From assembly GCF_900091495.1 (NCBI RefSeq), contig NZ_LT607413.1, positions 5,781,001 through 5,845,000 on the forward strand: 64,000 bases of DNA, read 5' to 3'. Of the stretch, positions 1-64,000 are shown one piece after another. This DNA is from Micromonospora echinospora (GTDB taxonomy: Bacteria; Actinomycetota; Actinomycetes; Mycobacteriales; Micromonosporaceae). The notes under the pieces were generated by a model. That model saw nothing but the letters and a program-made list of their open reading frames with translations, was not told the DNA's origin and did no database searches. The translations under genes and the position numbers were made by a program. Within the stretch, counting starts at the first letter, position 1, and each line of letters begins with the position of its first letter.

Positions 1-73
1 GGCCGCTACCGACGGCATGACGTGCCGTGACGGTCGGCGCGGCGGGCCGGACGGCGAGGGGAAGGGGAGGCCA

Positions 74-1084
74 ATGGCGGAGGTGACGGTGTCGACGGTG
101 CCGCGCCGGCAGCTCGGACGGATGCTGCGGGAACTGCGGCTCGCCGCCGGGGTGACGCTGGACGCGGCGGCGGAGGCGCTGGAGTGCAGCCGGCAGAAGG
201 CGTGGCGGATCGAGACCGGCGGTGGCACCGTGCGCGGGGTCGACGTGCGGGGGATGTGCGAGCTGTACGGCGTGGCCGCCGACCTGACCGCCGCGCTGGT
301 CGCCCTGGCCGGCGAGACGCGGGCCAGGGGCTGGTGGCACGCGTACGCCGAGGTGCCGGCCTGGCTTGGCCTGTACGCGGGAATGGAAGCGACGGCCCGG
401 CGGCTCAGCGAGTACGCCGACACGCTGGTGCCGGCGCTGCTGCAAACCCCGGGGTACGCGCGGGCGCTGCACGACGTCGACCCGGAGCTGACCGACGACG
501 ACCGGGAACGGCTGGAGCGCGCCCGGCTCGACCGCCAGGCTCTGCTGCGGCGTCGGTTGCCACCGCCGCCCCGGCTGGACGTGGTGCTCTCCGAGGCGGT
601 GCTGCTGCGGGTGGCCGGCGGCCCGGCGACCATGGCCGGGCAACTCCGGCACCTGCGGCAGGTGACCGCGCTGCCGCACGTCTCGGTGCGGGTGCTGCCG
701 CTCGCCGCCGGGCTGCCCGTCGGGGCCGAGGCCGGGTCGTTCGTGCTGCTGGACTTCCCGCGCGACGGCAACCGGGCCGTGCCGGAGCCGCCGGTGGTCT
801 ACCAGGAGTTGGTGACCGGGGCGCTCTATCTGGACCGGCCGGCGGAGCTGGCCGCCTTCGAGCGGGTGTGGGCGAGCCTCGACTCCCTCGCCCTCGACCC
901 GGAGGAGTCCCGACGGTCTATCGGCAAGATCGCCGAGGAGGTGCACCACGGGGCGGGCGCGGAGCCGGAGAGCCTGGACGGCTGTACGGGCGGATTGCCT
1001 TGTCCTGCAAGCGATTCACCGTGTCGGCAACCCGATCCGAATGAGCCCGTAGGCCGACTTACCCGTTGCGGGTGGGGTGGTTAA
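74..1084 (+). CDS. XRE-family HTH regulator with DUF5753-like effector region
   Basis: A cytoplasmic DNA-binding regulator of the large actinomycete XRE/DUF5753 class. An N-terminal helix-turn-helix lies at about residues 11-50 (RRQLGRMLRELRLAAG followed by ALECSRQKAWRIE). The DUF5753-like region follows, with the typical SEYADTLVPALLQTPGYARAL stretch near residue 115 and the family-typical arginine-rich centre. The start at 74 is chosen because a purine-rich ribosome site (GGGGAGG) lies just upstream; an earlier in-frame ATG at 17 lacks one. Family members are usually followed by a small DUF397 gene, and none is visible here. The last 35 or so residues are Cys/Pro-rich and unlike the family, so the 3' end may have drifted. 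Targets cannot be inferred. Confidence 0.85.
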   Translation: MAEVTVSTVPRRQLGRMLRELRLAAGVTLDAAAEALECSRQKAWRIETGGGTVRGVDVRGMCELYGVAADLTAALVALAGETRARGWWHAYAEVPAWLGLYAGMEATARRLSEYADTLVPALLQTPGYARALHDVDPELTDDDRERLERARLDRQALLRRRLPPPPRLDVVLSEAVLLRVAGGPATMAGQLRHLRQVTALPHVSVRVLPLAAGLPVGAEAGSFVLLDFPRDGNRAVPEPPVVYQELVTGALYLDRPAELAAFERVWASLDSLALDPEESRRSIGKIAEEVHHGAGAEPESLDGCTGGLPCPASDSPCRQPDPNEPVGRLTRCGWGG

Positions 1085-1107
1085 AGTGCACATGCTTCCG
1101 GAGGATC

Positions 1108-1272
1108 ATGGCTCTCACGTTCCATGAGGCGACCTCTGCCGTAAGCCGTGACCTCGTGAACGCCCGCAGAAAGGCCCGGACCGAGTGGTACCTGAGATCG
1201 TGGGACGCAAGGGTCCCCTTGCCGGGCGACGGATTCCGGTCGGCGACACCCGGTTCACCTTCGGCCGCCTGA
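1108..1272 (+). CDS. Possible small ORF upstream of FHA-FAD gene
   Basis: A 54-codon frame beginning MALTFHEATSAVSRDLVNAR. It starts at an ATG preceded by an unusually strong Shine-Dalgarno (CCGGAGGATC). It runs 88 bases into the FHA-FAD gene in another frame. I recognise no family. It may be a translated leader coupled to the downstream gene, or simply the place where ribosomes once entered a longer N-terminus of that gene. The good ribosome site is visible; function and expression are not. Confidence 0.3.
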   Translation: MALTFHEATSAVSRDLVNARRKARTEWYLRSWDARVPLPGDGFRSATPGSPSAA

Positions 1273-3071
1273 GCGACAACGATGTGGTGATCGCCAGCGG
1301 GGGCGTCTCCCGTTTCCACGCGGAGGTGGTGCGCGAGGAGCGCGGTTACGTGCTGTACGACCGGGGCAGCCGCAACGGCACGCTGGTCAACGGCCGACGG
1401 GTGAACTCGCACCTCCTCCAGCACGGCGACCTGATCACCATCACCGACGAGACGTTCTGTTTCGAGGTGACGGCCGACGTGACCACGATGATCTCCGACC
1501 TGACCCTCTTCCAGCCTCGCACCGAGCCGGCCGTGGTGGTCGACCCGGGTCCCGTCCTGCGGGTTACCGTCTCGGGTGGTGGGCCGGTCGGGCTGAGCCT
1601 GGCGCTGCTCCTCGAACGTCTCCTGGGAGACCGGGTCGCCGTCACCGTGTACGACGGCCGCTGGACCCAGGACGGTTCGCGGGTCGTGTGGAAGAACGAG
1701 GCGCAGGGCAACGTACGGCGGCAGCAGGTCGTGACCGTCCAGAGTCGCCAGTACCTGAACCTCCCCGAGGATGTGCAGGATCGGCTCTTCGTCCCCGGGG
1801 CGTACTCCGAGATGTGGCCGTCGGGTCCCGACTCGATCCGCGGTTACGGCCCGCGAAACATCCGGATCGCCTACATCGAGGACAAGCTCCTGGAGTTGGC
1901 GAACGAGAAGTCCGAGCGGATCCGGCTGGTGCCGGCCAGATTCGACGCGGCCGAGCAGCACCAGACCGTCACCAAGGATCATGTGCTCGCCATCTGCGAG
2001 GGAGCGCGATCCCGTACCCGCGAGCACTTCACCACGAAGTTCGGCATCGCCGACAGTTCGATCTACTCCCTGGACGGCCGACACCTACAGGACGTCGTCC
2101 TGGGCCTGCGGGTGAAGTCCGACCTGCCGGATGCGATGAGTGTCCTGCTGACCGTGGCCCAGAACCGCTTCCTGCTCAACTCCCTGGGCGGCGAGGGCTT
2201 CCTGAACATGCGCCTCACCGACGCCGAGGCCGCCGAGGTCGTCGGGCTCGACCCGGTGCGTCGTGAATTCAAGGACTGCATCGCCTCCCGACCGTGTCTG
2301 ATGGCGAGGGAGGACGACGGCGACTTCCAGTGCTCCACCCACGGCACACTGTTCCTGCCCGCCCTGCTCCGAGCCTCGCCGCTGTGGAAACGGGTGATGG
2401 AGGGGTTGGCGTTCTTCGGCGTCGCCCCGGAAAATTTGAGCGCCGTCACCGCGTTCCGCCTGGACATGGTGCAGCGACCACGCTTCACCGCCCGGTTGTA
2501 CGCCCCCACGTCGACCACTCCGGGCACCTACGGCTTCCTGCTCGGGGACGCCGCCAACTCGATCCACTTCTGGCCCGGGCGTGGGCTCAACAGCGGGCTG
2601 GCGTCCGCCATCTCCCTGGCCCGGTCGCTCGCCAGCGGCTGGAACGGCAGACCCTTCCGGGACGCCGACTTCGTCCGGCACGAAGCGGCGATGTCGATGC
2701 TCCAGTACCGGCACAAGAGCCGTGCGTGGAACGCGATGGTGACGACCGATGATCAGGGCGTCAACTGCGCGATCAAGGACGTCATCGCCGACGTCATCGC
2801 CGAGAGCGGCGGCGCACCGACGACGGGCGGTCCGGACCGCGAAGCGGACATCGAGACGCTCATGGAGCGGATGCGCGAGATCCGCGCCCGGCTGTCGTCC
2901 CGCCTCACCGGCCTGCCCGACGACCAGGTTCTCCGGGATCACCTGCGGACGCTGAAGAGCGAGACCGTGCGGACCCTGCTGGCCAGCGGAGCCTGGGACA
3001 CGCTGACCGTCGGCGGGGAAGAGGTCGACATCGACATCTTCTACCGGCAGGAGTCGCCCGTTCCGTCCTGA
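1185..3071 (+). CDS. FHA domain fused to FAD-dependent monooxygenase-like protein
   Basis: A two-module protein of 628 residues. Residues 1-100 form a forkhead-associated domain, which binds phosphothreonine peptides: the GR of FTFGRLSDND, SRFHAEV and GSRNGTLVNGR are the canonical FHA signatures. From residue 125 a Rossmann FAD-binding fold begins (GGGPVGLSLALLLE, 131-144). Near residues 452-475 there is a GD motif (LLGDAANSIHFWPGRGLNSG) like that of aromatic hydroxylase-type flavoproteins, where Asp contacts the FAD ribityl chain. The C-terminal 130 residues look helical. No signal peptide or membrane helix is visible. The GTG start at 1185 places the FHA beta-strand at the N-terminus. Substrate unknown. 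The FHA arm suggests docking on a kinase-modified partner, which is inference; a Ser/Thr kinase lies 2 kb downstream. Confidence 0.8.
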   Translation: MVPEIVGRKGPLAGRRIPVGDTRFTFGRLSDNDVVIASGGVSRFHAEVVREERGYVLYDRGSRNGTLVNGRRVNSHLLQHGDLITITDETFCFEVTADVTTMISDLTLFQPRTEPAVVVDPGPVLRVTVSGGGPVGLSLALLLERLLGDRVAVTVYDGRWTQDGSRVVWKNEAQGNVRRQQVVTVQSRQYLNLPEDVQDRLFVPGAYSEMWPSGPDSIRGYGPRNIRIAYIEDKLLELANEKSERIRLVPARFDAAEQHQTVTKDHVLAICEGARSRTREHFTTKFGIADSSIYSLDGRHLQDVVLGLRVKSDLPDAMSVLLTVAQNRFLLNSLGGEGFLNMRLTDAEAAEVVGLDPVRREFKDCIASRPCLMAREDDGDFQCSTHGTLFLPALLRASPLWKRVMEGLAFFGVAPENLSAVTAFRLDMVQRPRFTARLYAPTSTTPGTYGFLLGDAANSIHFWPGRGLNSGLASAISLARSLASGWNGRPFRDADFVRHEAAMSMLQYRHKSRAWNAMVTTDDQGVNCAIKDVIADVIAESGGAPTTGGPDREADIETLMERMREIRARLSSRLTGLPDDQVLRDHLRTLKSETVRTLLASGAWDTLTVGGEEVDIDIFYRQESPVPS

Positions 3072-3258
3072 TCCGTCCACCCGAGGTCCACCACGACCGA
3101 GTCCAGGCTGTGCGTCCGTTTCTCAGTCATGGCCCGACCGACAGTTGGCCGGGAGTGACAACCGGTTCTGTTTGGCCTGTCAAGGTTGCTGTGCGTGTTG
3201 TCGATCTGATTGTCTTGCCGGGCTCACGGGCGCGGGTCTACAAAGGACGGGGTGCGGG

Positions 3259-3417
3259 ATGGCCACGGCACAGGAGACGACGCTGCAAAGCCTCTTGGAG
3301 GGTGCGAAGCAGTAACTTCCGCCTCTACCAGCGAACCTACTCGTGGACCGAGCTCCAACTCGCCCGGATCTGGGAGGACGTCTGCCAGCTCGCCCGCGAC
3401 CGGGCGGACCACCCGGG
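3259..3417 (+). pseudogene. DUF262 (GmrSD-like) N-terminal remnant
   Basis: The ATG at 3259 opens MATAQETTLQSLLEGAKQ, the characteristic N-terminus of DUF262 proteins, then hits TAA. After a one-base shift the expected continuation appears (LYQRTYSWTELQLARIWEDV), where DUF262 proteins normally read VPLYQRTYSW. Homology stops at about 3417, where a repeated leader element begins. Intact members have several hundred residues, so this is a frameshifted stub of about 50 codons. DUF262 proteins include type IV modification-dependent restriction enzymes and related defence proteins; here the gene is dead. Confidence 0.75.
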
Positions 3418-3420
3418 CCC

Positions 3421-3481
3421 TCACCGTCCGTGCGTCGCGTCGTCCTGACGGCTGGCCGACCGCCGCGACATAGTGGCACAG
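3421..3481 (-). repeat. Orphan copy of kinase leader element
   Basis: A near-copy of the 61 bp immediately upstream of the kinase gene (6418-6478). On the minus strand it encodes a complete 16-residue frame, MSRRSASRQDDATHGR, ending in TGA at 3421-3423. Within the frame, four of 51 bases differ from the kinase copy: two are silent and two change residues (R to S, Y to H). No kinase follows here; similarity ends just after the stop codon, against the DUF262 remnant. Confidence 0.75.
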
Positions 3482-3520
3482 GTTTCCAGACCGGGCGCAG
3501 ATCCTCTTCCGAACCGCTGT

Positions 3521-4543
3521 TCAGCTTGGCGTCGACCGGACGGACTCGTCGAGATCCTCGACAAGTCCGAGGAACGCACGGTCGGCCTGGGCCAGGGTCG
3601 GCGGACCGTAGAGCGGCGAGACCAGGACCCGTCGACAGTGGTCGAGTTCGACGTACACGGTTCCACCCGCTCCACCAGGGTTGGCGAGCACGGCGAACCG
3701 GTGCGCGCTATCCGCGCAGTCCCTCGCAGGGGGCAGCGTGGTCAGCGCCAGCTCCACGGACTTCCGTTGCTGCGGTGAGAGGGTCCGTCCGTACGCGAAG
3801 TCGCCAACGGGATCCGTGAGCCCGATCTCCTCGGCGGGGACGCGGTACCCGCACAGCCGCACCGGAGCGGCAGACATGAACGGGACCGATCCCCGGCCCA
3901 GCCGTACCGAGGAGTCGGGATGGCCGGTCTCGGAGGCCACCACGTTCCGGTGATCCTGCGAACAGCCGGACCTGGCCGCGCCGGCCGACTCGATCTCGCG
4001 GACGACCCGCTCCGAGATAGTGGTCAGCCGCAGCCCTCGCACCGCCGTCACCAGTTCGGGGAGCGGCGTGCCGCAACCGTCCACCGGGATTCCGGGCCGG
4101 ATCCACCGGCCCCGCCCGTCGAGCAGCAGCAGGTTCGGCACCCAGGGCATTTCCAGGGTGCAAGCCTCGGGACCGGTCGACGTGTCGGGTCGGCGCAGCG
4201 CGGTGAGCAGGACTGTCAGGTCAGTGGCCCGACCTTCGGTGAGAACCAGGTCGAGGCCACCGTCGGCGCGCCACCGGTGGTCGAGCTGACAGTGGATCGC
4301 GGCCGTCGCGGGGAAACCGCCGTCGAGGCGCGGCAGGGTGAGTGCTACTCGGGGCGGCTCCGAGTCCATCGGCGCGTCAACGGCGCAGGAGGCCCATTCG
4401 GCGTGAACAGTCGGTGCGCCCGTCACCCGCACCGGGGATCGTGCCCCCTGGTCGGTCGGCGACTGCGCGACGGTGACGGTCCCGCAGGACGCCAGCGCGG
4501 TCACGGCCGCCAACAGGCCGAGCCCTCGTACGATCTGACGCAT
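3521..4543 (-). CDS. Predicted secreted lipoprotein, function unknown
   Basis: A 340-residue protein starting MRQIVRGLGLLAAVTALASCGTV. The basic N-terminus, hydrophobic stretch and LASC lipobox make it a predicted lipoprotein anchored on the outer face of the membrane through the Cys at residue 19. The ATG at 4543 is preceded by GAGGAG and starts exactly at the signal peptide; the longer frame to 4645 would bury it. The mature part contains several cysteines and two similar blocks (around PPRVALTLPRLDGG and PPARDCADS) but no family I can name. It lies downstream of the kinase on the same strand across a 360 bp gap, so it probably has its own promoter. Confidence 0.7.
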   Translation of the reverse strand: MRQIVRGLGLLAAVTALASCGTVTVAQSPTDQGARSPVRVTGAPTVHAEWASCAVDAPMDSEPPRVALTLPRLDGGFPATAAIHCQLDHRWRADGGLDLVLTEGRATDLTVLLTALRRPDTSTGPEACTLEMPWVPNLLLLDGRGRWIRPGIPVDGCGTPLPELVTAVRGLRLTTISERVVREIESAGAARSGCSQDHRNVVASETGHPDSSVRLGRGSVPFMSAAPVRLCGYRVPAEEIGLTDPVGDFAYGRTLSPQQRKSVELALTTLPPARDCADSAHRFAVLANPGGAGGTVYVELDHCRRVLVSPLYGPPTLAQADRAFLGLVEDLDESVRSTPS

Positions 4544-4648
4544 GGCACTCCTCGACGAGCGGTAGCCGAAAGCGGTGAGGGGTGCCGATCGGACGACGTG
4601 GGGCCGAGAGGGTTTCCCGGCGGTCCGTCGACCGAGACTGGTCACCGA

Positions 4649-4677
4649 AGGCTATCGAACGTGTGGGAACTTGTCAT
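4649..4677 (-). promoter_or_regulatory. Candidate promoter of the lipoprotein gene
   Basis: On the minus strand, ATGACA (4677-4672) and TAGCCT (4654-4649) are separated by 17 bases, about 105 bases upstream of the lipoprotein start. Match to the housekeeping sigma consensus is moderate. The rest of the gap from 4544 to 4905 holds no convincing gene. Confidence 0.3.
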
Positions 4678-4905
4678 GCGTGCCGGACCGGCCGACGGAG
4701 CGCTCCCGGTTGAACGGACGGTCGTCGGCGGCGGCCCGGCGGATGCTGTCCAGCAGCGGTGACCGGCCGGGCTCCGGAGCGGCGCGGGTTGCCCCGGCGG
4801 CGAGCGCTCAGGGGCGGGTGCCGGCGGCGCGGGCGCGGGACCAGCCCGGCGTGGACACCGACGCCGTCCGGACCGACGCGTCCCGACCGGCTCGGGCGGA
4901 CGCGC

Positions 4906-6411
4906 TCAGGCGGGACGGAAGGCCGGACCCTTCGAGCCGCCGGACTCCGGGCGGGCCAGGCAGTGCACCAACCAACCCTGGTCGGCGGGCAGCTCGATCG
5001 GCCAGGCGTCCCGGACCCAGGCGCGGGTGCCGGCCGGCTCGGCGCTGCGGGCCGCCAGGACCGACGACGAACAGGCCACCGCGATGGTGGGGTGGGCCAG
5101 CAGTTCGTCCTGCGGCAGGTCGGCCGCGTCGTCAGGCCGCCGGATCGCGGCGAACGTCTCCCAGGAGTGTTCGCCCGCGCAGTTCGCCTTCCGGGGCGGC
5201 ATGGCGGTGCCGCTGATGGCGACCAGGCCGCCCCAGCACAGCGGCGTGGTGGGGCAGAGTTCCGCGCCGCAGGCGGTGAACCCGTCCGGCACCGCCGACG
5301 GGGTGGCGTTCGGCCGGGTCGGGTCGGCGTCGGCCGGTGACCCGGTGCCGTCGCCGACCACCTGCAACGCCGTGAGACCGGCGACCAGGACGAGGACGAC
5401 CGCTCCGGTCAGCACCGCCCACCGCCGCTGCGTCGACCGGCCCCGGACCGGCGTCACCGATCCCGGTGGTGGAACGGTGACCGACGGGCCCGCGACCGGC
5501 GGAGCCGACAGAGGTGGGCCCGCGACCGACGGGCCCGGGACCGGTGGAGCCGGCACCGCTGGGCCCGCGACCGGGACGGGCGCGGGCGGGTGGGGGACCG
5601 TGCCGGACGACCAGCGCGCGGCAGCGGCCAGCGCGGCGGCGGACGGCCAACGGTCCGCCGGCTCGGTGGCCAGGGCCCGCTCGACGACGGCCCGCACCGG
5701 CTGCGGTACGTCGTCACCGAGGGCCCGGGGGACCGACTGCACCCGTTGCAGGGCGATCGCGTACGGGTTGTCCCCGGTGAACGGACGCTGCCCGGTCAGG
5801 CATTCGTAGGCGGCGAGCCCGAGCGAGTAGACGTCACTGAGCGCGGTGGCCGGCCGACCGAGCACCTGTTCCGGCGAGAGGTAGGTGGGCGTACCGAGAA
5901 CCGCGCCGGACGCGGTCAGCAGTGACGCGTCGTGCCGGCGGGAGATGCCGAAGTCGGTGATCAGCAGCGTGCCGTTCGGCCGGACCAGGAGGTTGGCCGG
6001 TTTGATGTCGCGGTGCACGATGCCGCACTCGTGGACCGCCTGGAGTCCGTCCGCCGCCTGGGCGACCAGGTGCATGGTGTCGGCGGGGGAGAGCCGCCCG
6101 TGTCGGGCCAGGATCTGGGACAGCGACTGCCCGTCGACGAACTCCATCACCAGGAAGGTCAGCCCGTCGCTGTGCCCGTAGTCGTGGATCGACGCCACGG
6201 CGGGATGGTTCACGCTCGCCATCGCCTTCGCCTCGACGAGGAACCTGCGGGCGAAATCCGGATCGTCCGCCACGCCCGGCAGCATGGCCTTCACCGCGAC
6301 CGTCCGGTCGAGCAGCACGTCGACCGCCCGCCACACCTCGCCCATGCCGCCGGCGCCGATCCGGGCGTCGAGTCGGTACCGGTCGCCGAGTCGTTGGCCA
6401 GGGCGCAGCAT
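4906..6411 (-). CDS. Transmembrane Ser/Thr protein kinase (PknB-type)
   Basis: A eukaryotic-like kinase of 501 residues. The kinase domain spans about residues 10-265: glycine loop IGAGGMGEVWRAV (18-30), catalytic Lys41 in VAVKAML, HRDIKPAN (133-140), DFG (153-155), and an activation segment with GTPTYLSPEQ. A proline-rich linker of 60 or so residues follows, then one transmembrane helix (about 330-352). The extracellular domain of about 130 residues has conserved-looking cysteines (ACGAELC, NCAGEH, ACSS, HCLA). It has no PASTA repeats, so it probably does not sense muropeptides like PknB. Its start is 6 bases from the stop of a 16-codon leader ORF. The FHA-FAD protein nearby is a plausible but unproven phospho-partner. 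Confidence 0.92.
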   Translation of the reverse strand: MLRPGQRLGDRYRLDARIGAGGMGEVWRAVDVLLDRTVAVKAMLPGVADDPDFARRFLVEAKAMASVNHPAVASIHDYGHSDGLTFLVMEFVDGQSLSQILARHGRLSPADTMHLVAQAADGLQAVHECGIVHRDIKPANLLVRPNGTLLITDFGISRRHDASLLTASGAVLGTPTYLSPEQVLGRPATALSDVYSLGLAAYECLTGQRPFTGDNPYAIALQRVQSVPRALGDDVPQPVRAVVERALATEPADRWPSAAALAAAARWSSGTVPHPPAPVPVAGPAVPAPPVPGPSVAGPPLSAPPVAGPSVTVPPPGSVTPVRGRSTQRRWAVLTGAVVLVLVAGLTALQVVGDGTGSPADADPTRPNATPSAVPDGFTACGAELCPTTPLCWGGLVAISGTAMPPRKANCAGEHSWETFAAIRRPDDAADLPQDELLAHPTIAVACSSSVLAARSAEPAGTRAWVRDAWPIELPADQGWLVHCLARPESGGSKGPAFRPA

Positions 6412-6417
6412 TCCCTC

Positions 6418-6468
6418 TCACCGTCCGTACGTCGCATCGTCCTGACGGCGGGCCGACCGTCGCGACAT
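6418..6468 (-). CDS. 16-codon leader ORF of kinase gene
   Basis: A short frame MSRRSARRQDDATYGR ending 6 bases before the kinase ATG, so the two could be translationally coupled. A second copy lies at 3421-3471. Among the four base changes two are silent, the length is preserved and the stop is conserved, which hints at translation. It might act as an attenuating or coupling leader peptide; that is inference from two copies only. The flanking 10 bases upstream (CTGTGsCA) are also shared. Confidence 0.45.
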   Translation of the reverse strand: MSRRSARRQDDATYGR

Positions 6469-6478
6469 CATGCCACAG
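6418..6478 (-). repeat. Leader element, kinase-associated copy
   Basis: Second copy of the 61 bp direct repeat, same orientation as 3421-3481, about 55 of 61 positions identical. Together the two copies bracket the lipoprotein and kinase genes. Confidence 0.75.
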
Positions 6479-6559
6479 CGCGGGGCGGGGCCCATCGGCC
6501 GAGCGCCTCTTCGCCCGACCTCGGGCCCGGTCGCTGCCGGCGAGGTGGAGCGTCGTCGC

Positions 6560-7546
6560 CTACCCGGGTACGAGCGCGGACGGTGCCGCCGGGGGGACGA
6601 CCGTTCCGGCCAGGATGTCGGTGGTGAGGTGGGCGCGGATGCCGGCTTGCCCGCTGTCGCCGAAGCGTGCGACGACAGTGCGGACGTGCTGCTCGGCGGC
6701 GTCGGCGAGGCCGTCGTAGACGGTGGCGAACACCTCCCGGGCCGGCTCCCGGAGCCATCCGGGGGGAAGGAGCTGGATCGGTAGCTGCGGGTCGAGCGTG
6801 GGAAAGCGCCGGAAGGTGTCCATGACCTCGGTGCGGGCCCGTACCGCCTCCGCGCCGCTGACCTGGCCGCTTTCCACCTGTGGCAGGAGCGGCCGCCAGC
6901 GTTCGAGGAAGGTCTCATAGTGCCGGGCGATCGCCGCGACGTCCCAGGCGTCGAGAGGACGGCGGTTGGTGACGGTGTCGAGGTCGGCGGGTCGTCCGCG
7001 GAACACCGTGACGGTGCCGGTGACCTGGCCGAGTCGGATCTGGTCCTGCGGGGTCAGCTCGTGCGGCGAGATCCACAGGCCGTCGTACAGCGGCGCGAAA
7101 CCCAGCCACCGGAGCTGCCCACGCAGGGCCCGCCGCTGGGTGCCCCGCTCCTGGGGGAGCGAGAAGGCGACGAGGGTCCAGCGACCGTCCCACGGCTTCG
7201 CCGCGGCGGTGGCGGTGAGGATCCACCGGCCACCGCTGGCCAGGTCGACGGCGGCGGCCCGGCTGAGCCGGTAGAAGCTGTGCCGTCCCTGTCGGCTGCC
7301 CTCCAGCACGCCCCGGCGGACCAGCCGACTGATGGCGGCACGGGCACCGGTGGGGCTGACCCGGGCTTCGGTGAGCAACGCGACGATGGCTGCGGACGGG
7401 AGCCAGGCCAGGTCCCGCAGCGTGTAGTCGGCCAGCAGCGTCACCGCCAGCCCCTGGGGCGAGTTCCCGGCCTGCCGTCGGGGCAGCCGCACCGCGTGGT
7501 CCTCGTCCTCGGGGAAGATCTCCTCGATGTGGAAGGGGCTGTTCAC
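6560..7546 (-). CDS. PaaX-family transcriptional regulator
   Basis: A 328-residue GntR-superfamily regulator of the PaaX type, repressors that usually sense aryl-CoA thioesters. A winged-helix N-terminus (TLRDLAWLPSAAIVALLTEARVSPTGARAAISRLVRRGVLEGSRQGR, about residues 48-95) is followed by the PaaX middle domain (WDGRWTLVAFSLPQERGTQRRALRGQLRWLGFAPLYDGLWISP), which is highly characteristic, and a C-terminal helical domain. The GTG at 7546 (NSPFHIEEIFP) with upstream GGAG is preferred; the frame remains open to 7642. No phenylacetate genes are nearby. It is divergent from the esterase at 7817, whose control by it is possible but unsupported. Confidence 0.85.
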   Translation of the reverse strand: MNSPFHIEEIFPEDEDHAVRLPRRQAGNSPQGLAVTLLADYTLRDLAWLPSAAIVALLTEARVSPTGARAAISRLVRRGVLEGSRQGRHSFYRLSRAAAVDLASGGRWILTATAAAKPWDGRWTLVAFSLPQERGTQRRALRGQLRWLGFAPLYDGLWISPHELTPQDQIRLGQVTGTVTVFRGRPADLDTVTNRRPLDAWDVAAIARHYETFLERWRPLLPQVESGQVSGAEAVRARTEVMDTFRRFPTLDPQLPIQLLPPGWLREPAREVFATVYDGLADAAEQHVRTVVARFGDSGQAGIRAHLTTDILAGTVVPPAAPSALVPG

Positions 7547-7651
7547 GGGGACGCTCCGGGGCGGTTCGGGGACGGTGCATCGACTGTAGACGGCGTCCTC
7601 GCCGGCCGACGGACAGTGGACCGTCGACGACACCCGCCCCATCGAGCTATC

Positions 7652-7661
7652 TCAATTGACA
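7652..7661. promoter_or_regulatory. TCAATTGA palindrome with TTGACA in divergent region
   Basis: Between the PaaX-type gene and the esterase, an 8 bp palindrome (7652-7659) overlaps a perfect -35 hexamer TTGACA (7656-7661) on the plus strand. No well-spaced -10 is obvious. It is a possible operator in the shared 270 bp control region. Confidence 0.25.
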
Positions 7662-7816
7662 CTTCTTGGTCCGAGGGGGAGACTATTTGTCATACGACGT
7701 GCGTGGGCCGGGCAGGGCAACCCCAGATGTCGTGGGCCGGGACGTGCCAGCGCGGGGAGCCGGGTGTACCCGTGTCAGGGTGCGCGGCCCATCTCGACCT
7801 GTAGAGGTAGGAGATC

Positions 7817-9112
7817 GTGCGTACGAGAATCAGACGGAGTCTGCTGTTCGCCCTGGCCGTGTCCCTGGCGATGGTCGGACTCGTGGTCCCCGCGTTCGGA
7901 CCGGCCCACGCGGCGTCGCTGGTCGAGGTGACCAGCTTCGGTGACAACCCGGGACGGATGCGGATGCACCTCTATCTGCCCGACTCCCGTCCGGCCCGGC
8001 CGGCGATCGTGCTGGCCATGCACGGCTGCGGCGGGTCGGGCCCGGGCTTCCACTCCGGCAGCGAGTTCGCCTCGCTGGCCGACCGGTACGGATTTGTCGT
8101 CATCTACCCGACGGCGACCCAGCAGGCCGGGTTCGGCAACTGCTTCGACACCTGGTCGGACGCCGCCAAGCGGCGTGGTGGCGGCAGCGACCCCGTGTCG
8201 CTGGTGTCCATGATCAATTTTGTGCACCGTCAGCACGGCGGCGACCTCGACCGGGTCTACGCCACCGGCAGTTCGTCGGGCGGCATGATGACCAATCACA
8301 TGCTGGCCGTCTACCCCGACGTGTTCAGGGCCGGAGCCGCCTTCATGGGAGTTCCGTACAACTGCTTCGCCAACGCGGCCGACTACCCGCCCGGAGCCAG
8401 CCAGTGCACCGGCGGAACCATGAACCGGACGCCGCAACAGTGGGGTGACGCGGTCCGGCAGGCATACCCCGGCTATTCCGGCCCGCGCCCACGGGTGCAG
8501 CTCTGGCACGGCACCAACGACACGCTGGTGCCGTACCAGTTGTTGCAGGAGTCGATCGAGCAGTGGACCGACGTGTTCGGTCTCGGCCAGACTCCCACCT
8601 CCATCGACACGCCCCAGTCCAACTGGAACCGCCGCCGGTACGCCGACTCGCACGACACCGTCCAGGTGGAGGCGTACGCCGTCCAGGGCGCCGGCCACAG
8701 CCTGCCCTCCGGCGGCATGGCGGCCGCCGCCGTCCAGTTCTTCGGCCTGACCACGCCGACCACTCCTGCGCCGACCACGCCGCCGCCGGGTTCCGGCGCC
8801 TGCCGGGTGGCGGTCGGCGTCAACGCCTGGAACAACGGGCTGACCGAGGACCTCACCATCACCAATACCGGCACCAGCGCCGTCAACGGCTGGTCCCTGG
8901 TCTTCACCCTGCCCGGTGGTCAGGTCATCACCTCCGGGTGGAACGCGTCCTATACGCCGTCCTCGGGGCAGGTGACGGCGCGGAACGTGGCCCACAACGC
9001 CGCCATCCCGGTCAACGGTTCGATCACCGTCGGTTTCCAGGCCACGCACACCGGTGACGCGGCCGGGCCGAGCGCCTTCACCCTGAACGGCGCGCCCTGC
9101 GCGCTCGCCTGA
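7817..9112 (+). CDS. Secreted CE1/PHB-depolymerase-type esterase with CBM2
   Basis: A 431-residue secreted esterase. A signal peptide ends near residue 32 (AFGPAHA/A). The alpha/beta-hydrolase domain (about 35-310) has the oxyanion region MHGCGGSG, the nucleophile elbow GSSSGG near residue 153, an Asp in WHGTNDTLVPY and His in GAGHSLP. This is the LpqC / extracellular PHB depolymerase family, in which acetylxylan and feruloyl esterases also fall. A Thr/Pro linker leads to a C-terminal CBM2 cellulose- or xylan-binding module (CRVAVGVNAWNNGLTEDLTITNTG to the final Cys). The cargo-binding module favours plant cell wall substrates over polyester. GTG start at 7817, with GGTAGGAG upstream. Confidence 0.88.
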   Translation: MRTRIRRSLLFALAVSLAMVGLVVPAFGPAHAASLVEVTSFGDNPGRMRMHLYLPDSRPARPAIVLAMHGCGGSGPGFHSGSEFASLADRYGFVVIYPTATQQAGFGNCFDTWSDAAKRRGGGSDPVSLVSMINFVHRQHGGDLDRVYATGSSSGGMMTNHMLAVYPDVFRAGAAFMGVPYNCFANAADYPPGASQCTGGTMNRTPQQWGDAVRQAYPGYSGPRPRVQLWHGTNDTLVPYQLLQESIEQWTDVFGLGQTPTSIDTPQSNWNRRRYADSHDTVQVEAYAVQGAGHSLPSGGMAAAAVQFFGLTTPTTPAPTTPPPGSGACRVAVGVNAWNNGLTEDLTITNTGTSAVNGWSLVFTLPGGQVITSGWNASYTPSSGQVTARNVAHNAAIPVNGSITVGFQATHTGDAAGPSAFTLNGAPCALA

Positions 9113-9259
9113 ACCGACCGGACGTCACCCGTCGGCCGACCCGGCCGCGCATGCCGGCGACCGGGGTGACGCGCCCGCAGACCCTTCGACGTGTCGACGC
9201 CGCTGTCGGCGTCGGCACCCGGGAGAACCCGTCCCACCGGACGAGGCCCAGAGGAGCAG

Positions 9260-10675
9260 ATGATGAGAACGATGGACGAGACTCGTCCCACCTCCACCCC
9301 GGGACGCCGCTGGCGGTCCGGACTGGCCGTCGTCGCGGCGGCCGTCGTCGCGACCGGCACGCTGGTCGCGGTGAACACCGTTCCCGCCGACGCGGCGTCG
9401 GTGGACACCGGAGCCTGGTACGTCATGGTCAACCGCAACAGCGGCAAGGCGCTCGACGTGTACGACCGGGCGACCGGCGACGGCGCGCGGATCACGCAGT
9501 GGTCCCGGAACGACGGTGACCACCAGCAGTGGAAGTTCGTGGACTCCGGGGGCGGCTACTACCGGCTCGCGTCCCGGCACTCCGGCAAGGTCCTGGACGT
9601 GGCGAACTGGTCGACGGCCAACGGGGCGACGGTCCAGCAGTGGACCGACCACAACGGGGCGAACCAGCAGTGGCGGTTGACCGACTCCGATGGCGGGCAC
9701 GTCCGGTTGACCAACCGCAACAGCAACAAGGTGCTGGAGGTGCAGGGCGCCTCGACCGCCGACGGCGGCAACATCGTGCAGTACGACGACTGGAACGGCG
9801 CGAACCAGCAGTGGCAACTCGTCCGCGTCGACGGTGGCACCGCACCGCCCACCACCCCACCGCCCACCACCGGTCCTCCGGGGAACGACGGGTGTGGCAG
9901 GACTCCGACGCTGCGCAACGGCACCCACCAGATCCAGAGCAACGGCAAGAGCCGGTCGTTCATCCTGCGGATGCCCGCCACCTACGCGAACAACCACCGG
10001 TACCGGCTGATCTTCGCGTTCCACTGGCGGGGCGGCACCGCCAACGAGATCGATTCCGGCGGGACGAGCGGGCAGGCCTGGTCCTACTACGGCCAGTGGG
10101 AGCAGTCGGGCAACAACGCGATCCTGGTCGCGCCGCAGGGCCTGGGCAACGGCTGGGCCAACTCCGGTGGCGAGGACGTCACCTTCGTCGACGACATACT
10201 CCGGCGGATCGAGGGCGACCTCTGCGTCAACCCGGTGCAGCGGTTCGCGACTGGCTTCAGCTGGGGCGGTGGCATGAGCTATGCCCTCGCCTGCGCCCGG
10301 CCGACCGTCTTCCGGGCCGTCGCGGTCATCGCCGGCGGACAGATCAGCGGATGCAGCGGCGGCACCCAGCCCGTCGCGTACTTCGGTCTGCACGGGATCT
10401 CGGACAACGTGCTCACCATCGCCCAGGGGCGGGCGTTGCGCGACACGTTCGTCCGGAACAACGGTTGTGCCCAGCAGAACCCGCCCGAGCCGGCGGCCGG
10501 TAGCCGGACGCACGTCACCACCGGCTACGCCGGCTGTCGAGCCGGGTACCCGGTGCAGTGGGCCGCGTTCGACAACGGGCACCTGCCCGCCCCGGTCGAC
10601 GGGACGTACGCCGAAAGTGGTGTGACGACCTGGACCAAGGGCGAGATCTGGCGGTTCTTCGCGCAGTTCTCCTGA
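9260..10675 (+). CDS. Secreted esterase with N-terminal ricin-type lectin
   Basis: A 471-residue secreted protein. After a signal peptide (cleavage near PADAAS, residue 45) comes a ricin-B-type lectin with three QQW repeats (DHQQWKFV, ANQQWRLT, ANQQWQLV; about 50-190). A Pro/Thr linker follows, then a feruloyl esterase / PHB-depolymerase-type domain with FAFHWRGG and the serine elbow GFSWGGG near residue 334, plus His in DNGHLPAP. It lies 150 bp after the CBM2 esterase on the same strand and probably acts with it in hemicellulose deacylation. The start at 9260 is set by GAGGAG and the signal peptide; a longer frame opens at 9191. Substrate is inferred only. Confidence 0.87.
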   Translation: MMRTMDETRPTSTPGRRWRSGLAVVAAAVVATGTLVAVNTVPADAASVDTGAWYVMVNRNSGKALDVYDRATGDGARITQWSRNDGDHQQWKFVDSGGGYYRLASRHSGKVLDVANWSTANGATVQQWTDHNGANQQWRLTDSDGGHVRLTNRNSNKVLEVQGASTADGGNIVQYDDWNGANQQWQLVRVDGGTAPPTTPPPTTGPPGNDGCGRTPTLRNGTHQIQSNGKSRSFILRMPATYANNHRYRLIFAFHWRGGTANEIDSGGTSGQAWSYYGQWEQSGNNAILVAPQGLGNGWANSGGEDVTFVDDILRRIEGDLCVNPVQRFATGFSWGGGMSYALACARPTVFRAVAVIAGGQISGCSGGTQPVAYFGLHGISDNVLTIAQGRALRDTFVRNNGCAQQNPPEPAAGSRTHVTTGYAGCRAGYPVQWAAFDNGHLPAPVDGTYAESGVTTWTKGEIWRFFAQFS

Positions 10676-10794
10676 CCTCGGGCTGGCAGGCAGGCGGCAG
10701 GACGCCGCAGCGGTGACCGAGCGGGCGGGCTCCGGCGGGCGGGGGTTCACGAACTCCGGCGGACGCCTGTCCCGCTCGGGGCCGGCTTCGGCGT

Positions 10795-12369
10795 CTAGTC
10801 CGGCGTCTGCGGGCCCAGGAGACGGATCTCCTCGATGTCCAGCACCGCCTGGAGTTCCCGCAGCACGGTGTCGTCGATCTCGTTCGCGTCGCGCAGGCGG
10901 GTGATCTCGCGGCGCTTGCGGGCGAGCACCTCCAGCCGCAGCTGCCGCTCCACGTCGCGGTTCCGTCCGGACTCCTCGTCCTCGGGGGCCTGGATGCTTT
11001 CGAGGTGGTCCTCGTACTCGGCGCGTACCCGGTCGACGATGTCGGCCGTCGCGTCGAGACCCCGCGCCACGTCGGGTAGCGCCGCCAGGCCGGCCCGGGT
11101 GGCGCTCACCCGGGCCTGACGGGTCTCCTCGACGCGCGGCTCGTCGCCGACGAGACCCGCCCACCGGACGACCAGCGGCAACGTGGTGCCCTGGATCAAC
11201 ATGATCAGCACGATCACCAGCGTCGTGCAGAAGATGATCAGGTCGCGCTGGCCGACCGGCTTGCCGTTGGCGGTGACCAGCGGCACCGCGAGCGCCGCGG
11301 CCAGTGACACCGCGCCCCGGAAACCGGCCCACCCGGCCGCCGTGCGGACCCGCCAGCCCACCCGGAGCTCACGCTGCGAGCGTCGGCGGTCGACCACCTG
11401 GAGGACGTACGTCGACAGGTGCACCCACGCCATCCGGGTCGCGGTGACCGTGCCGGCCACCACCAGCCCGATGATCATCGCCCGCCCGAGCGACGTGCTG
11501 GTCTCGCTCTCCACGATGCGGGGGATCTGCATGCCGAGCAGGACGAAGAGCCCGCCGTTGATCAGGAACGTGGTGAGGTCCCAGAAGGCGTAGGCCATCA
11601 GCCGGGAGGGGGCCCGGATTATCCGGGGTGCGGCGTAGGAGAGCAGCAGCCCCGCGACGACCACCGCCAGCACCCCGCTGGCGTGGACCTTCTCCGCGAG
11701 CAGGAACGCGACGAACGGGGTGAGCACGCTCAGCGCGCCCTCCCGGAGCGGGTCGTCGAGGCGTCGCCGGATCAGGATCACCACACCGCCGACCAGCACG
11801 CCGGCCGCGACCCCGCCGGCGAACGACCCGACGATCTGCCCGAGGAGCCTCGGTGCTCCCGGTGCGCCGTCCCCTTCGAGCAGGCCGAGCGCGACGGCGA
11901 ACAGGACCAGCGCCGTGCCGTCGTTGATCAGACTCTCCGCGCGGAGGATGGTGAGGAAGCGGCGGGGCATCCGTTTGGCCAGGCCGGCGACGGCTGCGGC
12001 GTCGGTGGGGGCGAGCACGGCACCGAGCACCCAGGCCACGGCCGGGTCGACGCCGAGCGTCTGCGCAACCCACCACACCGTGACCATGGTGATCGCCACC
12101 AGCCCGACGGCGAGCAACGCGATGGCCGGCAGGTTGGTGCGGATCTCCCGCAGGCTGATGCTGAGACTCTCCCGGTAGAGGATCGCCGGGAGGAACAGCA
12201 GCAGCACCACGTCCGGCTCCAGCACCACGTCCGACAGCGGCGGGGCGAGCGCCAGCAGCGCACCCATGCCGATGAGCAGGACCGGCGGCGCGACCCGGTA
12301 CCGCCCACCGAGCGTGGTCCCGACCAGCACGGTGGTGGCCAGCACCGCGATCAGCACGAGACCTTCCAC
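10795..12369 (-). CDS. CPA1-family Na+/H+ antiporter
   Basis: A membrane antiporter of 524 residues with about 12 hydrophobic segments. Signatures of the NhaP/CPA1 family are present: FLPAILYRESLSISLREIRTN, the ion-binding region VLGAVLAPTDAAAVAGLAKR and AESLINDGTALVLF, and SRLMAYAFWDLTTFLING. It exchanges Na+ or K+ for protons in pH and salt homeostasis. The C-terminal 130 residues are cytosolic and charged (VRAEYEDHLESIQ, coiled-coil-like), as in bacterial NHE-like proteins. The GTG at 12369 with GAGGGG upstream begins directly at the first helix; the frame to 12480 has no ribosome site. Monocistronic. Confidence 0.9.
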   Translation of the reverse strand: MEGLVLIAVLATTVLVGTTLGGRYRVAPPVLLIGMGALLALAPPLSDVVLEPDVVLLLFLPAILYRESLSISLREIRTNLPAIALLAVGLVAITMVTVWWVAQTLGVDPAVAWVLGAVLAPTDAAAVAGLAKRMPRRFLTILRAESLINDGTALVLFAVALGLLEGDGAPGAPRLLGQIVGSFAGGVAAGVLVGGVVILIRRRLDDPLREGALSVLTPFVAFLLAEKVHASGVLAVVVAGLLLSYAAPRIIRAPSRLMAYAFWDLTTFLINGGLFVLLGMQIPRIVESETSTSLGRAMIIGLVVAGTVTATRMAWVHLSTYVLQVVDRRRSQRELRVGWRVRTAAGWAGFRGAVSLAAALAVPLVTANGKPVGQRDLIIFCTTLVIVLIMLIQGTTLPLVVRWAGLVGDEPRVEETRQARVSATRAGLAALPDVARGLDATADIVDRVRAEYEDHLESIQAPEDEESGRNRDVERQLRLEVLARKRREITRLRDANEIDDTVLRELQAVLDIEEIRLLGPQTPD

Positions 12370-12547
12370 GCCGCCCCTCGCCCCCCGTCCGGCCGTCGCC
12401 CCGGCCCGGCCAGCCCTCCTCGTCCGTCCCCTCAGTGTGGGACGGCGGACCGGCGGCGCGTCGCGGAACGGCGTGAGCAACCCGGCGGAGCGTGGCGTCG
12501 GGGCGCTGCGTCCCGACGCCGACGGGTTCCGGCGGGTGCCGCCCGGG

Positions 12548-12690
12548 TCAGAGCAGCGGGTCCACGTACAGCAGGCGCAGGTTGTTGACCGGGGTCGCCT
12601 GGGCCGTCAGGTACGCCTTCACCTGGCTCGGTGTCCAGGTCGGGTACCGCTGGAGCACCCGGGCGGCGGCTCCCGGCGACGTGGGGTGCC
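12548..12690 (-). pseudogene. Subtilase (S8) C-terminal remnant
   Basis: On the minus strand, PHVAG is followed after a frameshift by AAARVLQRYPTWTPSQVKAYL and then TAQATPVNNLRLLYVDPLL and a stop. This is the well-known end of secreted subtilisin-like proteases, where the catalytic serine motif GTSMA-PHVAG leads into AAA-L-P and ends in N-LLYV. The catalytic serine itself and everything upstream are missing, and the frame is broken inside VAG-AAA. It is a leftover of about 45 codons between the antiporter and the TetR gene. Confidence 0.65.
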
Positions 12691-12742
12691 GCCGGTGACG
12701 GTGTCCTGATGCTCCGTCACCCGGTGCGGTGCGGCGTCCCGG

Positions 12743-13312
12743 TCAGGGCGCGGGCCAGTTCCGCAACAGGGCGTCGAGGGCGTCCAGGACGCGCGTCCAG
12801 GTCTCCTGGGTGTCCGGGGCGCTGTGGCTGAACGCGCCGCCCATCTCCAGGCTGACGTACCCGTGGAAGACGCTGCCCAACAAGCGGACCGCGTGCGTCT
12901 GGGCCGGCTCGGTCAGGTCGTAGCCGCGCAGGATCGCCCGGGTCAGCTGAGCGTGTCTGCCGCCGGCGCTGGCCGCCGCCGTCTCGGGGTCGAGTCGGAG
13001 CTGGGCCGCCGCGTAGCGGCCGGGGTGCTCCCGGGCATAGTCGCGGTAGACGTTCGCGAGGGCGGTGAGCGCGTCCCGACCGGCCCGACCGGCCAGGGCG
13101 TCGGCGGCCCGGTCGGCCATCTCCGCCAGGGCGAGCAGGGCGATCCTGGTCCTGAGGTCCTGGGAGCTGCGCACGTGTGAGTACAGGCTCGCGACCTTGA
13201 CGTCGAACCGCCGGGCGAGCGCCGACACGGTCACCTGCTCGAAGCCGACCTCGTCGGCCAGCTCCGCTCCCGCCCGGGTCAGGCGTTCCGCGTTCAGCCC
13301 CACACGTGCCAT
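12743..13312 (-). CDS. TetR-family repressor, divergent to FBP gene
   Basis: A 189-residue TetR regulator. The N-terminal HTH (about 8-55) reads ADEVGFEQVTVSALARRFDVKVASLYSHVRSSQDLRTRI. The C-terminal ligand domain resembles the WHG / TetR_C_33 type (LTRAILRGYDLTEPAQTHAVRLLGSVFHGYVSLE and GGAFSHS). It is divergently transcribed from the FBP-domain gene, with a perfect 10-bp-arm palindrome between them, so it very probably represses that gene and itself. ATG start at 13312 with GGAGTGGC just upstream. Confidence 0.9.
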   Translation of the reverse strand: MARVGLNAERLTRAGAELADEVGFEQVTVSALARRFDVKVASLYSHVRSSQDLRTRIALLALAEMADRAADALAGRAGRDALTALANVYRDYAREHPGRYAAAQLRLDPETAAASAGGRHAQLTRAILRGYDLTEPAQTHAVRLLGSVFHGYVSLEMGGAFSHSAPDTQETWTRVLDALDALLRNWPAP

Positions 13313-13345
13313 GCCACTCCTCCCGCCTGCCTCATGAGATTATGC

Positions 13346-13376
13346 ATTTGCCTAATGCCTTTAGGCAAATTAGCGT
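13346..13376 (+). promoter_or_regulatory. TetR operator overlapping FBP-gene promoter
   Basis: A perfect inverted repeat, ATTTGCCTAA-TGCCT-TTAGGCAAAT (13346-13370), fills the -35 and spacer of a good promoter: TTGCCT (13348-13353), 17 bases, TAGCGT (13371-13376). Eight bases later comes the GTG at 13385, which has no ribosome site, so the transcript is probably leaderless. Operator occupancy would block both the FBP gene and the regulator. Confidence 0.8.
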
Positions 13377-13384
13377 GGCCTGTC

Positions 13385-13873
13385 GTGAAGCCGTTGACCG
13401 AACACGAGATCCGTACCGCCTTCGTGAACTGCACCAAGGGCCAGGCGAAGCGGCTGTACGTTCCGCGCGACCTCGCCGACCGCCCCTGGGACGACCTGGA
13501 CTTCCTCGGCTGGCACGACCCCCAGGCCCCCGACCGCGCCTACCTCGTCGCCGAACTGGACGGCCACCCGAGCGCCCTCGCGTTGCGCCGTCCCAGCCCC
13601 GTCGCCGGGCAGGCGCGACGCGGCATGTGCTCGATCTGTCTGACCACCCACAGCGACGTCTCCCTCATGGTCGCGCCGAAGGCCGGCAAGGCCGGGCAGC
13701 AGGGCAACTCGGTCGGCACCTACCTGTGCGCCGACCTCGCCTGCTCGCTGTACGTGCGGGGAAAGAGGGACGCCGGTGCCGGCGCCCGGCTCCACGAGTC
13801 GCTCACCCTGGAGGAGAAGATCGAACGGACGGTGGCGAACCTCGCCGCGTTCGTCGCCCGGGTGACGGCGTGA
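13385..13873 (+). CDS. FBP-domain (EF-G-binding, FusB-like zinc finger) protein
   Basis: A 162-residue cytosolic protein matching the FBP family (C-terminal treble-clef zinc finger related to FusB/FBP proteins that bind elongation factor G). Visible features are the N-terminal EHEIRTAFVNCTKG and LYVPRDLADRPWDDLDFLGW, and zinc ligands Cys82, Cys85, Cys115 and Cys120 in MCSICLTTHSD and YLCADLACSLYVRGK. Family members rescue EF-G stalled on ribosomes, for example by fusidic acid; actinomycete versions are little studied. The GTG at 13385 is used because the promoter ends eight bases upstream. Repression by the adjacent TetR is strongly suggested. Confidence 0.85.
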   Translation: MKPLTEHEIRTAFVNCTKGQAKRLYVPRDLADRPWDDLDFLGWHDPQAPDRAYLVAELDGHPSALALRRPSPVAGQARRGMCSICLTTHSDVSLMVAPKAGKAGQQGNSVGTYLCADLACSLYVRGKRDAGAGARLHESLTLEEKIERTVANLAAFVARVTA

Positions 13874-13945
13874 ACCAACGTCGTGGATGCGACGGCGGAG
13901 ACGTGCGCGTGCCCGACAGGCCGCCTTGCCCCCGCGAGCCGGGCG

Positions 13946-14695
13946 CTACGTCGTCGACGTGTTGTACCGATCGAGCGTCGCCTTGGACGTCGAAGCGTCC
14001 TGGAAGACGAGCTCCCACGGGCCGGTGTTGACGTCCATGTCCTTGCCGAAGCCCACCCACTTTCCGGCCATCCGTCGACCCGTGGGCTCGGCCAGAAGCT
14101 GGATCGCGCCGTGGTATCGGGCGCCCCGGTAGTAGCCGGCCGGGTCGGTCTGCTCCACCCAGGTGCCGGTGACGACAGCGCCGTCCACGGTCAGATCCAG
14201 CGACAGCGACGATGCCGCCGACCCGGGCAGGCTGCGGGCGGTCAACCGGTCGCCGTGCTGAAGCACGACCAGGAAGTGCTGCCCGGCGAAGGACTCCCCC
14301 CGGCCGCTGGAGTAGTACTGGTAGCGGCTGAGCCATACGCCCTCGTACGACCGGTGGACCGTGGCTGGCCTGGACTTGGGCGTGGGCGTGGCCAGGTTGG
14401 ACATGGGGGATGTCAGGTCGTGCCCACCGTGCTGGTCGTCGGCGACCTGGCCGTCGGGCACTGCGGCGAAACCGAGCAGCGAAATGGGTAGGCCGGTGAC
14501 GACTTCCAGCGCACGGGCGTAGACGGGCCGCGGCGCGGCGATCGCGCCGGACTCCCATCGCTGGACGAGTCTCTTGTTGGCGTCGTTGGGCTCGCCGACG
14601 CGGTGGCCGGCGGCTTGGAGCGCGCGAGCGAAATCGTCCTGGCTCATGCGCATTCCGATGCGGACGGAGCGCAGGGCGGTGTTCGGGACGGTCAT
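13946..14695 (-). CDS. HTH (XRE-like) protein with beta-rich C-terminal domain
   Basis: A protein of about 249 residues. The N-terminus has an XRE-like helix-turn-helix (NTALRSVRIGMRMSQDDFARAL and NKRLVQRWESG, about residues 4-50). A linker is followed by a domain of about 130 residues (SYEGVWLSRYQYYSSGRGESF to DRYNTSTT) with alternating hydrophobic/polar strands, resembling a small beta-barrel sensor. I do not recognise that domain. The start may be 14695 (GTGGCGG upstream) or 14707. Two ATGTCGCC direct repeats 11 bp apart (about 14713-14731) lie in the divergent region and could be autoregulatory sites. Confidence 0.7.
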   Translation of the reverse strand: MTVPNTALRSVRIGMRMSQDDFARALQAAGHRVGEPNDANKRLVQRWESGAIAAPRPVYARALEVVTGLPISLLGFAAVPDGQVADDQHGGHDLTSPMSNLATPTPKSRPATVHRSYEGVWLSRYQYYSSGRGESFAGQHFLVVLQHGDRLTARSLPGSAASSLSLDLTVDGAVVTGTWVEQTDPAGYYRGARYHGAIQLLAEPTGRRMAGKWVGFGKDMDVNTGPWELVFQDASTSKATLDRYNTSTT

Positions 14696-14849
14696 GACCG
14701 CCACCATAGCGTGATGTCGCCTGAATGTCGCCAGTCATGTGACCGGTTTGCCGTATCCAGTGTCGTCGCAGTCGGTGACATCTCGGCGTCATTGTGGATG
14801 GCGCGCGACGGCCGGGCTTGCCGCCGTGCTTCTGCTGACGGAGGTGGGG

Positions 14850-15020
14850 ATGCAGGGCGAGGGCGACGACCCGGCGGTGAGGCCGGGCGAGCAGGTCCAG
14901 GCGGCCGAGCGGGAGGCGGCGAAGCGGCGGATTCTTGCGCAGGCCGAGGCGGATCGGGTGCCGGTCGAGGAGACGACCCGCGCGGTGCCGGATCGGCGGT
15001 GGCGTCGTGGACAGCGGTGA
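14850..15020 (+). CDS. Small charged protein preceding HTH regulator
   Basis: A 56-residue frame, MQGEGDDPAVRPGEQVQAAE then KRRILAQAEADRVPVEET, with a strong ribosome site (GGAGGTGGGG) directly upstream. Its end overlaps the start of the following regulator by 14 bases, implying translational coupling. The sequence is highly charged and probably helical, with no known domain. The arrangement suggests an operon of a small accessory protein with the HTH regulator. Confidence 0.6.
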   Translation: MQGEGDDPAVRPGEQVQAAEREAAKRRILAQAEADRVPVEETTRAVPDRRWRRGQR

Positions 15021-16206
15021 TCTGCTGCCGGTCGGTCGTCGGGTGGCGTACTGGCGAGGGCGGCGGAAGCTGTCTCAGCAGGTGCTCGCGGATCGGCTGG
15101 GCAAGTCCAAGAGCTGGGTCGACAAGGTCGAGCGGGGTGTCCGGTCGCTCGACAAGGTGTCGACGCTTCAGAGCATCGCTGCCGTGCTGCGGATCGACAC
15201 GGCGGTGCTGCTCGGTCGGGACGCTCAGCCGGCCGGGCTGATCGAGCGTGTCGAGGGTGTGGAGCGGATCCGGGTGGCGCTGTCGACGTACGAGATCGCG
15301 TTGGAGCGCCCGTCGGCCCGCCGGGTGCTGCCGGGCGATCGGCTGGCGCGGGAGGTCGCGCATGTGTGGACGACCTTCCAGCACGCCCGCTACCCGCAGG
15401 TCGTCGATCTGCTGCCGCAGTTGGTGGCCAGCGTGCAGCGCACCCACGCCCACGATCCCGACAGGGGTCGGGTGCCGTTGGTGGAGGCGTACCGGGTGAC
15501 GGCCGCGCTGCTGGTGAAGCTCGGTGCCCCCGACGTGGCGTGGCTGGCCGTCGACCGGGCGATGACCGCCGCTACCGGTGACCGGGTGTCGGTGGCTGCC
15601 GCTGCCGTGCAGCTCGGTCAGGTGTTGCGCGCGTCAGGGCGGGCGCGGGTGGCGAAGTCGGTGACGTTGACGGCGGCGTACCGCATCGCCCCGCCAATGA
15701 TCGAGTTCGGCGACCCGTCGGAGCTGTCCCTGTGCGGAACGCTGCTGGTGCAGGCCGCCCTGGCCGCCGCCCGTGACGGGGACGACGGCACCGCCGTCGA
15801 GCTGATCGACGAAGCCGCCGAGATGGCGGCGCGAGTGGGGGACGGGCACGACTTCTACCGGACCGGGTTCGGGGCGACGGCGGTGGAGTTGGCCCGGATC
15901 GCCGTGGCCGTGGAGTCGGGTGACGCGGAGGAGGCCATGGCCCGGCACGAGAAGGTGACCAGGCGGGACGGCTGGCGGTGGCTGGCCGCCGAACACCGCG
16001 CCGCGTATCTGGTCGACGTCGCCCGTGCCTACCTCCACGCCGACGACCCGGTCAGCGCCGGCCGGGTCCTGACGGAGGCCGAGCGGATCGCACCGGCCGA
16101 GATCCGTCACCGACCGGCCGGCCGAGAAATCCTCGCCCAGGTCGCCCGCGACCCTGCCGCCCCGACGACGCTCAGCCACCTCGCCGCGACGCTCGGGGTG
16201 GGCTGA
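15007..16206 (+). CDS. XRE-family regulator with TPR-like C-terminus
   Basis: A 399-residue regulator. An XRE helix-turn-helix lies at residues 10-70 (RRVAYWRGRRKLSQQVLADR, GKSKSWVDKVERG, VLRIDTAVLLG). The rest is alpha-helical with repeated A/L-rich pairs typical of TPR-type sensor regions in actinomycete XRE proteins (LGAPDVAWLAVDRAMTAA, VELIDEAAEMAARVGD, AYLHADDPVSAGRVLTEAER). Ligand unknown; such proteins often sense peptides or control differentiation. GTG start at 15007 inside the preceding small gene. A hairpin terminator follows at 16387-16416. Confidence 0.85.
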   Translation: MDSGDLLPVGRRVAYWRGRRKLSQQVLADRLGKSKSWVDKVERGVRSLDKVSTLQSIAAVLRIDTAVLLGRDAQPAGLIERVEGVERIRVALSTYEIALERPSARRVLPGDRLAREVAHVWTTFQHARYPQVVDLLPQLVASVQRTHAHDPDRGRVPLVEAYRVTAALLVKLGAPDVAWLAVDRAMTAATGDRVSVAAAAVQLGQVLRASGRARVAKSVTLTAAYRIAPPMIEFGDPSELSLCGTLLVQAALAAARDGDDGTAVELIDEAAEMAARVGDGHDFYRTGFGATAVELARIAVAVESGDAEEAMARHEKVTRRDGWRWLAAEHRAAYLVDVARAYLHADDPVSAGRVLTEAERIAPAEIRHRPAGREILAQVARDPAAPTTLSHLAATLGVG

Positions 16207-16386
16207 ACGGTGACCGCGCCGTTCCTGTCCCTGGCGCAGATCCGCAACCGGCTGTCTGCTGCCGGTCGGGCGCGACGGGAGGTGCCGGTGACCGGTGGGC
16301 GCATGGACGGGGCAGCTCCACAGCGTGCCGACGAACTCCCCACCCAGCCGCGCAGAACCGGGCCGGACCACTGCGTATCGCCGATG

Positions 16387-16416
16387 TGGGGGTGTCCTGC
16401 TGCCCGGACACCCCCA
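16387..16416 (+). terminator. Hairpin terminator after HTH regulator
   Basis: Perfect 11 bp arms TGGGGGTGTCC / GGACACCCCCA with an 8-base loop, 180 bases after the regulator stop. There is no U-tract, as is usual in high-GC actinomycetes. The surrounding stretch from 16207 to 16560 shows no convincing gene. Confidence 0.65.
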
Positions 16417-16570
16417 TGTCGCCGGAACGGAGTGGAGCGGTGCGGAATCGGACCGGGCCGCCGAACGGCGAGCGGGATCGTCGACCGTGGACGCGGCGGT
16501 CCGGAGCGCGTCGCACCGCCCGAGGTGGACGCGCGGGACCCGACGGCGCCTGCCGACTCCCTGTTAAGTA

Positions 16571-16616
16571 TTGACAAACTTTGTTTCCAGTTGCAGCCTG
16601 TGAGAGCGCTCTCTCA
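16571..16616 (+). promoter_or_regulatory. Promoter region and LacI-type palindrome of GH64 gene
   Basis: A consensus -35 TTGACA (16571-16576) is followed by the palindrome GAGAGCGCTCTC (16602-16613) within TGAGAGCGCTCTCTCA. The GAGCGCTC core is that of CebR/CelR-type LacI repressors controlling cellulase and glucanase genes in actinomycetes, so induction by a beta-glucan oligosaccharide is likely. The -10 is weak. The site lies 29 bases upstream of the start codon. Confidence 0.65.
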
Positions 16617-16644
16617 ACTGTTCCCCCACGCCTGAGGTGGTCCT

Positions 16645-18234
16645 ATGAGCGTTCGACGACACCTGTTCGCCATCGTCTCCGCCCTCCTCGTCACCGTGGC
16701 GGCGACCGTCCACGCGACGCCCGCGCGTGCGGTCGGGCCAGCCCTGCTACCCGTCACGATCACCAACAACACCGGCCGTGGCGAGGCGGTGCACCTGTAC
16801 GTCATCGGTACCCAGCTCTCCAGCGGCCGGCTCGGCTACGTGACCGCGGGCGGCTCGTTCGTGCCGTGGACCGGCGGTCAGATCCCGCCGTCACCCGCGC
16901 CCGACGCCTCCATCCCGGGCCCCGGCAACGGAGGCCGCACCACCATCCAGTTCCCCCGGGGCTTCTCCGGACGGGTCTACTTCTCCTTCGGCGAGAAGCT
17001 GAAGTTCTTCCTCACCCCGGACGGCCTGGTGCAACCCGCGCCCTGGGCGGCCGGCGACCCGAACCGGAACATCCTGTTCGACTGGAGCGAGTTCACCTAC
17101 AACGACGCCGGACTCTGGCTGAACAGCTCCCAGGTGGACATGTTCGCCGTGCCGCACGCGGTCACCGTCACCGGCGCCAACGGGGTCACCAAGCGGACCG
17201 GGGACGTCGTCACCAACGGCCGCGCCAACATCATCAACGGGATCCGGGCGCAGGCCGGCTGGGGGAACTCGGTGTACACCCGGTCGGACGGCACGGTGCT
17301 GCGGGTCCTGGCCCCGGGCAAGGCCGCCGGCGCGGGCCTGTTCAGCCCCACCTACCTCGACCCGTACATCGCCTCGGCGTGGAACGCGTACACCACGAAG
17401 ACGTTGACCGTGGTGCCCTTCGCCGACCAGCCCGGCATCCGCTACTTCGGCCGGACCTCCGGCAGCACGATGACCTTCACCAACGGGTCCGGGCAGGTGG
17501 TGGCGTCGTTCCAACGGCCCTCGTCGGCCAGCGTCTGGGGCTGCGACGGCCAACTGCACGCCCCCAACGACCAGGTCGTCGGCCCGATCGCCCGGACGCT
17601 CTGCGCCGCTCTCAACCGGGGCACCCTCGGCACCATCGACACGCAGCCCAGCCTCAACCCGGCCGAGTTCTACCGCAGCAACCCCACCAACCAGTACGCC
17701 CGGTTGATCCACGCCAACATGGTCGACGGCAAGGCGTACGCGTTCGCCTTCGACGACGTCGGGGCTTTCGAGTCGCTGGTGCACGACGGCGACCCGCGCG
17801 CCGCCGGTGTGGTGCTCAGCCCGTTCAGCGGGGGAGGCGCCCCGGCGCCGACCGGCGTGCCGGTGCTGAGCAACTGGAACAACAAGTGCATCGACGTGCC
17901 GAGCTCGAACTTCGCCGACCGTGTGCCGCTCCAGATGTGGACCTGCAACGGCACCAACGCCCAGAAGTGGACCTTCTCCGGCAACGCGGTGCGGAGCCAG
18001 AACAACAAGTGCATGGACGTCGACGGCGGCGCGACCGGCAACGGCGCGGTCGTCCAGCTCTACGCCTGCAACGGCACCGGCGCACAGCAGTTCACCCTCA
18101 CCGCCGCCGGTGACCTGCTCAACCTGGCCAGCAACCGGTGCGTGGACATCAAGGACTGGAACAGCGGCGACGGCGCCCGGTTGCAGCTCTGGGACTGCGC
18201 CGGCAGCGCCAACCAGAAGTTCCGCACCGGCTGA
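16645..18234 (+). CDS. Secreted GH64 beta-1,3-glucanase with ricin-type lectin
   Basis: A 529-residue secreted enzyme. Signal peptide 1-29 (ATPARA/V). The GH64 domain (about 30-390) is of the laminaripentaose-producing type. Glu149 in FDWSEFTY and Asp165 in SSQVDMF have the 16-residue spacing of the catalytic acid/base pair known in the Streptomyces matensis enzyme. A C-terminal ricin-B lectin (NWNNKCIDVPSSNF, CMDVDGG, CVDIKDWNSGDG with QKW/QQF/QKF triads, about 405-529) would bind beta-glucan or fungal wall. It acts outside the cell on beta-1,3-glucan. Strong ribosome site GAGGTGG. The palindromic operator upstream suggests sugar-responsive control. Its lectin is close to that of the protease 90 bp downstream. 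Confidence 0.93.
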   Translation: MSVRRHLFAIVSALLVTVAATVHATPARAVGPALLPVTITNNTGRGEAVHLYVIGTQLSSGRLGYVTAGGSFVPWTGGQIPPSPAPDASIPGPGNGGRTTIQFPRGFSGRVYFSFGEKLKFFLTPDGLVQPAPWAAGDPNRNILFDWSEFTYNDAGLWLNSSQVDMFAVPHAVTVTGANGVTKRTGDVVTNGRANIINGIRAQAGWGNSVYTRSDGTVLRVLAPGKAAGAGLFSPTYLDPYIASAWNAYTTKTLTVVPFADQPGIRYFGRTSGSTMTFTNGSGQVVASFQRPSSASVWGCDGQLHAPNDQVVGPIARTLCAALNRGTLGTIDTQPSLNPAEFYRSNPTNQYARLIHANMVDGKAYAFAFDDVGAFESLVHDGDPRAAGVVLSPFSGGGAPAPTGVPVLSNWNNKCIDVPSSNFADRVPLQMWTCNGTNAQKWTFSGNAVRSQNNKCMDVDGGATGNGAVVQLYACNGTGAQQFTLTAAGDLLNLASNRCVDIKDWNSGDGARLQLWDCAGSANQKFRTG

Positions 18235-18323
18235 GTCGCCGCCGGTTCGGCCAGCCCCTCCACCCGGCGGCGGGGCCGCCCCGCCGCCGGGCAGCACCAG
18301 ATCCCCCGTAGGAAAGGACACCG

Positions 18324-19880
18324 ATGAAGTCGTTCCTCGCCCTGCTCGCCACCGGTGTGGCGGTCGTCGGGCTGACCGTGCCCGCCACTGCCGCGCCCCC
18401 GCCCGACCCGGACGCGACCGACCGGACCGGCGCGGCCCGTGTCGACACTCCCGACCTGCCCGCCGGCATGGCCGAGGCGATGCGCCGGGACCTCGGCCTG
18501 ACCGACCGGCAGCTCGCCGACCGGTTGCGGGTCGAGGCCGCCGCCGCCGTGGTCGACAAGCGACTGCGCACCGGGCTGGGCGCACGGTACGCCGGGTCCT
18601 GGCTGACCGCCGGGGACCGGCTCACGGTGGCGGTCACCGACGAGTCCGTCGCGGACGCCGTCCGGGCCGAGGGGGCCGAGCCCCGGCTCGTCTCCCGGAG
18701 CCTGGCCGCGCTCACCGCCGCCCAGAACGCCCTCGACGGGTACGCCGCCCGCCACCGCCCGGGCACCGCGGTACGGAGCTGGTACACCGACGTCGCCGAC
18801 AACAGCCTCGTGGTGACGGTCGCCCCCGGCGGCACCGCGTCGGCCCGGGACTTCGTGGCGCGCAGCGGGATCCCCGCCGCCCTCGTCCGCTACGTCGTGC
18901 AGGCGGAGGCACCCCGTCCGCTGTACGACATCCGGGGCGGCGACCAGTACGTGATCAACGGCAACACGCTCTGTTCGGTAGGCTTCGCCGTCGCGGGTGG
19001 CTTCGTGACCGCCGGCCACTGCGGAGGCACCGGGAGCCCCACCCTCGGCTACAACAACGTCTCCCAGGGCACCTTCGCCGGGTCGTCGTTCCCGGGCAAC
19101 GACTACGGCTGGGTGCGGACCAACGGCAACTGGACGCCCCGCCCGTGGGTCAACAACTATGCCGGTGGCAACGTTTCGGTCGCCGGCTCCACCGAGGCCG
19201 TGATCGGCAGCGGGGTGTGCCGGTCCGGCCGGACGACCCATTGGCGCTGCGGCACGCTCCTCGGCCGCAACGAGACGGTGAACTACCCGCAGGGCGCGGT
19301 GTCGGGTCTGCACCGCAGCAACGCCTGCGCCGAGGGCGGCGACTCCGGCGGCGCGTGGCTCGCCGGCAACCAGGCGCAGGGCGTCACCTCCGGCGGTTCC
19401 GGCAACTGCACGAGCGGCGGGACGACGTGGTTCCAGCCGGTCAACGAGATCCTCGGTGTCTACGGGCTGTCGCTGGTCACCACCGGCGGTGGGGGACCGG
19501 GCACCCGGATCATCAGCAACTGGAACAACAAGTGCATCGACGTGCCGAGCTCCAACTTCTCCGACGGCGTACCGCTGCAGACCTGGACCTGCAACGGCAC
19601 GTCCGCGCAGAGCTGGACCTTCACCGGTGGCACGTTGCGCACCCAGAACAACAAGTGCATGGACGTCGCCTGGGGCTCCCGCGAGAACGGCGCGGTCATC
19701 CAGATCGCCAACTGCAGCGGCAACCCGGCCCAGCAGTTCGTCCTCTCCGCCGCCGGTGACCTGGTGAACCCGCAGGCCAACAAGTGCGTGGACATGAAGG
19801 ACTGGGTCAGCGGCGACGGCGGCCGGTTGCAGTTGTGGGACTGCGCCGGCACCGCCAACCAGAAGTGGCGCACCGGCTGA
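18324..19880 (+). CDS. Secreted S1 protease (streptogrisin-like) with ricin-type lectin
   Basis: A 518-residue secreted serine protease. Signal peptide 1-24, then a propeptide of about 170 residues typical of alpha-lytic/streptogrisin proteases (MAEAMRRDLGLTDRQLADRL, SWYTDVADNSLVVTV). The mature chymotrypsin-fold domain has His232 in TAGHC, Asp260 in GNDYGW and Ser341 in EGGDSGGAW, with paired cysteines. A ricin-B lectin (about 395-518) nearly repeats the one on the preceding GH64 enzyme (shared NWNNKCIDVPSSNF, QNNKCMDV, NKCVDMKDW). Linked to the glucanase by 90 bp, it probably forms a fungal-wall-degrading pair in which the lectin targets the same glucan. It should self-process by removing the propeptide. 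Confidence 0.93.
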   Translation: MKSFLALLATGVAVVGLTVPATAAPPPDPDATDRTGAARVDTPDLPAGMAEAMRRDLGLTDRQLADRLRVEAAAAVVDKRLRTGLGARYAGSWLTAGDRLTVAVTDESVADAVRAEGAEPRLVSRSLAALTAAQNALDGYAARHRPGTAVRSWYTDVADNSLVVTVAPGGTASARDFVARSGIPAALVRYVVQAEAPRPLYDIRGGDQYVINGNTLCSVGFAVAGGFVTAGHCGGTGSPTLGYNNVSQGTFAGSSFPGNDYGWVRTNGNWTPRPWVNNYAGGNVSVAGSTEAVIGSGVCRSGRTTHWRCGTLLGRNETVNYPQGAVSGLHRSNACAEGGDSGGAWLAGNQAQGVTSGGSGNCTSGGTTWFQPVNEILGVYGLSLVTTGGGGPGTRIISNWNNKCIDVPSSNFSDGVPLQTWTCNGTSAQSWTFTGGTLRTQNNKCMDVAWGSRENGAVIQIANCSGNPAQQFVLSAAGDLVNPQANKCVDMKDWVSGDGGRLQLWDCAGTANQKWRTG

Positions 19881-19915
19881 GGCTGCCCCCTGCCCCACCC
19901 CGCCGGCCGCTTGCC

Positions 19916-19943
19916 GGCCGGACCGGTCACCCCCGGTCCGGCC
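19916..19943 (+). terminator. Hairpin terminator after S1 protease
   Basis: Perfect 11 bp arms GGCCGGACCGG / CCGGTCCGGCC with a six-base loop, 35 bases after the protease stop. Confidence 0.6.
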
Positions 19944-19953
19944 GGCATCGCCC

Positions 19954-20030
19954 CGTCGATCATGGAGTTCGGGCACCAACCGGACCGCTACAAAGGCCGC
20001 AGACCGCGCGCCACAACTCCATGATCGACG
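19954..20030. repeat. Inverted repeat with 16 bp perfect arms
   Basis: CGTCGATCATGGAGTT (19954-19969) and AACTCCATGATCGACG (20015-20030) are perfect reverse complements, separated by 45 bases. The right arm abuts the stop codon of the VOC gene. It could be a bidirectional terminator or a REP/MITE-like dispersed element; its AT-containing arms differ from the GC-only hairpins nearby. Confidence 0.75.
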
Positions 20031-20774
20031 CTAGGACAGCCACTCGTGCAGTCGCGTCACGTTGGCGACCTCGCTCTCCACCCGCCGCCGGTCGGCGTCG
20101 GTCAACTCGACCGCCCGTAGCTGGGCGATCCACTCCTCGGCCCGGTCGGGCTCGTCGAGGGCGACCGCCAGTTCGGCCAGGGTCGCCAGGGCCAGGGCGC
20201 GTTCGACCGGTGTCGCCGTGTCGCCGTGCCGGCGCAGCGCCGAGGTGAGCGCCCGCGCCGCCGCCCGGTCGTCGTTCTTGAACTCCCGGAGGATCCGGGC
20301 GTTGTCGAGCGCCCGGGCGATGCCCTTCAGCGTCTTCGACCCGCCGTACTCCAACTCCTTCTCCTCGTCCCGCCGGATGAAGATGATCGAGTTGCCGGAC
20401 GGGTCCACGACGGTGAACCGGCTCGCGCCGGGCCGGTGGCGGGTGATGCGGGGGAGACCCCGGGCCGGCACCCTGCCGTACGCGGCGCGCAGGCCGGCGG
20501 TGAACGCGGCGTGGTACGGCGCGACGTCGTCCACCATCACCAGGCACCCCCCGCTGGTCTCCCGGCTCGGGTCCAGTCCCGCCGGCGCGCCGCCGAAGTG
20601 CAGCTCGAAGCCGCTCCAGGCGAAGGCGAGGTAGAGGTAGGGGCGGGTCTGCCGGTAGGTGACCCGGAAACCGAGCGCCTGGTAGAAGGCGAGTGTCTCC
20701 TCGGCGGACACGCAGGGCAGCAGCGGCACGGTGGTCTCGTTCGGACGTACCTCGGGATCGGTCACGCCGGCCAT
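20031..20774 (-). CDS. VOC (glyoxalase/bleomycin-resistance fold) protein
   Basis: A 247-residue protein with an N-terminal vicinal-oxygen-chelate domain (TTVPLLPCVSAEETLAFYQALGF, FELHFGGAP, HRPGASRFTVVDPSGNSIIFIRRDEE, about residues 14-135). A helical C-terminal extension follows (ARALDNARILREFKNDDRAA to VTRLHEWLS) that is TPR-like and not part of the standard fold. VOC proteins bind metal or drugs (glyoxalase, dioxygenase, antibiotic binding); the exact role is unclear. ATG at 20774, or GTG three codons later. It stands alone. Confidence 0.8.
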   Translation of the reverse strand: MAGVTDPEVRPNETTVPLLPCVSAEETLAFYQALGFRVTYRQTRPYLYLAFAWSGFELHFGGAPAGLDPSRETSGGCLVMVDDVAPYHAAFTAGLRAAYGRVPARGLPRITRHRPGASRFTVVDPSGNSIIFIRRDEEKELEYGGSKTLKGIARALDNARILREFKNDDRAAARALTSALRRHGDTATPVERALALATLAELAVALDEPDRAEEWIAQLRAVELTDADRRRVESEVANVTRLHEWLS

Positions 20775-20820
20775 TGTGCCGAAGGGAGAGGCCCGGCCGC
20801 CTATGGCAGATCCGCTGCGG

Positions 20821-21504
20821 TCAGTCCGGCCGCAGCTCGGGGTACTGCGTCCGATCCCAGTGGTTCATCGCGTGGATCCACTTGAGCCCGGCGCCTTCAC
20901 AGATCGGGCAGAGCCGCCTGGTGAAGCAGAGGTTGCACCGCTGTCGGCGTCGGTCGTCGTTCAGCGTGAAGCCGCGTCCCAGGCAGCCGGGGCACCAGCC
21001 GAGGCCGTCGCACTCGTAGCAGAGGAGCGCCCCGGCGGGCAGGGACTCGGTGGTGACGACCGGCTCGGGCGGGACGAACGCGACCGGCTCGTGGAGCAGG
21101 ACGTGCGGGGTCTCGCCACCGATGCCGTAGCCGTCACCGTACTGGCTGACGCCCTGTTCCTGGTGGACGGCGTACAGGGTGATCACGAATCCGTCGCGGC
21201 GGGCGACGGCACGGATCTCGGCCGGGCTGGTGTCGTTCTCCACGCTCCAGCCGCGTGCGGTGAGCAGGTCACCGCCGTACCGGACGGCGTGCGTGGCGGA
21301 CGGTTGCTCCCTCGCGACCAGGCGCAGGGTGGCTTTGTAGGCGTGCCGCAGCGGCTCCCGCCAGTCGAGGATGGCCGGTTCCGGCAGCATGGTGATGTCG
21401 GGGTGCTGGCCCGGTTCGAGGTCTTTGGCCAGGGACAGCATACGGTCGCGGAGGAAGCGGGCGGCGTTCTCCAACTCCTCGCGCGTCCCGGGGATCTCGG
21501 GCAT
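20821..21504 (-). CDS. Double CxxC zinc-finger protein, unknown function
   Basis: A 227-residue protein starting MPEIPGTREELENAARFLRD. The N-terminal two thirds have no signature I know (WSVENDTSPAEIRAVARRDG suggests a small alpha/beta fold). The C-terminus carries two CxxC-x5-CxxC sets: Cys162/165/171/174 (CYECDGLGWCPGCLGRGF) and Cys190/193/199/202 (CNLCFTRRLCPICEGAG). These resemble DnaJ-type CxxCxGxG zinc centres, implying two zinc sites and a protein- or RNA-contact role. The start at 21504 is preferred over 21582 because the upstream residues look non-coding. No operon partner. Confidence 0.65.
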   Translation of the reverse strand: MPEIPGTREELENAARFLRDRMLSLAKDLEPGQHPDITMLPEPAILDWREPLRHAYKATLRLVAREQPSATHAVRYGGDLLTARGWSVENDTSPAEIRAVARRDGFVITLYAVHQEQGVSQYGDGYGIGGETPHVLLHEPVAFVPPEPVVTTESLPAGALLCYECDGLGWCPGCLGRGFTLNDDRRRQRCNLCFTRRLCPICEGAGLKWIHAMNHWDRTQYPELRPD

Positions 21505-21771
21505 GTCCGCCGCCTTCCGCCGCCACACGACCGGGAGTGCGCGCCATCCGGCGCTCCCTGCGTCCGAGGATAGTCCCGTCATCGACCGACATCGTGGTTC
21601 GGACGCGGGTGAGAAGGCCCACGAGGGCGGCGGCCCGGTTCACGGTCACGCACGGTTGCCGGCGGGCAGGCGGACGTGGGTGACGAACCGGGCCGCGCCT
21701 GAGCCGCCCGAACGGCGCTGACTGGCCGTTCGGACGGCTCACCGGCTCCGACGGTCGTCGGGATCGGCAGA

Positions 21772-22563
21772 TCAGTCGAGGGTGGAGACCCCGCCGGTCG
21801 TCGGCGTGGACATCCGGCCGTTCTCCTTCGTGCGGATGTAGAAGCGGTAGAAGGTGTTCGAGACGAGCCCGGAGATGGTGTGGCTGTACCACCCGGTTCC
21901 CGGGTTGGGGCCGACGTGCACGGTGCGCGACTCGGGGGTGAGCACCCAGTGCCCATCGTCGTTCATCCGGCGGGCCATCCAGTCGTAGGTGATCTGGTAA
22001 CCCTCCTCGGCGGTGGAGAGGTCGGTGAAGCCCACGACGATCGCGTCCTGCCCGTTGGTGACGACGGGCGTGAGACTCAGGTTGGCGGGCGGGGTCGGCT
22101 CCACCGTGTACGTCAGGTAGTTCAGGAGGCTCGAGTACGGCGCCTCCGGCTGGGTGCCGTCGGGCACGTTGACCAGAGTGATCAACACCTGGTGGGTGCC
22201 GACGCTCGACGGCGCGGGCACGGTGATGTCGAAGCCGACGTTGGCGCCCTGCCCGGCGTGCCACAGCCCGGCGGGGTACGCGCCGACGAACGGCCCGTCC
22301 ACGTTGACCCAGATCGTCACCGGTCCACCGTTGACGTCCCGGGCCCACCCCCGGACGTGGAAGGTGCCGTTGGCGAAGCCGTACGACTCGACCCGGCCGG
22401 TGGGCGACTTGTCGCTGCCCTCCGGCGGCGGTGGGTCCTCGATCGGGTTGCAGATCGGCGGCGGCACGGGGACATCGCAGTCGGGCGCGGCGGAGGCGGG
22501 AGCGGCGACGGCGACCGTGGCCGCGAACACCGCCCCGGCGAGGGCCGTGAGGAAACGTCTCAT
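21772..22563 (-). CDS. Secreted Fn3-like protein
   Basis: A 263-residue secreted protein. Signal peptide 1-26 (ASAA/PDC). The mature protein holds a beta-sandwich region (VESYGFANGTFHVRGWARDVNGGPVTIWVNVDG, about 55-150) and a C-terminal fibronectin-III-like domain (ANLSLTPVVTNGQDAIVVGF, STAEEGYQITYDW, YSHTISGLVSNTFYRFYIRTKENG, about 160-258). Probably an extracellular binding protein. Three heptamer direct repeats typical of SARP sites lie 22-51 bases upstream of its ATG, and a SARP gene is divergent, so the regulator may control this gene. Confidence 0.75.
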   Translation of the reverse strand: MRRFLTALAGAVFAATVAVAAPASAAPDCDVPVPPPICNPIEDPPPPEGSDKSPTGRVESYGFANGTFHVRGWARDVNGGPVTIWVNVDGPFVGAYPAGLWHAGQGANVGFDITVPAPSSVGTHQVLITLVNVPDGTQPEAPYSSLLNYLTYTVEPTPPANLSLTPVVTNGQDAIVVGFTDLSTAEEGYQITYDWMARRMNDDGHWVLTPESRTVHVGPNPGTGWYSHTISGLVSNTFYRFYIRTKENGRMSTPTTGGVSTLD

Positions 22564-22584
22564 GTGGGCAGCGAATCGGCCCGG

Positions 22585-22614
22585 TCTGGGATCCGTCTGG
22601 GAAACCGTCGGGAC
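22585..22614. promoter_or_regulatory. SARP-type direct repeats
   Basis: TCTGGGA (22585-22591), TCTGGGA (22596-22602) and TCGGGAC (22608-22614) recur with 11 and 12 bp periodicity. SARP/AfsR regulators bind heptameric direct repeats spaced by about one helical turn, and a SARP gene starts 113 bases away. Confidence 0.55.
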
Positions 22615-22726
22615 AGTCGGCTACCCGACTGGCCGACGCCCCAACCTTCCCGACGACCGACGGCGTCTCCTGTGATCGACAGGGAGCCGTCGTGATCCGA
22701 TGCGCCGGCACCGGTGGCGGAGGAGG

Positions 22727-23635
22727 ATGACGGTGGGGGCGGAGAGCAGACCGGTGACCGGTACGGAGACCGACGTCGACCTGCGGGTGCTCGGTCCGGT
22801 CGAGGCCGTGCGCGCCGGGCGGCCGGTGGCGCTCGGTGGCCGCCGGCAGCGGATGGTGCTGGCGGCGCTGCTGGTCGCCCAGGGGCGGATGCTGCCGGTG
22901 GACCGGTTGCGGGAGCTGGTGTGGGGTGACGGCGACCGGGTCGCCAGCCGCGCCACGCTCTACGGGTACGTCGCCGGCCTGCGGCGGGTGCTGGAGCCGG
23001 AGCACGCGGCCCGCCGGGGTGACGTGCTCGTCCACGCGGGGACCGGCTACGCGCTCCGACTGCGCCCGGGCCGGGTCGACGCGGAACGGTTCACGGCGCT
23101 GGTGGAGACCGGTGGGGTGCTGCTCGACCGGGGCCGACCCGTCGAGGCGGCCACCACCCTCGACACCGCGCTGGCCCTCTGGCGGGGCCCGGCCTTCGCC
23201 GATCTCGGCGACGTGCCCTTCGTCCTGCCGGCGGTGACCCGGCTGGCGGCGGCCCGCGCCGCCGCCGTGGAGCTGCGGTTGACGGCGCTGCTCCAGGCGG
23301 GACGGCACGCCGTCCTGGTCGGTGAGCTGGAGGCGCTGGTCATCGAGGAGCCCCTGCGCGAGCGGGGGTGGGAGCTGCTGGCCACCGCGCTCTACCGGGC
23401 CGGCCGACAGGGGGACGCGCTCGCCGTGCTCCGGCGTGCCCGCCGCACCCTGGCCGAGCAGCTCGGCGCGGACCCGGGTCCGGCCCTGCGGCGGATCGAG
23501 GTCGCGATCCTCCACCACGACGTGACGCTCGCCCCGGCCGCCGTGTCGGTGTCCGCTCGGCAGCGACCCCATCGTCCGCTGGCCGGACGGGTCCTCCGGG
23601 TCCGTCGGTACGCGCCGGGGCGACCGTCCCCGTGA
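22727..23635 (+). CDS. SARP/AfsR-family transcriptional activator
   Basis: A 302-residue regulator with the SARP architecture. An OmpR-like winged helix (VDLRVLGPVEAVRAGRPVAL to GDVLVHAGTGYALRL, about 15-110) is followed by the bacterial transcriptional activation domain BTAD (VDAERFTALVETGGVLLDRG to LGADPGPALRRIEVAILHHD, about 112-265). It lacks the NB-ARC and TPR parts of AfsR, so it is the small type that usually activates local secondary-metabolite or secreted-protein genes. The ATG at 22727 directly follows GGAGGAGG. The only obvious local target is the divergent Fn3-like protein; no biosynthetic genes are adjacent. Confidence 0.9.
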   Translation: MTVGAESRPVTGTETDVDLRVLGPVEAVRAGRPVALGGRRQRMVLAALLVAQGRMLPVDRLRELVWGDGDRVASRATLYGYVAGLRRVLEPEHAARRGDVLVHAGTGYALRLRPGRVDAERFTALVETGGVLLDRGRPVEAATTLDTALALWRGPAFADLGDVPFVLPAVTRLAAARAAAVELRLTALLQAGRHAVLVGELEALVIEEPLRERGWELLATALYRAGRQGDALAVLRRARRTLAEQLGADPGPALRRIEVAILHHDVTLAPAAVSVSARQRPHRPLAGRVLRVRRYAPGRPSP

Positions 23636-23680
23636 CCGGTCCGGCGCGCGACGGGCCAGGCGCCGCACGGCGCACGTCGC

Positions 23681-23737
23681 GACGTCCCGGTCACACGGTG
23701 GGCCCTGTGACGTCCCGGCCGAACCGGTGGGCCCGGC
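23681..23737. repeat. Two-copy 28-29 bp tandem repeat
   Basis: Two imperfect units beginning GACGTCCCGG and containing GGTGGGCCC lie back to back between the SARP and DUF6585-like genes, with a partial third (CGCGTCCCGACGTC) after them. Meaning unknown; it may be a regulator-binding array. Confidence 0.5.
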
Positions 23738-23892
23738 CGCGTCCCGACGTCATGTCCTGAGTGGAACGGCCACGAGGTAGGTCGCGTAGAGTGCCCCATC
23801 GTCCAGCGACCGTTCCCGGGCAGCGCCGGGCGGCCGTCGGTCCCCACCCCGACCGGGTGGACCTGTCCGTCCGCGACCCCTCGGAGTTCCAG

Positions 23893-24564
23893 GTGAACGA
23901 CAACGGCGCACGACCCGGCGACCCGGCGGCCGTACCGGGCGGCGAGCAGGACCTGGGCAGCCCGGTCATGACGGCCGCGCCCCGCAAGAGCCTCTTCGGT
24001 CGACGGTGGCGGGGCGCCGAACTCCACCTGTTCACCGGCGGACTGCGGGTCACCGCTCCGGACGGGTTCGGACGGACCTACCGGTGGGAGTCGGTCCGGG
24101 TCCTCCAGAACCACACCCGGGTCAACGGAGGGCTGGTGGAGGCGGTCTACACCCTGATCGACGGCGACGGTACGGCGCTGAGCCTCGGGCCGGGGCACCA
24201 CGGTCTGCTCGGCCGCCACCTGCAACGTGTGGGGGTCACCTCGGTCACCCGGGGACCGGTCTTCGTCGACCCGATGCGGTGGGGCCCGGAGATCCAGCGC
24301 CGGGTGACCGCCGCCCAGTTGCCCGCCGCCCTGGCCCGGCTGAACGCGGGCGAACGGCTGACCTTCGGCGACGTCACCGTGGACCGCCACACCGTGTCGG
24401 TGAAGGAGAAGACCTGCCGCTGGGCCGACCTCCATGAGATCCGGCTGGTGCACGGGCAGGTGTACTTCGAGAAGGAAGCGGGTCGCCACGTGCTGCCGGC
24501 CGTCGTCAGCGCCGGCGTCCCGAACCTCTACGTGTTCCTCGGCCTGGCCGAACAGTTGCGGTGA
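23893..24564 (+). CDS. DUF6585-like protein
   Basis: A protein of about 223 residues. The core (ELHLFTGGLRVTAPDGFGRTYRWESVRVLQ, VEAVYTLIDGDGTALSLG, and the second half TFGDVTVDRHTVSVKEKTCRWADLHEIRLVHGQVYFEKE) contains two tandem PH-like beta units, each turning on a W-E/W-A-L signature, typical of the DUF6585 family. No signal peptide or membrane segment is visible. Function unknown. A GTG at 23893 (NDNGARPGDP) with CGGAG upstream is the likely start; an ATG at 23761 extends it with low-complexity residues. It is monocistronic and convergent with the next genes. Confidence 0.65.
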   Translation: MNDNGARPGDPAAVPGGEQDLGSPVMTAAPRKSLFGRRWRGAELHLFTGGLRVTAPDGFGRTYRWESVRVLQNHTRVNGGLVEAVYTLIDGDGTALSLGPGHHGLLGRHLQRVGVTSVTRGPVFVDPMRWGPEIQRRVTAAQLPAALARLNAGERLTFGDVTVDRHTVSVKEKTCRWADLHEIRLVHGQVYFEKEAGRHVLPAVVSAGVPNLYVFLGLAEQLR

Positions 24565-24783
24565 TCAGTCCGGCCCGACCTCCTCGGCGGCCTCGACCAG
24601 CCACCTGACCAGCGCCTCCATCGCGTCCAGCCGCCGTCGACGTCCGTCCGCGTCCGGGGCCTGACGTGCCCCGAGCAGCCGGCGCACCTCGGCGAGGTGC
24701 CGGGCTCCGTACAGGTGGCACGCCGCGCCGCCGTTCTCCGCGACCCGCCGGTGGGCCGGGCACGCCGGCCCACCGGGCCGCCG
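24565..24783 (-). other. Start-less coding-like frame following ABC gene stop
   Basis: Directly after the TAG of the ABC exporter, and in the same frame, 72 codons stay open to TGA. They have strong GC at third positions and sensible residues (CPAHRRVAENGGAACHLYGARHLAEVRRLL to LDAMEALVRWLVEAAEEVGPD). There is no ATG, GTG or TTG near its beginning. It may be a decayed gene that lost its start, or a C-terminal extension reached by stop-codon readthrough. I recognise no family. Confidence 0.45.
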
Positions 24784-26553
24784 CTAGCGCGCCGCGGCCA
24801 CGGGTTCCTCGGCCGCGATGCGCAGCGCCTCGACCAGCCGGCGGTAGAGGTCGTCGCCGGCCAGCAGTTCGGCGTGCGTGCCCTCGGCGCGGACCCGCCC
24901 GTCCTCCAGCACCACGATCCGGTCGGCGTCGAGCACCGTGGAGAGCCGGTGCGCGATGGTCACCACCGCGCCGGCCGCCGTACGCTGCCGGACGCACTCC
25001 TGCAACGCGGCCTCGGTCAGGCCGTCGACCTGCGCGGTCGCCTCGTCGAGCAGCAGCACCTGGGGGGTACGCAGCATCGCCCGCGCCAGCGCGATGCGCT
25101 GCCGCTGCCCGCCGGACACCTCGGTGGACGACAGCGGCGTGTCCAGGCCCTCCGGAAGCGAGTCGACCTTCTCGTCCAGCCGGACGGCCCGCAGCACCGC
25201 CCGGATCTCGTCGTCGGTGGCGTCGGGGTGCGTGAACCGCACGTTGTCCCGGATGGTGCCCGGCACCACCGGCGTCTCCTGCTCGACGTAGGCGAGCCGG
25301 GCCCGCACCTCGTCGGGCCGGTACGTGGCGTACGGACGGCCGTCGAGGAGCAGTTGCCCGTGCTCGGGTTCGAGGAAGCGCAGGACGAGCGAGAAGAGGG
25401 TGGTCTTGCCGGCCCCTGACGGTCCCACGATCGCGGTGTGCCCACGCCGGGGGATGACCAGGTCGACGTCGCGCACGGCCGGGTCGGCGTCCGGGCCGTA
25501 CCGGGCGGTGACCCCACGGAACACCAGCACCGGCTGCTCCGGATCGACGGTGTCCGGACGCGACGTCGACGTGGACGCCGGACCCGCCGGTTCGGTCGCC
25601 ATCGTCTCGACCTCGCGGATCCGTCCGGCCGCGGCGATCCCGGCCTGCAACGCCGTGGTGTTCTGGGTCAGCTCGGTGATCGGGCCCATCAGCTGGAACA
25701 CGTACAGCAGGAAGGCGATCAGGCTGGAGATCTCCAGCAGGTCACGCTGGGCACGCCAGGCGCCGATGCCCAGGATCATGATCACCGCGAGCTGGATGCC
25801 CGTCCAGGCGATCGTCCAGACCGACGCGGTCACCAGCGCTGCCCGTACGCTGTGCGTCGCGACCTGCCGGGCGTCGTCGACGATGCGTTCGGTGACCCGG
25901 GCCTCGGCCCGGCTGGCCTTGACCGTCCGGACCGCGCGCAGTGCTCCCTCCAGCGCGCCGCCGAGCCGACCCATGTGTTCCTGGGCGGTGACCTGCGCCG
26001 CCGCGATGCGGGGCATGAGGACGCCCATGACCGCCGCGACCACCAGCACGGCCGCGAGCGTGCAACCCAGCAGGAACAGGTCGAGCACCCCCATCAGCAC
26101 CAGCGTGCCGAGCAGGGCGATGCCCGCGTTGACCAGGCCCACGATGCTGCTGGACGCCTCGCGCAGCAGCTGGGTGTCGGAGGTGGCCCGGGTGACCAGC
26201 TCACCGGTGGGCCGGCGTTGCAGTTCGCCGACGCGGGCCCGGAAGTAGCGCGCGACCATCGCGGTCCGCGCGTCGAGCACGATCTGCTCGGCGAGTGTCC
26301 CGAGCAGCCGCCACTGCCACAGCCCGATCGCCGCGCCGACGACGACGAGCCCCAGGAGGACGGCGATCGGGCGGGCCATCGACGCGCCGTCGCCGAGGGT
26401 GTCCAGGACCCACTTGGTGACCATCGGCGTCGCGAGTCCGGCCGCGTTCGCGGCGAGACCCAGCAGGAGGCCGAGGAGCATCGTTCGTCGGTGCGGGGCG
26501 AGGAACGAGGTGAGCGTGCGCAGCCGAGGGAGCGGCCGATTGGATGATTCCAT
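24784..26553 (-). CDS. ABC exporter (fused membrane and ATPase domains)
   Basis: A 589-residue half-transporter of the multidrug/lipid exporter class. The six-helix membrane domain (about 15-310) includes the family marker GELVTRATSDTQLLREA. The ATPase domain has Walker A GPSGAGKTTLFS (near 376), Q-loop YVEQETPVVPGTIRDN, signature VSGGQRQRIALARAML (near 480), Walker B VLLLDEATAQVD and the H-loop in TIAHRLST. It would work as a homodimer exporting drugs or lipids. The ATG at 26553 is preceded by AAGGGA. A TetR gene is divergent, with a 7-bp-arm palindrome between, so export is probably substrate-induced. Confidence 0.93.
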   Translation of the reverse strand: MESSNRPLPRLRTLTSFLAPHRRTMLLGLLLGLAANAAGLATPMVTKWVLDTLGDGASMARPIAVLLGLVVVGAAIGLWQWRLLGTLAEQIVLDARTAMVARYFRARVGELQRRPTGELVTRATSDTQLLREASSSIVGLVNAGIALLGTLVLMGVLDLFLLGCTLAAVLVVAAVMGVLMPRIAAAQVTAQEHMGRLGGALEGALRAVRTVKASRAEARVTERIVDDARQVATHSVRAALVTASVWTIAWTGIQLAVIMILGIGAWRAQRDLLEISSLIAFLLYVFQLMGPITELTQNTTALQAGIAAAGRIREVETMATEPAGPASTSTSRPDTVDPEQPVLVFRGVTARYGPDADPAVRDVDLVIPRRGHTAIVGPSGAGKTTLFSLVLRFLEPEHGQLLLDGRPYATYRPDEVRARLAYVEQETPVVPGTIRDNVRFTHPDATDDEIRAVLRAVRLDEKVDSLPEGLDTPLSSTEVSGGQRQRIALARAMLRTPQVLLLDEATAQVDGLTEAALQECVRQRTAAGAVVTIAHRLSTVLDADRIVVLEDGRVRAEGTHAELLAGDDLYRRLVEALRIAAEEPVAAAR

Positions 26554-26561
26554 TCCCTTAA

Positions 26562-26589
26562 TGGAACATAGCTGTTCCAATACAGTCAA
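26562..26589 (-). promoter_or_regulatory. Operator/promoter of ABC exporter
   Basis: The palindrome TGGAACA-TAGC-TGTTCCA (26562-26579) lies 9 bases upstream of the exporter ATG, with TTGACT as a -35-like element on the minus strand (26589-26584). The divergent TetR protein is the obvious ligand. Confidence 0.6.
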
Positions 26590-26627
26590 CCGATATACCG
26601 GAAAGGCATGTTGCTATCCTTGCCCCC

Positions 26628-27200
26628 GTGACAGACGCGCAGGTCTCCGGCAGCCGGGCCCGGACCCGCCAGGCCATCGTCGACGCGGCGATCGAGGTGC
26701 TGGGGCGCAACCCCGCCGCGTCCCTGGGCGACATCGCCACCGCTGCCGACGTGGGACGGACGACCCTGCACCGCTACTTCGCCGAGCGCACCGACCTGCT
26801 GAGTGCGGTCGGTGCCGAGGCGACCGCCCGGTTGGCCCGCGCGACCGCCCAGGCGCGACCAGCCGAGGGGACCGGCGCATCGGCAGTACGCCGGCTCTGT
26901 CAGGAGTATTTCGACCTCGGCGACCTGCTCTCGCTGATCTTCAGCGAGCCCGAACTCTGTGTCGACCCGACCGCCGGTGGCTCGGCCGGGTGCGACCCGG
27001 AGTTCACCGCGTTGGTCGAGCGCGGTCACCGCGACGGCAGCATCGACCCGGAACTGCCGGCGGGCTGGGTGCAGAGCATCGTCTGGTCCCAGCTGTACGC
27101 CGGGTGGTCCTACCTCGCCGAGACCGGCGCCTCCCGGCATGAGGTGCTCCGTCTCGTCCTGCGCACCGTGGACGGGGCGATCGGGGTCAGGTCGGCCTGA
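26628..27200 (+). CDS. TetR-family regulator of ABC exporter
   Basis: A 190-residue TetR protein. The HTH is at about 10-55 (RQAIVDAAIEVLGRNPAASL, GDIATAADVGRTTLHRYFAERTDLL). The C-terminal ligand domain (EYFDLGDLLSLIFSEPELC, GWVQSIVWSQLYAGWSYLAE) is aromatic-rich, consistent with hydrophobic drug binding. Divergent from the exporter, it likely represses it through the TGGAACA palindrome. The GTG at 26628 has TATCCT 7 bases upstream and no ribosome site, suggesting a leaderless transcript. Confidence 0.9.
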   Translation: MTDAQVSGSRARTRQAIVDAAIEVLGRNPAASLGDIATAADVGRTTLHRYFAERTDLLSAVGAEATARLARATAQARPAEGTGASAVRRLCQEYFDLGDLLSLIFSEPELCVDPTAGGSAGCDPEFTALVERGHRDGSIDPELPAGWVQSIVWSQLYAGWSYLAETGASRHEVLRLVLRTVDGAIGVRSA

Positions 27201-27239
27201 CGGTCGGGCCGCCTGACGGGCCCACGGGGCGGAACCGGG

Positions 27240-28013
27240 TCAGTACGGCGTCTCACCGTCCTCCTCCAGCAGTGGCTGGCGCCCGGTCCGGTGGGCGACC
27301 AGCCGGAACGAGCCGGTGAACCCGCCCTCCTCGGCCTCCATGAAGGTGACCATCTCCGCCTCCGCCGGATCGTCCCGGAACCGGTCGAGGTACCGCGTGC
27401 GGATGGCGTCGCTGCCCGGCAGCGGCTCGGCCAGCGTGACCTCGAGCAGGCCGGTCCGGGTCAGGTGCCGACGCCACCACTCGATCGAGTGCACCAGGTA
27501 CCAGCCGCCGTCGAGCCACTCCTGGCGCAGGTCGGGCCCGAGGTCCTCGGCGCTGGAGATGTCCCGGCTCGTGCAGGCGTCGACGATGCCGAGCCGGCCG
27601 TCCGGGCGCAGGTGTCGCAGCATCCCGGTGAGGAAGCGCTGGTCGGTCCCGAAGTACCGGTAGGAGTCGAAGGCGACCGCCGCGTCGAAGAAGTCCTGCG
27701 GCAGCGGCAGCGCGCGGACGTCGGCGCGGAGCGGCTGGACCAGGTCGGCGCAGCCGAACTCCTCGATCCGGCGCTGGTTGGCGGAGGGGTCGACGCCGAA
27801 GTCGACCGCCCACACCCGGACCCCGAACTCCCGGGCCAGGAAGATCGAGCTGATGGCGTGGCCGCAGCCGAGGTCCAGGATCCGCATGCCCGGCCGCAGT
27901 TTCATCACCTGGGTCAGCGACTCGACGAAGTGCAGCACGTTCTCGCCCAGCGAGTGTTCCTCCGCCCAGTCCCGGTCGTAGGTGCCACAGCGGGGAAAGA
28001 GCTCGTTCGGCAT
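27240..28013 (-). CDS. SAM-dependent methyltransferase
   Basis: A 257-residue class I methyltransferase. Motif I ILDLGCGHAIS (45-55) and the acidic motif II VWAVDFGVDPS define the SAM site. Later motifs are LRADVRALPLPQDFFDAAVAFDSYRYFG and LRHLRPDGRLGIVDAC. The layout resembles small-molecule methyltransferases of the UbiE/Methyltransf_11 type. Substrate unknown. ATG at 28013. It ends 39 bases from the TetR stop (convergent) and is monocistronic. The 352 bp to the cutinase gene hold no gene; a short inverted repeat GGAACC-ATC-GGTTCC at 28178-28192 is the only structure noted. Confidence 0.85.
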   Translation of the reverse strand: MPNELFPRCGTYDRDWAEEHSLGENVLHFVESLTQVMKLRPGMRILDLGCGHAISSIFLAREFGVRVWAVDFGVDPSANQRRIEEFGCADLVQPLRADVRALPLPQDFFDAAVAFDSYRYFGTDQRFLTGMLRHLRPDGRLGIVDACTSRDISSAEDLGPDLRQEWLDGGWYLVHSIEWWRRHLTRTGLLEVTLAEPLPGSDAIRTRYLDRFRDDPAEAEMVTFMEAEEGGFTGSFRLVAHRTGRQPLLEEDGETPY

Positions 28014-28365
28014 GCGCCGGAACGTAACACCGAGGAGGTTCCCCCTTCTGTCTCCACTGTGACACCACAGCGTCCACCCGCGCTTGTCCGACCCGCGTTC
28101 GCCGTCGTGCCTCTCGGGGTCACCTGCGCCGGTTCCGCCGGACGTCCATCCGGTTTGGACGGTAGGTCAAGCTGCCCGGAACCATCGGTTCCCCGGTCGA
28201 GGCGGTGGGCCGGGAGCCGTGGCGGCCACGCCCGCCGGGGGCGTCGCGAGGGAGGTGGGCGTCGGCCGGCGGTGGTGACCGGTGATTTTGCCGATGCGGG
28301 CCGGTCAGCCCTGCCCCAAGACTGACACATGTCGATTTACCCGCTACCGGCAGGGAGAACCCGAC

Positions 28366-29265
28366 ATGCCATCACCCACCACCATCCGTCCCCGTTCCCT
28401 CGTCCGTGCCGTGGCCGGGCTGACCACGGCCGTCCTCCTGGCCACCGGGGGTGTCCTGGCGGCGGCGTCCGGCGCGCAGGCCGCGGACAACCCGTACGAG
28501 CGCGGCCCCAACCCGACCACCGCCATCCTGGAGGCCAGCCGTGGCCCCTTCGCCACCGCCTCGCAGACCGTCTCCTCGCTGAGCGTCAGCGGCTTCGGCG
28601 GCGGGGTCATCTACTACCCGACCAGCACCAGCGAGGGCACCTTCGGCGCCATCGCCATCTCGCCCGGTTTCACCGCCTACTGGTCCAGCATCAGCTGGCT
28701 CGGGCCGCGACTGGCCTCGCACGGCTTCGTGGTCATCGGCATCGAGACCAACAGCACCCTCGACCAGCCGGACAGCCGTGGTCGGCAGTTGCTGGCCGCG
28801 CTCGACTACCTGGTCCAGCGCAGCTCCGTCCGGACCCGGATCGACGGCACCCGGCTCGCCGTGGCCGGACACTCGATGGGCGGCGGGGGCAGCCTCGAAG
28901 CCTCCGTGTCGCGCCCGTCGTTGCAGGCCGCGATTCCGCTCGCGCCCTGGAACACGACCAAGAGCTGGTCGAGCGTACGGGTTCCCACGCTGATCATCGG
29001 CGGCGAGTACGACACCGTCGCCCCGGTGTCGTCGCACTCGGAGCCGTTCTACAGCAGCATCCCGGCCGCGTCGGAGAAGGCGTACCTGGAGCTGAACGGG
29101 GAGAGCCACTTCTTCCCCCAGTCGGCCGACGCGCTGGTCGGCAAGCAGATGGTGAGTTGGCTGAAGCGGTTCGTCGACAACGACACCCGCTACGAGCCGT
29201 TCCTCTGCCCGGGCCCGAGCGGCCTGGACGTGGAGGAGTACCGCAACACCTGCCCCAGTTCCTGA
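28366..29265 (+). CDS. Secreted cutinase / PET-hydrolase-like polyesterase
   Basis: A 299-residue secreted alpha/beta hydrolase closely resembling Thermobifida cutinases (TfCut2 type). Signal peptide 1-39 ([14 protein letters not shown]). The triad is Ser170 in GHSMGG, Asp216 in GEYDTVAP and His248 in ESHFFPQ, each exactly 40 residues beyond Ser130/Asp176/His208 of TfCut2. Other family marks: [10 protein letters not shown] (oxyanion loop), [23 protein letters not shown], and a C-terminal Cys pair in FLCPGP and NTCPSS. It has the cutinase-type His before the nucleophile and Phe after the catalytic His, not the Trp/Ser of Ideonella PETase. Natural role: cutin or suberin breakdown; activity on polyethylene terephthalate is plausible but untested. 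GGGAG ribosome site. Confidence 0.92.
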
Positions 29266-29353
29266 TCCGTGATCGGGGCGCCCCGGACCGGCTCTGTCGG
29301 CGGGGCGCTCCGTCCGGTCCGGTGGTCTTCCGCTAGGTCGGGCGGAAGCCTAT

Positions 29354-29372
29354 ATTGCATCCATAGTGCAAT
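29354..29372. promoter_or_regulatory. Operator 1 of acyl-CoA island
   Basis: ATTGCATCCATAGTGCAAT, a palindrome 20 bases upstream of the first acyl-CoA dehydrogenase. In reverse complement its core is TGCACT-ATGG-ATGCA, the first of four sites fitting TRCACT-N4-RTGYA in this island. TATATT beside it may be the -10. Confidence 0.7.
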
Positions 29373-29391
29373 TACTTCCCGGAGGATCGGC

Positions 29392-30657
29392 ATGCCCGAC
29401 GACGACGCCGACCGGCTGCGCGGCCTGGTCGCCGAGTTCCTCCGGCGACACGATCCGGCCGGCGGCGCGACCGCGTTCCTCGGTGCCCGGTTCGACGCCG
29501 GACTGGCCTGGGTCCACCATCCGGTCGGGCTCGGCGGGCTGGGTCTGCCCCGCCGCCTCCAGCCGGTGCTCGACGAGGCGCTGGCCCGGGCCGGTGTGCC
29601 GGACCATCGCCCACGGCGCAACAGCATCGGTCTCGGTATGGCGGCTCCGACCGTGCTGCGGCACGGCACCCCGGCCCAGTGCCAGCGGTGGCTGCGGCCG
29701 CTCTGGACCGGCGAGGAGGTCTGGTGCCAGCTGTTCAGCGAACCGGACGCCGGCTCCGACCTCGCCGCCGTGACCACCCGTGCGGTGCGCGACGGCGACG
29801 ACTGGGTGGTCGACGGCCAGAAGGTGTGGACCTCGCTGGCCCACCGCGCGCGGTGGGGCCTCCTGCTCGCCCGCACCGACCCCGGGGTCGCCAAACACCG
29901 GGGGCTCACCTACCTGGTCTGTGACATGACCGCACCGGGGGTGCTGGTGCGGCCGCTGCGCCAGCTCACCGGCGAGGCGGAGTTCAACGAGGTCTTCCTC
30001 ACCGGCGTCCGGCTGCCGGACACGCTGCGCCTCGGGGCCGTCGGCGACGGCTGGCGGGTGGCCCGGACCACCCTGATGAACGAGCGGGTCGCGATCGGTG
30101 GGCGACCGCTGCCCCGCGAGGGGGGCATGATCGGCCTGCTGGCGCGCGCCTGGCGCGCGCGACCCGAGCTGCGCACACACGGCCTGCACGCCGACCTCCT
30201 ACGCGCCTGGGTGGAGGCCGAGGCCGCCCGGTTGACCGCCCTGCGGCTGCGCCAACAGCTCGCCGCCGGCGAGCCGGGGCCGGAGGGGTCGGCGGTGAAG
30301 CTCACCTTCGCCGAGCTGGCCCAGCGGATCAGCGCGTTGGAGCTGGACCTGCTCGGCGACGAGGGGCTGCGGTACGACGACTGGACGATGCGCCGTCCGG
30401 AGGAGCCGGACCTGCTCGGCCGCACCGCCGCGTACCGCTACCTGCGGGCCCGGGGAAACTCGATCGAGGGTGGGACCTCGGAGATCCTGCGCACCGTCAT
30501 CGCCGAGCGGGTCCTCGGCCTGCCGCCCGAGCCCCGCGTGGACCGACCGCCGTCGGAGTCCGGGCCGGACCGACCGCCGCCCGGGCCGAGGCCGGACCGA
30601 CCGCCGTCGGAGCCCGGGCCGGACCGACCGCCGGGCGAGCCCGGGGCGGACCGATGA
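29392..30657 (+). CDS. Acyl-CoA dehydrogenase, catalytic subunit of a pair
   Basis: A 421-residue FAD acyl-CoA dehydrogenase. Family motifs: the FAD-contact block FSEPDAGSDLAAVTTRAVRDGDDWVVDGQKVWTSLAH, NEVFLTGVRLPD, and the C-terminal GNSIEGGTSEILRTVIAERVLGLP carrying the Glu of heterotetrameric FadE enzymes. The last 38 residues are a proline/arginine repeat (DRPPSESGP, DRPPPGPRP, DRPPSEPGP, DRPPGEPGA), absent from the usual family. Its stop overlaps the next ACAD by ATGA, so the two subunits are probably made 1:1 as an alpha2beta2 enzyme. First gene after operator 1; GGAGG ribosome site. Confidence 0.92.
   Translation: MPDDDADRLRGLVAEFLRRHDPAGGATAFLGARFDAGLAWVHHPVGLGGLGLPRRLQPVLDEALARAGVPDHRPRRNSIGLGMAAPTVLRHGTPAQCQRWLRPLWTGEEVWCQLFSEPDAGSDLAAVTTRAVRDGDDWVVDGQKVWTSLAHRARWGLLLARTDPGVAKHRGLTYLVCDMTAPGVLVRPLRQLTGEAEFNEVFLTGVRLPDTLRLGAVGDGWRVARTTLMNERVAIGGRPLPREGGMIGLLARAWRARPELRTHGLHADLLRAWVEAEAARLTALRLRQQLAAGEPGPEGSAVKLTFAELAQRISALELDLLGDEGLRYDDWTMRRPEEPDLLGRTAAYRYLRARGNSIEGGTSEILRTVIAERVLGLPPEPRVDRPPSESGPDRPPPGPRPDRPPSEPGPDRPPGEPGADR
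30533..30657 (+). repeat. Proline-rich tandem repeat at ACAD C-terminus
   Basis: About four units of DRPPxExGP-type sequence, 9-11 codons each, built on ccggaccgaccgccg. It is in-frame and follows the complete ACAD domain; probably an unstructured tail. Confidence 0.7.
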
Positions 30658-31766
30658 CCGACCTGTGTTACGACGACGTCGAGGAGGCGCTCCGGGACAG
30701 CGTCCGGGCGCTGCTGACGACACACGCCCCGTGGCAGCGGACCCTGACCCGGGTGGACGGCGGCGAGGCGTACGACCCGGCGCTCTGGGCGCGGCTGGTC
30801 GGTGAGCTCGGGGTCGCCGGCCTGCCGGTGCCCGAGGAGCACGGCGGCGCGGGCGTCGGCTTCCGCGAGGTGGCGGTGGTGCTGGAGGAGTTGGGCCGGG
30901 CGGTCGCGCCGGTGCCGTTCCTGGGCAGCGCCGTGCTGGCCACCCGGGCGCTGCTCGCCTGTGGGGAGACCCGGCTGCTCGGGCCGCTCGCCGCCGGGCG
31001 GTGCGTCGCGACGCTGGTGGTTCCGTTCGGCACGTCCCCCGGAACACCTCCGGACCCGGTCGCGGTGTCCACCGGTCCGGCTCTCACCGGCCGGGTGGCC
31101 GGTGTCGTCGACGCGCTCCCGGCCGACGTGCTGTTGGTGCCGGCCGGAGACGGACTGTACGCCGTGGACGCCCGGGGACCGGGGGTGCGCCGGACCCCGG
31201 TGGTCTCCCTCGACGTCACCCGCCCGCTGGCCGACGTCGGGTTCGCCGACGCGCCGGCCCGACGGGTCGCCGCCGGCGCGACGGCCACCGGGGCGGTGAC
31301 CGACGCGCTGACCGCAGGCGCGGCGTTGCTCGCCTCGGAGCAGGTCGGCGTGGCCCAGCGCTGTCTCGACCTGGCGGTCGCGCACGTGCGGACCCGGCAC
31401 CAGTTCGGCCGTCCGGTCGGCTCGTTCCAGGCGGTCAAGCACCGGCTGGCCGACGTCTGGGTGGCGGTCTCCCAGGCCCGGGCGGTGGCCCGGTACGCCG
31501 CCGACTGCCTCGCCACCGGCGACCCGGACACCGCCCTGGCCGCGTCACTGGCCCAGGCGTACTGCGGGACGGTCGCGACGACCGCCGCCGAGGTCTGCGT
31601 GCAGGCGCACGGTGGCCTCGGGTTCACCTGGGAACATCCGGCGCACCTGTTGCTCAAGCGGGCGAGGAGCGCGGCGGTCGCCTTCGGCGCCGCCGACCGG
31701 CACCGGGCGGTCCTGACCGACCTGGCCGACCTGCCCGCGCCACCACCCGGTGCGCCCCGACCCTGA
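30654..31766 (+). CDS. Acyl-CoA dehydrogenase, partner subunit lacking catalytic Glu
   Basis: A 370-residue acyl-CoA dehydrogenase-like protein. The C-terminal half retains ACAD helices (LLASEQVGVAQRCLDLAVAHVRTRHQFGRPVGSFQAVKHRLADVW) and the motif QAHGGLGFTWEHPAHLLLKRA. This motif marks non-catalytic partner subunits of actinobacterial alpha2beta2 FadE pairs such as ChsE1/ChsE2. The canonical Glu loop is absent. The middle domain is short and poor in FAD contacts. Translationally coupled to the previous gene (ATGA). The complex would oxidise an acyl-CoA with a bulky or short chain; the substrate is not deducible. Confidence 0.9.
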   Translation: MTDLCYDDVEEALRDSVRALLTTHAPWQRTLTRVDGGEAYDPALWARLVGELGVAGLPVPEEHGGAGVGFREVAVVLEELGRAVAPVPFLGSAVLATRALLACGETRLLGPLAAGRCVATLVVPFGTSPGTPPDPVAVSTGPALTGRVAGVVDALPADVLLVPAGDGLYAVDARGPGVRRTPVVSLDVTRPLADVGFADAPARRVAAGATATGAVTDALTAGAALLASEQVGVAQRCLDLAVAHVRTRHQFGRPVGSFQAVKHRLADVWVAVSQARAVARYAADCLATGDPDTALAASLAQAYCGTVATTAAEVCVQAHGGLGFTWEHPAHLLLKRARSAAVAFGAADRHRAVLTDLADLPAPPPGAPRP

Positions 31767-31833
31767 CCTCCGTCGGCGGACGGCCGTCGGCCGTTGGCCG
31801 TTTCCGGTCCGGAAATACGACGTATCGAAGGTG

Positions 31834-31870
31834 TTGACGGGGAGCGCGAGAAAAGTACACTCCCCGTGTA
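31834..31870 (+). promoter_or_regulatory. Promoter and operator 2 of acyl-CoA island (importer operon)
   Basis: TTGACG (31834-31839), 16 bases, TACACT (31856-31861) form a promoter 32 bases before the ABC ATPase gene. The -10 is itself the left half of TACACT-CCCC-GTGTA (31856-31870), which fits the shared TRCACT-N4-RTGYA operator, so binding would block polymerase directly. Confidence 0.7.
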
Positions 31871-31901
31871 AATAGTCTCCCGCCGACCCGAGGGATGGGT
31901 G

Positions 31902-32687
31902 ATGGAGCAAGGGCTCGCACTGCACCAGGTCAGGGTGCGCTTCGGCGGCCTCACCGCCCTCGACGACGTCTCGCTCCGGGTGCCCGCCACCGGTGTCCTC
32001 GGCGTGATCGGCCCGAACGGGGCCGGCAAGACCACCCTCTTCAACGTGGTCTGCGGATTCGTGACGCCGGAGTCGGGTTCGCTGACGCTCGACGGTCGGC
32101 CGCTGCGTCCGCGACCGCACCGGCTGAACCGGCTCGGCATCGCCCGCACGCTCCAGGGCACCGGACTCTTCCCCGGGCTCACCGTGCTGGAGAACGTGAT
32201 GACCGGCGCCACGCACACCGCCCGCGCCGGCTTCCTGTCGGCCCTGTTCGGCCTGCCACGCAGCGACCGCGACGAGCGCCGGCTGCGGCGGCACGCCCTC
32301 GCCGTCCTCGACGAGCTGGGCATCGCCGGGCACGCCGACGCCGCGCCGGCGACCCTGCCCTTCGCCGTACGGCAGCGGGTCGCGCTGGCCCGCGCGCTCG
32401 CCGCCCGACCCCGGCTGCTCCTGCTCGACGAACCCGCCGGGGGCCTCGGCGCCGAGGACATCGACGACCTGGCGGAGCTGGTCCGGGGACTGCCCCGGCG
32501 CGACCCGGACCCCTGCGCGGTTCTGCTGGTCGAGCACCACATGGACCTGGTGATGGCGGTCTGCGACGAGGTGACCGTGCTCGACTTCGGCAAGGTCATC
32601 GCCAGCGGCACCCCCGAGCAGATCCGCGACGACCCGGCCGTCACCGACGCGTACCTCGGCGCGGCCGTCGACGGATCCGCGACATGA
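31902..32687 (+). CDS. Branched-chain-type ABC importer ATPase (LivG-like)
   Basis: A 261-residue ATPase of the HAAT family. Walker A GPNGAGKTTLFN (near 38), Q-loop region IARTLQGTGLFPGLTVLENV, Walker B RLLLLDEPAGGL and the H-loop in VEHHMDLV are intact. The signature is the degenerate LPFAVRQRVALARAL, as LivG proteins normally have LPYG-QR. It pairs with the next gene as the ATPase heterodimer. ATG at 31902 with GAGGGATGGGTG upstream (a GTG one codon earlier is possible). First gene of a five-gene importer operon; its stop overlaps the next start (ATGA). Confidence 0.92.
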   Translation: MEQGLALHQVRVRFGGLTALDDVSLRVPATGVLGVIGPNGAGKTTLFNVVCGFVTPESGSLTLDGRPLRPRPHRLNRLGIARTLQGTGLFPGLTVLENVMTGATHTARAGFLSALFGLPRSDRDERRLRRHALAVLDELGIAGHADAAPATLPFAVRQRVALARALAARPRLLLLDEPAGGLGAEDIDDLAELVRGLPRRDPDPCAVLLVEHHMDLVMAVCDEVTVLDFGKVIASGTPEQIRDDPAVTDAYLGAAVDGSAT

Positions 32688-33406
32688 CCACCGACGCCCT
32701 GCTCGCGGTCGATGGTCTGGTCGCCGGCTACGGAGCCGCGCCGGTGCTGCACGCGGTCGACCTCACGGTGGCGCCGGGCACCATCGTCGCCGTGGTCGGC
32801 GCCAACGGCGCCGGCAAGACCACCCTGCTGCGCGCCCTCTCCGGCATGCTCCGCCCGAGCGACGGTCGGATCACCCTGGCCGGGGAGGACCTGCGGGGCG
32901 TGCCGGTGGAGCAGCTCGTCCGGCGCGGCATGGCGCACGTGCCGGAGGGACGGGGCGTGGTCGGCGAGCTGACCGTGGACGAGAACCTGCGCCTCGGCGG
33001 GCTGTGGCGCCGGGACCGCGCCGACGCCGCCCGAGCCCTCGACGAGGTCTACCAGCTCTTCCCGCCCCTGGCGCGGCGCCGTCGGCACCTCGGCCATCAG
33101 CTCTCCGGCGGCGAACGGCAGATGCTCGCCCTCGGCCGGGCGCTCGTCGGCCGTCCCCGGCTGCTCCTGCTGGACGAGCCGTCCCTCGGGCTGGCGCCCC
33201 GGGTGGTCGCCCAGACCATGGCGCTGCTGCGGCGCCTCCGCGACGACACCGGGCTGACCGTGCTCCTGGTCGAGCAGAACGTGCGCAGCGCGCTCCGGAT
33301 CGCCGACCAGGGGGTGGTGATGGCCCTCGGCCGGGTCGTCACCACCGCGCCGGCCGCCCGACTCCGGGACGACGCCGAGCTGCGCCACGCCTACCTCGGA
33401 TTCTGA
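32684..33406 (+). CDS. Branched-chain-type ABC importer ATPase (LivF-like)
   Basis: A 240-residue HAAT ATPase. Walker A GANGAGKTTLLR, the LivF-typical RRGMAHVPEGRGVVGELTVDENL, signature LSGGERQMLALGRAL, Walker B RLLLLDEPSLGLAP and H-loop-equivalent LLVEQNVRSAL are all present. Start ATG at 32684 overlaps the LivG-like stop by four bases. Together they drive the LivH/LivM-like channel. Confidence 0.93.
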   Translation: MTTDALLAVDGLVAGYGAAPVLHAVDLTVAPGTIVAVVGANGAGKTTLLRALSGMLRPSDGRITLAGEDLRGVPVEQLVRRGMAHVPEGRGVVGELTVDENLRLGGLWRRDRADAARALDEVYQLFPPLARRRRHLGHQLSGGERQMLALGRALVGRPRLLLLDEPSLGLAPRVVAQTMALLRRLRDDTGLTVLLVEQNVRSALRIADQGVVMALGRVVTTAPAARLRDDAELRHAYLGF

Positions 33407-33435
33407 CCCACCCGTGTCCCCCGGAGGGAGGACCG

Positions 33436-34314
33436 TTGGACCGCTTCCTCTTCCTCACCCTCGACGGCCTGTCGAGGGGCGCGGTCTACGCCGCGTTCGC
33501 GCTGTCCCTGGTGCTGATCTGGCGGGCCGCCCGGATCGTCAACTTCGCCCAGGGAGCGATGGCGGTGGCCGCCGCCTACGTGGCCTACAGCGTCTCCACC
33601 GCCACCGGCTCCTACTGGCTTGGCTTCCTGGCCGCGCTGGTCGCCGGACTGCTCCTCGGCGCGCTCGTCGACGTGGCCGTCATGCGCTTCGTCGACCACC
33701 GCTCCCCGCTCAACCCGGTGATCGTCGCGCTGGGGCTGGTCCTGCTGATCCAGGCCGTCCTCGGCATGCTCTACGGCAACGAGTTCCGCCCGGTGGGGAC
33801 GCCGTTCGACCGGGGCGCGCTGACCGTCGGCGGGCTCGCCCTGCTCTCGCCGTACGACCTGTTCGTGTTCCTGGCGGTCGCGGTGGTGGTCGTCGCGCTG
33901 GCCTGGACCTTCACCCGCACCGCGGTGGGCCTGCGGATGCGGGCGGCGGCCTTCGCCCCCGAGGTCTCCCGCCTGCTCGGGGTGAACGTCGGCGGCATGC
34001 TGACCCTCGGCTGGGCGCTCGCCTCCGGGGTCGGCGCCCTGGCCGGCATGTTGGTCATCCCGACCGAGCTGGGCCTGCATCCGCACGCGATGGACCTGGT
34101 CTTCGTCTCGGCGTTCACCGCCGCCGTGGTCGGCGGGCTGGACAGTCCGCCCGGGGCGGTCGTCGGTGGTCTCGTCGTCGGGCTGCTGCTGTCGTACGTC
34201 AGCGGCTACGCCGGTGGCGACGTCACCTCCCTCGCGGTGCTCGGGTTGCTGCTCGCGGTGCTGCTGGTCCGTCCCGGCGGTCTCTTCGCCCCGGTCACCG
34301 CGAGGCGGGTGTGA
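33436..34314 (+). CDS. Branched-chain-type ABC permease (LivH-like)
   Basis: A 292-residue membrane permease with about eight hydrophobic helices. The LivH signatures are GAVYAAFALSLVLIWRAARIVNFAQGAMA near the N-terminus and the coupling-loop region RTAVGLRMRAAAFAPEVSRLLGVNV. TTG start at 33436 preceded by an excellent GGAGGGAGG; the longer upstream frame is the shadow of the ATPase gene. Its stop overlaps the next GTG start (GTGA). Confidence 0.92.
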   Translation: MDRFLFLTLDGLSRGAVYAAFALSLVLIWRAARIVNFAQGAMAVAAAYVAYSVSTATGSYWLGFLAALVAGLLLGALVDVAVMRFVDHRSPLNPVIVALGLVLLIQAVLGMLYGNEFRPVGTPFDRGALTVGGLALLSPYDLFVFLAVAVVVVALAWTFTRTAVGLRMRAAAFAPEVSRLLGVNVGGMLTLGWALASGVGALAGMLVIPTELGLHPHAMDLVFVSAFTAAVVGGLDSPPGAVVGGLVVGLLLSYVSGYAGGDVTSLAVLGLLLAVLLVRPGGLFAPVTARRV

Positions 34315-35423
34315 GCGCCACCCGGGCGGCGGCCCCACCGACGCGCCCGCCGGCCGGTCCGGGCGTCCGGCCGTCCGACGGGCCCCGTGGCTCGACCCTG
34401 CTGCGTCACCTGACCTGGACCGTGGTCGGCGCGCTGGCCCTGCTGGTCGTCAGCTACCAGCTGGAACCGTTCCGCAGCTTCCAGCTCGCCACCGTGGCCG
34501 CCTACCTCTGCGCGACCGCCGGGCTGACCGTGCTCACCGGACTCAACGGGCAGCTCTCGCTCGGACACGGCGCGCTGATGGCCACCGGCGCCTACACCGT
34601 CGCCCTCTGCCAGACCGCCTTTCTCGACCGGGGGATCACCGGCGGCTGGGTGCTCCCGGTCTCGCTGGGGGCGGCGATCCTGACCACGGTCGCGGTCGGC
34701 GCCGTCGTCGGGGTGGCGGCGGCCCGGCTGCGGGGCCCGTACCTGGCCGGGGTCACCCTGGCCGTCGCGGTCGTGGTGCCGGCGCTGACCGTCACCTTCG
34801 ACGGCGTGTTCAACGGCGAGCAGGGGCTGTCCGTCCCGGTCGACCCGCCGCCGGCGGCGCTCGGCCTCGACTTCCCCTACGAACGGTGGCAGCTCTGGGT
34901 CGCCGGGTCGGCCAGCCTGCTCGCCCTGCTGCTGCTCGGCAACCTGGTGCGCAGCCGGTTCGGCCGGACGTTCCGGGCGGTCCGCGACGACGAGGTGGCG
35001 GCCCGGCTGGCCGGCATCCACGTCGCGCGTACCCAGGTCCTCGCCTTCGTGGTCAGCGCGGCCTGCGCCGGGCTCGGCGGGGCCCTGCTCGCGGTGCTGG
35101 CCCAGAGCGCGTCACCCGGCGCCTTCTCCCTGACGCTCTCGCTCTTCCTGCTGATGGCCGTGGTCGTCGGTGGTCTGGGCAGCCTCGCCGGCGCGTTCTG
35201 GGGCGCTGTCCTGCTGGTCGCCCTGCCGGACCTGACACACACCCTCACCGAGCGACTCGCCCTCTCGCCGGCCATGGCCCAGCGGCTGGAGGGCAACCTT
35301 CCGCTGGCGATCTTCGGGATCACGTTGGTCGTCGTCATGATCGCCGCGCCCGGCGGCGTGCAGGGTCTCCTCTCCCGCCTGGTCCGGCCGCTGCTCGCCC
35401 GGTTGCCCTCGCGGCGGTCCTGA
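34311..35423 (+). CDS. Branched-chain-type ABC permease (LivM-like)
   Basis: A 370-residue permease. After a charged N-terminus come about ten helices with LivM markers: TGLNGQLSLGHGALMATGAYT and the coupling loop SRFGRTFRAVRDDEVAARLAGIHVARTQVLAFVVSA. It pairs with the LivH-like protein. GTG at 34311 overlaps the preceding stop. Confidence 0.92.
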   Translation: MSATRAAAPPTRPPAGPGVRPSDGPRGSTLLRHLTWTVVGALALLVVSYQLEPFRSFQLATVAAYLCATAGLTVLTGLNGQLSLGHGALMATGAYTVALCQTAFLDRGITGGWVLPVSLGAAILTTVAVGAVVGVAAARLRGPYLAGVTLAVAVVVPALTVTFDGVFNGEQGLSVPVDPPPAALGLDFPYERWQLWVAGSASLLALLLLGNLVRSRFGRTFRAVRDDEVAARLAGIHVARTQVLAFVVSAACAGLGGALLAVLAQSASPGAFSLTLSLFLLMAVVVGGLGSLAGAFWGAVLLVALPDLTHTLTERLALSPAMAQRLEGNLPLAIFGITLVVVMIAAPGGVQGLLSRLVRPLLARLPSRRS

Positions 35424-35488
35424 ACGCCGTCCCGGCGGCTGACGCCCCACCCCACCCGTCCCCCCGACAAGGAAAGGCCGGTGTCCTG

Positions 35489-36769
35489 ATGCGACGCCTC
35501 ACCCGATGCGGTCTCGCGATCGCCACCTCCATGAGCCTGCTCGTCGCCACCGGATGCGGCGACGGCGACTCCGACTCCGGCCGCGCGTCGGTGCCCGGCG
35601 TCACCGACACCGAGATCGTGGTCGGCACCCACATGCCCCTGACCGGGCCCGCCGCGGCCGGCTACTCCAAGATCGCCCCAGCCACGAAGGCGTACTTCGA
35701 CTACGTCAACGCCAACGGCGGCGTGCACGGCCGGAAGATCACCTACAAGGTGATGGACGACGGCTACAACCCGGCGAACACCCAGCAGGTGGTCCGCCAG
35801 CTGGTCCTCCAGGACCGGGTCTTCGCCCTCCTCAACGGGCTCGGCACGCCCACCCACACCGGGGTGCTCGACTTCCTCAAGAGCAACCGGGTGCCCGACC
35901 TCTTCGTCGCCTCCGGCAGCCGGAGCTGGGACCAGCCGGACAAGTATCCGGGCACGTTCGGGTTCAACCCCGACTACACCGTGGAGGGCAAGATCTTGGC
36001 CCACCACGTGAAGACCGAGCTGCCCGGCCGGAAGGTCTGCTTCCTCGGCCAGGACGACGACTTCGGCCGGGACAGCCTGGTCGGCGTGGAGAAGGTCCTC
36101 GGCGCGGAGGCGGTCGTCTCCCGGCAGACGTACGTCACCAGCAACCCCAACGTCGCACCCCAGGTGGGCGCGTTCAAGGCGGCCGGCTGCCAGGTCGTCA
36201 TCCTCGCCACCGTGCCCGGGTTCACCGCGCTGGCCGTCGGCACCGCCAAGCGGCTCGGGTTCGCCCCGCAGTGGCTGGTCTCCAACGTCGGCGGGGACCA
36301 TCCGACCCTGGCCCAGCAACTCGGTGCCGCCACGCCGCTGCTGGAGGGGATGATCGGCGCCAACTACCTGCCGATGCAGCACGACACCGCGAACCCGTGG
36401 ATCCAACTCTTCAGCAAGGTGAACAAGGAGCACAACGGGGATGCGCCGTTCGACGGCAACACCGTCTACGGGATGGCGGTCGGCTATCTCTTCGTGCAGG
36501 CGCTCGCCGCCGCCGGGAAGGACCTCACCCGCGACTCGCTGCTCGCCGCCGTCGGCCGGGGCGGCTTCGCGGGCCCGGGGCTGGCCCCGCTGCGCTTCTC
36601 CGACACCGACCACTCCGGCTACGGCGGTCTGCGGCTGAACCGGGTCAGCGAGGGAACGCAGAGCTACTTCGGTCCGACGTACGAGACCGACGAGGGCGAC
36701 GGTCCGGTCAGGGAGTACACCGCGCCGCCGGTCACGCCCCCGGCCAACGGTGTGCCGACGGGCTCCTGA
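35489..36769 (+). CDS. HAAT substrate-binding lipoprotein (LivK-like)
   Basis: A 426-residue periplasmic-binding-type lipoprotein. Signal peptide with lipobox LVATGC (Cys at residue 22), then the family-typical opening TDTEIVVGTHMPLTGPAAAGYSKIAPATKAYFDYVNANGGVHGRKI, and later FAPQWLVSNVGGDHP. HAAT binding proteins near acyl-CoA genes commonly bind carboxylic acids, aromatic acids or sterol fragments instead of amino acids. It probably captures the substrate that the island degrades. AAGGAAAGG ribosome site; last gene of the importer operon, 65 bases after LivM. Confidence 0.92.
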   Translation: MRRLTRCGLAIATSMSLLVATGCGDGDSDSGRASVPGVTDTEIVVGTHMPLTGPAAAGYSKIAPATKAYFDYVNANGGVHGRKITYKVMDDGYNPANTQQVVRQLVLQDRVFALLNGLGTPTHTGVLDFLKSNRVPDLFVASGSRSWDQPDKYPGTFGFNPDYTVEGKILAHHVKTELPGRKVCFLGQDDDFGRDSLVGVEKVLGAEAVVSRQTYVTSNPNVAPQVGAFKAAGCQVVILATVPGFTALAVGTAKRLGFAPQWLVSNVGGDHPTLAQQLGAATPLLEGMIGANYLPMQHDTANPWIQLFSKVNKEHNGDAPFDGNTVYGMAVGYLFVQALAAAGKDLTRDSLLAAVGRGGFAGPGLAPLRFSDTDHSGYGGLRLNRVSEGTQSYFGPTYETDEGDGPVREYTAPPVTPPANGVPTGS

Positions 36770-36775
36770 CGGGCG

Positions 36776-36821
36776 TTGACGTGCGATCCGTCCCGCTCCT
36801 AGTATCTGCACTATGAATGCA
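36776..36821 (+). promoter_or_regulatory. Leaderless promoter and operator 3 of acyl-CoA island
   Basis: TTGACG (36776-36781), 18 bases, TAGTAT (36800-36805), then the ATG at 36813 seven bases later with no ribosome site: a leaderless transcript. The operator TGCACT-ATGA-ATGCA (36807-36821) covers the initiation point and start codon. Confidence 0.75.
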
Positions 36822-37580
36822 AATTCAGGGTCGCTCGCGGGGCGGGTCGCCGTCGTCACCGGAGCCAGCCGTGGCATCGGGCTGGCCGTCGCCCGGCGGC
36901 TGGTCGCCGACGGGGCCCGGGTGGGCGTCACCGCCCGGCACCCGGAGGCGCTGGCCGAGGCGGTCGCCGCCCTCGGCGGGCCGGCGCACGCCGTGGGGGT
37001 GGCCGGCCGGGCCGACGACCCGGCGCACCGCGCCGAGACCGTCCGCCGGGTCACCGAGACGTTCGGGCCGGTCGACATCCTGGTCAACAACGTCGGCATC
37101 AACCCCGTCCACGGGCCGCTGGCCACCCTCGACCTGGCCGCCGCGCGCAAGATCCTCGACGTCAACCTGCTCGGCACCCTCGGCTGGACGCAGGAGGTCT
37201 GCGCCGCCGGGCTGACCGCGCGCGGCGGCTGCGTCGTCAACGTCTCCTCGATCGCCGGCCACACCCCGTCGCCCGGCATCGCCTTCTACGGCGTGAGCAA
37301 GGCCGCCGTCGACCACCTCACCGCCTGCCTCGCCGTCGAGCTCGCCCCGACGGTACGCGTCAACGCGGTCGCCCCGGCCGTGGTGCGGACCCGGTTCGCC
37401 GCGGCCCTCTACGCGGACCGGGAGGACGAGGTCGCCGGGGCGTACCCGCTGGGACGGCTCGGGGAGCCCGGCGACGTCGCCGCGGCGGTCGCCTTCCTCG
37501 CCTCCGACGAGGCGGCCTGGATCACCGGGCAGACGCTCGTCCTCGACGGGGGACTCACCCTCACCGGTCGGCCGGCCTGA
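36813..37580 (+). CDS. SDR-family oxidoreductase 1
   Basis: A 255-residue short-chain dehydrogenase. Cofactor motif VVTGASRGIG (14-23), VNNVG (91-95), Ser145/146 in NVSSIAG and Tyr159-x3-Lys163 in YGVSK. The C-terminus has the classical DEAAWITGQTLVLDGG. It probably interconverts a keto and a hydroxy group on an acyl-CoA using NAD(P). First gene of a four-gene operon under operator 3; the stop overlaps the next start by one base (TGATG). Confidence 0.92.
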   Translation: MNANSGSLAGRVAVVTGASRGIGLAVARRLVADGARVGVTARHPEALAEAVAALGGPAHAVGVAGRADDPAHRAETVRRVTETFGPVDILVNNVGINPVHGPLATLDLAAARKILDVNLLGTLGWTQEVCAAGLTARGGCVVNVSSIAGHTPSPGIAFYGVSKAAVDHLTACLAVELAPTVRVNAVAPAVVRTRFAAALYADREDEVAGAYPLGRLGEPGDVAAAVAFLASDEAAWITGQTLVLDGGLTLTGRPA

Positions 37581-38368
37581 TGACCGGCCTGACGCTCGCC
37601 GAGGCGGGCGTGGTGGTGACCGGAGCGGGGTCCGGCATCGGCGCGGCGCTGGCCACCCGGTTCGCCGCCGCCGGCGCGCGGGTGGTGGTCAACGACGTCG
37701 ACGCCCCGGCGGCCCGGGCGGTCGCGGCCCGGATCGGCGGGCACGCCCACCCCGCCGACGCGGCCGATCCCGCCGGGGTGACCGCGCTGGTGGACGCCGC
37801 CCGGGACCGGTTCGGCGCGGTCGACCTGTTCTGCGCCAACGCCGGGGTGGCGTCCGGCGGCGGCCCCGACGCCTCCGACGAGACGTGGGCCCGCGCCTGG
37901 CGGGTGAACGTGATGTCCCACGTGTACGCCGCCCGCGCGCTGCTGCCGCACTGGCTCGCCGCCGGGCGCGGCCGGATGCTGGTCACCGCCTCCGCCGCCG
38001 GCCTGCTCACCCTGCTCGGCAACGCCCCGTACTCGGTGACCAAGCACGCGGCCGTGGGCTTCGCCGAGTGGCTGCGGGCCAGTTACGCCCACCGGGGCGT
38101 CACCGTCCAGGCCCTCTGCCCCCAGGGGGTCCGCACCCCGATGCTGGCCGACGCCGACGGGCTGAGCGCTGCCCTGCTGGACGCCACGGCGGTCACGCCC
38201 GAGCAGGTGGCCGACTGCGTCGTCGAGGCGCTGGCCGACGACCGTTTCCTGGTGCTGCCGCACCCGCAGGTCGCCGGCTGGTACGCCCGGCGTGCCGACG
38301 ACCCGGACCGCTGGCTGCGGGCGATGAACCGGACCCAGCGCGACGCGGAGCGCGAACGGCATGGCTGA
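37580..38368 (+). CDS. SDR-family oxidoreductase 2
   Basis: A 262-residue short-chain dehydrogenase: VVTGAGSGIG (12-21), CANAG (85-89), Ser138 in VTASAAG, Tyr151-x3-Lys155 in YSVTK. The C-terminal tail (LPHPQVAGWYARRADDPDRWLRAMNRTQRD) is typical of SDRs found beside APH-like kinases and ACADs. Possibly the counterpart of LvaD, which reduces 4-oxo to 4-hydroxyacyl-CoA in levulinate catabolism. Overlaps its neighbours on both sides. Confidence 0.9.
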   Translation: MTGLTLAEAGVVVTGAGSGIGAALATRFAAAGARVVVNDVDAPAARAVAARIGGHAHPADAADPAGVTALVDAARDRFGAVDLFCANAGVASGGGPDASDETWARAWRVNVMSHVYAARALLPHWLAAGRGRMLVTASAAGLLTLLGNAPYSVTKHAAVGFAEWLRASYAHRGVTVQALCPQGVRTPMLADADGLSAALLDATAVTPEQVADCVVEALADDRFLVLPHPQVAGWYARRADDPDRWLRAMNRTQRDAERERHG

Positions 38369-39343
38369 GTTGCCCGGCCTGGACCTGCACCGGCTCGCCG
38401 ATCACCTGGACCGGGCCGTGCCCGGTCTGCTCGCCGGGAAGCTGCGCGGCGAGCTGCTGACCGGCGGACGGTCCAACCTGACCTACGCGGTGACCGACGG
38501 CCGGTCCCGGTGGGTGGTGCGCCGCCCACCCCTGGGCCACGTGCTGGCGACCGCGCACGACATGGGCCGCGAGTACCGGGTGATGCGGGCCCTCGCCCGG
38601 ACGCCCGTTCCGGTGCCCGGGACGGTGTACCTCTGCCCGGACCCGGCGGTCCTCGGGGCGCCCTTCTACCTGATGCGCCACGTGCCGGGACGGGCCTACC
38701 GGGAGCCGGCGGAGCTGGTGGGATGGGGGCCGGTGGGCGTCCGGACGCTGTTCCTGTCCCTGGTGGACGTCCTCGCCGCGCTGCACGCGGTGGATCCGGC
38801 CGGGGTGGGCCTGGCCGACTTCGGGCGCCCGGAGGGCTTCACCGGTCGGCAGGTGCGGCGCTGGAAGCGCCAGCTCGACGCGTCCCGCAGCCGGGACCTG
38901 CCCGGTGTCGAGGAGTTGTACGACCGGCTCGCGGCGGCTGTCCCCGAGAGCCGGACCGGGGTGCTCCTGCACGGCGACTTCCGCCTGGACAACGTCCTCG
39001 TCGGCGGCGACCGTACGGTGCGGGCGGTCCTCGACTGGGAGATGTCCACCCTGGGGGACCCCCTCACCGACCTGGCGCTCTTCCTGGTCTACGCCGGCCG
39101 GACCGACCTGCCCGGCCGCCCCGGGGACGACGAGCTCGCCGCCCGGTACGCCGACCGCAGCGGCCGGCGGGTGGACGACCTCGACTGGTATCTCGCCTTC
39201 GCCGCGTTCAAGCTCGCGGTGATCCTCGAGGGCGTGCACTACCGCTGGGTGCGCGGGCAGACCGTGGGCAGCGGGTTCGGCGACGTGGGCGCGCGGGTGC
39301 CACCGCTGGTCGCCCAGGGTCTGACCAGGATACGGAGGCGCTG

Positions 39344-39344
<1 letters not shown>
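38361..39344 (+). CDS. APH-like phosphotransferase (ACAD10/11-kinase, LvaA-like)
   Basis: A 327-residue aminoglycoside-phosphotransferase-fold kinase. Markers: GELLTGGRSNLTYAV, the Brenner motif HGDFRLDN (204-211) and the metal site LDWEMSTLGDPLTDLALFL. These match the kinase domains of human ACAD10/ACAD11 and LvaA of Pseudomonas putida, which phosphorylate the 4-hydroxy group of 4-hydroxyacyl-CoA. It overlaps the preceding SDR by eight bases, and the following dehydrogenase starts at its stop, so kinase and dehydrogenase are co-produced as the split form of ACAD11. An antibiotic-resistance role is unlikely in this context. Confidence 0.88.
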
Positions 39345-40579
<1,235 letters not shown>

Positions 40580-40618
40580 ACTCGCGGGCGACCGGCAGTG
40601 AGGGAGGGAGCGGGCGGG

Positions 40619-41230
40619 ATGGGCAGGGCCGAGGCACCGGGGCGGGTCGACGGGCGCACCGCCCGGGCCGAACGCACCCGGGCGGCCATCGTCGAGGCGC
40701 ACCTGGCGCTCATCTCCGAGGGCGACCTGCGGCCGACCGGGGAACGCATCGCCGAGCGGGCCGGCATCTCGCTGCGGACCCTCTGGACCAACTTCAAGGA
40801 CATGGAGACCCTCTTCGAAGCCAGCGGTGAAGAGGTGCTCCGCCAGCAGGACGCCGCCTACCGGCCGATTCCGGCCACCCTGCCGCTGGCCAAACGGGTC
40901 GACGCGTTCTGCCGGCAGCGGGCTCGGCTGCTCCAGCTCATCGCACCGTCCGCCCGGGCCGCGCAGATGCGCGAGCCGGTCTCCGAGCAACTGCACCGCA
41001 ACCGGCTCAAGCACGTCGACCGGGTCCGCGACGAGGTCGAGCACCTCTTCGCCGCCGAGTTGGCGCAGGCCGGGCCGGGCCGGGACCAGTTGGTGCACGC
41101 CCTGGTGGCGGCGAGCATGTGGCCGGCCTGGTCGATGCTGCGCGACGGTCTCGGGCTGGGCGTCGACCAGGCCCGTGCGGTGATGGCCCGTACGGTGGCC
41201 GCCCTGCTGGCCGACCCTGCCGCCCGCTGA
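40619..41230 (+). CDS. TetR-family regulator of acyl-CoA island
   Basis: A TetR protein of about 203 residues. HTH ERTRAAIVEAHLALISEGDL, TGERIAERAGISLRTLWTNFKDMETLF (about 20-65). Ligand domain rich in R/L helices (RQRARLLQLIAPSARAAQMREP, HALVAASMWPAWSMLRDGLG), similar to TetR proteins that sense acyl-CoAs. Lying just downstream of the catabolic operon, it is the best candidate to bind the four TRCACT-N4-RTGYA sites; that link is inference. ATG at 40619 follows GGGAGGGAG; a GTG at 40598 is possible. Confidence 0.88.
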   Translation: MGRAEAPGRVDGRTARAERTRAAIVEAHLALISEGDLRPTGERIAERAGISLRTLWTNFKDMETLFEASGEEVLRQQDAAYRPIPATLPLAKRVDAFCRQRARLLQLIAPSARAAQMREPVSEQLHRNRLKHVDRVRDEVEHLFAAELAQAGPGRDQLVHALVAASMWPAWSMLRDGLGLGVDQARAVMARTVAALLADPAAR

Positions 41231-41250
41231 CCGTCACCTCTTTCCATCCC

Positions 41251-41266
41251 GTTACCGATAGGTAAC
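41251..41266. promoter_or_regulatory. GTTACC-GATA-GGTAAC palindrome upstream of LuxR gene
   Basis: A perfect palindrome ten bases before the large LuxR gene, unlike the island operator. It is possibly an autoregulatory site of that gene or one for another factor. Confidence 0.45.
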
Positions 41267-41275
41267 ACTAAATAC

Positions 41276-44017
41276 ATGGTTACTGCATCGTCAGTGCATA
41301 TAACCGTGCTGCGGGGCCGGGACGACGAGCGCCGGGCGATCCGCGACCTGCTCGACGGCGCCGGTGGGGGAGCGCTGCTGCTCCAGGGCGAGCCGGGGTC
41401 GGGTCGGAGCGCCCTGGTCGGCTACGCCCACCGGCACGCCGCTGACCGGACGATCCTCGCCGGAGCCGGGCTCACCGACGAGGCGGCGCTGCCCTACGCC
41501 GGGCTGCAACGCCTTCTCGACCCGGTGCGGGACCGGGCCGGCGCGCTTCCCGTCGCCCAACGACGTGTGCTGCGGCGTGCCCTGGCCGGTGCGGGCTGCC
41601 CCGCCGGCCAGCGGCTGACCCTGTCGATGGCCGTGCTCGGGCTGCTCGCCGTGACCGCCCGGGACCGTCCCCTGCTCTGCACCATGGACGACGTCGACCT
41701 CGGAGACCGACCGACCGCCGAGGCACTGGCCTTCGTGGCGCGCCGCCTGTGCCACCTGCCGGTCGTCGTCCTCCTCACCGGAGCCGTCGACACCGCTCCC
41801 GGCGGGATCCCCACCCGCCGGCTCCGTCCCCTCGACGAGCACGACAGCCGCGCCGTCCTCACCGACCGGCTGCCGGTGCCCGCCTCCGACCCGGTCGTCA
41901 CCACCCTTGGCGCGGTCGCCGCCGGCAACCCGCAGGCCCTCGTGGACCTGGCCGAAGCCCTGACTCCCGCCCAGTGCCGGGGAGAGGAAAACCTGCCCAC
42001 CACGCCACCGCCCGACGGCGCCCTGGGCCGGGACTACCGGGCCCGGCTGGACCGGTTGACCGACGACGCGCGGCACCTGCTGCTGCTCGCCGCCCTCGAC
42101 CACGACGTGGACGCGGCGACGCTCGTCCGGGCCGCGCGCGCCACCGGGACGGCGATCGAGGCACTCGCCCCGGCCGAGGTCGCCGGCCTGGTCCGCGTCG
42201 AGGCGCACGGCGTGACGTTCCCGCAACCCCTGGTCCGGGCGATGGTCGTGGCCACGGCGCCCCTTGCCGCGCGCCGCGCCGCGCACCTGGTGCTCGCCGC
42301 CCTGCTCGACGACGGTGACCACCGGCTCCGCCGGGCCCTGCACCTCGCCGCCGCCGCCGAGGGCCGCGATCCCGCCCTGGCGACCGAACTGGAGGCGGCG
42401 GCCCGCGACGACGGCGACCCGGACGCCCGCTCGACGGCACTGCACCGCGCCGCCGAGCTCAGCGTCGACCCGGCCCGTGCCGCCGCCCGACTGGTGGCAG
42501 CCGCCCACCACGCCTGGTCGGCGGGGCGCCCGCACCGGGCCCGGCTGCTCGTCCAGCACCTGCCCACCGGCCTGCCGGGGCCGGCGGTGACCGGCCGGGT
42601 GGAGCTGTTGCGCGGCGAGATGGAACTGCGCTGCGGGCGGACCCCGGCCGCGCTGACGGCCTTGCTCGCTGCCGCGGACGCGTGGGCCGGCACCGCTCCG
42701 GACCTGGCCCTGGAGGCACTGCTGCGGGCTGGCGAGGCGGTCTGCTTCGCCGGTGACCAGTACCGGTACGCCGACGTGGCACGACGGGCACGGGCACTGT
42801 GCCAGACCGGGGCGTCACCCCGGACGGAACTGGTGACCGCGCACCTCGCCGGTGTGGCGGCGACCCTGCGGGGCGACCACGAGGCGGCCGGGCCGACGTT
42901 GCGCCGGGCTGTCGTCCTCGGCGACCGTCTCACCGGGCCGGACCTCACGCCGACCGCCCTGACCGGCGCGGCGGTGGCCGCCCTGCTGGTGGCCGAGGAC
43001 GGCCCGGCGCACCGGCTCGCCGACCGGGCGGTGGCACTGGCCCGCGTGCGGAGGGAAGTCTGCGACCTGCCCCGGGCGCTGGAGCTGCGGGCGGTCGCCG
43101 AGTACTGGCTGGGTCGGCACGAGACGGCGGCGGAGACCTCCCGGGAGGGGCTGCGCGCCGCCCGGGACGCCGGCCAGACCACCTGGGCCGGGGTCCACCG
43201 GGGCATGCTGGCGGTGCTGGCCGCCGTCCGCGCCGACCGGGCGAGCAGTCTGCGGCTGATCCGGGAGCTCGGAGAGGAACCGGCGCCCGGCAGCCGTCCC
43301 GACGCCCTGGCCCGCTGGGCCCTCGCGGTGCTCGACCTGCTCGACGGGCGGCCCGAGGACGCCGCCGCCCGGCTCGCGGCCCTGGCCTGCCCCGGCACCG
43401 GACGCGGGCAGGTCACGGTGCAGGTGATGGCCACGCCGTACCTGGTGGAGGCCGCCGCCGCGTCGGTGCACCGGCCGGCGGCCGTCGCCGCGCTCGCCGT
43501 CTTCGACCGCTGGGCCCACAGCACGGCCAGCCCGTCCCGCCGGGCCCTCTCCGCGCGGTGTCACGCGCTGCTCGCCCCCCGGGGCAGCCAGGCGGCGGAG
43601 GAGGGCTTCCGCGCCGCGCTGCGGTGGCACCCGCCGGGAGCCGGCGCGTTCGAGCGGGCCCGTACCGAATTCCTCTTCGGCCGGGAACTGCGCCGCAGTC
43701 GTCGCCCCCGCGACGCCCGCCGGTATCTCCACGACGCCTGCGAGACCTTCACCCGGCTGGGCGTGGCTGCCTGGGCCGAGCAGGCGGCGGCGGAGCTGCG
43801 GGCCGCCGGGGAATCGGTCGGCGGTCCGGACCGGTCGGCGGCCCAGCTGCTGACCGGCCAGCAGCTCCGGGTCGCGCAGCTGGTCGCGGAGGGTGCCACC
43901 AACCGGGAGGTCGCCGACCGGATGTTCCTCTCCACCCGCACGGTCGACCATCACCTGCGCAACATCTTCCACCGGCTCGGCATCCGTTCCCGCACCCAGT
44001 TGGCCCGGGTGCTCTGA
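41276..44017 (+). CDS. Large LuxR-family (LAL) transcriptional regulator
   Basis: A 913-residue LAL-type regulator. N-terminal AAA-like ATPase with Walker A GEPGSGRS (38-45; the usual Lys is Arg44) and Walker B-like LLCTMDDVDLGD. The long middle is helical with TPR-like repeats. The C-terminal LuxR HTH (about 855-913) reads LTGQQLRVAQLVAEGATNRE, VADRMFLSTRTVDHHLRNIFHRLGIRSRTQLA. LALs activate catabolic or antibiotic pathways on sensing sugars or effectors. The K-to-R change may impair ATP hydrolysis. ATG at 41276, with an internal GTG at 41294 as an alternative; operator 4 lies inside the first codons. Confidence 0.92.
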   Translation: MVTASSVHITVLRGRDDERRAIRDLLDGAGGGALLLQGEPGSGRSALVGYAHRHAADRTILAGAGLTDEAALPYAGLQRLLDPVRDRAGALPVAQRRVLRRALAGAGCPAGQRLTLSMAVLGLLAVTARDRPLLCTMDDVDLGDRPTAEALAFVARRLCHLPVVVLLTGAVDTAPGGIPTRRLRPLDEHDSRAVLTDRLPVPASDPVVTTLGAVAAGNPQALVDLAEALTPAQCRGEENLPTTPPPDGALGRDYRARLDRLTDDARHLLLLAALDHDVDAATLVRAARATGTAIEALAPAEVAGLVRVEAHGVTFPQPLVRAMVVATAPLAARRAAHLVLAALLDDGDHRLRRALHLAAAAEGRDPALATELEAAARDDGDPDARSTALHRAAELSVDPARAAARLVAAAHHAWSAGRPHRARLLVQHLPTGLPGPAVTGRVELLRGEMELRCGRTPAALTALLAAADAWAGTAPDLALEALLRAGEAVCFAGDQYRYADVARRARALCQTGASPRTELVTAHLAGVAATLRGDHEAAGPTLRRAVVLGDRLTGPDLTPTALTGAAVAALLVAEDGPAHRLADRAVALARVRREVCDLPRALELRAVAEYWLGRHETAAETSREGLRAARDAGQTTWAGVHRGMLAVLAAVRADRASSLRLIRELGEEPAPGSRPDALARWALAVLDLLDGRPEDAAARLAALACPGTGRGQVTVQVMATPYLVEAAAASVHRPAAVAALAVFDRWAHSTASPSRRALSARCHALLAPRGSQAAEEGFRAALRWHPPGAGAFERARTEFLFGRELRRSRRPRDARRYLHDACETFTRLGVAAWAEQAAAELRAAGESVGGPDRSAAQLLTGQQLRVAQLVAEGATNREVADRMFLSTRTVDHHLRNIFHRLGIRSRTQLARVL
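41284..41298. promoter_or_regulatory. Operator 4 of acyl-CoA island
   Basis: TGCATCGTCAGTGCA, in reverse complement TGCACT-GACG-ATGCA, fits TRCACT-N4-RTGYA. It lies just inside the LuxR coding start, as operator 3 overlaps a start codon. Confidence 0.6.
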
Positions 44018-44038
44018 CACCCGGGCCGGTGCGGTGGG

Positions 44039-44860
44039 TCAGACGCGGGTCACCGGCGCCTGGAGTTCGGTCACCCAGTCGTCGCGGTCCGCCGGGCACT
44101 CCAGGTTGACTTCACGGGGGTACCCGGTGGCCCGGTACCCGTTGCCGTCGATCCAGCGGGCCAGGGTCTGGACGGTGGGCACGACGGCGTCCATCGGGCC
44201 CCGGTGCACCACGGTCGCCGCCGGGCCGACCGACGGCAGGTCCCACACCCGGACGGTGCCGTCCTGGCAGGGGGCGGAGACCTGGACGGCGGCGTGCACG
44301 ATCATCCGGCCGGTCCCGTCCGGCTCGTCCTCGTAGTAGGCGATCCCGGGTCCGGTCGGCACGATCCCGGCCGCGTCGAGGCGCCGGAAGAGTTCGTCGT
44401 ACAGGGGCCCGATCACCGGGCCGATGTCCTCCGGCGCGAAGCTGGCGGCGGTCGCGGTCAGCTCGGCGACCCGGACCGCCGGGAGATTCTTGACGACGAC
44501 GTCGTTCGTGGGCATCTGCCCCTCACTCTCGATTGCTCGGAGTCTCGCCTCGACCTGGACCAGCCGAGCGGTCGCCACGGCCACCGCGCTCTCCAGCTCG
44601 GCCCGCCGCAGTCGCAGCATGCCGCGCAGTTCCTCGGTGGTGAGGCTGCCGTCCAGAATCTCGGCGACCTGCTGGAGCGTGAAGCCGAGATCCTTGAGCG
44701 CGACGACCCGGTTGAGGCGGGCGAGCTGGGCGGCGCTGTAGCGGCGGTAGCCGGTGAGCGGGTCGACGTGGGCCGGGCGCAGGAGGCCGGTCGCGTCGTA
44801 GTGGCGCAGCATCCGCACCGAGACGCGGCCGTGCCGGGCGAACTCTCCGATGGTGAACAT
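44039..44860 (-). CDS. MerR-family regulator with GyrI-like effector domain
   Basis: A 273-residue regulator. The MerR winged helix (TIGEFARHGRVSVRMLRHYDATGLLRPAHVDPLTGYRRYSAAQL, 3-50) is followed by a dimerisation coiled coil (about 75-115) and a C-terminal GyrI-like ligand-binding domain (VVVKNLPAVRVAELTA to WVTELQAPV). This is the BmrR/BltR-type layout that senses hydrophobic drugs. ATG at 44860 with GGGAGA upstream; the longer frame to 44887 is disfavoured. No exporter is adjacent. Confidence 0.92.
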   Translation of the reverse strand: MFTIGEFARHGRVSVRMLRHYDATGLLRPAHVDPLTGYRRYSAAQLARLNRVVALKDLGFTLQQVAEILDGSLTTEELRGMLRLRRAELESAVAVATARLVQVEARLRAIESEGQMPTNDVVVKNLPAVRVAELTATAASFAPEDIGPVIGPLYDELFRRLDAAGIVPTGPGIAYYEDEPDGTGRMIVHAAVQVSAPCQDGTVRVWDLPSVGPAATVVHRGPMDAVVPTVQTLARWIDGNGYRATGYPREVNLECPADRDDWVTELQAPVTRV

Positions 44861-44905
44861 GATGTCTCCCAGTCGACCGCCTGACACGGTGTGAGGGTCA
44901 AGGGC

Positions 44906-45471
44906 CTACCGCCCGGGTGGCGCGACGAGGCAGGCGAGCAGGTCGCGGTAGGTGCCGTCCACGTCGCCGTCCACGCTGCGGACGATCCGGGTCGCGGGGC
45001 GGGCGGCGACGACCTCCGCGAGCCGGTCGTACATCGCCGCCAGTTCGGCGGTGCCCCCGTGCCGGCGCAGCATCCGCTCGGCGTCGAGGTGCGCCGGGTC
45101 GCCGGTGATCCGGCCGCGTTCGACGAAGCGCGGCAGCGCCTCGTCCCGGGGCGCCAGCAGGACGACCTCGTGGAAGTCGGCCTCGACCTCGTGGGCCACC
45201 CGTTCGGCCTGGTCGACGAACTCGATCCGGCCGAGGAACTGCGGGACGATCACGTCGTGTCCGGCCGACAGGTGCACCCGGGCGGCGGCGAGCGCGGCGG
45301 CCCGGGCGAGCAGGCCGGCGGTCCCGGCCTGCTCCCGCCACCCCCCCCGACCAGGTCACGGATCCGGTCGATGTCGAGGTCGAGGGTGAGTGGGTGGTCC
45401 TCGGCGTATCAGCGGGCCAGCGTCGACTTGCCGCAGCCCGGCGGCCCGTTCAGCAGGATCAGCCGGGGCAC
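44906..45471 (-). pseudogene. Disrupted AAA/P-loop kinase gene
   Basis: From a GTG at 45471 the minus strand reads VPRLILLNGPPGCGKSTLAR, a textbook Walker A start of zeta-toxin/AAA_33-type small kinases. It is then cut by TGA (45411-45409). The frame continues (YAEDHPLTLDLDIDRIRDLVGG), then a second lesion, a run of eight C (45341-45348), shifts it into REQAGTAGLLARAAALAAAR, VHLSAGHDVIVPQFLGRIEF and a normal end VDGTYRDLLACLVAPPGR. An intact gene would give about 188 residues. The product would have been a phosphotransferase of unknown substrate. The C-run lesion could be a sequencing error; the stop cannot be explained that way. Confidence 0.8.
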
Positions 45472-45532
45472 CGGGCCAGCGTACCGGCGGGCGCCGACAT
45501 GCTCAGATGCTGTCTGGATGTCCGCCAGATCG

Positions 45533-46027
45533 TTATGCCGGTTCGACGGGCAGCCAGAGTTCACAGGTCGCGGTGCTGAGGTCGTTCATCGCCTCACGCA
45601 CCGCGACGATCTCCGGCCCCGGCCGCAGACGCCACGGGTTGAACGGGAACCACGCGGCTGCGGCCGTGGCCCAGGCCTTCTGCAGGGTCTGCGGATGCGG
45701 GCCCGTGGTCCGGATGACCACCCATTTGCCGGCCGGAACTTCGATGATGTCGAGACCGTCGGGGATCGGCGTATCCGGGGACACGGCGACCCCGTGAAGG
45801 TAGGTCAGCTCGCTGCCCTCGGCGTAGTCGGGGTGAAGGTCGTCGCTGACCGCGAGCAGGCCGCTCGGCTCAGTGTTGCCGAGAGCCTTCAAGCGCAGGT
45901 GCTCCTGGGTCGGCAGTGCGGTGATGTGCCGCTGGATGTATGGGTTGATGCCTTGGTGGACGAGCCGGACGCGGGCCGCGTGCCCCACGAGCCGGAACTC
46001 GGGATGGTCGACGATGCGGGCGTCCAC
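45533..46027 (-). CDS. GyrI-like small-molecule-binding protein
   Basis: A 164-residue single-domain protein of the GyrI-like/SOUL effector-binding fold: MDARIVDHPEFRLVGHAARV, ELTYLHGVAVSPDTPIPDGLDIIEVPAGKWVVIRTTGPHPQTLQKAW and the closing EAMNDLSTATCELWLPVEP are typical. Such stand-alone domains bind small hydrophobic molecules or act in drug tolerance. GTG start at 46027 with GGAGGGG upstream. No DNA-binding part. Confidence 0.85.
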   Translation of the reverse strand: MDARIVDHPEFRLVGHAARVRLVHQGINPYIQRHITALPTQEHLRLKALGNTEPSGLLAVSDDLHPDYAEGSELTYLHGVAVSPDTPIPDGLDIIEVPAGKWVVIRTTGPHPQTLQKAWATAAAAWFPFNPWRLRPGPEIVAVREAMNDLSTATCELWLPVEPA

Positions 46028-46180
46028 GTGTTCCCCTCCCTCTGACGGTCAGACCGAGTGCCAAGGTCATCAAGCCACCGTTCGACGTCAACCTTGGTCG
46101 CTGCGCACCGGGCAGCACGCGACAGAAGCCGCGCGGAAAATGTCGGGTGATCGAGACTGGCGCCGCCGCACGATGGGGGC

Positions 46181-47008
46181 ATGGATGACACGACCTTGGT
46201 GTCCCGCTTTCTTCGCGACGGCTTCGTCAAGCTGGAGGGCGCCGTCGCGCCGCGCGTGGCAGCGGACTGCGCGCGGCTGCTGTGGCGGGAGACGGGCTGC
46301 GACCCGGACGATCCAGCGACGTGGACGCAGCCCGTGCACTGGGTGCCCGGCATGGCGCAGGGACCGTTCGCCGCCGCTCCCAACTCCCCGTTCCTCCACC
46401 GCGCGTACGACCTGCTCGTCGGTGCGGGACGCTGGGAGCCGCGCTACTCGCTGGGCACGTTCCCGCTGCGCTTCCCGCACGAAGAGGAGCCGGACGACGC
46501 GGGCTGGCACATCGAGGGCAGCTACCTACCGGAGGGCGAGAGCTGGTACTTCACCAATGTGCGCTCCCGCGGCCGGGCACTGCTGATGCTGTTCCTGTTC
46601 AGTGAGGTCGGGGAGAAGGACGCCCCGACCCGGATCCGGGTCGGCTCACACCTCGACGTGCCGAAGGTGCTGGAGAAGTACGGGGAGAACGGAGCGAGCG
46701 GACTGGCCCTTGCGCCCGACCTGGTGGCGGCCTCCGAGCACCGGCCGCTCGCCCTCGCCACCGGATCTCCCGGCGACGTCTTCCTCTGCCACCCATTCCT
46801 GGTGCACGCGGCGCAACCGCACCACGGAGCGCGGCCTCGCTTCATGGCCCAACCGCCGCTGATGCCGGCCGCACCGTACGAACTGGAGCGGGCCGACGGC
46901 GCGTACTCACCCGTAGAGATCGCGATCCGCCGGGGTCTCGGACAGGACGCCCTCGGTCCGGACGGGGACGGCACCGACCGGCGGAGGTGGCAGTGGTTCT
47001 GCGAGTGA
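46181..47008 (+). CDS. Phytanoyl-CoA dioxygenase family (PhyH) protein
   Basis: A 275-residue Fe(II)/2-oxoglutarate-dependent oxygenase-like protein. The cupin core includes DAGWHIEGSYLPEGESWYFT with an HxE iron motif (His109, Glu111; PhyH members usually have HxD), LLMLFLFSEVGEKDAPTRIRVGSHLDVPKVL, and the distal His in FLCHPFLVHAAQPHHGARPRFMAQP followed by the oxoglutarate-binding Arg. It would hydroxylate a small molecule; substrate unknown. Its 3' end overlaps the following RNA methyltransferase start, implying coupling. Confidence 0.85.
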   Translation: MDDTTLVSRFLRDGFVKLEGAVAPRVAADCARLLWRETGCDPDDPATWTQPVHWVPGMAQGPFAAAPNSPFLHRAYDLLVGAGRWEPRYSLGTFPLRFPHEEEPDDAGWHIEGSYLPEGESWYFTNVRSRGRALLMLFLFSEVGEKDAPTRIRVGSHLDVPKVLEKYGENGASGLALAPDLVAASEHRPLALATGSPGDVFLCHPFLVHAAQPHHGARPRFMAQPPLMPAAPYELERADGAYSPVEIAIRRGLGQDALGPDGDGTDRRRWQWFCE

Positions 47009-47814
47009 GTGGCCGCAACGCGCGGTTCCAGCAGTGGAAAGCTCTCCTCGGCAACCGGACCAAGCGGCAGCGACGCGGTGAGTTCCTCGTGCAGGGCGTG
47101 CGCCCCATCACCATGGCGGTCGAACACGGCTGGCAGATCCGGGAGCTGCTCTACGACACCAGCGCTCAACTGTCCGGCTGGGCGCGCGAGGCCATGGAGA
47201 CAGTCCGGGCCGAGAAGTTCGCCGTCTCGCGTGAACTGATCCACGAACTGGGAGGTAAGGCAGACACCGTGCCAGAACTGCTGGCCGTGGTCGCGTTGCC
47301 GGAGGACGATCTGCGCCGTATCCCGGTCGGCCCGACCATGCTCACCGTCGTGTTCGATCGGCCCACCAGCCCCGGCAATATCGGGACCCTTGTTCGGTCG
47401 GCGGACGCCTTCGGCGCCAGCGGCGTCATCGTCACCGGCCACGCCGCCGATGTGTACGACCCGAAGGCGGTCCGGGCGAGCACCGGCTCGCTGTTCGCCT
47501 TGCCCGTGATCCGGGTGCCCTCCCACCAGGCCGTTCTGTCCTGGGTCGCTGACGTCCGCGCCGACGGCGTCGACATGAGCATCATGGGAACCGATGAGCG
47601 CGGCATTCTGGACGCCGCCCAGTACGACTTCACGCAACCCACCCTGACGTTGATCGGCAACGAGACCACCGGCCTCAGCTCCGGCTGGCGCGAGGCATGC
47701 GACCAGCTCGTCCGGATCCCCATGTCCGGGTCCGCCAGCTCCCTGAACGCGGCGACCGCCGCGACTGTCGTGCTGTACGAATCGGCACGTCAGCGGGCCG
47801 CCGCCCAGCGGTAG
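46993..47814 (+). CDS. TrmH-family (SpoU) RNA 2'-O-methyltransferase
   Basis: A SPOUT methyltransferase of about 273 residues. N-terminal substrate-binding domain (RQRRGEFLVQGVRPITMAVEHGW); the knotted catalytic domain has motif 1 RPTSPGNIGTLVRSADAFGASGVIVTG, motif 2 LTLIGNETTGLSSGW and motif 3 VRIPMSGSASSLNAATAATVVLYE. It methylates a ribose in rRNA or tRNA; some relatives give macrolide or thiopeptide resistance, but nothing here indicates that. GTG at 46993, five bases after GGAGG, is preferred to 46987 or 47005. Overlaps the PhyH gene. Confidence 0.9.
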   Translation: MVLRVSGRNARFQQWKALLGNRTKRQRRGEFLVQGVRPITMAVEHGWQIRELLYDTSAQLSGWAREAMETVRAEKFAVSRELIHELGGKADTVPELLAVVALPEDDLRRIPVGPTMLTVVFDRPTSPGNIGTLVRSADAFGASGVIVTGHAADVYDPKAVRASTGSLFALPVIRVPSHQAVLSWVADVRADGVDMSIMGTDERGILDAAQYDFTQPTLTLIGNETTGLSSGWREACDQLVRIPMSGSASSLNAATAATVVLYESARQRAAAQR

Positions 47815-47944
47815 CGCACGGATAGCAGGCAGCTGACCGGCGGCCGTCCGCCACCCTCGCGCTACCTGGCCCGCCGCGCCCTTCTGCGGGCCGGCGCCGC
47901 AGCCGGGCACGGGCGCGGGCGGACGTCGTCCTCGTTACCACTCC

Positions 47945-49014
47945 TCAGGGCAGGACGACGGTACGGGCGCCCTCGCCCCGGGCCATCCGGGCGAACGCCT
48001 CCGGCGCGCCGTCCAGGGTGGTCCGGTCGGTGATCAGCGGGCCCAGGTCCAGGGCGCCGTCGAGGACGGCCCGGGCCAGGCCGGGAACGTCCCGGTCCGG
48101 GTCGGACGACCCGTAGACCGAGGAGCGCAGCGTCCGCGCCGAGTGGAAGATGTCGAGGGCGCTCAGGCCCACCACGTCGTCCTTCGCGCCCATGCCCACC
48201 ACGGTCACCTGGCCGCCCCGGCGGGTGGCCCGCCAGGCGGTGCGGATGGTGGCGCTGCGTCCGACGCACTCGAAGGCGTGGTCGACGCCCCGCCCGCCGG
48301 TGCGGGCCCGGATCTCCCGGTTGAGGGTGTCGTCGGCCAGCAGGAAGTCGGTGGCGCCCACGGCGGCGGCCAGCTCCGCCTTGGCCGGGGAGACGTCCAC
48401 GGCGAGCACCGGGCCCGCGCCGGCCGCGCGGGCGGCGGAGACCACCGAGAGCCCGACCCCGCCGAGGCCGACGACGGCCACCGCCTCGCCGGGGGCGACC
48501 CCGGCGGTACGCCGGACCGCGCCGACGCCGGTGAGCACGGCGCAGCCCAGCAGCGCGGCCGACTCCGCCGGCAGGTCGGCCGGGACCGGGATCACCGCCC
48601 GTTGCGGCACCACCACCTGCTCGGCGAGAGCGCCCAGGCCGAGGGTGACGTGCAGCGGCTCGCCGGCCGGGGTGCGTCCCCGGGCGGTGGCGGGAGCGCC
48701 GGTCCGTTCGCACAGCCACGGCTCGCCGCGTCCGCAGTACCAGCAGTCGCGGCACGGCGGAGCCCAGTTGAGCACCACGTGGTCACCGGGTGCGACCCGG
48801 TCGACGCCGTCGCCGACCTCGGCGACCACTCCCGCCGCCTCGTGCCCGAGCACCAGCGGGTACGGCGGGGCCAGGGTGCCGTCGACCATCGACAGGTCGG
48901 AGTGGCAGACCCCGGCGGCCCGGATCTCGACGCGGACCTCGCCGGGGCCGCAGGGCGGCAGTTCGATGTCCTCCACCCGCAGCGGTTCCGCGACGCCCCG
49001 GGCGACCAGTGCCC

Positions 49015-49018
<4 letters not shown>
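47945..49018 (-). CDS. Zinc-dependent alcohol dehydrogenase
   Basis: A 357-residue medium-chain alcohol dehydrogenase. Catalytic zinc: Cys in GVCHSDLS and His/Glu in LGHEAAG. Structural zinc: four Cys in [16 protein letters not shown]. Rossmann NAD site [11 protein letters not shown]. The length and [15 protein letters not shown] resemble actinobacterial class III-like alcohol dehydrogenases. It likely oxidises an alcohol to the aldehyde used by the ALDH just upstream; its GTG overlaps that gene's stop (GTGA). Expression follows the operator at 50454. Confidence 0.93.
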
Positions 49019-50433
<1,415 letters not shown>

Positions 50434-50453
50434 GGCGCCCCTCACGTACGTCG

Positions 50454-50476
50454 CCAAACTAGCAGTGCAAGTTTGG
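50454..50476. promoter_or_regulatory. TetR operator A (upstream of ALDH-ADH)
   Basis: CCAAACT-N9-AGTTTGG, perfect 7-bp arms, 20 bases before the ALDH start. The core AAACT-N9-AGTTT recurs at 51217-51247. Confidence 0.75.
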
Positions 50477-50479
50477 ACT

Positions 50480-51145
50480 CTAGTGCGTGTCGGCGGTCGG
50501 CGGGAGGGGCGGCAGCGGACCGATCGTCCGCTCGTAGGTGCGGGCCAGGCCGTCGACGAGCGCGTCGAGACCCAGGGCGAAGGCGCCCTCGTCCACCCGC
50601 TGCTGGTGTTCGGCGAGCCGGTGGGCCTGGGTGAGGTGCGGATACTGCTCGGCGTACAGCACCGGGTCCTCGACGAAGCCCCGGGCGAACGAGCCCAGCG
50701 CCGACCCGGCGACGAAGTAGCGCATGAGCGCCCCGATGTGGGTGGCCCGCGCCGGGGGCCAGCCGGCGTCGACGAGTCCGCCGTAGACGGCGTCGGCCAT
50801 GGCCAGGGCGGCCGGACGGCGTCCCGGGCCCTGCGCGAGGTACGGCACGATGTGCGGGTGGGCGGCCAGGGCGGCCCGGTACGAGTGCCCCCACCGGCGC
50901 AGCGCCTCCCGCCAGTCGAGCGCGCCGAAGAACGACACGTCCACCTGCGCGGTGATGCTGTCGGCGACCGCGTCGAGGATCTCGTCCTTGGTGGCGAAGT
51001 GGTTGTACAGCGACGGGCCCCGGACGCCGAGTTCGGCGGCGAGCCGGCGGGTGGAGAACCCCGCCAGGCCGTCCGAATCGATCAGCGCGGCGGCGGCCTC
51101 GACGATCCGCTGCCGGCTGAGCAGGGGCTGCCGTGGCCGGGGCAT
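50480..51145 (-). CDS. TetR-family repressor of second acyl-CoA module
   Basis: A 221-residue TetR protein. HTH RQRIVEAAAALIDSDGLAGF, STRRLAAELGVRGPSLYNHFATKDEILDAVAD (about 10-58), then a TetR_C-type domain (WREALRRWGHSYRAALAAHPHIVPYLAQGPG). It sits between the ALDH-ADH pair and the divergent beta-oxidation operon, with a matching operator on each side, so it very likely represses both and itself. The ligand is presumably an acyl-CoA or the alcohol/acid substrate. ATG at 51145 after GAGGAGGAACGG. Confidence 0.92.
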   Translation of the reverse strand: MPRPRQPLLSRQRIVEAAAALIDSDGLAGFSTRRLAAELGVRGPSLYNHFATKDEILDAVADSITAQVDVSFFGALDWREALRRWGHSYRAALAAHPHIVPYLAQGPGRRPAALAMADAVYGGLVDAGWPPARATHIGALMRYFVAGSALGSFARGFVEDPVLYAEQYPHLTQAHRLAEHQQRVDEGAFALGLDALVDGLARTYERTIGPLPPLPPTADTH

Positions 51146-51216
51146 CCGTTCCTCCTCGCGCTCGGTGGCGCCGACTCTGGCGACCCGGGCAGAACTCTGC
51201 CACAGCCGGGTCTGGA

Positions 51217-51247
51217 CCAATTAAACTTCCACCGCTAGTTTGATTGG
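51217..51247 (+). promoter_or_regulatory. TetR operator B and leaderless promoter
   Basis: CCAATTAAACT-N9-AGTTTGATTGG, 11-bp arms with one mismatch. TAGTTT (51236-51241) inside it is a -10 whose initiation point would be about the ATG at 51250, suggesting a leaderless transcript fully covered by the repressor. Confidence 0.75.
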
Positions 51248-51249
51248 CC

Positions 51250-52398
51250 ATGGACCTTCACCTCTCCGCCGAGCAGGCCGCGGTCCGCCGGCTCGCCGCC
51301 GACTTCGTCGCGCGCGAGGTGACCCCGCACGCCGCCGAGTGGGACCGCCGCGAGTCGGTCGACCCGGGCGTCGTCCGCCGCCTCGGCGAGCTGGGCTTCC
51401 TCGGTCTCACCGTCGCCGAGGAGCACGGCGGCTCCGGCGGCGACCACCTCTCCTACTGCCTCGTCCTGGAGGAACTCGGGCGTGGTGACTCGTCGGTACG
51501 CGGCATCGTCTCGGTCTCCCTCGGCCTGGTCGCGACCACGATCGCCCGCCACGGCACCCCGGCCCAGCGGACCGAGTGGCTGCCCCGCCTCTGCGCCGGC
51601 GCCGCCCTCGGCTGTTTCGCGCTGACCGAACCGGGCAGCGGCTCGGACGCCGCCGCGCTGACCACCCGGGCCCGCCGGGCCGGCACCGACTGGCTGCTGA
51701 CCGGCCGGAAGGTGTTCATCACCAACGGCACCACCGCCGACGTGGCACTGGTCTTCGCCCGCACCGGCGGCGACGGCCACCGGGGAATCACCGCCTTCCT
51801 GGTGCCCACCGACGCCTCCGGGTTCTCCCGCCGGGAGATCCACGGCAAGCTCGGCCTGCGCGGACAGGCCACCGCCGAACTCGTCCTCGACGACGTCCGG
51901 GTGCCCGACTCCGCCCGCCTCGGCGAGGAGGGCCGGGGCTTCCGGCTGGCCATGGCCACGCTGGCCAAGGGACGGATGTCGGTGGCCGCCGGCTGCGTCG
52001 GGATCGCCCAGGGCTGCCTGGACGCGGCCGTCGGGTACGCCGGTCAGCGCACCCAGTTCGGCAAGCCCATCGCCGGGCACCAGCTCGTGCAGCAGCTGCT
52101 CGCCCGGATCGCGGTGGACACCGCCGCCGCGCGGCTGCTGGTCTGGCGGGTCGCCGACCTGATCGAGCGGGGCGAGCCGTTCGCCACCGAGGCGTCCATG
52201 GCCAAGCTCTTCGCCAGCGAGGCCGCCGTCCGCGCGGCCAACGACGCGGTCCAGGTCTTCGGCGGGTACGGCTACGTCGACGAGTACCCGGTCGGCAGGT
52301 ACCTGCGCGACGCCCGCGTCGCCACCCTCTACGAGGGCACCAGCCAGATCCAGCAACTCCTCATCGGACGTGCGCTCACCGGCGTCGCCGCCTTCTAG
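51250..52398 (+). CDS. Acyl-CoA dehydrogenase (module 2, first)
   Basis: A 382-residue canonical acyl-CoA dehydrogenase: CFALTEPGSGSDAAALTTRA, WLLTGRKVFITNG, RTQFGKPIAGHQLVQQLLARI, VFGGYGYVDEYPVGRYLRDARVATLYEGTSQIQQLLIGRAL, with the catalytic Glu in YEGTSQI. It catalyses the first step of beta-oxidation. ATG at 51250 directly after operator B, no ribosome site. First gene of a five-gene operon. Confidence 0.94.
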   Translation: MDLHLSAEQAAVRRLAADFVAREVTPHAAEWDRRESVDPGVVRRLGELGFLGLTVAEEHGGSGGDHLSYCLVLEELGRGDSSVRGIVSVSLGLVATTIARHGTPAQRTEWLPRLCAGAALGCFALTEPGSGSDAAALTTRARRAGTDWLLTGRKVFITNGTTADVALVFARTGGDGHRGITAFLVPTDASGFSRREIHGKLGLRGQATAELVLDDVRVPDSARLGEEGRGFRLAMATLAKGRMSVAAGCVGIAQGCLDAAVGYAGQRTQFGKPIAGHQLVQQLLARIAVDTAAARLLVWRVADLIERGEPFATEASMAKLFASEAAVRAANDAVQVFGGYGYVDEYPVGRYLRDARVATLYEGTSQIQQLLIGRALTGVAAF

Positions 52399-52415
52399 AC
52401 CCGCCAGGGGGAACC

Positions 52416-53174
52416 GTGACCAGATTCGCCGACCGGATCGCCGTCGTCACCGGCGCAGGCCAGGGCATCGGCGCGGCCACCGCCCGCCGGCTCGCCGCCG
52501 AGGGAGCCACCGTCGCGGTGGTGGACCTCGACGCCGAGCGCGCCGGGGCCGTCGCCGAGGACATCGTCGCCACCGGCGGCCGGGCCGTCGGCCTCGGCTG
52601 CGACGTGACCGACGCCGACGCGGTGGCCGCGACGACCGACCGGGTCGTCGAGACGTACGGCGGCCTGCACGTGCTGGTGAACAACGCCGGGATCACCCGG
52701 GACAACCTGCTGTTCAAGATGGCGCTGCCGGAGTGGGAGGCGGTGCTGACCACCAACCTGACCAGCATGTTCCTCTGCTGCCAGGCGGCCCAACGGCACA
52801 TGGTGGCAGCCCGCTACGGCCGGATCGTCAACCTCAGCAGCCGCTCCGCGCTGGGCAACCGGGGCCAGGTCAACTACGCGGCGGCCAAGGCCGGCGTGCA
52901 GGGGCTCACCGCCACCCTGGCGGTCGAGCTGGGCCCGTTCGGCGTGACGGTCAACGCCGTCGCCCCCGGCTACGTGGCCACCGCGATGACCGCCGCCACC
53001 GCCGAGCGGGTCGGCAGCAGCCCCGAGGAGCACCAGCGGATGGTCGCCGACCAGACCCCGCTGCGGCGGGTCGCCCAGCCGGCGGAGATCGCCTCGGTGA
53101 TCGCCTTCCTGGCCAGCGACGACGCCTCGTACGTCAGCGGCCAGACCCTGTACGTCAACGGCGGGGCCCGCTGA
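52416..53174 (+). CDS. SDR oxidoreductase (FabG-like)
   Basis: A 252-residue short-chain dehydrogenase: VVTGAGQGIGAATA, VNNAGITRDNLLFKM, NLSSRSALGNRGQVNYAAAKAG with Ser and Tyr-x3-Lys, and the closing SDDASYVSGQTLYVNGG. It resembles 3-oxoacyl-ACP/CoA reductases; here probably the 3-hydroxyacyl-CoA dehydrogenase step. GTG at 52416 with AGGGGGA upstream, 17 bases after the ACAD. Confidence 0.93.
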   Translation: MTRFADRIAVVTGAGQGIGAATARRLAAEGATVAVVDLDAERAGAVAEDIVATGGRAVGLGCDVTDADAVAATTDRVVETYGGLHVLVNNAGITRDNLLFKMALPEWEAVLTTNLTSMFLCCQAAQRHMVAARYGRIVNLSSRSALGNRGQVNYAAAKAGVQGLTATLAVELGPFGVTVNAVAPGYVATAMTAATAERVGSSPEEHQRMVADQTPLRRVAQPAEIASVIAFLASDDASYVSGQTLYVNGGAR

Positions 53175-53209
53175 CCCGCCGCACGCCAACCCGAGGACCC
53201 GGAGGAGAC

Positions 53210-54382
53210 ATGGACTTCGCGCTTTCCGACGAGGAGCGGGCCATCCGTGACACGGCCCGCGACTTCATCACCCGGGAGGTCGTGCCGCTGGAGCAGGAGG
53301 TGCTGCGCCGGGAACGGGCGCACCGTCCCGGACTGGACCGGACCGAGCTGCGCGAGTTGCAGCTCAAGGCGCGCGCGTTCGGGTTCTGGGGGCTGGACAC
53401 CCCCCAGGAGTACGGCGGCATGGACCTGCCCGCCGTCACCCAGTCGCTGATCTGGACCGAGATCGGTCGCACCTTCGTGCCGTTCCGCTTCGGCGGCGAG
53501 GCCGACAACATCCTCTTCGCGGCCACTGCGGAACAGAAGGCGGAGTTCCTGGTCCCCACCATCGAGGGCGAGCGGGTCTCCTGCTTCGCGATCACCGAGC
53601 CCGGTGCCGGCTCGGACGCGGCCAACATCCGGTTCCGGGCCCGCCGCGACGGCGACGACTGGATCCTCGACGGCGAGAAGACGTTCATCACCAACGGCAA
53701 CGACGCCGACTTCGCCATCGTCGTCGCGGTCACCGACCCGGAGAAGGGCGCCCGCCACGGCGGCGCGACCGCCTTCCTGGTGGACCGGGCGATGGGCTGG
53801 CGCTCGGAGTTCATCCCGACGATGGGGGAGGGCGGCCCGGCGTCCCTGGTCTTCGACGGCGTACGGGTGCCGCACCGCAACGTCCTCGGCGAGGTCGGCC
53901 AGGGCTTCGAGCTGGGCATGCGGTGGATCGGCAAGGGGCGCTACACCATCCCCTCACACGCCATCGGCATCGCCGAACGGGTGCTCCAGATGGCGATCGA
54001 CCACGCCAACACCCGGGAGACCTTCGGCGCGAAGATCGGCACCAACCAGGCCATCCAGTGGATGATCGCCGACTCGGAGACCGAACTGGAGGCGGCCCGC
54101 TGGCTGGTGCTGCGCTCCGCCTGGACGGTCGACCAGGGCATGGACCCCCGGCACGCCTCCTCGATGGGCAAGCTCTACGGCGCCGGCATGGTCAACCGGG
54201 TGGTGGACCGGGCGCTCCAGATCCACGGCGGCATGGGCTACACCCGCGAGCTGCCGATCGAACGCTGGTACCGACAGGTACGGCTCTACCGGATCTTCGA
54301 GGGGACCGACGAGATGCAACGACTGATCATCTCCCGTGACCTGCTGCGCGGCTACACGAAGATCGGCGGACACCTGGCATGA
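53210..54382 (+). CDS. Acyl-CoA dehydrogenase (module 2, second)
   Basis: A 390-residue acyl-CoA dehydrogenase: SCFAITEPGAGSDAANIRFRA, WILDGEKTFITNGND, ANTRETFGAKIGTNQAIQWMIADSETELEAARWL, QIHGGMGYTRELPIERWYRQVRLYRIFEGTDEMQRLIISRDLL with Glu in FEGTDEM. A second specificity or chain length is likely. GGAGGAG ribosome site. The stop overlaps the MaoC gene start (ATGA). Confidence 0.94.
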   Translation: MDFALSDEERAIRDTARDFITREVVPLEQEVLRRERAHRPGLDRTELRELQLKARAFGFWGLDTPQEYGGMDLPAVTQSLIWTEIGRTFVPFRFGGEADNILFAATAEQKAEFLVPTIEGERVSCFAITEPGAGSDAANIRFRARRDGDDWILDGEKTFITNGNDADFAIVVAVTDPEKGARHGGATAFLVDRAMGWRSEFIPTMGEGGPASLVFDGVRVPHRNVLGEVGQGFELGMRWIGKGRYTIPSHAIGIAERVLQMAIDHANTRETFGAKIGTNQAIQWMIADSETELEAARWLVLRSAWTVDQGMDPRHASSMGKLYGAGMVNRVVDRALQIHGGMGYTRELPIERWYRQVRLYRIFEGTDEMQRLIISRDLLRGYTKIGGHLA

Positions 54383-54843
54383 GGATCTTCGCCGACATCG
54401 ACGACCTGGCCGCCGCCGTGGGGGAGACCCTCGGACCGGGCCCCTGGACGCCGGTCGACCAGCGCCGCGTCGACCTCTTCGCCGACGCCACCGACGACCA
54501 CCAGTGGATCCACGTGGACGCCGAGCGGGCGGCGTCCGGCCCGTTCGGCGGCACCATCGCCCACGGCTACCTCACCCTCGCCCTGCTGCCGGCGCTGGTC
54601 GGCCGCCTGTACCACGTGGAGGGGCTGCGGATGGGCGTGAACTACGGGCTCAACCGGGTCCGCTTCCCGGCCCCGCTGCGGGTGGGAGGCGCGGTGCGGG
54701 CCACCGCCACCATCGTCGGGGTGTCCCCGGTCGAGGGTGGGGCGCAGGTGGTCGTCTCGGTCACCGTGCACAGCGACTCCGGCGGCAAGCCGGTCTGCGT
54801 CGCCGAGACGGTCAGCCGCCTCTACCCCGGGGCGGACGGGTGA
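54379..54843 (+). CDS. MaoC-like enoyl-CoA hydratase
   Basis: A 154-residue hot-dog-fold hydratase. The R-hydratase signature ADATDDHQWIHVDAERAASGPFGGTIAHGYLTL gives the catalytic pair Asp40 and His45, with the same five-residue spacing as in PhaJ. It hydrates the 2-enoyl-CoA formed by the ACADs. Overlaps both neighbours. Confidence 0.93.
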   Translation: MRIFADIDDLAAAVGETLGPGPWTPVDQRRVDLFADATDDHQWIHVDAERAASGPFGGTIAHGYLTLALLPALVGRLYHVEGLRMGVNYGLNRVRFPAPLRVGGAVRATATIVGVSPVEGGAQVVVSVTVHSDSGGKPVCVAETVSRLYPGADG

Positions 54844-56390
54844 CCGCCCTGTCCCTGGCCATGGTGCTGGCCGAGGCCGCCCGCCGGCACCCCGACACGG
54901 TCGCCGTGATCGACGGCGACGTCCGGGTGACGTACGCCGAACTGTGGTTGGAGGCCCGCAGCCACGCCGCCGCCCTCCGGGAGCTGGGGGTGGCGGCCGG
55001 TGACCCGGTGGCCCTGCTCGCCCCCAACGTGGTCGACTTCCCCCGGGTGTACTACGGCGTGCTCGCCGCCGGGGCGGTGCTCGTGCCGGTGCACCTGCTG
55101 ATGACCGCCGACGAGATGGGGTACGTGCTGCGGGACAGCGGCGCGAAGCTGCTGGTCTGCCACACCTCCCAGCTCGCGACGGGTACGGCTGCGGCGGCCC
55201 GCGCCGGTGTCCCGGTGGTGACGGTGGGCCCGGCGTCCCCGGGGGTCGACGCGCCCCGGCTGGAGGACGTCGGCGGGGCGCGGGCGCCGCTGCCGTCGTA
55301 CGTGACCCGGTCGGCCGAGGACGTCGCGGTGGTCCTCTACACCAGCGGGACGACCGGTGCGCCCAAGGGCGCCCTGCTCACCCACCTCAACCTGGTCATG
55401 AACGCCACGGTCAACGTCTTCGACGCCAACGACGCGCGCGGCGGCGACGTGGTGCTCGGCTGCCTGCCGCTGTTCCACAGCTTCGGGCAGACCGTGGCGA
55501 TGAACGGCACCTTCCGGGTCGGCGCGACCCTGGTGCTGCTCAGCCGCTTCACCGGTCCGGCGGCGATCGACCTCATGCTCCGCGAGGGGGTGGACGTCTT
55601 CCACGGCGTGCCCACCATGTACGTCGCGCTGCTCGACGCGGCCCGGGAGCGGGACACCCTGCCCCGGCTGCGGCTGTGCGTCTCCGGCGGGGCGTCGTTG
55701 CCGGTGGCCGTGCTGGAACGTTTCCAGGCCGCTTTCGACACCACCGTCTTCGAGGGGTACGGCCTCTCCGAGACCTCCCCGACGGCCACCACCAACCAGC
55801 CGGCGTTCGGCACCCGGCCCGGGACGGTGGGACATCCCGTCTGGGGCGTCGAGGTGGAGATCGCCCGTGCCGAGCTGGACGACCGGATCGAGCTGCTGCC
55901 CACCGGGGAACTCGGCGAGATCGTCATCCGGGGGCACAACGTCTTCGCCGGTTACCTGCACCAACCGGAGGCCACCGCGCGGGCCCTCGTGGACGGTTGG
56001 TTCCGCAGCGGCGACCTGGGCCGCAAGGACGCCGACGGCTTCGTCACGATCGTCGACCGGACCAAGGACGTGATCATCCGGGGCGGGTTCAACGTCTATC
56101 CCCGGGAGGTGGAGGAGGTGCTGGCCCGGCACCCGGCGGTCGGGCAGGTGGCGGTGGTCGGCCTGCCCGACCCGGTGCACGGCGAGGAGGTCTGCGCGGT
56201 GGTGGTGCCCGACCCGAGCGGACCGCCGCCCCCCGGGGAGCGGGACCTGGTCGAGTGGTGCCGGCAGCGCCTGGGGCGGCACAAGTACCCCCGCGTGGTT
56301 CGCTACGTCGACAGCCTGCCGCTCGGGCCGAGTCACAAGGTGCGCAAGCGTGAGCTGCGGGAGGCGATGGCGCGCCCACCGTCGTCCTGA
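54840..56390 (+). CDS. Fatty-acid/carboxylate-CoA ligase (ANL family)
   Basis: A 516-residue AMP-forming ligase. P-loop-like YTSGTTGAPKGALLTH (near 165), LPLFHSFGQT, GYGLSETSP, DGWFRSGDLGRKDADGFVTIVDRTKDVIIRGGFNVYPREVEEVL and the C-terminal catalytic Lys in LGPSHKVRKRELRE. It activates the acid entering this beta-oxidation module. GTG at 54840 overlaps the MaoC stop (GTGA). Last gene of the operon. Confidence 0.93.
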   Translation: MTALSLAMVLAEAARRHPDTVAVIDGDVRVTYAELWLEARSHAAALRELGVAAGDPVALLAPNVVDFPRVYYGVLAAGAVLVPVHLLMTADEMGYVLRDSGAKLLVCHTSQLATGTAAAARAGVPVVTVGPASPGVDAPRLEDVGGARAPLPSYVTRSAEDVAVVLYTSGTTGAPKGALLTHLNLVMNATVNVFDANDARGGDVVLGCLPLFHSFGQTVAMNGTFRVGATLVLLSRFTGPAAIDLMLREGVDVFHGVPTMYVALLDAARERDTLPRLRLCVSGGASLPVAVLERFQAAFDTTVFEGYGLSETSPTATTNQPAFGTRPGTVGHPVWGVEVEIARAELDDRIELLPTGELGEIVIRGHNVFAGYLHQPEATARALVDGWFRSGDLGRKDADGFVTIVDRTKDVIIRGGFNVYPREVEEVLARHPAVGQVAVVGLPDPVHGEEVCAVVVPDPSGPPPPGERDLVEWCRQRLGRHKYPRVVRYVDSLPLGPSHKVRKRELREAMARPPSS

Positions 56391-56461
56391 GGCGCGACGG
56401 GGAGCGGCCGGAGGCGGTGATCGCAGGAAAGCTACCGAGGAGTGGCAGCTCGGGATAGATA

Positions 56462-56490
56462 TTTACATTGATCGATGTCGCGCCTACGAT
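56462..56490 (+). promoter_or_regulatory. Promoter of M23 peptidase gene
   Basis: TTTACA (56462-56467), 17 bases, TACGAT (56485-56490), about 55 bases upstream of the peptidase GTG: a good housekeeping-type promoter. Confidence 0.6.
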
Positions 56491-56544
56491 TCCGATACTG
56501 CGCGCGCATCGACAGCGTTCTATCCCAAGCCTCAAGGATGAACC

Positions 56545-57333
56545 GTGCGATCAATCAGGTACGTCGCCACGCTCCTGGCCGCCCTCGCCACCGCCCTGAC
56601 CGCCACTCTCGTCGTCGCCACCCCCGCCCAGGCCGCCCCGCTGTTCAAGGCGCCGTACCCCTGCGGACAACGGTGGACCTACAGTCACCACAGCGCCGAG
56701 GTGCGCCTGGCCCTCGACTTCGTCCGCGCCGACGGTGGTGGCACCGCCGGCACCCCGGTCCTCGCCTCCGCCGCCGGCACCGCGACCCGCCACTACCAGG
56801 CCAGCGGTGCCGGCAACTACGTGGTCATCGACCACGGCGGCGGCTGGAAGACCTACTACTTCCACCTCGCCGCGTTCTCCGTCGCCAGTGGCGCGTGGGT
56901 CAACCAGGGGCAGCAGATCGGCACCACCGGCAGCACCGGCAACTCCTCCGGGGCGCACATCCACTACGAGCAGCTCTTCAACGGTGTCGGCCAGAACATC
57001 GTGATCAACGGGGCCTCGCTCGCCCCGTACCCGGGCGGCTACCACCAGCGCTACCTGACCAGCGACAACGGCTGCGGCGGTGGCGGCACCGCGTTCTGGA
57101 CCTGGGGCTCCGGCATCCGGGTCCGCAGCGACGTGCGGCTCTCGGCGCCGGTGGTCACCACCCTGCCCGGCCCCACCCTGGTGTACGTGCTCTGCCAGAA
57201 GCAGGGTGACACCGTCACCGCCGACGGCTACACCAACAACTGGTGGGCCCGGCTCCGGGACCAGAACGGCTACATGACCAACATCTACATCGACCACCCG
57301 GCCGCGCAGCTACCGGGCGTGCCCATCTGCTGA
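56545..57333 (+). CDS. Secreted M23 metallopeptidase with SH3-like tail
   Basis: A 262-residue secreted protein. Signal peptide 1-30 (PAQA/AP). The M23 (LytM/lysostaphin-type) domain (about 35-160) has a zinc-site region LALDFV, YYFHLAAF and the HxH motif GAHIHYEQ; the first ligand motif is VRLALDF where HxxxD is usual, so the His is unclear. The last 80 residues (GSGIRVRSDVRLSAPVVTTL to NGYMTNIYIDHPA) look like a bacterial SH3 domain. It would cleave peptidoglycan cross-bridges or elastin-like proteins. GTG at 56545 with AAGGA upstream. Confidence 0.88.
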   Translation: MRSIRYVATLLAALATALTATLVVATPAQAAPLFKAPYPCGQRWTYSHHSAEVRLALDFVRADGGGTAGTPVLASAAGTATRHYQASGAGNYVVIDHGGGWKTYYFHLAAFSVASGAWVNQGQQIGTTGSTGNSSGAHIHYEQLFNGVGQNIVINGASLAPYPGGYHQRYLTSDNGCGGGGTAFWTWGSGIRVRSDVRLSAPVVTTLPGPTLVYVLCQKQGDTVTADGYTNNWWARLRDQNGYMTNIYIDHPAAQLPGVPIC

Positions 57334-57405
57334 CCGGCGCGGGCCCGCGACCCGTCGTGACCGGCGGCGGGCGCGGGCCAGCGCGGTTCCCGTCGCGGAC
57401 GCCGG

Positions 57406-58698
57406 CTACCGCGCCGCCGACGGCCGACGGCCGGCGAGACTGGCGGCGAGCAGGCCCAGCGCGAGGAGCTGGGTCGCGCCGAGGACGGCGATCAGCGCCG
57501 GCAGCGAGCGGGCGTACAGGACGCCGACCAGGCCGCCGCCGGCCAGCGCCGCGCCACCCTGGACGGCGGCGAAGACGCCGTAGGCGGTGGCCCGACGGGC
57601 GGCGGGGACGAGGTCGGCCACGAGGGCCTTGACGGTGGAGTCCTGCACCCCGACGGCAGCGCCCCACAGCAGTGCCCCCGCCACGACGGCGACGAGGCTG
57701 CCGGAGAGCGCCAGCGCCGGCACGGCGGCACCGAGCAGGGGCAGGGCGAACAGCACCCGCGCGTGCCACCGGTCGTACAGCTGACCACTGACCAGCGCGG
57801 CCAGGGCGGCGGCGGCCATCGCGGCGGCGTACAGCAGGGGTATGCCCGCGACGGCGATCAGGCCGGTCCGGCTGGCGTGGAACGAGATGATCCCGAAGGT
57901 GACCAGCCCGGCGGTGGCGGCTCCGGCCGCCGCGGCGAACAGCAGGAAGCGACGGGGCAGGTCGGCCCCGACCCAGCGGCCCAGCGCGCTCGGCGCGCGA
58001 CCGCCCCCGTCGGGCCGGGAGGTGGCGGGCTCCGCGGGGGCGGTGTCGAAGACGGACGGGTCGGGCACCCGCCGACGGATCCGGAGCAGCAGGCCGATGG
58101 CCAGCGCCCCGGGGACGGCGAGCAGGGCGAGGGCCGGCCAGATCACGCCGGTGGCCGCCAGGACCGCCGCGACCAGCAGGGGACCGGCGAAGGCGCCGAC
58201 CTGGTCCAGCGCCTTGTGGACCGCGAAACCGCGACCACGACCGACCGCCCCGGCGGCCTGCGCCAGCAGCGCCGACTTGGCCGGGCTGCGCACGGCCTTG
58301 CCGGCGCGTTCGGTCAGGATCAGCACCGCCGCGACCGCCAGACCGGCCCCACCGAGGAAGGGCGTCACGGCCAACAGGGGGACGCAGACGGCGGTCAACG
58401 CGTACCCGACCAGGGTCAGGGACCAGTACCGGCCGGTGCGGTCGGCCAACGGCCCGGACGCCAGCCGCAGCAGCAGCGACATGGCCTCGCCGGCCCCGGA
58501 CACCAGGCCGACGACCAGGGCCGACGCGCCCAGGGCGCCCAGCAGCGGGCCGGTGATCGACCGTGCGCCCTCGTAGACCATGTCGGCGGCCAGACTGACC
58601 GTCCCGAAACCGACCACGACCCGCCACGCGGACCACCGCGCCGCCGGGGCCGGCGACCGCGAGGTGGTGGCGGTCGGACCGGTCGACACCTGCGGCAT
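57406..58698 (-). CDS. MFS transporter (12 TM)
   Basis: A 430-residue major-facilitator protein with about 12 helices. N-terminal GTVSLAADMVYEGARSITGPLLGALGASALVVGLVSGAGE and the conserved loop SGPLADRTGRYWSL (motif A, GxLaDrxGr) define it, with a second copy SGQLYDRWHARVL. A drug/proton exporter is likely; substrate unknown. ATG at 58698 with GAGGGAGC upstream. Convergent with the M23 gene. Confidence 0.9.
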   Translation of the reverse strand: MPQVSTGPTATTSRSPAPAARWSAWRVVVGFGTVSLAADMVYEGARSITGPLLGALGASALVVGLVSGAGEAMSLLLRLASGPLADRTGRYWSLTLVGYALTAVCVPLLAVTPFLGGAGLAVAAVLILTERAGKAVRSPAKSALLAQAAGAVGRGRGFAVHKALDQVGAFAGPLLVAAVLAATGVIWPALALLAVPGALAIGLLLRIRRRVPDPSVFDTAPAEPATSRPDGGGRAPSALGRWVGADLPRRFLLFAAAAGAATAGLVTFGIISFHASRTGLIAVAGIPLLYAAAMAAAALAALVSGQLYDRWHARVLFALPLLGAAVPALALSGSLVAVVAGALLWGAAVGVQDSTVKALVADLVPAARRATAYGVFAAVQGGAALAGGGLVGVLYARSLPALIAVLGATQLLALGLLAASLAGRRPSAAR

Positions 58699-58800
58699 GC
58701 TGGCTCCCTCGGATGCAACCGGCGCGTGCCGGATCGGTCGGACCCACGACGTGGGGGTGCTCCGTTCCCACGCTCGGCACGACCGTACCGGCAGCGTGGG

Positions 58801-59757
58801 TCAGCCCGCGTCGGGGCCGGGCGAGGGCGGACGGAGGTGCTCGGGGATCAGCTCCAGAAGCTGGTCACGGCGCAGCGGCAGGTCGAGCAGACTGAGCTTG
58901 AGCTGGCTGCGCTTGACGTGCCGGCTGGCCGAGAATCGGACGACGTGACCGGCGTCCTCGCGCAGCCGGACGGTCAGCGTCCGGCCGGGACTCAGCTCCG
59001 CCGACGGGGTGCCGTCGACGTCGACCGCGACCGGGGCGCTGTCCGGGGCGACCCGCAACGACACCTGGTCACCGGCACCCAGCACGACGGAACGGCCGAT
59101 GCCCGCCATCGGCGCCACCGGCGTGATCACCATCGTGCGCGCCGACGGCGAGACGACCGGCCCTCCGGCGGCGTAGTTGTAGGCGGTGGAGCCACTGGGT
59201 GTGGCGACGACCAACGCGTCGCACCGGTAGTAGCCGTACTGCTGGTCGTTGACGGTGAGGTCGACCGAGACGGTGCCGGTCCGGCCGTGCCGGGCTAGCA
59301 CGATGTCGTTGAAGCCGGTGCCGGTCCGTAACGGCGTGCCACCGGTGTGGTCGGCGACCAGACAGCTGTGCGACTCGACGGTGAAGTCGCCACCGACCAG
59401 GCGGGCCAGCGCCTCCTCCAGCGCGTCGGGGGTGACCTCGACGAGGAAGCCGAGGTTGCCGTGGTTGACGCCGAGCACGGGTACCGGGTGCCCGACGACC
59501 AGCCGCATCGCGCCGAGCATGGTGCCGTCACCGCCCAGGGCGACGACCCCGTCGACCTGGGCGACGAACCGGTGGTCCGGCACCGTCTCGACCTCCGGGA
59601 CGATCCGGTCGCGGTCCTGGTCGCGCGCGACGACCCGGACCGAGTGGGTACGGGCCCAGCCGAGGATCGTCGAGACGGATTCGCCCACCGTCCGGCTGGG
59701 GTGGACCACCAGACCCAACGTGGGGACCCTGGTGACGCCGACGGTCTGACGGCTCAT
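58801..59757 (-). CDS. nadK: NAD kinase
   Basis: A 318-residue ATP/polyphosphate-NAD kinase. GGDGTM (75-80), VNHGNLGFL, the substrate block CDALVVATPSGSTAYNYAAGGP with the NAD-binding NY, and DGTPSAEL. It phosphorylates NAD to NADP in the cytosol. It lies 100 bases upstream of the MFS gene on the same strand; a transcriptional link is possible. Actinomycetes often carry two NAD kinases, the other usually near recN, so this may be the secondary copy. ATG at 59757. Confidence 0.92.
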   Translation of the reverse strand: MSRQTVGVTRVPTLGLVVHPSRTVGESVSTILGWARTHSVRVVARDQDRDRIVPEVETVPDHRFVAQVDGVVALGGDGTMLGAMRLVVGHPVPVLGVNHGNLGFLVEVTPDALEEALARLVGGDFTVESHSCLVADHTGGTPLRTGTGFNDIVLARHGRTGTVSVDLTVNDQQYGYYRCDALVVATPSGSTAYNYAAGGPVVSPSARTMVITPVAPMAGIGRSVVLGAGDQVSLRVAPDSAPVAVDVDGTPSAELSPGRTLTVRLREDAGHVVRFSASRHVKRSQLKLSLLDLPLRRDQLLELIPEHLRPPSPGPDAG

Positions 59758-59937
59758 CCGCCGAGCGTAACCGGGGCCACGCTCGACACCCCGAGCTTTG
59801 TCCGTTCCCGTCCCCGCCGGGCTGGAGCCGCCTCACCCGCTGGCGCGGGGTGACGCGGGGACGCCGGCGGCACCGACGGTCGGGTCGGCGCCGCCCGGGT
59901 GCGGAGCTGCTGACCCCGACCCGACCCGCGAGAGACG

Positions 59938-59971
59938 GTCGGGGTCGCCGCCGGGTGGCGGCGACCCCGAC
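59938..59971 (-). terminator. Strong hairpin terminator
   Basis: Perfect 15 bp arms (GTCGGGGTCGCCGCC and its complement) with a GGGT loop, 12 bases after the stop of the secreted protein gene. The longest perfect hairpin found here. Confidence 0.85.
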
Positions 59972-59982
59972 GGGTGGGCGTC

Positions 59983-60432
59983 TCAGTACTGGTAGGTCAC
60001 GGTCACGTTGTGGGTGTACGCGTACACCGGTGGATTGATCACGCTGGAGCCTGATCCGAACACCAGGACGAACCGGAAGTACCAACTGTTGTTGGCCGGG
60101 TCCCCGGTGAAGTACGTCGAGGTCCCGGTGTTCCCGCCGAACGTCCACAGGGTCTCGCAGCGCTGGACGTTGCAGAGCTGCCGGGTGAGGTTGGACGGGT
60201 AGCTGGACAGGTTGAACTGCCAACTGACGCCGGTGACGGTGGCGCCGGCGGGCACCGTGCCGGGGCTGCTGGCGAACCCGCTGGAGTAGACCGTGTTGGT
60301 GCGGTAGACCGAGCCTCCGCTCGGCGAGACGCTGTAGGAGCCGACGGCGGCCGAGGCCGGGGCGGCGGGTGCGAGGAGCACCATGGTCAGGGCGACGGCG
60401 AGAGCGGAAACGGTGCTACGCCATGCGGACAT
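59983..60432 (-). CDS. Small secreted beta-rich protein, unknown function
   Basis: A 149-residue protein with signal peptide 1-28 (PASA/AV). The mature part is rich in Ser/Thr/Tyr and beta-strand pattern (VSWQFNLSSYPSNLTRQLCNVQRCETLWTFGG, SWYFRFVLVFGSGSSVINPPVYAYTHNVTVTYQY) with one Cys pair, suggesting a compact disulfide-linked beta-sandwich. No family recognised. Possibly an exported adhesin or inhibitor. ATG at 60432 with GGAGG upstream; its own terminator follows. Confidence 0.75.
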   Translation of the reverse strand: MSAWRSTVSALAVALTMVLLAPAAPASAAVGSYSVSPSGGSVYRTNTVYSSGFASSPGTVPAGATVTGVSWQFNLSSYPSNLTRQLCNVQRCETLWTFGGNTGTSTYFTGDPANNSWYFRFVLVFGSGSSVINPPVYAYTHNVTVTYQY

Positions 60433-60683
60433 CGCGCCTCCTGAGGTGGGGGAGAGTTGGCGTGCCCGAGCATCTTCGCCCGTTCCGCGAGCGCCCTCGC
60501 GACGATTTCCTCGATCGACAGCTTGACGCCAGAAGCGGCACTTCCCACATAGGGGCTGCCAGCGGAAACGTCATCCCAGATCGCGATTCGGGAGGCAGCG
60601 CGGGAAAGGTCTGCACAACACCGGCCCGACGGTCGCCCGGTCAACGCCGGGCCGGCAACAGGTCCGCCGGCGTCGGTCCCCGG

Positions 60684-62135
60684 TCAACGGGTGGCCGTCT
60701 GGCCGGGGGCGGACGCCGGCTGGGTCCGGGCCGTCCCGGCCGGGCCTGCGCGCCCGGCGCGTCGACCGTGCCGGACCAGCGCGAGCGCACCGAGAGCCGC
60801 GGCGAGGACCCCGGCGGCCAACGCGCCCCGCATGCCGGTGACGGAGTAACCGTCGGCGGCCCAGGCGGCGGTGGCGACGGCCGGGCCGAGGGCGAACCCC
60901 AGGTTCCGGGCGAGTTGGACGGTCCCACCGGTCGTCGCGGTCAGGCCGTGCGGCGCGGCGGTCATCACCATGGCCTGGACCGGCCCGCCGTACAGGCCCA
61001 TCCCGACGCCGGCCACGGCGAGCCGCCACGCCACGTCGAGCGGCTCCCACCCCGACGGCAGCGGTTGGACCAGCAACAGGCCGACGGTCACCACGACCGC
61101 GCCGAGCGCGCCGGTCCGCCCCGCGCCCCACCGGTCGGCCAGCACCCCGCCGACCGGGCCGGCCAGGCCCATGCCGGCGGCGAAGGCGAGCATGGTCAGG
61201 CCGGTGACCTCCGTGCTGACATCGACCACGTCGACCAGGTGGAACGGCAGCAGGAACTGCATCACCGCGAAGCCGAGGGCGAGCAGCAGGACGGCGACGT
61301 GACCGGCGCGGACGCCGGGCACGCGCAGCAGGGCCAACACCGGCCGGCTGGCCGGCAGCCGCCACCAGACGCCGAGGACCACCACGGCGGGAAGCACCAG
61401 CAGCAGCCACTCCGGGCCGGCCTCCGCCGTCCTGGTCAGCGCCACCAGGAGCACCCCGAGCCCCAGCGCCGTCAGCGCCGCCTCGGCGAGCCACCGGCGG
61501 TCGGGGGCCCGGAGCGGACCGTCGTCGGGCATGGCGAGGAGCCCGACCAGGACGATCCCGACGGCGACCGGGACCACCGCGAAGAAGACCGGCCGCCAGC
61601 CGACCACCCCGAGCAGCAGCCCGCCGAGGGGTGGACCCGCGACCGCGCCGAGCGGCCCGAGCGTGGCCAGCACGCTCATCGCCCGACCGCGTGCCTCGGG
61701 CCGGACCGCGACCGTGGCCAGCACCGGCATCAGGGCGAACATCACCGCGGCGCAGGCGCCCTGGGCCACCCGGGCCGCCACGAGGAACCCGACGCCCGGC
61801 GCGAGTCCGGCCGCGGTGCTGGCGACGGCGAATCCACCCACCGACGCGACGAGGGCGGCGCGCTTGCCCACCCGGTCCAGCCAGCGCCCGGCGGGTAGCA
61901 CCAGAGCCACCACCGGCAGCAGGTACGCCAGGACCGTCCACTGGGTGGTCGCCGGGTCGCCACCGAGGTCGTCCCGGATGGCGGGAAGCGCCACGTTGAC
62001 GATGCTCGTCTCGAGCATCGCGACGAACACCACCGCTCCGGCGGCGTAGACGAGCAGCCACCTGTCGCGCGTCGGGGTGGTCGCCCCGGAATGGCCGACC
62101 GCCCGGCCCCGAGCATCTTCCGCGTCGAATCCCAT
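60684..62135 (-). CDS. MFS transporter, DHA2-type (14 TM)
   Basis: A 483-residue drug:proton antiporter-type MFS protein with about 14 helices: ETSIVNVALPAIRDDLGG (motif D1 of DHA2), LPAGRWLDRVGKRAALV (motif A) and GPPLGGLLLGVVGWRPVFF (motif C, antiporter signature). It probably exports an antibiotic or toxic metabolite. Divergent from the asparagine synthetase gene. The ATG at 62135 has a weak ribosome site. TTGACA lies upstream on the minus strand (62194-62189). Confidence 0.9.
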   Translation of the reverse strand: MGFDAEDARGRAVGHSGATTPTRDRWLLVYAAGAVVFVAMLETSIVNVALPAIRDDLGGDPATTQWTVLAYLLPVVALVLPAGRWLDRVGKRAALVASVGGFAVASTAAGLAPGVGFLVAARVAQGACAAVMFALMPVLATVAVRPEARGRAMSVLATLGPLGAVAGPPLGGLLLGVVGWRPVFFAVVPVAVGIVLVGLLAMPDDGPLRAPDRRWLAEAALTALGLGVLLVALTRTAEAGPEWLLLVLPAVVVLGVWWRLPASRPVLALLRVPGVRAGHVAVLLLALGFAVMQFLLPFHLVDVVDVSTEVTGLTMLAFAAGMGLAGPVGGVLADRWGAGRTGALGAVVVTVGLLLVQPLPSGWEPLDVAWRLAVAGVGMGLYGGPVQAMVMTAAPHGLTATTGGTVQLARNLGFALGPAVATAAWAADGYSVTGMRGALAAGVLAAALGALALVRHGRRAGRAGPAGTARTQPASAPGQTATR

Positions 62136-62659
62136 ACGCTACTGGTCGCTCCGCGCCAGCCTGCGGTTCCCGGAAACAATGTTACAGATGTCAATTCCTT
62201 GGTAGGTGGCTCGCAGTCGGCCGCGTCGGCGATTCCGCCGGTGTCGGCCCTCATGTGCTGGTCGCCGCCGGCCCGGCGTGCCCGGTCGCCAGGACGGCCC
62301 GAATGGTTCCCGGACATTTTTTCGCAACACGCAATTGCCGCAGTGCGGACCGATCGTCGCCATGCGCCCCGTCTCGCGGCGCGTGTCGGAGGCCGGTTTC
62401 CTCCGGTCCGGGCGGAGCCGACACCAGCAAAGACATGCGTCAATGCGGTACGTTGCCCGGCGCGCGCCGTGCCGTGTCCGGCGGCGCGCCCGGACCTCGT
62501 GGTCCGGTGGGCGATTCGGTCATGGAGATCGACTTAATGCCTTCAAAGCCGATAGGGATTACCTTCAACCCCACGCGGCCGGCTCGCGGTGTTCGTGGGC
62601 CGTCGGTCCGATGCGGTACGCCCGCGATGCCGGGCCGCGCCGAGAGTGGAGGGGACGAC
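62136..62659. promoter_or_regulatory. 524 bp divergent control region
   Basis: No convincing gene. It is less GC-rich than its neighbours. On the minus strand, TTGACA (62194-62189) and an AACATTGTT palindrome (about 62175-62183) precede the MFS gene. Two CCTTCAA direct repeats (about 62540-62572) lie upstream of the asparagine synthetase gene. Confidence 0.4.
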
Positions 62660-64000
62660 ATGTGCGGAATCACCGGCTGGGCTTCCTTCGACCGCGACCT
62701 GCGGTCGGAGCACCAGGTCATCGAGGCGATGGTCGCGACCATGACCCCTCGGGGTCCGGACGCGGGCGGGCGCTGGCTCGACGCGCACGCGGCCATCGGG
62801 CACCGCCGCCTCGCCGTGATCGACATCATCGGCGGGCAGCAGCCGATGGTGGCCGAGTCGGCCGGCGCCGAGGTGGTGCTCACCTACAGCGGTGAGGTCT
62901 ACAACTTCGTGGAGCTGCGCGATGAGCTGCGCCGCCTCGGCCACCCCTTCCACACCCAGAGCGACACCGAGGTGCTGCTCCGTGCCTACCTCGAATGGGG
63001 CGAGGAGGTGGTGCACCGCCTCAACGGCATGTACGCCTTCGCCGTGTGGGACCAGCGCCGCCAGTCGCTCATCCTGGTGCGGGACCGGCTGGGCATCAAG
63101 CCGCTGTACTACAGCCAGGCCGCCGGCGGGGTGCTGTTCGGCTCGGAGCCGAAGGCGATCCTCGCCCACCCGGAGGTCGAGCCCCGGGTGGACCTGGACG
63201 GCATCCGCGAGGCGTACAGCCTGCTGTTCAACACCGGCCCGTCGGTCTGGTCGGGCATCCGGGAGGTGCTGCCGGGGTCGGTGGTCCGGTTCGACCGGTC
63301 GGGCCTGACCGAGCGGACGTACTGGCGGATCGAGGCCCGGCCGCACACCGACGACCTGCCGACCACCCTGGCGAACGTCCGGCACCTGCTCGTCGACAGC
63401 GCCCACCGGCAGCTCGAGGCGGACGTGCCCCGGTGCACCCTGCTCTCCGGCGGTCTGGACTCCACCGTCCTGACCGCGCTGCTCAACCGGGAGATCCAGC
63501 ACCGGGAGGGTCCCGGAGAGCGCATCCGTTCGTTCGCCGTGGACTACCACGACCAGCAGGAACAGTTCACCGCCGACGTCCTGCGTTCCAGCCCGGACGC
63601 GCCGTTCGCCCGTGAGGCGGGCGAGTTCATCGGCTCGGACCACCACACGATCCTGCTCGACCCCGACCGGCTCCTCGACCCGGCGAACCGGCAGGCCGTC
63701 GTGATCGCCCGGGACTCGCCGATCGGTGTCGGCGACATGGACACGTCCCTCTACCTGCTCTTCGGTGAGATCAGGCGGACCTCCACCGTCGCGCTCTCCG
63801 GGGAGGCGGCCGACGAGGTCTTCGGCGGATACCCCTGGTTCCACTCGCCGCAGGCGCTCGCCGCCGACACCTTCCCCTGGCTGCTGGTCACCAACGACCG
63901 GCAGGCCATGCCGCTGCACCCGGACCTCTCCGCCAAGCTGCGGCTGCGCGAGTTCCAGGCGGACACCTACCGGGACGCCCTCGCGGCGGTCCCGGTGCAC
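62660..64000 (+). CDS. asnB: Asparagine synthase (glutamine-hydrolysing), 3' end beyond window
   Basis: The first 447 codons of an AsnB-type amidotransferase. Cys2 (MCGITGWASF) is the glutaminase nucleophile; RGPDAGGRWLD, HRRLAVIDIIGGQQPM, SGEVYNFVELR and RDRLGIKPLYY complete the class II glutaminase domain (1-200). The synthetase domain has the PP-loop LLSGGLDSTVLTALL (about 260) and SGEAADEVFGGYPWF. It transfers ammonia to an AMP-activated acid, usually aspartate. Many actinomycete copies serve amide formation in natural-product clusters, and the divergent exporter fits that, but the rest of the locus is outside the window. GTGGAGGGG ribosome site. Confidence 0.93.
   Translation, partial: MCGITGWASFDRDLRSEHQVIEAMVATMTPRGPDAGGRWLDAHAAIGHRRLAVIDIIGGQQPMVAESAGAEVVLTYSGEVYNFVELRDELRRLGHPFHTQSDTEVLLRAYLEWGEEVVHRLNGMYAFAVWDQRRQSLILVRDRLGIKPLYYSQAAGGVLFGSEPKAILAHPEVEPRVDLDGIREAYSLLFNTGPSVWSGIREVLPGSVVRFDRSGLTERTYWRIEARPHTDDLPTTLANVRHLLVDSAHRQLEADVPRCTLLSGGLDSTVLTALLNREIQHREGPGERIRSFAVDYHDQQEQFTADVLRSSPDAPFAREAGEFIGSDHHTILLDPDRLLDPANRQAVVIARDSPIGVGDMDTSLYLLFGEIRRTSTVALSGEAADEVFGGYPWFHSPQALAADTFPWLLVTNDRQAMPLHPDLSAKLRLREFQADTYRDALAAVPVH

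What the first reader, a model, noticed from the sequence alone, without database searches (positions are those of the whole stretch)
29354..41298. Shared operator TRCACT-N4-RTGYA defines a regulon across the acyl-CoA island
Four 15 bp sites (29356-29370, 31856-31870, 36807-36821, 41284-41298) lie at the starts of the ACAD pair, importer operon, SDR-kinase-ACAD operon and LuxR gene. Each fits the pattern with 8 fixed and 3 two-fold positions; by simple uniform counting fewer than one such match is expected in 64 kb. Site 2 contains a -10 and site 3 covers a leaderless start, as expected for repression. The TetR at 40619 is the likely binder.
Basis: partly seen in the sequence, partly recalled or inferred. 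Interest (0 to 1): 0.72.

Follow-up and report, generated by a model that had tools for sequence, protein, structure and literature searches.

The report
Repressor switch for polyester/acid utilisation genes
A short DNA address, repeated at the start of four neighbouring gene groups in a soil actinobacterium, is conserved across relatives together with one repressor gene, and it probably ties an importer, fatty-acid-type enzymes and the activator of a PET-hydrolase-like enzyme into one switch.

Summary
The pattern occurs exactly four times in the window (0.04 expected) and six times in the 7.78 Mb genome. The conserved motif is a palindrome, TRCA-N7-TGYA: in 78 loci fetched with the TetR gene, 187 copies have the 7-bp spacing against 0-36 at each other spacing 0-24. 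It sits at every ACAD1 (15/15), livG (57/57) and luxR (47/47) start found there. Across 354 Micromonosporaceae genomes the importer form of the site and TetR occur together (193 both, 36 TetR only, 5 site only, 120 neither).

TetR is the best-supported binder: other local genes, LuxR included, are missing from many operator-bearing loci, and the luxR gene beside a PETase/cutinase gene carries the operator in 29 of 30 loci of TetR genomes, also where TetR is about 58-250 kb away, but in 0 of 11 loci of TetR-less genomes. That pair resembles Streptomyces lipAR. I read this as a TetR-repressed regulon: ACAD pair, importer, SDR/ACAD11-like operon ending in tetR, and a LipR-like activator. Binding, ligand and substrate are untested.

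The parts
29356..29370 (-). Operator 1, TGCACTATGGATGCA, shares one base with the -10-like TATATT (29351-29356) before ACAD1
   Evidence: 15 of 15 ACAD1 starts in the 78 related loci carry the motif
31856..31870 (+). Operator 2, TACACTCCCCGTGTA; its TACACT is the likely -10 of the importer promoter (TTGACG at 31834-31839, 16 bp spacer)
   Evidence: 57 of 57 livG starts carry the motif and 57 of 57 livG-type sites have TTG[AC]C 15-19 bp upstream
36807..36821 (+). Operator 3, TGCACTATGAATGCA; covers the probably leaderless ATG (36813) of SDR1; -10 TAGTAT 36800-36805, -35 TTGACG 36776-36781
   Evidence: 22 of 23 SDR1-start sites have ATG or GTG at operator bases 7-9; TANNNT box 7 nt upstream in 31 of 32 sites chosen for that start codon
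41284..41298 (-). Operator 4, within codons 3-8 of luxR
   Evidence: 47 of 47 luxR starts carry the motif
41273..41287 (.). Overlapping near-operator (TACATGGTTACTGCA), giving three half-sites 11 bp apart; contains the luxR start codon
   Evidence: part of the relatives have a full second site here
29392..30657 (+). ACAD1, like one subunit of a heteromeric acyl-CoA dehydrogenase
   Evidence: nearest solved Tcur3483 6wy9 E 3.8e-35
30654..31766 (+). ACAD2, like the partner subunit
   Evidence: Tcur3481 6wy8 E 1.4e-31; IpdE2 model 190 bits, below its cut-off of 450
31902..32687 (+). LivG-type ATPase
32684..33406 (+). LivF-type ATPase
33436..34314 (+). LivH-type permease (start approximate)
34311..35423 (+). 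LivM-type permease
35489..36769 (+). Substrate-binding protein (PF13458); N-terminus looks like a lipoprotein signal (by eye)
36813..37580 (+). SDR1 dehydrogenase/reductase
37580..38368 (+). SDR2
38361..39344 (+). APH-fold kinase, like the kinase half of ACAD11
   Evidence: PF01636; 9o56 E 2.4e-53, ACAD11 8v3v E 7e-44
39344..40579 (+). ACAD3, like the dehydrogenase half of ACAD11
   Evidence: 2wbi E 7.9e-123
40619..41230 (+). TetR-family regulator, proposed binder; last gene of the operon that starts at operator 3
   Evidence: conserved HTH; predicted TetR-like fold, pLDDT 92.5
41276..44017 (+). Large LuxR-family (AAA plus GerE) regulator, LipR-like
   Evidence: next to a PETase gene in relatives
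28366..29265 (+). PETase/cutinase-type hydrolase (probable start 28366; signal peptide by eye)
   Evidence: PF12740 E 1.9e-123; 7yko E 5.6e-127, lipase 1jfr E 1.2e-120 (that 1jfr is from S. exfoliatus is recalled)
28280..28297 (+). Element CGGTGATTTTGCCGATGC upstream of the PETase gene, candidate LuxR target; separate from the TetR operator
   Evidence: single match within 1 mismatch in the genome; in 38 of 42 PETase-bearing related loci

Best explanation
The TetR-family protein encoded at 40619-41230 binds, as a dimer, the palindrome TRCA-N7-TGYA and represses four transcription units: the ACAD pair, the Liv-type importer, the SDR1-SDR2-kinase-ACAD3 operon (which ends in tetR itself, so it autoregulates) and the LuxR-family gene. 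The operators overlap or directly follow -10 boxes, or cover start codons, so binding would block initiation or the first steps of elongation. An unidentified small molecule, probably the imported acid or its CoA ester, releases TetR. The LuxR-family protein then probably activates the neighbouring PETase/cutinase gene, as LipR does for lipA in Streptomyces. Shown by comparison: the operator, its conservation, its link to TetR presence, its placement. Inferred: binding, repression, ligand, and the LuxR-to-hydrolase step.
For: Spacing scan 187 at N7 versus 0-36 at each other spacing 0-24. At spacing 7, 173 of 187 hits lie at gene starts of the cluster; at spacings 5, 6 and 8-12, 3 of 119 do. 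Family survey 193/36/5/120 of 354, in the window's genus 97/7/0/56. The 30 site loci fetched (all of one other genus, g4) have the site directly upstream of LivG. Of the 36 TetR-only genomes I fetched 16 loci, and 14 hold the broader motif at a cluster gene start. In operator-bearing loci LuxR is found in 48 of 69 and 6 of 15, a second window TetR in 18 of 69 and 0 of 15, LivG in 57 of 69 and 9 of 15. PETase-luxR loci: operator in 29 of 30 with TetR, 0 of 11 without. SDR1 is reduced to frames of 22-106 aa in 10 loci whose operator and -10 box persist. In other families, TetR is divergent from Liv-type genes with TRCA-N7-TGYA between them in 5 of 10 intergenic regions inspected, and a 38% identical TetR has two sites before it.
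Against: No binding or expression data. The loci were fetched by TetR, so TetR being in all of them (69/69, 15/15) is by construction; only the genome-wide survey is free of this. TetR-less PETase-luxR pairs come from one genus (10 of 11) plus G316, so they are not independent, and in those 10 the LuxR aligns only from residue 425 or later, so its start is extrapolated. Seven Dactylosporangium loci carry a TetR 56-60% identical with nearly the same recognition helix but no TRCA-N7-TGYA and no cluster. Nine of 78 loci have no site: these seven, L066 (begins at tetR) and L096. Of the 17 loci, L170 (ends near LivG) and L174 have none; 19 further TetR-only genomes, besides the window's own, were not examined. 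Of ten distant intergenic regions five have only an imperfect site (L241, L246, L247, L248, L250), and over the whole 19 distant loci spacing 7 is not enriched.
Confidence: 0.87

Rival explanations
1. The LuxR-family protein binds the palindromes, autoregulating itself and activating the other operons.
For: One site is in its own gene; LuxR-type proteins can bind inverted repeats (recalled).
Against: Operators persist in loci where LuxR is not found (LuxR in 48 of 69 and 6 of 15 operator-bearing loci; in some of these genomes it lies elsewhere). The PETase-LuxR pair has no site in the 11 TetR-less loci examined. Sites on -10 boxes and start codons suit repression.
Confidence: 0.05
2. Another regulator of the genome (for example the second TetR at 50483-51220 or the MerR at 44039-44887) binds the sites.
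For: Both lie near the island.
Against: MerR is in 0 of 69 and 0 of 15, and the second TetR in 18 of 69 and 0 of 15, operator-bearing loci. A regulator encoded far away is not excluded but would have to follow TetR presence across 354 genomes.
Confidence: 0.05
3. Conservation reflects promoter or coding constraint, not an operator.
For: TACACT is a -10 box; part of sites 3 and 4 is coding.
Against: Both halves and the exact 7-bp spacing are kept at unlike places: over a -10, just after a -10, over a start codon, and in early codons. At the mutase-like gene, where TACACT is only a -10 box, the second half is kept in 14 of 30 genomes.
Confidence: 0.02
4. TetR regulates only the importer and itself; sites 1 and 4 are minor or accidental.
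For: In many loci with a TetR of roughly 60-70% identity only the importer site lies within 10 kb.
Against: In several of those genomes the luxR site exists at a distant PETase-luxR locus; ACAD1 15 of 15.
Confidence: 0.03

Closest known systems
TetR-family local repressors of catabolic regulons (KstR and the like)
   Same: TetR-type fold, several operators, acyl-CoA dehydrogenases and transport under them; predicted autoregulation
   Different: KstR model 21.5 bits against a cut-off of 280; operator TRCA-N7-TGYA differs from the KstR operator as I recall it (TNNAACNNGTTNNA); different gene set
Streptomyces lipA-lipR, LuxR-family activator of a secreted lipase (passages of the review PMC12134079 seen; the primary papers are not held)
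   Same: The hydrolase resembles the solved lipase 1jfr; a large LuxR-family gene sits next to it in relatives; a conserved element lies upstream of the hydrolase gene
   Different: In the window the two genes are about 12 kb apart, with ACADs, importer, SDR/kinase/ACAD and TetR between them; the LuxR gene carries the operator
ACAD10/ACAD11 and the Pseudomonas lva operon, 4-hydroxyacyl-CoA phosphorylation and elimination (passages of PMC12440821 and PMC11342911 seen)
   Same: Adjacent kinase and ACAD genes that match the two halves of ACAD11
   Different: Embedded with a Liv-type importer and a second ACAD pair under a shared operator; the lva regulator LvaR is, as recalled, of another type; substrate untested

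Membership tests
TetR-family repressor | TetR-type HTH and all-helical fold | tested here: met
   PF00440 22.2 bits, just under the 24 cut-off; AlphaFold2 model pLDDT 92.5; the best Foldseek matches are TetR-type regulators, TM about 0.4-0.7 among the 50 listed, only 2 with E <= 0.001
TetR-family repressor | Palindromic operator at its own operon and its targets | tested here: met
   by sequence and position only
TetR-family repressor | Binds the operator and is released by a ligand | not testable with these tools
   needs protein
KstR | Match above the curated cut-off of the KstR model | tested here: not met
   21.5 bits versus 280
lipAR-type pair | Hydrolase of the 1jfr lipase family | tested here: met
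   E 1.2e-120
lipAR-type pair | Contiguous luxR-family gene | tested here: inconclusive
   not contiguous in the window; adjacent in relatives
lipAR-type pair | Regulator activates the hydrolase gene | not testable with these tools
   a conserved element was found, its binder is unknown
ACAD11 / lva type 4-hydroxyacyl-CoA pathway | Kinase and ACAD both of the ACAD11 type | tested here: met
   no direct comparison with LvaA or LvaC was run
ACAD11 / lva type 4-hydroxyacyl-CoA pathway | Phosphorylation and elimination on 4-hydroxyacyl-CoA | not testable with these tools
   needs assay

The most novel reading that the evidence does not exclude
A two-tier switch for natural polyester use, spread through Micromonosporaceae. 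TetR senses a monomer (or its CoA ester), derepresses a dedicated importer and hydroxyacyl-CoA enzymes, and also derepresses a LipR-like activator, which turns on a secreted PETase/cutinase through the element GGTGATTTYRCCGATGC. The TetR operator has been added to an older hydrolase-activator pair that in other genera runs without it.
Probability: 0.45. Interest if true: 0.72.

Novelty: new member of a known kind. Interest (0 to 1): 0.55.

Why it matters
It gives an operator, a likely repressor and a likely physiological setting to a regulon whose TetR is in 229 of 354 Micromonosporaceae genomes, with natural controls (unlinked and TetR-less copies of one target). If the PETase link holds, it is a handle on how bacteria naturally control a PET-hydrolase-family enzyme, and a possible monomer-responsive sensor. 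My searches of the open library listed no paper whose title or abstract start describes this regulon; subscription journals are largely not held.

Tried and rejected
Mutase-like gene as a distant target (exact site at genome 3565011; the name is my reading of the sequence, no family search was run). All 30 fetched upstream regions keep the promoter region, but the full TRCA-N7-TGYA is there in 13 of 27 TetR-bearing and 1 of 3 TetR-less genomes (a first look had recovered only 8 of 30). Unlike the four island sites it is not constant, so I do not count it, but I cannot exclude it.

Genome site 810965: 68 bp before an ATG of a frame in L001. Conservation not tested.

Operator before Dactylosporangium tetR: no convincing palindrome.

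Broad pattern TRCAYYNNNRRTGYA genome-wide: too noisy to localise sites; within the genus the mean count is 5.3 with TetR >= 82% identical (n=82), 2.8 with a 60-70% TetR (n=22), 2.1 without TetR (n=56).

TetR homologues elsewhere in the class: 23 of 394 genomes at E <= 1e-25, two of them of the window's own genus; regions of 19 of the other 21 were taken.

Plasmid search with the importer promoter: no match.

G256, the one exception: its LuxR aligns only from residue 312, the 5' part being absent next to the PETase gene.

For one search the handles and counts were copied by hand into the script; the totals agree with the tools' tallies (229 and 198).
Full report
OBSERVATION. The pattern TRCACT-N4-RTGYA has exactly four matches in the window, at the stated coordinates; 0.04 are expected and none of 100 shuffles reached four. 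The whole genome (7,775,486 bases, one contig) has six matches, four of them within these 12 kb; the pattern read backwards gives 12. With two mismatches the window count equals chance, 23 versus 25.6.

GENES. and the corrected frames give: ACAD1-ACAD2; LivG, LivF, LivH, LivM and a binding protein; SDR1-SDR2-kinase-ACAD3-TetR; a 913-residue LuxR-family protein. The long ORFs over the importer are wrong-frame; the livGF, livHM and SBP queries used those frames, and later calls used the corrected ones. Kinase and ACAD3 match the two halves of ACAD11 (8v3v E 7e-44, 2wbi E 7.9e-123). ACAD1 and ACAD2 match the Tcur3483/Tcur3481 pair. The nearest relatives of TetR that carry a source name are Micromonospora proteins, 98% identical.

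THE TRUE MOTIF. In 78 loci found with TetR, TRCA-Nk-TGYA occurs 187 times at k=7 and 0-36 times at each other k from 0 to 24. Of the 187, 173 lie at the start of ACAD1, LivG, SDR1, SDR2, TetR or LuxR homologues; at k=5, 6 and 8-12, 3 of 119 do. Starts carrying it: ACAD1 15/15, LivG 57/57, LuxR 47/47, SDR1 23/29, SDR2 2/8, TetR itself 3/76. By eye, several of the SDR and tetR misses lie inside operons headed by a site; I did not test this for each. Seven of the 14 remaining sites stand before decayed SDR1 remnants.

PLACEMENT. livG-type sites: 57 of 57 have TTG[AC]C 15-19 bp before TACACT, so the operator would cover the -10. SDR1-type: of 23 sites at SDR1 starts, taken without regard to the codon, 22 have ATG or GTG at bases 7-9 (the other is L095). 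Among 32 sites chosen for such a codon, 31 have a TANNNT box 7 nt upstream (the other is L092), so a leaderless start inside the operator is likely. In 10 of these loci (L043, L045, L047, L053, L055, L056, L058, L063, L069, L073) the frame from that start is only 22-106 aa, yet operator and -10 box persist, as expected if tetR downstream still needs them. luxR sites lie in the first codons: codons 2-10 end in A/T at 56-89% versus 4-12% (33% in L071) in the rest of the gene; these genes were picked by a pattern containing two TGCA half-sites, so part of the excess is by construction.

WHO BINDS. Family survey of 354 genomes: TetR at E <= 1e-20 in 229, the importer form TACACTNNNRGTGTA in 198; both 193, TetR only 36, site only 5, neither 120; within the genus 97, 7, 0, 56. 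The window's own genome is TetR-only because one central base differs. I fetched 17 loci, 16 TetR-only and one control, G090. Fifteen hold TRCA-N7-TGYA, each with at least one copy at a cluster gene start, for example TACATCGGGAGTGTA at LivG or TGCACTCGCAATGCA before ACAD1; L170 (G201, the contig ends near LivG) and L174 (G343) hold none. The 30 site loci fetched are all of genus g4 and all have the site next to LivG. In operator-bearing loci, genes other than TetR come and go (LuxR 48/69 and 6/15, LivG 57/69 and 9/15, ACAD1 23/69 and 7/15); TetR is in all of them by construction. In 27 aligned TetR proteins down to 56% identity, 17 residues of the recognition region are invariant (I44 A45 R47 A48 G49 S51 L52 R53 L55 W56 T57 N58 F59 K60 D61 M62 E63).

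THE LUXR TEST. The gene before the island (28366-29265) is a PETase/cutinase-type hydrolase. It accompanies the cluster in 42 of 114 loci, always with LuxR, on the same strand as TetR, and 38 of the 42 have the element upstream, which is single-copy in the window's genome. The shorter form GGTGATTTYRCCGATGC is in 137 of 354 genomes, not always by a PETase gene (L270, L271, L293, L296, L306). I took 53 loci around it: 14, 19 and 20, chosen for genomes where it lies away from TetR or TetR is absent, plus other genera. TetR-bearing genomes: 41 loci, 30 with PETase and LuxR together, 29 of these with an operator within 2.5 kb of the PETase gene and within 140 bp of the projected LuxR start. TetR-less genomes: 12 loci, 11 with the pair, 0 with the operator. 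The exception, G256, lacks the 5' part of LuxR. From the coordinates, the pair is about 58-68 kb from TetR in G151, G157, G176, G234, G272, G289 and G293, about 250 kb in G223, and on another contig in G158; in all nine the operator is at the LuxR start. Limits: 10 of 11 TetR-less pairs come from genus g16, where LuxR aligns only from residue 425 or later, so its start there is extrapolated.

BEYOND THE FAMILY. In the class, 21 genomes outside the family have a TetR homologue; 19 loci were taken. In ten intergenic regions between TetR and a divergent Liv-type operon, TRCA-N7-TGYA is present in five (L239, L242, L243, L244, L245; L243 and L244 are near-identical) and imperfect in five; a 38% identical TetR (L257) has two sites before it. 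Over the whole 19 loci spacing 7 is not enriched (9 hits; other spacings 0-9), so this rests on position only.

MECHANISM. Shown by comparison: a conserved palindrome at four operon starts, tied to TetR presence and placed for repression. Inferred: TetR binds it, an acid or CoA ester releases it, and the LuxR-family protein activates the PETase gene. The last step rests on Streptomyces lipAR, where the LuxR-family LipR activates the lipAR operon from sequences upstream of -35 (passages of PMC12134079; its primary papers are not held). In the window the island lies between the hydrolase gene and the luxR gene, which are neighbours in relatives where the pair is away from TetR.

KNOWN OR NEW. 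A TetR repressor with a multi-operon regulon is a known kind. I found no description of this regulator, operator and gene set in the library searched. The nearest functional analogues are lipAR and the lva/ACAD11 pathway (passages of PMC12440821 and PMC11342911).

Noticed in passing
window 28280-28297: Conserved element CGGTGATTTTGCCGATGC, an imperfect palindrome, upstream of the PETase/cutinase gene; single-copy in the genome; its 17-bp core is in 137 of 354 family genomes, including some without TetR. Candidate LipR-like site.
   Followed up: partly
window 28366-29265: PETase/cutinase-type hydrolase just upstream of the island, syntenic in 42 of 114 related loci, in each of them with the LuxR gene.
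   Followed up: partly
window 41240-41300: A second palindrome, TTACC-GATA-GGTAA, lies just upstream of the luxR start (seen by eye).
   Followed up: no
window 49018-52395: A second TetR gene (50483-51220) beside an aldehyde dehydrogenase and a divergent ACAD; perhaps a separate small regulon.
   Followed up: no
window 16645-19880: Two adjacent genes (GH64 beta-1,3-glucanase; protein with an alpha-lytic protease prodomain) both end in a ricin-type lectin domain and share matching short stretches at equal spacing.
   Followed up: no
L043, L045, L047, L053, L055, L056, L058, L063, L069, L073: The SDR1 frame is cut to 22-106 aa while operator, -10 box and start codon remain.
   Followed up: yes
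window 41273-41298: Three half-sites 11 bp apart at the luxR start, so two overlapping operators share a half-site; how dimers would share it is unexplained.
   Followed up: partly
L002 1501-1515 (genome 3565011): TRCA-N7-TGYA before a mutase-like gene, kept in 13 of 27 TetR-bearing and 1 of 3 TetR-less genomes; its status is open.
   Followed up: partly
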